NCBI GenBank assembly: GCA_902459845.2
Contig: CABPSV020000061.1
Location: forward strand, 1-37,275
DNA: 37,275 nt
DNA from: Hepatocystis sp. ex Piliocolobus tephrosceles
Taxonomy: Eukaryota > Apicomplexa > Aconoidasida > Haemosporida > Plasmodiidae
Direction of reading: 5' to 3'
The notes below the pieces were generated by a model. That model was not told the origin of the DNA and did no database searches. It saw nothing but the letters and a program-made list of their open reading frames with translations. Of this stretch, positions 1 through 37,275 are shown one piece after another. The position numbers were made by a program, and so were the translations under genes. Position 1 is the first letter of the stretch. Each line of letters opens with the position of its first letter.

Positions 1-216
1 CATTTATTTATTTATTTTTTTTTTATTTATTTTTTTTTAATTTATTTTTTTTTAATTTTTTTTTTAACTTTTTTTTTTTTTTTTATTATCAAATATAGAG
101 TTGCTTTATTAAAAGCTTTCTATATATTTTTTTTTTTTTTTTTTTTTAGCTTGTATCGAAAAAAAAAAAAAAAAAAAAAAAAAGCTGTGTAAATCTATAT
201 ATATATATATATTTTT

Positions 217-330
217 AAATGGCTATTTTTTTTTAATGGCTATTTTTTTTTAATGGCTATTTTTTTTTAATGGCTATTTTTTTTTTAAATGGCTATTTTT
301 TTTTTAAATGGCTATTTTTTTTTTTTTTTT
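217..330. repeat. Tandem repeat, ATGGCTA plus T-run units
   Basis: About six units of an 18-19 nt motif, each made of AATGGCTA followed by a run of 8-15 T. Unit length differs only through the T-run and an extra A. It lies in intergenic DNA next to a poly(A) tract and an (AT)n tract. Confidence 0.85.
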
Positions 331-1447
331 TTAATAGCTATATAATTTTCATTGTAAAAAATATCAAAAAGATATATTTTAGCTAGATAATAGTAGGATT
401 TCTATTTAATTTATCAAAAATATTATATTTTTTTATATTAATGTAAAAAAATTATTCATAAAGCTTTAAACAACTGTATAATTAAAAAAAAAATAGCCAA
501 TAAATGCATTTGCCTATGAAAAAAAAAATAGTTATATTAAGAAAAAGAGTATACAAAATGCAAGCTTTATATACTTCCAAATTTTAAAATAATTTAATAT
601 ATAAACACACTTACAACTTAGTTAAATTGAATTGTCCTATAAATGAGTTTATTTTATTTCATCATATTACAACAAAATAAAATTAGAATAATTGTTTAAC
701 TTTTCAACTTACATGAAAATTGTAAGATATTGTTCAATTCGATAAAAGTTAACGTAATTATTTGATTATAAAATAAAGTGAAGCACGTATATTATATATA
801 TGACAATTCATTAGTTTATATAACTGGTGAATTACTACTATTATTTAAAATATAGAATGTTAAAATGATTGACTGTTTGTTTTTCTAAACGCTGTTTACG
901 TTTTGTATAATTAATATATAGACATAAAAATATATATATATATTCATTTGTTCATTTAATTGTCTGCTACATAAAAAAAAAAAAAAAACCAATAAATATA
1001 TCCATTCGATTTCTTTCTCGTTGTTATTATTAAAATAGAATAAACAACTTTAAAAAAAAATTTAATAACTTACTACTTTTCTTTTTATAATGAAAATTCC
1101 ATTTTATACATACACAAGCTTTTAGAGGATAATGGTATAACATGTCCTTCAGTAAGGAAAAGTTACTTTTTTTTTAAATTTTTTTATTTTATTTTTTTTA
1201 TTTATAATAATTAAATTGACTTATCTATATAAAAATATGTTAATGATTTAAAAAGAGCAATACTCATTTAAATGTTAATCGCCAATGATCAGTGAATGCA
1301 TTTTGTACATAGCGCATATATAACTTCAAATAATTTTTTTTAAAATACTCATACCTTTAACCGTTTTTTTGTTTATCAAATTACAATCATATAAAATGAC
1401 ATGTTTCAAATATTGTAAACCCCATCAGTTAAAGATTTAAAATGAAA

Positions 1448-1490
1448 AAAAAAATAAAATAAAATAAAATAAAATAAAATAAAATAAATA
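1448..1490. repeat. (AAAAT)n microsatellite
   Basis: Pentanucleotide repeat of roughly seven to eight units in intergenic DNA, followed shortly by a T-run. Confidence 0.8.
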
Positions 1491-2109
1491 ACGAAGATTC
1501 TTTTTTTTTTTTTTTTTTTTTATATAACATTTTTTTTATTAATAAATAATTTTACATATTTCTATATCTTTAAACTGTTTTTCATTTCATATAATTTTTT
1601 TTATTTTATTTTTTTTTGGTAATATTGATTATATAAATGCTATGCTTAGTATATATGAAAGTTGATTTTTTTTTTTTTTTTTCAGTCAGTAACTATTGGT
1701 CACTAGCTGTTATTTTATTTTATTTTTTTAAATAAAATGAAACATAAATTAAACAATTTTATTAGAGCAAAAATACACAATTATACTTTTTTTCATTATT
1801 CTATTTACTATATTGTTACTGCTTTTATATATATGTTTAAAAACTTTTATACGAAAAAAAAAAAAAAAAACTGTCATTTCCTCTCTTTTTCTTTCCCATC
1901 CCATCCCATTCCCATTTACCTTTTCTTTTTTTTTCCTTTTTTTTTGTTTTTTCTTTAATAATTTATCATCTTGAGGTATATAAAAAAGGGCCAAATATTA
2001 AAACAATTAAAAAATTACATTTACTAATGTGATATACATGTGCTATATTATACATGCCAATATATAATACATTTGCCTTTTTTCTAATGTCCAAGAATGT
2101 TCACATATA

Positions 2110-4050
2110 ATGGATTTATTGAAAGAATATGACGATGATGAGGAGGAATTAGAGAGGTTAGATTCTTGTGAAAATAAGCTAACTGTAAAAAATGAATCTA
2201 ATGATGCTGAAACAAGTTTAACACATAAAAATGAAGAAACGACTTGTCAAGATATTAATAATAAAAACAAAGACAATGGACATTACCATCAAATAATAAA
2301 TAAATATCAAATGAGTATAATAAATTCTGCTCCTGATGTAAACACTTATGACTTAGAAATAAAAAATTATAAAGAAAAATTTAAAAATATCGAAAAAAAA
2401 ATAATGTTCACTGATCCTGCTTTTCATAACATTTTAAATAAACCACAACAAGGACCAAGTATAAATGGACAATATAATTTTTTAAAAAATGCGTATAAAA
2501 ACCATTATAATGGAAGTATAGAAACAACATATGTAAATAAGAATATGTTTGATTATCAATTTAATAATTTTAATATAACAGGAATGGCTGAAAACCCTGC
2601 ACTAAGATCTTATTATAAAAATTATCACCAGCGTTATATAGTAGCAAAAAATAGAGATGATTACATTGATAGTAGTATACAATTATCACATGATAAAAAA
2701 AATAAAAAAAAAAGAACAATGGATGAAAATGGATCTTTTACTACGATGCAAGAGTATAAAGGTCCATGGTTATGTAAGAATGAAAATAATCAGAATAAAG
2801 AAAATAATAATGGTTTATCGAAAGATGAAACAATTGGTGAAAAAGAAACAAGAAGTGATAAAAACAAAGCTCAAAGTGGCATAGAAGACGTACAAAATGA
2901 TAAAGACCAATCATTAAAAAAAAGAACAAAAAAAAATGAATTCCTAAAATTAGAATCTTGTACACTTGAAGAAGCAATTAAGAAAAATATAGTAAATGAA
3001 AAAGATACTATATATAATGATAAAATCGTTTCAACATTACATTATTTTACAAATGATGAATCCAATGATTATTATAACAAATCATGGTTTGATTTGCCAG
3101 CAGAATATAAAGATAGAGATTTTATAATAGAAGAAAACTTTCCACCTAAAAAAGAAATTCATACTTATAAAGGACATAAACTTGGAGTTCAAAGAATTCG
3201 TTTTTTCCCTAAATATGGAAATTACATTTTATCTGCATCATTAGATAATACATTAAAATTATGGGGTGTATATAAAACGAAAAGTTGCATAAGAACATAT
3301 AAAGGACATTTCAAAGGAGTTAAAGATGTTTTATTTGATAATGATGGTAGCAGCTTTATAAGTTGTGGCTATGATAATAATGTAATTTATTGGGATACAG
3401 AATATGGTAAAATAAAAGGAATTTATAATCAAAAAAAAACACCATATTGTTTATGCTTAAATCCTGATGACCCTAATATATTTTTAGTAGGTGGTGCAAC
3501 TAATAAAATTTGCCATTTTGATTTTAGAACTGGTAATATTGAATTAGAATATAATGAACATTTACAAGCAATAAATACAATCACTTTGTGTGAAAATAAT
3601 AAAAAATTAATAAGTACATCTGATGATAAAAAAATTTTTATTTGGGAATATGGTTTACCTGTTGTTGTAAAATATATTTCAGATGCATCTATGTTTTCAA
3701 TAACATCAGTTTCTGTACATCCTAATAATAATTTTTTTTTATGTCAATCAATGAATAATATGATAACAGTATATGAAGCAACTGGTAAGTTTCGATTATT
3801 TTCGAAAAAGACTTTTAAAGGTCATCAAAATGTTGGTTATTCAATTAATGTTTCGTGTAGTAATGATGGAAAATATGTTATTAGTGGGGATTGTAATGGA
3901 GGCTTATTTATTTGGAATTGGAAAAAAATGTTAAATTATAAAAATATTAAAGCACATAATAAAGTGTGTATAGACTGTGTATGGCACCCTTTTAATAATT
4001 CGATGTTGGCTACAGCTAGTTGGGATGGAACAGTTAAATTGTGGGAGTAA
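2110..4050 (+). CDS. PRP17: Pre-mRNA-processing factor 17 (PRP17/CDC40), WD40 protein
   Basis: Single-exon gene for 646 aa. PRP17 is a nuclear spliceosome component acting around the second catalytic step. What I see: an acidic start (MDLLKEYDDDEEE), a conserved N-terminal part including NKPQQGPSING near residue 115 and MAENPALRSYYKNYH near residues 158-172, a charged Lys/Asn-rich linker at about 190-330, then a C-terminal WD40 propeller from about residue 350 to the last residue. Clear repeat endings are LKLWGVY, VIYWDTEYG, IFIWEYG, LFIWNWKK and VKLWE at the extreme C-terminus, and GH dipeptides open several repeats (YKGHK, YKGHF, FKGHQ). N-terminal motif plus C-terminal propeller is the PRP17 order, and the length fits the family plus a parasite-specific linker. 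The start is the first ATG of the frame, after a stop-rich AT leader. The stop is followed at once by poly(A)-like DNA. Confidence 0.92.
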   Translation: MDLLKEYDDDEEELERLDSCENKLTVKNESNDAETSLTHKNEETTCQDINNKNKDNGHYHQIINKYQMSIINSAPDVNTYDLEIKNYKEKFKNIEKKIMFTDPAFHNILNKPQQGPSINGQYNFLKNAYKNHYNGSIETTYVNKNMFDYQFNNFNITGMAENPALRSYYKNYHQRYIVAKNRDDYIDSSIQLSHDKKNKKKRTMDENGSFTTMQEYKGPWLCKNENNQNKENNNGLSKDETIGEKETRSDKNKAQSGIEDVQNDKDQSLKKRTKKNEFLKLESCTLEEAIKKNIVNEKDTIYNDKIVSTLHYFTNDESNDYYNKSWFDLPAEYKDRDFIIEENFPPKKEIHTYKGHKLGVQRIRFFPKYGNYILSASLDNTLKLWGVYKTKSCIRTYKGHFKGVKDVLFDNDGSSFISCGYDNNVIYWDTEYGKIKGIYNQKKTPYCLCLNPDDPNIFLVGGATNKICHFDFRTGNIELEYNEHLQAINTITLCENNKKLISTSDDKKIFIWEYGLPVVVKYISDASMFSITSVSVHPNNNFFLCQSMNNMITVYEATGKFRLFSKKTFKGHQNVGYSINVSCSNDGKYVISGDCNGGLFIWNWKKMLNYKNIKAHNKVCIDCVWHPFNNSMLATASWDGTVKLWE

Positions 4051-4088
4051 AAAAAAAAAAAAATAATCAAATAAAAATCCGAGTCACA

Positions 4089-4187
4089 TACATGTTGTAA
4101 TACATGTTATAATACATGTTGTAATACATGTTATAATACATGTTGTAATACATGTTATAATACATGTTGTAATACATGTTGTAGATA
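4089..4187. repeat. 12-nt tandem repeat with palindromic ACATGT core
   Basis: About eight units of ATACATGTTGTA / ATACATGTTATA, largely alternating, just downstream of the PRP17-like stop codon. Each unit holds the self-complementary hexamer ACATGT, so the array can form many small hairpins in the 3' UTR or terminator region. Confidence 0.9.
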
Positions 4188-4659
4188 AAAATATACACAA
4201 CATACTTTTTTTTTTTTTTTTTTTTTTTATTTAACTCTAATTTGATTTTGTAATATGTATATTATGCCACAAATCTTTGTTAAAAAATTATGTTTCAGAT
4301 ATCTTTAAATATTAATATTTACTTTTTTTTTTTTTGTCATTTATAAAAAGTGAACACGTATTCACAGTGATACTACTTTTTCATGCTCTTTATATCTTTT
4401 TCATTTTTCATACTTTTTTTTTTTTTTTTTTTGTCGAATTTTAACATATTATTTGTGTGCTTTTTACTTCAGTACAAACTTTTCAAATTGTTAAGGAAAT
4501 AAAAATATAAAAACAGGAAACAAATAAAAAATGAAATTCCACTTGTGACATGCAAATATATATATGCATACACATAAAATTAACGTTTATTTAAAAGATA
4601 CTACTAATTATTAAAAACATACAACAATAATGACAGTAATAATGACAAAAAAAAAAAAA

Positions 4660-4737
4660 AGAAATGGTAGCTTACGGAATCTGTAATAAAAAAAAATAAA
4701 AAAAAAAAGAAATAGTAGCTTACGGAATCTGTAATAA
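4660..4737. repeat. Direct duplication of a 28-29 nt element
   Basis: The element beginning AGAAAT(G/A)GTAGCTTACGG and ending ATCTGTAATA occurs twice, separated by A-rich DNA, with one substitution. It is non-coding. Confidence 0.8.
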
Positions 4738-4740
4738 CCG

Positions 4741-4771
<31 letters not shown>

Positions 4772-4794
4772 ACGTATTAAGTTATTTTGGTGGG

Positions 4795-7700
4795 TTAAAA
4801 ACATATACGATAATAAAAAGAGAAAATATGTTTGTACACATCATATATGTGTGTCATCATATATACACAATTGTATGTCTGTTGAAACACAATGATAAAC
4901 TTATATATGAACGCATTAACATTACATTCGTTAAAAAAGACATCCAGATAATTAAAGATATTCAAATTATCTGTTCGTATTTGGACAACTGTTGAATGGT
5001 CATAAATTTGAAAAACCATTAAAAAATGGTGCTTAGTTGGTAGGAATATTCCAACGAATTTATTGGTAACATTGTATTTAATACATGTTTTACTATATTT
5101 TTTTTTTATTAAATCATAATTTTTTTTTTGTTTTAAATATTTTTGTTTCTTCGATTTATTTTTGTTTAAATTAAATTTTAAATTTTGATTTATATTTTTT
5201 ATTATTATTTTTTTTTTTCTATTATTTTTTATAATTATATTGTTACTAATATAAAATTTGTAGTTGATCCCTTTTTTATACTTAAATGAGCAAAAATTAT
5301 TATTATTATTATTATCGATTCCCATCGCAAACCCGATTTTACCATTATTCAGTATTTTAGTTTTTTCTTTTTTAAGAAAAGATTCGTTTGTTATTATATT
5401 TGTCTTTTCATTTTTATGCATGTCTGTATACTCACACATATGCTCATATTCATGATCATTACACAAACTTCCTAAACCGGTTTGAAACAACAGATGTAGC
5501 ATTTTCGGTTTGTAGCATTTGTTAAAAAAATTATTTGTTTTGTGTCGATTTTTATTCAAATGTATTTTATTATTTTGGTCTACATTAGTTTCTATATCAG
5601 TGTCGCTTGAATTAATAGAATAGTTGTCTATATAGAACTGATCAGGTAATTTTTTATTAATTTTTTTTTTATTAATATCATAAGCATAATATATATCATT
5701 TAAATTGTAATTTTTCCCTATATACATTTTGTATTTAAAAAAATTATATATGTTTATATTTTTTATTTCAGGTTTTTCATGAATTAAAAATGGATGTAAT
5801 TTTGTTTGAATAATGTTTAAAACTTTACTGGATGTCATATTTAGATATTTAACTGATTTATACATTTTCGAAAATCTTCCATTCCACACATCTTCAAAAA
5901 TATACTTCCAATATTGAGTACTTGCTTTAAATGGTAAAAAAAAATCACTAACATTTAATTTATATTTACCTAAAAATTGTTCAGCAAATTTTTTTTTATT
6001 TTTATTTACATAAACAATATGTGCGATAAATGTGTTACTAACTAATAGTTTAACACTTACTTTTAGCAGTATTTTGTATTTATTTTTGTTTATACTAGAA
6101 TTTTCCTTGTATTTTTGGCCCAAGTTTTGTTTATATGTCTGTTTCCATAACAAAACACTTTTTTTTAATGCATAATACGTTTTTAATGTTTTTTTTTTAA
6201 TTAAATTTTTTTTTAAATCTAAAAAGTTATTGCTATAGTATGTATATTTTTTCTTATTAGCTTTTTTATTTTTTACTTTCCATTGTGATTTCCTTTGTTC
6301 TAAATGGGCCAATTGCTTGGAGCGTTTTTTCTTAAGCAGTCGTTCCTTAAATAGTCGTGTTTTACCATGTTTTATTTTCACACTTTTAAGTAATAAATTC
6401 ATTATTTTTTTTATTTTTACATTTTCTAACATACGACTATATCTATCTATAGAAAATTTGTTTTTTTTTAAAGTAAAATATTTTTTTAATAAATTTGTTT
6501 TTATATTTATTGGTTTAAAACTATCTTGCTTTTTTGTATTTTTTCGAGTATTTATTTTTTTATGGTTAGTCCATTTATTTTTCTCATTACATAATTCAAT
6601 GAACGGAATAAATACGTTATGCATTTTAACAAAATCAGTTTTGTGTGTGATAAAAATATTAAGGGAAAAAAGTTTTTTGTTATTATCACAAGAACTAGTT
6701 TGATCATTATCGCTATATCTAGTTATATTACTCTCACAATTAGTATTATCACATTCGTTACCATTCTTATTCATGTTTGTGTCATTACACCCATCAACGA
6801 CTTTTTTTTGTTTTTCAATTCGATCCTTATTTATTATATAACTTTTACACATATTTATATCTTTTTTTTTTTTTTTTGTATCTACTTCATTAAGCTCGGT
6901 TGTTTTTTTTTTCTTTCTTTTTTTTGAAGACCTCCAATTATAAATTAACAAAAAAGGAATATAAATATAATGTTTATTACTTGTAATGTATTTATAATAT
7001 TTTTTTAAATTGTAAGAACTATCTTTATATATACTGTAAAATGATTTATAGCTAAAGTCGTTTTCATTATAGTATTTATTCAAACAGGATATATCTGAGC
7101 AAGTTTTATCAATATTTTCTTCCTTTTGCATATAAAAAATGGAACAACTATTGTCTTCTAAACCTATAGTGTGTTTTCTGTCAAATTTATAATACTTCAT
7201 TTTTATAATTGTAGAATTTTTTTTTTTACCTGAACGTTTTGATACTCCCTTATTTTTTGTTGGTAATGAAAGTACAGAACCGTATTTTGTTTCTTTATAT
7301 GGTTTTTTATTACTTGTGGCAGATTTTATTGGTAATATATAATTATTTAGGTATATATTTTTTTTTTGCAACTCTATAAATGCAATTTTATTTTGTATAA
7401 AATTAATACTATATACACTAGCCATGTGTAGATAGCCATGGTTATTTTTTTTAATGATTTCTAAAATATATAACATATATTTATAAATATTATTATTATT
7501 ACTATGATTGCTATTATTGTTATTGTGAAGTTGGATGGTATTATTTACCAATGTTAATACCGTCATATATACATTTGTGGGAAATTTGTATTTTTTTAAA
7601 ACTTTACTTAGCATTTTCATTATACCTTTAATATTTGTGTACTCTAATTTTATTAAAAAAAATAAAAACTCTGTAAATTTTATTATATTATATTTTGGGT

Positions 7701-10700
7701 ATATTAAGGTTGTCAGACAAACTAATATATCACTTTCTATTAAATTAAATAGACGTACTTCTTTTTTAAAATATAAATAATAAAGAAAAAATAATAACAC
7801 CTTTAATTCATTCGTATTATATAGTAAATTATATACGATCAAAAATGTTAGCATGTCTTTTTGGTATTTACAGTTGTTGTGATATTTTAATAAATAATAA
7901 ACAAAAAGAAAAAAGTATTTTTTTTTTCCATAAAAATTTTCTTCTGTCGTGATTAAAAAAGAAAAATCGCTTTTTTCATTTATGCCATAAATGTCAACTG
8001 GGTCAGTATATGCGTTAGTTATTGCACATGAAATAGTACCACCATAAGAAATAGTACCACCCTCAGAAATAGACACACCATTTGGAATAGATGAAACAAT
8101 ATCGCTAGCTACATCACTAAATACGATACATGAGTTTTTTTTTTTTTTTAAACACTTTAATATATCATCACGATTGGTAACATTAGGATGTCGGTATAAA
8201 TAGTTTTTTTTTTTAGTTTTAATTATCCGTTTGTTATTAAAAAATGTATCTATATAATACTTTAATTTTATTTCATTTGAAATTAGATCATGTGTTTTTT
8301 TTTTTTTTTTGTTTACTATTACTTGTGTATTTAGAGATACATGCAAAATATTTATTTTTTTATTATCGGTGTTGGTATTACCATTAACACATGTACTGAT
8401 AGTATTGTGTACATCTTTTTTTATAACATGATCTATTTTTTCTAAATTATAACTATTATTATTTGAAATATGTTTTTCTCTGTTCATAGTTACTATTATG
8501 TCATTAAAAAAACAAAGACACTTACTAAACGATTGTACATGTTTACTCGAACCTTGTGTTAATTCATAATCATCATTATATATACATAAATTTTTATACA
8601 TATTTAGTATATTTATACATACATTTTTTTTGTTTTGTATAAATGATAAAACAAAATAATATTTAACAATGGTTAAGTCTTTATTATCAAAAATTGTAGG
8701 GTAATATTGATATATATTTTTTTCACATACATTGTTAATATATTTTTTGGTTAAAAAAAAAACAAATAGATATAATATAATTATTTTACCAATATTTGTA
8801 TAGTTTCCATTTTTAATAATAAATATAATTTTAAAACACATTTCTTCTATTGACACATGAGAAATACTTTTATAAATCATATAAAAATATGTTAAGCTAA
8901 CTGCAAAATGGTAACTATTTTGTTCATATATAAAATAATTATACTTTTTTAACAATTCATTAAATTTTTTTATAAAAAATGGAAACATATAAGAATTAAA
9001 ATAAAATAGTAAATTTATATTTTCCATTACTAAATTTTCTACTTTTTCTTGTATTAAACTGATTAAATTTGTCGGTAAAAATGAGAAATAAGATTGTGAC
9101 CATACATCTTTTGGGGGTATATTTATATGACTGTTTTTATTAGAACAACTGTTTGAACTATTACTAACTCCGTTTTGTATATTATTATATTGATATAACA
9201 AATAAAACATATTCAAGTTTACATAAAATGGTAAGGTAATTAAGCTACCATTAAAATAATAATTTTTTTTAATTAGCTCTAATATATGTGAACATTTACG
9301 AAATTCTAAAAGCTCTAATCTTATATTATTATTTTTTATAAATATATGAATTTTTTTTATTAAGTTTGTTATTTTATTATTTTGTTTTGTATTTATATTC
9401 TCATCATTAATATTGTCTTTGTTTGTATTTTCGCCTCTGTTTGTATTTTCGCCTCTGTTTGTATTTTCGCCTCTGTTTGTATTTTCGCCTCTATTTGTAT
9501 CTTTGCCTCTATTTGTATCTTTGCCTCTGTTTGTATCTTTGCCTCTTTCCATATCTTCACTTCTTTCCATATCTTCGCCTCTTTCCATATCTTCGCCTCT
9601 GTCCATATCTTCGCCTCTGTCCATATCTTCGCCTCTTTCCATATCTTTGCCTCTTTCCATTTCTTCGCCTCTTTCCATATCTTCACCTCTGTCCATATCT
9701 TCGTCTCTGTCTATGTTACTTGTACTACTATTTCTGCTAATATCTGCTATGCAGCTACTGATATTGTTATCTCCCACGTAAGAACCATTATACACAAGTG
9801 GTAAACTTTTGTCACTACTATACATATTATTAGCAGAAAGGATGATGTCACTTTTTATGAATATTTTATCCATTAACGAAAAATACATTAAAATGTTAAC
9901 ATAATTAAATAATATAAACAAATACAGATATGACAATGAATATAAAACTATATCTTTACTGTTGTTACATTGTTTTCTCTTTATATCACAAATTAAAATG
10001 TACAAGTCTATGTTTTTATTTTCTATATACATACCATTTGAATCAATCCATGTATTTTTATTTTGAAAAAAAATATCATAGTGGTCCCTTTTTTGATGAA
10101 ACTGACAAATACTGCTGACTGTTTTGTTGTACACGTCTCCTAATAGACAAGACAAAATCCCTGTATTGGTTAAAAAGTTAAAAAGCTCGTGAATAGTCGT
10201 TTACATACATACGTACATAAGTAACTAAGTAAGCGTATGTATAGCTATATAAGTGAGTATGTAAAAAAAAGGTATACTCTTTTAATAGGTAACACTTAAA
10301 TTTTATAAAATAAATATAATAAAAAGCACAATAAATAAGGGAAAAAAAAAAAAGAAAAAAAAAAAAAAAAGAAAAAAAAAAAAAAAGTACATATACATGT
10401 ACAAAATGGAGATATAAGTGTCGTCATACCTTTGTGAGCATTTTCTATTTCGAAGAGAGACAAAATGGTATAATACCTAAGAATTTGTATTGAAACAAAA
10501 TGATGGAAAAATAGTTTAGTTTTATCTCCCTTTTTATTTTTATCATAAATTTCAATACAACCATAATTAGAATACGGTGAATCCATTTTTATATTATAAT
10601 ATGTTTTTGATTTTTTTTGTAAAAATGTTTTTAAATTATAATCTTTTTTAGTTTGTAATTTATTGATATATGTTTTATATGGATTATAAAAAGTATGTTT

Positions 10701-12539
10701 ATTAATAGTATATATTTTTTCATTATTAAAATATGATAATATATTTGAATTATCTAAATAAAAATAAAATTTGTTATTAAAATTATTTAATATATTGATA
10801 AGAAGTGCTATAAATTTATATACCCATAAATATAAAACCGAATTAAACAAATTAAAAAATAATACAATGTTGGTATAAAGTAATAATAAATGGACCTTTA
10901 TTATTATACTTGTTGATAATGTTTGGAATTTAAGATTATATGTGCGTATATCACTATTATTACTATTATTACTACTATTACTACTATTACTATTATTGTT
11001 ACTACTACAATTTGGAACCAAATTCATAGGTATATATGATACTTTCTTATTAATAAACGTTTTATTAATTATTAATAGTTTTTGCTTTTTTTTATATTTA
11101 TATAATTGTTTTACCTTTTTTTTATTTAGTATATTATATTCTATATATTCCTCCATACTGCTTTTTTTTGTTGGAGATTCTTTTTTTATTTTATTCTTTG
11201 CTGTATGCACAGCTTTTTTGGGGAAGTTTGTTATTGTTTGGTTTGGTTCATGTCCATTTGGTACAGGTTGATTTTTGTAATTTACGTTCATATTTTCGTT
11301 TGCATTAATACATGTATCTGTAATTGCTTGTTTGTCTGTACTTCTACGCGTGTCTATACTTGCGATCACATCCGTCTTTATGATCGTATCTGTAATTTTA
11401 TTTCCACTTTTTAATGAAGTCGTATCATTATAATGTGACGAAAATGAACTTGTACTATCGGTTTCTAACGAATTAAACAATGGTCCTCTGTCTTTTTCAT
11501 GTATCAATTTATTATTTTCTTCATTATATTTTATTACTGATTCATATAAATTTATATATTTTTTTTTTTTAATATATAGGACATTTTGAGCTATATTTGT
11601 ACTTTTATACAGCTTCATAATATTACATAAAAAAAGGTGAAAATAAGAATAAAATTCATATTTTTCGAGAAAATACTGTTCATAACTATTATCATCACTA
11701 GCAAATATATAATTAAAATGAAAAATACTCAAATAAATATTTCTTTTTTCTATATAAATAAAAATATCGTTAATATGATTATTAATACTGTATACATCAG
11801 TAAAATTTTTATTAATAATTTCGTTTATATATTGTCCACTTGTTTCGTTTATATATTGTCCACTTGTTTCGTTTATATATTGTCCACTTGTTTTGTTTAT
11901 ATATTGTCCACTTGTTTCGTTTATATATTGTCCACTTGTTTCGTTTATATATTGTCCAGTTGTTTTGTTTATATATTGTCCACTTGTTTTGTTTATATTC
12001 TGTTTGCATGTTTCTTCTTTTTTTGTAAGAGGTTTCCATGTTTTACTCTGTTCTGTTTTGGTAAAAAAACTATTATTTTGTTTATGGTCATTCTGATAGA
12101 TATGTTTATAACCAATATTATAACTGTTATTATGAATGTTATTATTATTTTTATTTTTTATACCTGTTGTTGTACTAAAATTATTTGGAATAACATTAAC
12201 ATTATCATTGCTAATGATGAAAGTATTTTCGAAATTTGTTTGTTTTTTTATTTGGTTAAAATTATAATATACTCCTTCATTATTCAATATAAGGTCAATT
12301 ATGAATAATATTTTTTGAATATTATGAAATGATAATATAAAAATGTTGTTTAAAATATAATTAATATTTTTAATAATTATGTTATCTATTATTTTATTTT
12401 TGAAATACTTTTTATTTAATTCGCTATTAATAATAATTAGAGATAAAATGTTATAAATTATTATTTCTATAAGTTCATCATCTAGTTTTCTTTTTTTTCT
12501 TTTTTTTTTTAACTTATTACTTTTCTCAATTTCTTTCAT
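4795..12539 (-). CDS. Gene X copy A: large protein of unknown function (2491 aa, two exons)
   Basis: Exon 1 is 12539-10430 and exon 2 is 10160-4795. The intron 10429-10161 has GTATGA at its 5' end and AATACAG at its 3' end. Joining completes one Gly codon and gives 7476 nt without a stop. Exon 2 alone has no ATG at its head (its open frame begins at TTG), so the splice is needed. Visible parts: Lys-rich N-terminus; hydrophobic helical stretches; seven 8-aa SGQYIN repeats at about 184-240; Ser/Asn run near 510-530; sixteen or so 6-aa RGEDME/RGKDTN repeats at about 853-950; long Leu/Ile/Tyr-rich helical region; a strongly basic region; and a C-terminal part with alternating beta-type hydrophobics (TQYWKYIFEDVW near residue 2120). 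A helical solenoid followed by a beta-rich tail faintly recalls large subunits of clathrin-adaptor (AP) complexes, but this is only a guess and I do not recognise the family. It diverges from the 12691 gene with a gap of 151 nt. Confidence 0.8.
9425..9712 (-). repeat. 18-nt coding tandem repeat (RGEDME type), copy A
   Basis: About sixteen units of 18 nt encode six-residue repeats. DRGEDM and ERGEDM units come first, then NRGKDT and NRGENT units. Sequence homogeneity is high, so the array is prone to slippage. The same array in the inverted copy is where the window ends. Confidence 0.9.
10161..10429 (-). other. Intron of gene X copy A
   Basis: A 269-nt GT-AG intron with a long pyrimidine tract broken by two C residues (T15 C T16 C T12 on the coding strand). 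The matching intron in copy B is 268 nt and has only one C in the tract. Confidence 0.8.
11821..11988 (-). repeat. 24-nt coding repeat (SGQYIN), seven units, copy A
   Basis: Seven exact-length 24-nt units encode the octapeptide N(K/E)T(S/T)GQYI. Copy B carries only four units at 34806-34901. The frame is kept in both. Confidence 0.92.
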
Positions 12540-12570
12540 TATTCTCTTGTCTTTATCTTGTCTTGGTCTT

Positions 12571-12621
<51 letters not shown>

Positions 12622-12690
12622 GCACTATATTAAATCATTAGCTTATGTACTACCCTTGATAAAAAAGAAAAGAAAAATAATTAAAAAAAA
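12540..12690. promoter_or_regulatory. Short divergent intergenic region with 48-nt T tract
   Basis: Only 151 nt separate the start codons of gene X copy A (-) and the coiled-coil gene (+). The region contains a T tract at 12572-12619. By position it should carry promoter or 5' UTR sequence of both genes. I see no specific factor site. The T tract is also the edge of the inverted duplication. Confidence 0.5.
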
Positions 12691-15600
12691 ATGAGTTCAC
12701 AAGATGGCAATACCCATTTAAACACCGTGTATCAAGAATTTAATACATTAAACCAATTTTTAAAAGAACTAAATGATAAGATAAAGACAGGTAATAATGA
12801 TAACTACACCTATATATATGACAGTTGTCTAGAGAAGGTAGATAACATGCATAATAAATACTATACTTGGTCACACAATGAAGAAGATTTAAATGATGAG
12901 TATATGGAATACCTATTACTTAAGTTTGTTATAAATATAAAATCATTTTTAAGAAACAATTTTTTAAATATTGATGAAAGTTTAAATGCCTTAAAAAATA
13001 GAAATAAAAAATTAATGGAGAAATTAAAAACGGGATTGGAAAATGCAGAAAATCAAGAAAACTATATAGAAGAGTTAGAGAAGAGTTTACAAATTGAAAA
13101 AGATAAAAATAGGAATAATAAAAATTTAGTTGAAGAAATAAATAATTTGAAAACAGAAAATAAAAAATTGAAAAATATAAATAAACAATTAGAATTAGTT
13201 TCATTGAAACAAATGAACGAAAATAATAAAATAAAAAATAAATTAGATAAACATTTGGTAAATGAAGAAGAAAAAAAAAATAAAATAAAAAATATAAAAA
13301 AAAAAAATAAAAAAACATATTTATATAACGTTAATAATGATAAAAATAACTGTAATGATATTTATGATGCCACTAGTGACAATTGTGACAACTGTGATGG
13401 CAAAAAAAAATCTTATAATATATTAAATAAAAGTATGAGTGTTTTACTTAAAGAAATTAATTCAAATTTCCAAAATAGTAAACAAGATAACTTTTTATGG
13501 AATACAAAAAGAAGCTATAGTTATAATTTTTTAGACACCATTAAAAGTACCATGTTAAGTGAAGTAACTACAGCACGTAATGGGTGCTTCAGTTATAGCC
13601 AAACTATGAATGAACACACTAACAATGGACACACTAGCAGTGAAAACATTAGCAGTGAAAACACTAGCAATGAAAACACTAGCAATGAAAACACTAGCAA
13701 TGAAAACACTAGTAATGAACTGAATAGTGATAATCTATTTAAACGAATAAGTAACAGTACAACTAGTTTAATAAAATATAATAATGTTATTCAAAACCAG
13801 CAAATACAAAAATATGAAACGCTCGATCGTTATTTTAATGATTTTAATACATCTTTAGTTAAAGAAAACATAAAAAAAAAAACAAATAATGACAACTACA
13901 GTGATCATAAAACTGTTAATAAAAAAAATAATAAAAATAGTGATAATAGTAATGTTGATGAATTCACTCATGTGCGTAATAATAATAATGTTGTATGTTC
14001 AAATATAGAAATAACAAATAAAAAGATTAATGCAGTTGCAAAGGATAGAAATGAAAAATCGAGTAAATGTAAAACTAGTATTAAAAAAATTGACGATGTA
14101 CATAAATATCGTATTATCCATAGAAGTAACTCAAATTTCAGTAACACGAAGTTGCTTACGGATGTAAAGAAAACACTAAGTAATATATTCAAGTGAAGAA
14201 TGTAAAATTACAATATTATATAAAAAATACAAACCATTTTACTTGTTTATTTATTTAGTTAGTAGTTTATTATAAGAAAGTTTCCAAAAGCAATAAAATG
14301 CTAGTGCATAAATAAATAATTATACGTACTTATATATAAACAAATATGTATACATACATACATACATATATATATATATATTTTTTTTTTATAGGAATTA
14401 ATCGAACCTTTTTAATGAACAATATTCTCAAAAAACAAATGCAAAAATATGAAAAGAAAAAAAAAGGGAAGCGCAGAACCCTATTCAAATATCAAGTAAA
14501 TAGTTTTATATTATATTATGTATTGGTTATGTACTTTATTTTTTTACTTTATATATGTTACAAAATTAATATCTTTTAAAACTAATTGTAGCATAAATAT
14601 GATTGAATGAACCAAAAAGAAACCATAAAATCACATTGTTTTAATGATAAATAAAAGCACAACTTGATGAATCAATGTATTTATATATATTAATTAGCAT
14701 ACTAACACATATGTACATATAATCATATATACATATGTGTATATGTATATATATTTACTGTTGCAATTTTTTACTAGATAATATAATACACCACTCCAAC
14801 GAAATGGTTGTCCATACTATACATATCATTGCGTGACAATATCATAAAAAAAACAAACGAACAAGTACTATTTTTCTTTTTATATATTATTCAAGCATGC
14901 ATATATTTATATATATGTACTATTTTTTGTCTTTTATTATTTAAATTAACACATATTATGAAAATATTAATTCATAATAACACACATACTTTTTAAAAAT
15001 ACCATACTGACCTTTTCAAATAATCATAACTCTTTTAATGTTTTAAACATGTACACAATGTACATATATATATATACATATGTACATATGTAAGTATTTA
15101 AAATTTTTTTTTTTTTTTTGTATACACACATATTAATATAATTTAATATTGTTATTTTTAATGAAGAATATTTTTATGTCTACTATAATTATATTCTGTG
15201 TTTTTGTTCTGTTAACGCTTTTTATAGTACTCTTTAAAATATATTTTTTTGATTTTTCTTTTTTTTTAAACCATTCTACATCTTACATTTCTCCTAGCTT
15301 TAAAAAACAATATATATATTATACTTTTGTAACTAAAAAATAAAAGAATTCTGCATATTATTTCTTACTAGGCATGTTAATATAAGTGTATATATATATA
15401 TGTATGCTTATGTATATATGAACATATTAACCTATTTTTATTTCAATTTTTTAGAAAAGTAAAATTAGTTCAGAGATTGAAAATGGTGGTTGTGAACTGC
15501 ATGTCATAAACAACATGATAATAGTATGGTTACGTATATACATATGTATACATATTCGAAAATGTGTTTATTAATATATATATATATTTGTGTGCGAAAA

Positions 15601-16313
15601 AGAAGAACAATTTGTTTTATTATTGTTTAACATGGAAATCTTTAGTTAGTAAATAATACATTATATATACACATATATACACATGTTTAATCCGATTTTT
15701 TTTTTTTTTTTTTTTTAATTTAGGAAGATTACAGGTGTATAATTAACTCTTTTTATCAATGTATAAAAGAGGACATACGAGTTATTATCAAAAAAGATGA
15801 TAACATAGACTTAAGCATTTTCTCTAATTATTTTAAAAAGTTATAAATTAATTAGCTATTCTATTTCATTTTTATTAGGAATTTATTTATTTGATTTTTT
15901 TTTTTTTTTTTTGACCAACTTATAAATAATTTTTTTTATTTTTTATTGATTTTTTTACCTTACAGTATAACAAAAGAAATACGCAATGAAAACCACGTCA
16001 TAAAAAAAAAAAAAATTGATAAAATCACACGGAAGTATTTGCACCAAATAGATTCATACACGTAGGATAAAAAGAGTTTTTTTTTGTTTTTTTATTCGGC
16101 ATATTTCAAAAAACGGGAAATATATATATGTATACTTTTTCATTTTTTTGTTGTTCATCCGGTTTCACCACCGTTTATCTGAGTATGTATGAATAGTATA
16201 TATATTACTAACTTCCGCATAACATATAATGGTAGCTCATGTGTTGTATATAGCTTGCATGTTCAAACATTTTGATACATTTTTGAGTAAACGTGTAATT
16301 GTTTTATTCGATA

Positions 16314-16358
<45 letters not shown>

Positions 16359-16662
16359 TTTTACTTTTTATTTTTTTTTGTTCAGGTTAAAAGGAGAAAA
16401 CACTTTTAACAATAAGTCAAAAGAAATAGAAAAAAAAGATATACAATTTAGTTTAAGTGTTAGTAAATATAATTCATTTGACTTACGTAAAGTTTGCAGA
16501 AATAATAATAGACAATCTTCTAATAGTGATAATGATGAACCAACCTTTTTTAATAATTACAAAAATAGGAACCCAAGAATTATTGATAGATTAAAAGAAT
16601 TAAAAAGTAACATATCGTTTTTTAAAATTCATGATTTTATTAATTTTTCTAATAAACAATAA
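12691..16662 (+). CDS. Coiled-coil protein of unknown function (715 aa, six exons)
   Basis: Exons by splice motif and phase: 12691-14179, 14395-14495, 15455-15523, 15724-15839, 15966-16061 and 16386-16662. Donors begin GTAATA, GTAAAT, GTATGG, GTTATA and GTAGGA. Acceptors are pyrimidine-rich and end TATAG, TTTAG, TTTAG, ACAG and TTCAG. All phases match and the sum is 2148 nt including the stop. If exon 1 were not spliced it would stop at 14196 after 501 aa. The protein has a helical N-terminus, a long Lys/Glu/Asn coiled coil at about 95-210 (EELEKSLQIEKDK, LKTENKKLKNINKQ), five-residue NTSNE repeats near 310-345, an Asn/Ser-rich middle, and a less repetitive C-terminus in the small exons (DYRCIINSFYQCIKEDI, PRIIDRLKELKSN). 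No enzyme motif or membrane segment is seen. The 959-nt second intron might hide another exon. I do not recognise the family. Confidence 0.68.
13617..13710 (+). repeat. 15-nt coding repeat (NTSNE)
   Basis: About six units of AACACTAGCAATGAA with slight variants sit inside the first exon of the coiled-coil gene and encode NTSNE/NISSE pentapeptides. Confidence 0.85.
14496..15454 (+). other. Long intron (959 nt) of the coiled-coil gene
   Basis: Much longer than the other introns in the window (about 104-324 nt). It carries (AT)n and ACATATGT-type motifs. An open frame at 15149-15343 codes a hydrophobic low-complexity peptide and has no fitting splice phase. A pyrimidine-rich acceptor at about 14777 leads to an immediate stop in the required phase. 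I see no supported exon inside, but one cannot be ruled out. Confidence 0.5.
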
Positions 16663-17254
16663 ATATTTGTTTTTATCTTATTTTTTTTTTTAACATACAT
16701 TTTTCTCATTTTGTTTTAGAATTTTACAAACTACGTAGGTTACTTTTACTTTTAGTATTAAATATTATACTATTTTTTTTTTTAATAAATAAAAATAAGT
16801 AATATATTATCTTATATTATTAAGATGTATTATGCACAATTTTTTTTTTGTGTTTCTTGCACATGCATTTGTTATTACTGTGTTTTTTAGTTTTTTAAGT
16901 TTGACACTTGTTATGAATCAGTTATAAACAAAACAAAAAAGGAATCGTATATATATGTATATATATGCTTATTTATATTTCGGATTCAAAATATAACGAA
17001 ACAAAAAATAAAGAGAGGTGCACAAAAGAAATGATTAAATAAAAAAAAAATATATATGATATATATTTATGTATATATATATATATATTTTTTTTTGTCA
17101 AATATTATAATATTGCTTTAATTTACGTATATAAAACAATTTAACGATATACAAAAAAAAAAAAAAAAAAAAAAAAAATATCTATAACATAAAAACATAC
17201 AAAAATTGAATAAAAAAAAAAAAAAGGAAAGTATTATTTTTATGTATTTGTATC
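16663..17254. other. Intergenic region between convergent genes
   Basis: Contains A/T homopolymers (a poly(A) tract near 17153-17178), (AT)n and no open frame of substance. It should hold the 3' UTRs of the coiled-coil gene and the membrane-protein gene. Confidence 0.7.
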
Positions 17255-17455
17255 CTATTGATATATATCATTATGGAAATCCATATTGTCGTTTTTAATT
17301 TCCTCTTCTAAATTTTCTGTAGGTTCTTCGTCATTGTTGTTAACAAAATAAATAAGGGAAGCAATATATAATTGAATATTTATGAAAAATGATAATATGT
17401 TTTCTACTTTTATAAACGTCGGTATTATATGCTGTTAAAAAAAGGTTATATATAA

Positions 17456-17499
<44 letters not shown>

Positions 17500-18965
17500 C
17501 TTATAAGTAAAAAAAAGCAAAACGAAAGATGTTTTTTGTTTATAATGTAGCATAATATGTAACTACTTATATAAATAGATGCATATTATGCTCTAGTAAA
17601 TAGTTGCCTGTAAAATATCATTACATTTGATTGTGGTAATTATCATGTATATATACGTATATGCACGTATGTACGTATTACCTTATAATGTTTAAGAAAT
17701 AGATCCTTCGAAACCATACCAAGAGAAATATGTAAAAGTATCGGAAACAAAGTTAAAACAAATGTGGATACTTCCATTTTTTTTTTTTGATCTTTTTTGA
17801 AAGTTAAAAAATGTGCAGTTAGTAGTATATTCACAGCTACGGAAAATAGTCCCATTTTCGATAAAAATAATCCTATACAGGTTATTGGAAGCATTAATGT
17901 GGTTATATTGATAATTTCTAAAGCGCCCTTCCTATAAATAACACACACACACAAGTATATATATATATATATATATAGAACATTTTTAACAATGTGTATT
18001 GTAAAAACCTTGAACTTATATATTGCATGTGCAATAGCGGATGAATAAGCCATTTGTTTTGTATGTATGTACGCTTATCGGTTTATTTTTTTTTTTTTTT
18101 TACTTCATTATACACCCATGTATGTAAGTATGTGTACATACTCACATATATACATGCAATTTTTTACGTACCATTTAAAAATACGAAAAGGGTAATATTT
18201 ACTAGCTGATAATTCATTACTTAGTTTTTTCAGAAGTTGTTCTTTAATTTTTTCTTCTATATTGGAATTTTTTACATAATCAACTGATAATTCGCTAGTA
18301 TAATCATTTTTTCTAAAAATATGAAAACCTTGTTTTTTTTTAAAATCATGTAAATTTCTTTGAATTAGTTTTTGAATAATAAAAAAAAATGTGTCTTTAT
18401 ATTTTAATTTAGTTTTAATATCAACACAAGATTTAATAAATTCTTCATGTGCTTTAACTAAATCTTTGTAACTGTCATTATCTGTTTTACCTAACATGTT
18501 TAGGTATATTTTTTCTTCTGTGTCTAAATAAAAAGAATGAAAAATTGGGCTTAATATTTAAAAAGGAAATAATTATATGTATATGGGCATATATGTATAT
18601 AGTTATATATGTATATAGGTATATATGTGTATATGTATATATACACGTACGTATGCATTTAAGCATATATGTACTGTTGACACGGCAACATTTTTTTTTT
18701 TTTTTTTTTTTGATTCTTTTTTAAAAAGGTACTAACTCAAAACATATTTATTAGTTTCATTTGTAAAAAAATTCGAAATGAAAGAAAATATTTCATTTTT
18801 AAACTCTCGTGATTGTTTAATTTTAGGTTTATAAAAATAATTAACAGATTGAATTTTTCTTACGTAATTTTGATTATTGTTTATGTTATGCACAATTTTA
18901 TATTTGTATTGAAAGCAGTTACAATTTTTTATCAGTATGATTAATAAAATCAATTTTTTTATCAT
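17255..18965 (-). CDS. Signal-peptide, multi-pass membrane protein, possibly apicoplast (335 aa, four exons)
   Basis: Exons 18965-18737, 18523-18172, 17931-17682 and 17431-17255. Donors begin GTTAGT, GTACGT and GTAATA. Acceptors end TTTAG, TATAG and ACAG. Phases 1, 2 and 0 match throughout and give 1008 nt including the stop. Residues 1-18 form a secretory signal (MIKKLILLIILIKNCNCF), followed by an Asn/Lys/Tyr-rich basic stretch resembling an apicoplast transit peptide. Residues about 80-190 are charged and helical. Then come four likely membrane segments near 198-217, 220-238, 249-268 and 287-306, and an acidic tail ending NDIYQ. Four C-terminal membrane segments behind a bipartite leader would suit a plastid inner-membrane protein such as Tic20, but I see no family signature and do not assign it. 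The 18172/17931 junction is the least certain: ending exon 2 at 18168 and adding a small exon around 18003-18073 also keeps the frame. Confidence 0.62.
17455..17500. repeat. (AT)n microsatellite in an intron
   Basis: A run of about twenty AT dinucleotides lies inside the last intron of the membrane-protein gene. Confidence 0.85.
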
Positions 18966-19718
18966 TTTACATATATGTATGTATACACAAATTGACTTGG
19001 TGTTTTTTCCACTGTTTATGAATCTATATTTTAGCCAAAAAATATATATGATTATATATATATAAATATATATATGTACATATATGTATATATGTAATGT
19101 GCTAGTTTTACACTATAACTTAAAATTATTAAAGTGTATGATTTACTCACATTAAGTACTTTTCTTTTATTTTGAAAAAATTTATGACAAAAAATAATGG
19201 GAAAGGTTATATGTTTATCTGGAAATGTTGATATTACTAATGTAGAACACACGTTATATGACTATTTTTGTGTTGCGTGCAATTGTGTCACATTAATATA
19301 TATATATATATATACGAGTAAATCGACACATGTTTTTTTTAATTATTTTGTTAAGAATGGTCATTTATTTTTTTTTATATTTTTACAAACATAAACGTGT
19401 ATACAAGAAGTATATACATGTATAAAATACATTTATATCCATATATTTTTTTACATATTAATAACAATTTTTACGTTTTTTTTCTTTTTTTGATATATGT
19501 TATAAAACATGTTTACAACTCTTGGATTTTTTTTTTTTTTTTTTTTTTTTGTTTTCTCTTATTCCTATAATCCTATTTTTTAATATGCAATAATGCTTTA
19601 AATATATAAGGATGTAAAAAGTAAATAGCCAAAAATAAAGTAATATAATAAAATATTAAGGGACATGGATTAATAAATGAATATACTTCATATTGGATAA
19701 AATCAGTTTGGGATTGAA

Positions 19719-19766
<48 letters not shown>

Positions 19767-19992
19767 GCGAGTTAGTATAAACTTGTGTTTATTTTTTCGC
19801 ATGTAAGCGTATATTTTACATATATATACAGAAGTTTACAAATTATTATGAACCCTTAAACATTAGTGATATATAATTAAAGTAAACTAGCGATATACAA
19901 ATTAAAGTAAATACAAATATATATATATATATACACGTATATAGGCACACACAAACTCATACCCATTTTTGGCTTATATATGAAAATTAAAA
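18966..19992. other. Intergenic region between divergent genes
   Basis: Holds the presumed promoters and 5' UTRs of the membrane-protein gene (-) and TSR3 (+). It contains (AT)n tracts near 19735-19760 and 19918-19932 and a T-run near 19528-19550. A moderately complex island at about 19140-19290 has a good minus-strand splice donor (AATGTGAGTAAA, intron start 19150) and a possible acceptor ending at 19024. That could be a 5' UTR intron, since translation through it stops before the ATG at 18965. Confidence 0.55.
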
Positions 19993-21003
19993 ATGAAAAA
20001 CAAATATTCAGAAAGAAAAAAGTATTCAATCCACAACTTGGTAAAATACATAAATGAACAGAAAAAAGGAAATTCCAAACAAACTGATCAATCAGAATTT
20101 AATTGTAATGAAACAGAAAATACTTTTGAACAAAGTGAAGAAAAAAATAATAGTAAAGTGAAAAAAAATAAAAACACAAAAAAAGAAGATAATGTTATTA
20201 ATAAGACGAATGATGATATATATTGCAAAATACTTAATAAAAAAGAAAAAAACAAGTTTGATAACTACAATGGCAATGAAGTCACACATGCTCAAGATGT
20301 AGATGGTGATGATGAGCATGATAACGTACGTGCTAGCGAATGTGATGTACTACAAGGTAGTGGGAGTGACATTCTTCAAGAGTGTACAAATTACTATAGC
20401 GACAATATGGACATAACACAAAACAATACGAATGAAATAAAATTATTTATGATTGATTATCATGAATGTCAAAATAAAAAATGTTCTTGTAAAAAATTGT
20501 ATCGTTTTAAAAAAATAAAAAGAGTTCAAACAAATAAAAAATTTAAAGGTATAGTTTTAACTCCCTTTTGTGATAAATATTTTTCTATTAACGACAAAAA
20601 CATTATTGAAACACATGGTTTGTCAGTTATTGATTGTTCTTGGAAGTCTATAGACTTAATAAAAAAGGTCAAATATTCAAACCAAAGAAAATTACCATAT
20701 ATAATTGCAGTTAATAGCATAAATTATGGAAAACCATATAAACTATCATGTTTAGAATCATTAGCTTTCTGTTTATATATATGTAATTATAATAAACAAT
20801 GTATTGACATATTAAATATTTACAAATGGAGTATTAATTTTATAAATGTAAACAAGGAACTATTAGAAAAATATAAATTATGTTCAAATCATGACCAAAT
20901 TAAAAATGCAGAAAACGATTTTTTAACTAATTTACGTAATGAAAGAGAGGAAAAAAAAAAAACGGACCAGTATGCAGTTATATACGAGGACGATTATATA
21001 TGA
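19993..21003 (+). CDS. TSR3: 18S rRNA aminocarboxypropyltransferase (TSR3)
   Basis: Single exon, 336 aa. TSR3 enzymes transfer the aminocarboxypropyl group of S-adenosylmethionine to a modified uridine of small-subunit rRNA late in 40S maturation. The N-terminal 145 residues are a parasite-type low-complexity extension (Lys, Asn, Asp). The family core follows in order: DYHECQNKKCSCKKL at about 155-169 (family DHxxCxxKKCxGKKL), VLTPFCDKYFSIND at 188-201, the DCSW motif at 214-217, LPYIIAVNSINYGKPYKLSC at 234-253 followed by LESLAFCLYI, and IYKWSINFINVNKELLEKY at 276-294. The core is complete. The protein ends in an acidic tail (YEDDYI). The start is the first ATG after stop-rich AT leader sequence. 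It is convergent with the CWF19-like gene, with 303 nt between stop codons. Confidence 0.93.
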   Translation: MKNKYSERKKYSIHNLVKYINEQKKGNSKQTDQSEFNCNETENTFEQSEEKNNSKVKKNKNTKKEDNVINKTNDDIYCKILNKKEKNKFDNYNGNEVTHAQDVDGDDEHDNVRASECDVLQGSGSDILQECTNYYSDNMDITQNNTNEIKLFMIDYHECQNKKCSCKKLYRFKKIKRVQTNKKFKGIVLTPFCDKYFSINDKNIIETHGLSVIDCSWKSIDLIKKVKYSNQRKLPYIIAVNSINYGKPYKLSCLESLAFCLYICNYNKQCIDILNIYKWSINFINVNKELLEKYKLCSNHDQIKNAENDFLTNLRNEREEKKKTDQYAVIYEDDYI

Positions 21004-21218
21004 TCCGTTATGCATGCATATGCATATATATATATATATATATATATATGTGTATGTATGTATGTATGTATGTATATACCTGATCTCTTCACCTTGTGCA
21101 TCCCCCTCATGTTATTCATTAGTTTTTTTACTTATTTACTTACTTGTTTAAAGTTATTTTTATATCATATTTTTTTATCTGTTTTTTTGTTCATTCGTCT
21201 GTCCGTCTTTCCGTCCGT

Positions 21219-21253
<35 letters not shown>

Positions 21254-21306
21254 TTTTTTTTTTTTTTTTTTTTTTTTTTTCATTATCCTACGGGAGACAT
21301 ACCTGG
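21004..21306. other. Intergenic region between convergent genes
   Basis: Composed of (AT)n and (GTAT)n near 21023-21075, (TTTA)n near 21220-21253 and a T26 tract ending at 21280. It should hold both 3' UTRs. No gene is seen. Open frames reading through here are shadows of these repeats. Confidence 0.8.
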
Positions 21307-22851
21307 CTACACATAATTTGTCCAATCATATTTGACATAAGCGCTTTTAAATTGTTCTACCGTATCTACATATTTTTGAAAATTTCGAAAGTACTTATAA
21401 AGTTTATCTTTTTTAAAAAGGTCTGTAAAAATACATTGACACATGTTTATATAATTATAATTATTTTCTATAACTTGTATATATGTTTCACCTAGTGCAA
21501 AATTAATAGATACATAAGGTATATTTTTAGGTATAATATTATATGGTGCATATTTATTTGTAGTAATCATTAATTGTTTATTTTCTCTATATAAAGAATT
21601 TATATCTTGAATATTTTTTTTAAAATAAAGTTTCGCTGTTTCTAGTAACTCAACGGGTATAACATAACAATTAATATATGTATGTTTCGCTTTTCGCGTA
21701 AATACCAACTCTATACTTTTATTAAAACAGTTATTAAATTCAATAAATATACATGTTTCATTAGATGCTTCTAACATTGCTATTAATGATTTCATATGGT
21801 TCCTTATATCTTCAATTGTTTCAATATCTGTATTAGTTACACTTGTGGTATGTTTTATAGGAGATATAAATAATTGTTTTTTTAAAAATATATTTTTATA
21901 ATTATAATAACATATATATGACTTTTCACTAATGCTTATAATATTTAATTTGTTCAATTTGGAAAAGGAGTTAGAATCTAGGCAATATTTACAATCTACT
22001 AAATTTTTATTTAACGCATTTTTTAAAAGTATTTCTTGTTTTTTTTCACTAATCCTTTTTTCTATTTTTTCTGTTAATTTGGTCGTATTTGAAGGGCAAG
22101 TTAATTCTGGCGGGCTAGGAGAGGAATTACTGCTTTTTTCATCACTATTTTTTTCTATGTTAATCTTTTTCTTTTGTTTGTCTCTTTTTTGTTCGTGTTC
22201 GTATCCTTTTTCGTACTCATACTCTTTTTCGTGCTTATACCCTTTTTCGTGTTTGTTTTTTACTTTTCTATCCGTTTCTTCCAACTCGAGCGTTTTTCGT
22301 CGTTTTTGTTTGTGCCGCTCCTCTTGTCTGTGTTCCCTATCATATTTGTTTAGTTCACTTTTTGTTTGATTTTTTTTCTTATCTTCATGTTTTGCATCAT
22401 CCCTGCGTTTTTTTTTTTCTTTTTCATATGAAGACGTAGAACTGCTACTACCATATCCTTCGTTTAATGAAGGACCCTGTTTAGTTAAAGAATTATGTGA
22501 GAGTCTTACTCCTTTATTTTTTATTGATTCTTTATATTTATGTTTTAATAAAAATTTTTTATATTTTACATCATAACATTCTTTATCATTTATTTCATCA
22601 TTTTTTAATTCACGTATAGATGAAGTAATATCTTCCCCATTCATCCCTTTTATTCTACTTACTCTGTTTTTATTATCACATTTTTTATTATCACATTTTT
22701 TATTATCACATTTTATTATATTTAAATTACTATTATTACTGTCATTGTTGTTGCTACTATTGGTGCTACTATTTTTATTATTATTATTTTTTAAAAAATT
22801 TAAAAAATTATTTTTTGCAAATTCATAAAAATCGTCAGTAGTATTACTCAT
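21307..22851 (-). CDS. CWF19-like protein (CwfJ domains), spliceosome-associated
   Basis: Single exon, 514 aa. CWF19/CwfJ proteins associate with the late spliceosome and the lariat-debranching machinery. The first 280 residues are low complexity: Asn/Ser run, three CDNKK units near 48-62, then a charged Lys/Glu/His region with HEKGYKHEKEYEYEKGY near 201-217. The C-terminal half carries the family core. DCKYCLDS at 286-293 is the conserved Cys pair of CwfJ domain 1; LFISPIKHTTSV at 327-338 and CIFIEFN at 367-373 follow, then KHTYINCYVIPVEL at 389-402 in the HIT-like position. CwfJ domain 2 spans about 410-514, including YVSINFALGETYIQVIEN and the C-terminal FKSAYVKYDWTNYV. The length is near that of the smaller family members. 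The gene lies downstream of, and convergent with, TSR3. Confidence 0.88.
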   Translation of the reverse strand: MSNTTDDFYEFAKNNFLNFLKNNNNKNSSTNSSNNNDSNNSNLNIIKCDNKKCDNKKCDNKNRVSRIKGMNGEDITSSIRELKNDEINDKECYDVKYKKFLLKHKYKESIKNKGVRLSHNSLTKQGPSLNEGYGSSSSTSSYEKEKKKRRDDAKHEDKKKNQTKSELNKYDREHRQEERHKQKRRKTLELEETDRKVKNKHEKGYKHEKEYEYEKGYEHEQKRDKQKKKINIEKNSDEKSSNSSPSPPELTCPSNTTKLTEKIEKRISEKKQEILLKNALNKNLVDCKYCLDSNSFSKLNKLNIISISEKSYICYYNYKNIFLKKQLFISPIKHTTSVTNTDIETIEDIRNHMKSLIAMLEASNETCIFIEFNNCFNKSIELVFTRKAKHTYINCYVIPVELLETAKLYFKKNIQDINSLYRENKQLMITTNKYAPYNIIPKNIPYVSINFALGETYIQVIENNYNYINMCQCIFTDLFKKDKLYKYFRNFQKYVDTVEQFKSAYVKYDWTNYV

Positions 22852-23309
22852 TTTTGTGGGTTGATAATGTAAACGAAAAAAAGAAAAAAAACAAAAAAAA
22901 CAAAAAAAACCAAAACAAGAAAATTGCTATATAAACAAAGGGTAATAAGTCAAGAATATGAATGATACAAATTAATTAAAAACATGCATGTACGTACATA
23001 CTTACGTAGGTTTAAATATATGCATGTATTAAATAATAATAATTCAAATTGATGGAATTTTTTTATAGGCTTCGGACATATATATTTTTCCACATATACG
23101 TACGTACGTAAATGTAAATATGTATAAATATACAATACTATTTAAAGTAGCGATTTTATATTTATAATATGTTTAATTACTAACGTTCGTCGAGCGATTT
23201 AGTAATATCAAAGTAAAAATGAGAAAAGTGAAAAAAATGAAAAAAAAAAATTATTTATTTAGAAAATGTCGAAGTATATATTGTTTAAAATAGCATGACA
23301 AAAGTAAAA

Positions 23310-23640
23310 AAATAAAAACGCAAAATGAAACAAAACGAAAAAAAGCAAAGAAAAACGAAACAAAAATAAAACGAAACGAAACAAAACGAAACAAAACAAA
23401 ACGAAACAAAACGAAACAAAACGAAACAAAACAAAACGAAACAAAACGAAACAAAACAAAACGAAACAAAACAAAACGAAACAAAAATAAAACAAAACAA
23501 AACAAAACGAAACGAAACGAAACAAAACGAAACAAAAATAAAACAAAACGAAACAAAACAAAATGAAACAAAAATAAAACGAAACAAAAACAAAGCGAAA
23601 CAAAAACAAAAACAAAACGAAACAAAAACAAAGCGAAAAA
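23310..23640. repeat. Degenerate AACAAAACGAA array, about 330 nt
   Basis: Built from 5-nt and 6-nt blocks AAAAC, GAAAC and AAAAT in irregular order. The plus strand is almost free of T. The strand asymmetry and the regular CG dinucleotides stand out in this AT-rich DNA. Confidence 0.9.
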
Positions 23641-23844
23641 CATACAAACGATTAGCTTCTTTTTTTTATTATACTATAGTTTAGCATGTGAAAAATAATT
23701 TACTTAAACAATAGTCACTTATAAGTGTATATGTATCTATATACGAACGTTGTGGTAGGAAAATCAAAAAAAAAAAAAAATTATTATTAAATTTTAGCTG
23801 GAACATGTAAACGTTAACAAAACCCTAAGACATATTAAAAAAAA

Positions 23845-24003
23845 AAAATAAAATAAACAAATAAATAAATAAACAAATAAATAAACAAACAAATAAATAA
23901 ATAAATGAACAAATAAATAAATAAACAAATAAATGAACAGATAAACAAATAAACAAGTAAATGAACAAACAAACAAATAAATAAATAAATAAATAAATAA
24001 AAT
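23845..24003. repeat. AAATAAAC tetranucleotide array, about 160 nt
   Basis: Runs of AAAT, AAAC and rarer AATG/ACAG tetramers. It ends about 50 nt from the stop codon of the myosin-like gene, so it lies in or near its 3' UTR or terminator. Confidence 0.9.
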
Positions 24004-24054
24004 GATCATTACTCGTTTCATTTGAGTCTTCAAATTTATGTTAAAATAAAAAGT

Positions 24055-24948
24055 CTAATTATTATCATCCAAATCGCTTGCATTTATTTGAAAGTGCTGA
24101 AAGAAAAAAAAAAAAAGATAAAAATAAAAAAACAGTTTAATGTTAAAATATTGAGAAAAAAATATTATTTTAAAAAATAATATGTAAAGTGGGTGTTAGT
24201 TGAAACATTGTTACACCGTAGTATAGTATAAAGTATCTCATGTTTAGCAATATATTTACGAATGTATGTATGGCTGCGTGTGTTTTTTTTTTTCCCTCTT
24301 ACATTAATAAATGGGTTATTATTAGATTTAATCCATTTATTAGATTCTCTTTTGGACATTTCTAAAATTGACTTTTTAATTTTGTCGGGGAACTGTACTA
24401 TGTCGCCTAAAATTTTAAAAGGAAAAAAAAAAAATATATATATATTAAAAAATGCAAAATGTTACAAAAGTATGTAGTCACATTATTATGGTACACATAT
24501 ATATATATATATATATATTGTTTATATGATTATAAAAAACATGTGTTCACTAATTTATTACCTGTTGGTGTAACATATTCCAATTTTTTGTTAAACACAG
24601 GTACTGTGTATTCACTCATTGTTGCATTTACTATGGATAAACTATTTTTATTATAACTACAGTTGATTTTTTTTATGTTATAATGAGATGGTTTGAAATA
24701 TTTAAACATATATAATGACGGATTTAATAATTTTATATTTTCACACACCTTTGGTTCTTCATACTGAACCTGTGATGTTTTCTCAGTGTCTTGTTCTACT
24801 TTTTTTTTTTGGAAAATGTTAAAAGACATAAATTTATTTTGTTCTATTACATTTTCTTTTTCATCGCTTAAAATTTCAACTGACCTAAATCCATACAAGT
24901 ACAGGTTGTTCATCAAAATCTGAAACATGTTTAAAAAAAAAAGGGAAA

Positions 24949-24979
<31 letters not shown>

Positions 24980-27900
24980 AAATTAAGAAGGCATAGCACA
25001 ACATATGTCTTCGATCAATTTGTAAAACAAGGCAAAAAAAAAAAAAAATAAAATAAATAGTAAAATAATAAAAATACACTCCCATTTTAGTTTTATTTCG
25101 AATGTAACTTTTTTACTTTTTTTTTTTTAATTTTTTTTTTTTTGCGAAAATAGAATTTACCAAAACTTCATCCAAGTCGCAGCAGATATCTATGGGAGTT
25201 ATATCGTTCCATAAGTCATTATGAACAGGTGATGGAGTAGGTATATATATCTTTTTTGTCTGTGCATTATTATTATCATCTTCATTATTATTATTACTGT
25301 CTTTAATTTGTTCTGCATTTTTATTTTTCTGACCAAGTTTTATTCCAAATTTATTAGATATATTATTAGAACTTCTACCGAATAATGTATTACCACTATC
25401 AGTACTATTTCTTATAGCAGTTATACGAGAAAACTTTCCCCACATATATAAAGAGTATTTAATAGTAGAAGTAGTATTAGGGTCAGTTATGAAACATGCA
25501 AAATTATCAGAACATACAATTTTGTTAACTTTTATATTTTGTGATATATTAGTTAAAGGATAACAAGATACTTCATCAAGATTTTTCAATTTATCTTTAT
25601 GTACTCCTAATATACATTTGTAATTACTACCCCATACATATAATGTGTTTCTGTTAGTTTGTAGGCATATATTAAAATAATCCATACATAAAATAGTTTG
25701 AATTTCGAATAATAGAAATTGTGGCGTATATATATTTTGCTTAAAATATTTTAAATTAATAAAAAAAAAATTACCACTTATATATAAATGATTTTCTGTA
25801 GTAATATATGCACTATGATATGATGCACATTTTATATTTTGTATATTTATATTGTTTTTTAAAAAGTATTTAATTATTTTAGGGTATCTAATTATTTTTT
25901 TTTCAAATGGTTGACCACATTGTCCAAAGTTATTATTTCCCCAAGAATATACATTACCATTTTCAGTAATTGCTAGTGAATGTTCTGAACCACAAGATAT
26001 ATTTATAACTTTATTTGTTTCATTTATTATTTTACTAAATACAACTACTTTTTTAAGCTTACCTTTTTTATCTTCAGTTTCTTTTATTTTATAATCATAA
26101 ATGCCATTTATCGTATGGTCTCGATTGAATGAAGAAAAACGTTTTTTTTCTATAGTATATTTGTATTTATATTCGAATATTAAATGTTGTGGTCTGTTAT
26201 TATTTTTTTTATATAATCTATGGTTGTTATTTTTTTGGATCAGTTCTTTAGTACTTCCGATGGATTCATTGTTACTAAGTGATGTATGGGTGTTAAGGAC
26301 GTCCCCTCCATTAGTACTACTGTCTACATTAGTACTTCTGTCTACATTAGTACTACTACCACCACTAATACTACCACCGTCATTATGTCCACACTGTTTA
26401 CTCTCTTTATTTTGTTCACCCAATTGCATACCTTTTTTAACAACCTGATTATCTTCTTTCCCTTTCAAAGTAGTTCCCCCATTACTCAACTGTTTTGTTT
26501 TGTTTTTTTCACTCTGACTTTCGTCATTGTCAATAATATTTTTAAGTAATGTATCATTATCTGAGTGATTTTGTCTATTTGATGTGCTTACGCTTTCTTT
26601 ATAAGTCTGTTCGTTAGAATCACTATCACTGTATTGTGTTTTTATTTTATTCCAATATTTATCCCTTTCTGAAGTAAACGCATTATAAGCATTGTTAGTA
26701 AAATTTTTCTCAAATAAATTATAGTAACCTAACTGCCCTTTATCATTAGATCCTATACTATACACAAATTTTAAGTAATTTCTTGAATTTTGATTATTAT
26801 TCTGAATAGATAACATTTGGTCTTTACATACATATTGATTAATCAAAAGAATAGTATGAGTTCTTCCTACAAATATTTCAATGGATTCAAACAGAGGTAC
26901 ATTAAACATATTTGTTTTGGCCATAGAATCACCTTCTTGAAACATGTGTCTCATATAAATAAATTTAAGTATGTTATTAATTTGATAAGCCCAGGGAAGT
27001 GTATTGTAGTGATATGATATATTTTTATATAACTTAAGATTAAAGACAATATTAAATAAATGATTTTTATAATTTAATTTATTATGATAAAAAAAATACC
27101 ATTGTTTTAATAATATATCATACGTTAATAATTTCATTGCATTTTTTTCTTTTAAAATATAGTAATTATAATTCGGAAAATTATTTTTTGTTAAAAAAAA
27201 ATATTTTTCTCTATCATATACACTATTAGTACACAAATTTAATGGGACTTTATTTAAAATCATTTTTAATTTAGACATATTTTTCCACCATCTTTGAATT
27301 TGAATAATACTTTTTTTCATTTCATTGTATTTAAATCGTTCGATACAAGTTTGTACATACGCTTGAGTAAAATAAACAGCATTTATTAACATATTATATT
27401 GTTTTTTTACAACATACTGTTTGTATTTGCTTTGTATTTTAATCACTGCTTGAAGAATTTTAAATTGATTTTGTAATACATTTTTTTTAAATACCTTTTT
27501 CTTAAAATTCTGGTAAGTTATTTGGGTAGCAATTTTATCATATGTTTTATATTTTCTTTTGATAGAAAGAAAACAAATTTTTAAAAATAACTTTTGTTGC
27601 AAATTTTTTATACAAATATATTTTCGAAAAGCGCATTGTATTATCGTTGCACATTTGTTAGGTAAAATTACATCGTTCAAATTTTCTAGCATTTTTTTTT
27701 GTATTAAAAATGTTTTTATAACCATATTAATTTTGTTTATAGCTTCTTTTTTTAATATTTCCAATTTCATTTGTTTATATTTTCTCATTTGGATTACTTT
27801 TCTAAACCATGATTGTATAAAAACACAAGCAGCATGTTTTATTATTTTCTTTTCTTTTTGTATAAATCTTTCTTTATACATGTCTAACGTTTCTCTTTTT

Positions 27901-30900
27901 CCATCGGTACTTTTATTTTTTACAATATAGTTATAAAAAATAATAAATGAAAGTAATTGATTCTTTAGTTTTTCCATTTTGTTATAATTTTCATAGAATA
28001 AAATCTTTCTCATATAATTTTGCATAATAATAATTTTATCTTTATAAAAGAATTTTAATTTTTTATTTCTGTAAGATATATAACTATTTTCAATTTTTCG
28101 AATACATGGTAGTACTAATTTCACAAATTCACATTTCAATATTTCTAAAATAAAATATACATATTTTTTTATAAAAATATAATTTTGAAAATAAAATACA
28201 TCTTTTGATATACAAAAATGTAGTAAAATAAGTTTACATAAATTTACTTTCTCTTCAAAAGAAATATATTTTAAAAAATGGAGTATTTTTTTTTTTTTCT
28301 TCTTTTTTCGTATAGTTTCTCGCTTTGTTATATTTAAACTATGTTGTTGGTTGTTTAAACTATGTTGTTGGGTGTTTAAAAAAGAAAGTCTCTTATTTTG
28401 TGAAGAACTAGTACTAACTAACAAACTTCTGCTATTGTCTTTTTGTTTTTCTTCATCATGACTACTAAAATTACTCCAATGTCGACAATTGGGATATTCT
28501 AAATGATCACTAAACATACTGTTACTTTTTTTTGGTTTTTCTGTTTTTGTTTTTGTGCTTTCTTTTTCTTTATATTTTTTGTAATATTCTTCGTATCCAT
28601 TTATCAAATCTCTTAACTCTTGATTTTTGCTATAGTGAAGACAGAATGTTAAATAATTAGTAATAAATTCATCACAGGTTAAACTATAATATATGTATTG
28701 TAATTGGTAATTAAAAAATATTTTTAAATAGAACCAAGCAAAAACTAATTCGATATGTTGTTTGTTTAAATTCTTTTTTAACTCATTGTAATCGTATAGC
28801 CGTACAGTTGGTGTAAAAAAGGAATATAACCAATTAATTTTTTTTTTATTTTTTGCTGAATCATAGGATGATAGTAAATGTTGAATGGGTAAATTAAGAG
28901 AGAGTGATTTTTTCCTCTCGTTTTTTCCACTTTGTTTGTTAAAGTGGCTGTTGCTACTATCACTTTGTTCAATACTTAAGTTTAAAGGCGAATCAGAAAC
29001 GTTGTTATTATTTAAATATTTTACAATATATTTGGGACATTCCATATTTTTTTTTTTTTTTTTCCTTTCTTTTTCATTTACGATTAAAATATAAAATTTT
29101 TCATAACTATTTTTTACAGCATTTAAAAAAAAATGTATTTCTTCATATAAAAAATCATGTTTAAAAATTCGTAATAAAATAGTTTTATCAAAGAATAAAT
29201 TTTTTAAAAATGTCATTTTACTTTTTCCAATCACATGGATAACATCATTTAATACGTAGCAATCTTTTATGTTCTCTGTAATCATTTTATTATACTTATA
29301 TTTTAACGTTTTTTTATTATAATGAGTTATACAAAAAGTTGATGTGGAAGAATGTTTTGTCTGGTTTGGGTTATTATTATTATTATTATTATTTTTATTT
29401 TTTTTTTTATTATAAATGTTGTAGTTGCTGTACTTATCACTACCGTACTTACCACCACTGTATTTATTACTATTACTATTATATTTTTCCAGTTTTTTAT
29501 TTTTGTTTACATCTTTTATAAACTTTTTTAAAGTTGTTTTAACAAAATCATGTAAGTTGTTATCTTCTTTAACAAAATTATCTTCCACCATTTTCATATT
29601 ACCTTTTTTTAAAACCCTATTTGCAATAATCATGTTATTTTGACAAATATCTTCGTTAAGATAATGTTCGTCCCAATTATTTATATTTCTACCTTTTATA
29701 TGTGTGTCATTATAATATTGTGTTATTGTTTTCATTAGAAGTAAAAATATATGCATCATTTTGTTATACTCCTTTTTTATTAATATGCCTGGTTTTTCAT
29801 CTGATTTATTTTTAAAATTGGACTTCCAGCTTATCTCATCATTATATTTTTCAAGAATGTTTAAATACTTATATGTATATTTTCTTAATAAATAAAAAAT
29901 CCCGTTTTTATTTAAAAAATAAATACATTCACTGTTCAAACTCCTTTGTAAAATATTTGTATAAAATGCTTTAAATTTTTTAAGAATATTAGAAGCATAT
30001 TTATCATAATTTTTATTCTCACTTAATCTTTGTAAAGCGTGAGTGGTTAATACGTTAATATCAAAAAAGAACATTTTTAAATAGTAAGACTGTAATACCT
30101 CATTGTATATGTTATTATAAAATTCTAACAAAGAGTTATTGTTGCTGTGGTTGTTTTTGCCGCTTTTACTGTTTTTGCCACTTTTAAGGTTTTTTCCGCT
30201 TTTGCTATTTTTGCCACTTTTTCTATTTTCACTACTTCCATCGCTACTACCTCCTTTACTACTACCTCCCTTACTACTACTTCCCTTACTACTACTTCTC
30301 TTACTACTACTTCCCTTACTACTACTTCCCTTACTACTACTTCCCTTACTACTACCTCCCTTACTACTAACCACATTGTCGATTCTGTTCATTAGTCCAC
30401 TATTACAATACACATAAATAGAATACATGACTGGTATGTTTTTGAAACTATTTTTTAAGCATCTATTTACTTGTTTAATTATTTTAATTTTTAAGCGAAA
30501 AAAAATAGTAGTACACAAATTTTTTAATTTTATTGTATTGTTTAAAATAGTTAAAAATATATGTAAATTTATATCTAATAAATATGATATATATTCTTCT
30601 AAAATATGACCAGCAAAAACAATAAAACATGTAGAAATACCTTTTTTTATTTTTACAATTTTATAATCATGTCTTTTGCTTTTTGTTTTCAGATTTTCAG
30701 TTTTTTTGGATGTGTCACGATTCTTGTTGTTACGATCATTTTTCTGTTTCGTCACATTTTTATTACAGTCACTTATATCGTCTGTTTCTTCCATAAAAAC
30801 TGGACTTAATTCATCACTCATAAAATCATCGTAATTAAAATTTAATAAATTATACACATGGCCAGTTTTTTCATTTGTTATACTATTTTCACTTTCGTAC

Positions 30901-33037
30901 ATTTCATATACATTTCTTATTTTTAAATAATCTTCTATTGGCATTAATTCTATATCCAAAATACGTAACGTTTTTTTTTTATCTATATTTAAGCATGTTC
31001 TTATATTAATATATATATTTATATATATAATAGCTAATACAATCCGAGTTATACATTTTATATCTTCATTTGTAAAACCTATTCTTAAAAAATTATCAAA
31101 CGTTTTTTTTATTTCTGAAGTTTTAATATTTTCATTTATGCATGGATTATGTATATAATTCCTATATATCTTTGCAACATCCAATGGATGCAATTTTAAA
31201 TCTTTATAAAATTCATTTTGACTATTTGTTAACGCACTTTTTAAAAGAAAAAGAAAAATGTAAGGAATATTAATAAATTGTTGTTTAAATATATCGTTAT
31301 AAGTTACTTTATTCTTTTTTTTATCACTACCACTGTTCCTGCCATTGCTACTGCCACTACTACCACCACTACTACCACCACTACTACCACCACTACTACC
31401 ACCACTACTATTACCACTACTACCACCACTACTATTACCACTACTACCACCACTACTACCACCACTACTATTACCACTACCCGTTCTCGAAACCTTATAT
31501 TTAGTGCGTATGTTCAAACGCCTGTAAACATCAACAAATTTTGTACATATATTTGTTACATTGAATGTATCTATAAAAGAACAAGGGATGACAAAAAAAT
31601 ATATTATTTCATTTTCATTAGACATATACATTATAAAATTATAAATTTTATAATTATAAAATAAATTAAGAACCTTTATAATGCTTTTATACAGAGAATA
31701 TAACTTTTTGTTATTGCTTTTTTTTATCATATGTTTTAATACGTATGCATTTATTTCGTACTGATTACTATATTGTTCACCATATATAAATAACATTTTA
31801 TTCTCATTTTTTATATTATGTGCTATATGTTTATTTAAAATATTTAATGTATTATTCTGTGTGTTCTCCCTTTTATTATCATTACCACTACTATAAGTGT
31901 ACATATCATTATTTGGGTTTTTACTTTGTATATCCAAATTTATTTTATTATTGTAATTTGACATATTATCATCATTAATATATCCGCTATGATTAAAAGA
32001 AGAAACATTATTAATATTACCATTTTCTTCTATTTCAATATTATATAATAAATGAAAATTAACTCTAAATTTTCTTGACATAATTTTATCTATTTCGAAT
32101 ATTTCATTGTTACTTTTAGTAAATAAAGTGTTTCTCACAGATCTTATATTAATACTTTTTTTTTTTTTTTTTTTATAATCAAACATGTCTTTTTTATTAT
32201 AATGTAGTTTATTATGCATAGGATAACTAGATGTTATGCTTTTTTTATATTTATATGGGTATTTAAAAGATAAATCATAAAAATTATCAGAAGTATTCTT
32301 ACTAATACCATTTTCTTTTAAACTATATTTTGTTACATAATTTATAAATGAATCAAATATATAATTATTTTTATTTTTTTTTTTTAATAACAATTTGTAA
32401 AATTCTTTCAAATTATTATCTGGATTAATCATAATCAGAATATTATTAAATATACTTAGGTAAATGTTATCATAGTACCTCATTAAAATTTTATCACTAA
32501 CACTTGACTCTTCCTTGTATATGTAATAAAGGTCATGGATATTACTATCATGATTGTAACTATAGAAAATAAAAAAAAAAAATGGAAAAAATAAAACGCA
32601 CGCGTAAGTGGCAGTATTGTGTTCGTAAAATGTGGACATATATATGTATATATATGTACGCATGAGCAAATTCATATATTCACATGTGTGCATTTTTTTA
32701 TCAAATTGTACCTGTTGGTATTTACATCATAAATATTTAACAGAGCGTACTTTTTTTCAAAAGAATCATTATTATATGATGAAATTAAATTAATATTTTT
32801 TATATCCAAATCCTTTTTCATCTTATATTTTTTATTAGCATAACCATCATTCAATTTCAAGTTTTCCACAACAGGATATGATTTGTTATTCGAATCTGAT
32901 TGTGTATGCATATTGGCAGTTTTTTTCGATTTAAAAAAAATAAACGGAACCACATTGTCATTATTTTCAAAATCTGCATAATCTCTTTTTGTTTTCTCAT
33001 CGAGATTTAAAATGTCTAAATTTCTTTGAAGCGTTGG

Positions 33038-33040
<3 letters not shown>
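24055..33040 (-). CDS. Divergent myosin-like protein with IQ motifs and C-terminal RCC1 propeller (2743 aa, five exons)
   Basis: Exons 33040-32712, 32559-25161, 24919-24562, 24406-24303 and 24096-24055. Donors begin GTACAA, GTAAAT, GTAATA and GTAAGA. All phases fit and the sum is 8232 nt. Myosin-head traces: VSDKILMRYYDNIYLSIFNN plus ILIMINPDNN at about 130-158 (motor N-terminus); KMLFIYGEQYSNQYE at about 364-378 where the P-loop GESGAGKT belongs; LLEFYNNIYNEVLQSYYLKM (relay-like helix); and VFYFQNYIFIKKYVYFILE (end of head). Switch I and switch II signatures are not visible. Two Gly/Ser-rich inserts break the head (about 480-530 and 840-890). IQ-like motifs lie at about 1680-1870 (FIQSWFRKVIQMRKYKQ, IIQCAFRKYICIKN, IQSKYKQYVVKKQ, IQRWWKN). 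RCC1 blades follow from about 1995 (SIGSNDKGQLG, SCGSEHSLAITENG, VYSWGNNNFGQCG, YVWGSNYKCILG). Class is uncertain; it may match an apicomplexan myosin such as MyoK or MyoJ. Probably calmodulin-binding and cytoskeletal. Confidence 0.78.
24920..25160 (-). other. Intron 2 of the myosin-like gene, splitting an RCC1 blade
   Basis: A 241-nt GT-AG intron (GTAAAT at the 5' end, ATGTTTCAG at the 3' end), phase 0. Without it the open frame runs on to 25113 through a poly-Lys end. With it, ICCDLDEVL joins ILMNNLYLYGFRSVE. That matches the ISCGSEHSLAITENGNVYSWG pattern of an RCC1 blade and so supports the join. Confidence 0.75.
30147..30375 (-). repeat. Coding repeats: SSKG and SGKN types
   Basis: Two adjacent arrays on the coding strand encode SSKGS/SSKGG pentapeptides (15-nt units, about 30243-30375) and then SGKN(S/L)K hexapeptides (about 30147-30230). 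They form an insert in the myosin-like head. The minus strand is purine-rich, and G+C content is far above the surroundings. Confidence 0.88.
31330..31485 (-). repeat. Coding repeat: GGSS type, 12-nt units
   Basis: About a dozen units of GGT/AGT codons (plus strand ACCACCACTACT) encode GGSS/GNSS. The array is an insert in the myosin-like head, after the degenerate P-loop region. Confidence 0.9.
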
Positions 33041-33074
<34 letters not shown>

Positions 33075-33147
33075 TTCAGTGGAGCATGAGAATTATATAT
33101 TTTGGCAGAATATGTTTATTCGCACATGTACCTGTTATTATGCATAC

Positions 33148-33182
<35 letters not shown>

Positions 33183-33712
33183 CACTTTTATCTGTAAGAC
33201 TAAAAAATGATGTAAAAAAAAAAACAAATACAACAAATTATGTGTTGCCTAACACATTGTAAATTAATATAAATTATTATAAAAATGGCTGTATTGAAAC
33301 AAAACTAAACATGGTTTACCAAAAAAAAAAAAAAAAAAGAAAAAAAGATTTATAATATATATGCATTTTTTAAAATGGAAAAAAAAAAGACGATAATCAA
33401 AAAAATTATTAATAAACAAAAAAAAAAAAAAAAAAAAATACATAATATAAAATTAAGAATAATTAAAATATTATATAAGAAATAAAATAAAAGTGCTATT
33501 AGAGATATTACAAATTGGCAAAAAATAAAAAGGTGAGGACGATTGAAAAAAAGAATAAATGAGAAAAAAAAAAAAAAATGAAAAAGAAGTAAATGAATGA
33601 AGCGAAGCAAAAAGTTCAAAAGCATTCACAAAAATAAATAACTAAATGTACGCATATGTATTATATGTATGTGTGTATATATGTCCGTAATGTGCATGTA
33701 TATTTTTGTAAC

Positions 33713-33749
<37 letters not shown>

Positions 33750-34128
33750 ATTACAAAAAATAAAATATATATATATCTTCAGATCATAAGCAAAAAAAAT
33801 AATCGCATATGCTTGTGTAAAATTAGAACAGTATAATATGACCATACATGTATGTACATATTTATATACACACCTTATGTTCCAGGAATTAATAATATTA
33901 TCAATGATGAACTGTATACCAATGAATAACTATATATTGTACAGATATTTATATTTAACATATATTTTTTATTTTTCCACTCAGTGTAAAATAAAAAATT
34001 GTGATACGGTCATATTGCTAAGGGGTACACATATTTAATGCTTATAAAAAAAAATTAAAAAATGTGGGGATTAAAAAGAAAAAATAAATAAAAGTATAAC
34101 GGAATAAATAAATAAAAATAGAATAAAG

Positions 34129-34223
<95 letters not shown>

Positions 34224-34254
34224 AAGACCAAGACAAGATAAAGACAAGAGAATA
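33041..34254. other. Intergenic region between myosin-like gene and gene X copy B
   Basis: Contains T and A homopolymers (33041-33068, 33421-33438, 33717-33745), (AT)n near 33150-33177 and a compound poly(A) tract at 34134-34222 broken by GGC at 34173-34175. Open frames such as 33838-34038 are AT-rich and start in stop-rich DNA. No gene is supported. The inverted duplication starts at the poly(A) tract on the right. Confidence 0.7.
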
Positions 34255-36332
34255 ATGAAAGAAATTGAGAAAAGTAATAAGTTAAAAAAAAAAAGAAAAA
34301 AAAGAAAACTAGATGATGAACTTATAGAAATAATAATTTATAACATTTTATCTCTAATTATTATTAATAGCGAATTAAATAAAAAGTATTTCAAAAATAA
34401 AATAATAGATAACATAATTATTAAAAATATTAATTATATTTTAAACAACATTTTTATATTATCATTTCATAATATTCAAAAAATATTATTCATAATTGAC
34501 CTTATATTGAATAATGAAGGAGTATATTATAATTTTAACCAAATAAAAAAACAAACAAATTTCGAAAATACTTTCATCATTAGCAATGATAATGTTAATG
34601 TTATTCCAAATAATTTTAGTACAACAACAGGTATAAAAAATAAAAATAATAATAACATTCATAATAACAGTTATAATATTGGTTATAAACATATCTATCA
34701 GAATGACCATAAACAAAATAATAGTTTTTTTACCAAAACAGAACAGAGTAAAACATGGAAACCTCTTACAAAAAAAGAAGAAACATGCAAACAGAATATA
34801 AACAAAACAAGTGGACAATATATAAACAAAACAACTGGACAATATATAAACGAAACAAGTGGACAATATATAAACGAAACAAGTGGACAATATATAAACG
34901 AAATTATTAATAAAAATTTTACTGATGTATACAGTATTAATAATCATATTAACGATATTTTTATTTATATAGAAAAAAGAAATATTTATTTGAGTATTTT
35001 TCATTTTAATTATATATTTGCTAGTGATGATAATAGTTATGAACAGTATTTTCTCGAAAAATATGAATTTTATTCTTATTTTCACCTTTTTTTATGTAAT
35101 ATTATGAAGCTGTATAAAAGTACAAATATAGCTCAAAATGTCCTATATATTAAAAAAAAAAAATATATAAATTTATATGAATCAGTAATAAAATATAATG
35201 AAGAAAATAATAAATTGATACATGAAAAAGACAGAGGACCATTGTTTAATTCGTTAGAAACCGATAGTACAAGTTCATTTTCGTCACATTATAATGATAC
35301 GACTTCATTAAAAAGTGGAAATAAAATTACAGATACGATCATAAAGACGGATGTGATCGCAAGTATAGACACGCGTAGAAGTACAGACAAACAAGCAATT
35401 ACAGATACATGTATTAATGCAAACGAAAATATGAACGTAAATTACAAAAATCAACCTGTACCAAATGGACATGAACCAAACCAAACAATAACAAACTTCC
35501 CCAAAAAAGCTGTGCATACAGCAAAGAATAAAATAAAAAAAGAATCTCCAACAAAAAAAAGCAGTATGGAGGAATATATAGAATATAATATACTAAATAA
35601 AAAAAAGGTAAAACAATTATATAAATATAAAAAAAAGCAAAAACTATTAATAATTAATAAAACGTTTATTAATAAGAAAGTATCATATATACCTATGAAT
35701 TTGGTTCCAAATTGTAGTAGTAACAATAATAGTAATAGTAGTAATAGTAGTAATAATAGTAATAATAGTGATATACGCACATATAATCTTAAATTCCAAA
35801 CATTATCAACAAGTATAATAATAAAGGTCCATTTATTATTACTTTATACCAACATTGTATTATTTTTTAATTTGTTTAATTCGGTTTTATATTTATGGGT
35901 ATATAAATTTATAGCACTTCTTATCAATATATTAAATAATTTTAATAACAAATTTTATTTTTATTTAGATAATTCAAATATATTATCATATTTTAATAAT
36001 GAAAAAATATATACTATTAATAAACATACTTTTTATAATCCATATAAAACATATATCAATAAATTACAAACTAAAAAAGATTATAATTTAAAAACATTTT
36101 TACAAAAAAAATCAAAAACATATTATAATATAAAAATGGATTCACCGTATTCTAATTATGGTTGTATTGAAATTTATGATAAAAATAAAAAGGGAGATAA
36201 AACTAAACTATTTTTCCATCATTTTGTTTCAATACAAATTCTTAGGTATTATACCATTTTGTCTCTCTTCGAAATAGAAAATGCTCACAAAGGTATGACG
36301 ACACTTATATCTCCATTTTGTACATGTATATG

Positions 36333-36366
<34 letters not shown>

Positions 36367-37275
36367 CTTTTTTTTTTTTCCCTTATTTATTGTGCTTTTT
36401 ATTATATTTATTTTATAAAATTTAAGTGTTACCTATTAAAAGAGTATACCTTTTTTTTACATACTCACTTATATAGCTATACATACGCTTACTTAGTTAC
36501 TTATGTACGTATGTATGTAAACGACTATTCACGAGCTTTTTAACTTTTTAACCAATACAGGGATTTTGTCTTGTCTATTAGGAGACGTGTACAACAAAAC
36601 AGTCAGCAGTATTTGTCAGTTTCATCAAAAAAGGGACCACTATGATATTTTTTTTCAAAATAAAAATACATGGATTGATTCAAATGGTATGTATATAGAA
36701 AATAAAAACATAGACTTGTACATTTTAATTTGTGATATAAAGAGAAAACAATGTAACAACAGTAAAGATATAGTTTTATATTCATTGTCATATCTGTATT
36801 TGTTTATATTATTTAATTATGTTAACATTTTAATGTATTTTTCGTTAATGGATAAAATATTCATAAAAAGTGACATCATCCTTTCTGCTAATAATATGTA
36901 TAGTAGTGACAAAAGTTTACCACTTGTGTATAATGGTTCTTACGTGGGAGATAACAATATCAGTAGCTGCATAGCAGATATTAGCAGAAATAGTAGTACA
37001 AGTAACATAGACAGAGACGAAGATATGGACAGAGGTGAAGATATGGAAAGAGGCGAAGAAATGGAAAGAGGCAAAGATATGGAAAGAGGCGAAGATATGG
37101 ACAGAGGCGAAGATATGGACAGAGGCGAAGATATGGAAAGAGGCGAAGATATGGAAAGAAGTGAAGATATGGAAAGAGGCAAAGATACAAACAGAGGCAA
37201 AGATACAAATAGAGGCAAAGATACAAATAGAGGCGAAAATACAAACAGAGGCGAAAATACAAACAGAGGCGAAAA
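34255..37275 (+). CDS. Gene X copy B, cut by the window end
   Basis: Exon 1 is 34255-36292 and exon 2 starts at 36561 and runs to the end of the window in frame. The intron 36293-36560 uses the same GTATGA and AATACAG sites as copy A. At least 917 residues are encoded here. The protein equals copy A in the parts compared, except that it has four instead of seven SGQYIN octapeptides. If the intron were not spliced, the frame would run into poly-Phe and stop at 36543, which is clearly wrong. The window stops inside the six-residue RGEN(T)N repeats. The 5' neighbourhood differs from copy A: here 1.2 kb of intergenic DNA and the myosin-like gene lie upstream, divergent, instead of the coiled-coil gene. 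Whether this copy exists in the genome or is an assembly product cannot be told from the window. Confidence 0.75.
34806..34901 (+). repeat. 24-nt coding repeat (SGQYIN), four units, copy B
   Basis: Four 24-nt units, against seven in copy A at 11821-11988. It is the only length difference above 1 nt between the two copies of the coding region. Confidence 0.92.
37014..37275 (+). repeat. 18-nt coding tandem repeat (RGEDME type), copy B, truncated by window end
   Basis: Same order of unit variants as copy A (9425-9712, read in reverse). The window ends within the NRGENT units. Confidence 0.9.

Follow-up and report, generated by a model that had tools for sequence, protein, structure and literature searches.

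The inverted pair and its limits

The 37,275-nt stretch of Hepatocystis DNA analyzed here (the window), which constitutes a whole contig referred to below as C59, contains what appears to be the same block of sequence twice, in opposite orientations and far apart. This raises the question of whether the parasite carries a genuine inverted duplication or whether the contig was wrongly joined, and, if so, which of the two joins is false. When the window was compared with itself by BLAST, the inverted pair was the strongest match besides that of the window to itself, consisting of two segments of 2481 and 728 nt at 99.9% identity, and the similarity is far beyond chance. In a pairwise alignment of bases 9400-12800 with the reversed bases 34000-37275, the region 34176-37275 matches the reverse complement of 9446-12618 with no mismatches, the match falling into three stretches of 925, 1451 and 724 nt that are interrupted by gaps at 10371 (1 nt) and 11823 (72 nt, or 3 × 24). 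A GC dinucleotide follows the homopolymer run at the junction in both copies and the similarity stops there, at 12621 and 34174. The original prediction, which had described 34174-37275 as the reverse complement of 9446-12621 flanking 21.5 kb, is thus accurate as to the ends and also as to the spacing, which was computed as 21,552 nt.

The two copies were further predicted to differ only in three 24-nt repeat units and an intron homopolymer. Both differences are found, and a third has to be added. The 24-nt repeat has seven units in the left copy and four in the terminal one, and the left copy has an extra C (gene strand) within a T-run of the intron, which in the terminal copy is an unbroken T31; since the run is interrupted by the C, this is an inserted base and not a change of run length. 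The third difference lies in the junction run itself, which is T48 at 12572-12619 in the left copy and A47 at 34176-34222 in the terminal copy. One edge of the duplicated block accordingly lies in a poly(A) tract, while the other is cut by the contig end at 37275 within an 18-nt tandem repeat, and the second end of the block is never seen because the contig stops there.

Table 1 Features of the window, with coordinates, strand and the basis of each assignment.
Feature	Position	Strand	Basis or remark
PRP17 (CDC40-type WD40 splicing factor)	2110..4050	+	Best seven chains are Prp17 or an unnamed homologue, E 5.8e-66 or lower
Gene X, AP5B1-like, two exons	4795..12539	-	ORFs 10296-12539 and 4795-10155; AP5B1_C; orthologues span both exons
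18-nt tandem repeat, exon 2 of X	9413..9714	.	Contig end cuts the terminal copy within it
Left copy of the block	9446..12621	-	5′ part of gene X; runs on leftward into the rest of the gene
24-nt tandem repeat, exon 1 of X	11819..11998	.	7 units here, 4 in the terminal copy
T48 + GC tract, join judged false	12572..12621	.	Run coordinates, sequence
501-aa candidate ORF, unknown family	12691..14196	+	151 nt from the X start codon
TSR3-type ribosome biogenesis protein	19993..21003	+	PF04034 147.6 bits, plus PF04068
CwfJ-domain protein (Drn1/CWF19-like)	21307..22851	-	PF04677 53.3 bits, PF04676 35.5 bits
RCC1/IQ 'cell cycle associated protein' gene	24303..33040	-	RCC1 and IQ domains; orthologue alignments cover 32561 to 24303
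A42-GGC-A47 tract upstream of the terminal copy, join judged true	34131..34222	.	Run coordinates, sequence
Terminal copy of the block	34174..37275	+	Adjoins RCC1 as in relatives; cut by the contig end

Gene X and its neighbors

The duplicated block was originally taken to be a complete gene, here called gene X. The two ORFs of gene X belong to one gene because relatives match both of them: the P. cynomolgi protein PCYB_144600 does so, and so do seven longer relatives (2,127-2,263 aa) from P. ovale (two), P. gonderi, P. yoelii, P. vivax, P. inui and P. gallinaceum, whose alignments start at 12.48 kb at the highest and in five of the seven reach approximately 4.92 kb. The C-terminus of gene X contains a domain of the AP-5 beta subunit family, AP5B1_C, which scores 32.6 bits in Pfam against a curated cut-off of 21.9, and all seven of the longer relatives (seven records, six species) carry this domain as well, PF21590 being listed for each. 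The block itself comprises exon 1 and the intron and reaches into the first part of exon 2, and matches of the relatives within the terminal copy end near residue 740. As most of exon 2 is lacking, the 3.1-kb "gene" amounts to no more than the 5′ third of the full gene, which is about 7.6 kb long, and it is broken off by the contig end; the AP5B1_C domain is present in the gene of the left copy, and the terminal copy ends before reaching it. Most of the relatives are named merely "conserved, unknown function" or "hypothetical". When viral contigs were searched, no relatives of X came up, and the only match of a literature search for AP5B1 with Plasmodium concerned sarcoidosis.

Among the other reading frames, no Pfam family matches the 501-aa ORF at E ≤ 0.1, so that its start codon is uncertain. 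The ORF at 32672-33040 is likely the first exon of the RCC1/IQ gene, with the qualification that the first ~90 residues of the relatives have no clear match. Tandem repeats also occur at 23287-23651, 30231-30369 and 31342-31480, the last two of them within the RCC1/IQ reading frame.

Gene order in related parasites

In the window as assembled, PRP17 and X are followed by the 501-aa ORF, then by TSR3, CwfJ and RCC1, and then by X again. In P. falciparum the identifier numbers of genes run along the chromosome, and consecutive locus tags in P. inui mark neighboring genes. The CwfJ protein is presumably the debranching-enzyme-associated one of P. falciparum. An HP1-type chromo domain gene, which we take to lie near 1220900, would be a possible outer neighbor of the segment between the copies, and a search for such a domain gave one match, in a 3,379-aa frame of contig C480.

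In the parts of the literature consulted, the P. falciparum identifiers are assigned as follows: 1220100 is PRP17 (PMC4456382), 1220300 the cell cycle associated protein (PMC5071865), 1220400 the debranching enzyme-associated ribonuclease (PMC8277430) and 1220500 TSR3 (PMC8844926). When 1220200 and the range 1220400 to 1220800 were looked up in the literature, a single paper was found, for 1220400, and none that names 1220200. We infer that gene X corresponds to 1220200, which would make the P. falciparum order PRP17, X, RCC1, CwfJ and TSR3. In P. inui, X is C922_00747 and the RCC1/IQ gene is C922_00748, and the contig given for each of them measures 1,716,297 nt. The X and RCC1 genes of P. 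gonderi and of P. gallinaceum are likewise listed with contigs of equal size, whereas in P. vivax, the fourth species present in both lists, the contigs differ (3,726,833 and 3,153,402 nt), a mismatch that may reflect different assemblies behind the two figures and that nevertheless counts against the reading preferred below.

The adjacency of X and RCC1 in the P. inui locus tags and the P. falciparum identifiers places the terminal copy in the ancestral position. Relative to that order the segment between the copies is reversed in the contig as assembled, a layout that would be expected from a misjoin as well as from an inversion. The spacing of the genes differs between the two joins. The terminal X lies head-to-head with RCC1 at a distance of 1,214 nt, if the ORF at 32672-33040 is indeed the first exon of RCC1, while only 151 nt separate the start codons of the left X and the 501-aa ORF; the median spacing given for head-to-head genes of P. 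falciparum in the portion of the source consulted is 1,938 bp (PMC3681616). The doubtful join had implicitly been placed at about 33.9 kb, and the gene order of the relatives moves it to 12.57-12.62 kb.

The junction tract and redundancy in the assembly

On the opposite strand, the tract at the left join reads as GC followed by 48 A. In the whole assembly, a draft of 611 contigs and 12.39 Mb, GC followed by A40 occurs 136 times (61 + 75 on the two strands) and the reversed control, A40-CG, 76 times (36 + 40); the 136 include four that come from the present locus, namely two sites in C59 and their duplicates in contig C68. Common as the string is, most such sites are without a known misjoin, which counts against attributing a misjoin to it. 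By a self-set cut-off, complexity was low at 15 of 34 unmasked contig ends, compared with 17 of 567 stretches taken from within the window.

Contig C68, of 34,253 nt, is a prefix of the window that agrees exactly with bases 1-34253; it contains the left join, and its last 78 nt belong to the terminal copy. The window was searched against the assembly with simple repeats skipped, using the stretches 400-2300, 4300-9420, 9440-12700, 12620-14300, 14300-22900, 24200-32500 and 32500-34120. Besides the terminal X, full-length matches of these seven stretches were found in C59 and C68 only, among at most 40 candidates scored per search. A further copy of X was not encountered within the same limit, as 9440-12700 and 4300-9420 both match C59 and C68 alone.

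Other contigs of the assembly are also redundant or in conflict. Tags were taken from 20 contigs; five tags were masked, and one of the 15 others had a second exact place. This tag pointed to contig C500, which has 13,277 bases and lies within C393; all 10,777 of its unmasked bases are identical there. Contig C492, which ends in a poly(T) run, is identical to C441 in the two stretches compared, of 3,000 and 3,498 nt, and is probably nested in it. Finally, C7 and C393 have 2.1 kb in common at 99.6% identity (3 mismatches, 4 gaps) and diverge upstream of a poly(T) tract; because they part there, one of the two joins must be wrong, unless two haplotypes are mixed. By eye, a gene in C393 seems to be cut within an intron at the poly(T) join of that contig. 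A tag from C69, near 2.2 kb, has a 93% match in C2 near 8.0 kb, which could represent a gene family or a haplotype.

A probable misjoin at the left copy

Taken together, we conclude with high confidence that the inverted pair arose during assembly, with a false join at 12.57-12.62 kb and a true one at 34.17 kb. Gene X would then most likely be single-copy in the genome, located between PRP17 and the RCC1/IQ gene. Of the two readings originally offered, a recent duplication and a misassembly, it is therefore the latter that is favored. First, the position of X beside RCC1 in the relatives conflicts with the left join, which in addition sets two start codons much closer together than is typical of head-to-head genes in P. 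falciparum. Next, the left join falls in a string that is repeated throughout the assembly, and the edges of the block are a homopolymer on one side and, on the other, a contig end within a tandem repeat. Finally, X is found in C59 and C68 only (at most 40 candidates scored), and the C68 prefix is accompanied by other faults of this type in the assembly: the nesting of C500 in C393, the agreement of C492 with C441 in the stretches compared and the conflict between C7 and C393. Certain observations point the other way. The three indels between the copies imply that one copy was not simply duplicated from a single string, and the same left join is present in C68, although C68 is not independent of C59.

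The assembler may have left PRP17, traversed X in reverse and reached the poly(T) tract that lies upstream of X, and from there could have hopped, via the GC-poly(A) string repeated genome-wide, to the far end of the adjoining 21.5-kb segment. The segment would then have been read to its true end at RCC1, where X was entered again through the correct join, and the second pass through X would have halted in the tandem repeat of the gene. A step trusting overlaps shorter than about 49 nt could move between GC-poly(A) sites in this manner. The end of C68, with its 78 nt common to the opposite strand of X, is what would be expected from a k-mer graph with k = 79 at a branch where two paths enter X. 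As k = 79 by itself would also need reads over the false join, an earlier short-overlap step or chimeric reads have to be supposed. The layout resembles a chimeric contig formed at a low-complexity repeat, given the junction in a string repeated 136 times, the nested contigs and the end in a tandem repeat; in the present case the faulty step itself would be deduced.

Alternative explanations

The principal alternative, which we regard as improbable, is that this haemosporidian very recently underwent a genuine inversion of about 21.5 kb through staggered breaks, one of them in poly(A), and that the 5′ part of X was thereby left in inverted copies at both ends of the segment; the breaks would be placed at X and beyond the 501-aa ORF. 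The layout fits such an event well, as X is whole beside PRP17, the segment is reversed and a partial X is still joined to RCC1. Inverted duplications at inversion breakpoints have been described in Drosophila, at least in the portion of the source consulted (PMC5080602), where, as here, part of the neighboring sequence stands in inverted copies on either side of a reversed segment. Here, however, the inverted copies at both segment ends are present in the contig as assembled only, and the case differs from the Drosophila inversions (PMC5080602) in that a single new junction is seen, that this breakpoint lies in a repeated homopolymer and that the copies show no substitution. The absence of any mismatch in 3.1 kb argues against a real inversion, as does the new junction in a string present 136 times. 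Furthermore, only the 12.6-kb junction is seen, the contig stops before the second, no other contig with X appears among at most 40 candidates scored, and elsewhere the assembly contains nested contigs as well as two contigs that disagree at a poly(T) join. For the suggestion that the inverted pair could flip the intervening 21.5 kb by recombination, nothing was found in support.

An even smaller chance is given to the opposite misassembly, in which the left join is true and the terminal copy was wrongly added. It would account for C68 stopping 78 nt into the terminal copy without the rest of it, and for the terminal tail finishing in a repeat, but the ancestral neighbor of X, its orientation and a plausible spacing would then have had to arise by chance, and a fixed inversion would be required in addition. 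The terminal copy had been the first candidate for a wrongly added piece, on account of the C68 prefix, and that idea was overturned by the gene order in the relatives. Least credible of all is a mixed sample of parasites with both orientations of the segment, strung together by the assembler, for although the copies differ in repeat number and the few changes between C7 and C393 over 2.1 kb could represent two haplotypes, C59 equals C68 over 34,253 nt, and the stretches 400-2300, 12620-14300 and 32500-34120 are fully matched in C59 and C68 only (at most 40 candidates scored), so that no contig with the other outer join is seen.

Implications

With the left join most probably false, it would be a mistake to read the regions 1-12.57 kb and 12.62-34.17 kb as neighbors in their present orientation, and gene X is to be counted once. 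Before any rearrangement or duplication is deduced from this assembly, joins that run through long poly(A) ought to be verified. Should the inversion nevertheless be true, the locus would represent a fresh case of inversion-breakpoint duplication in a malaria-type parasite.
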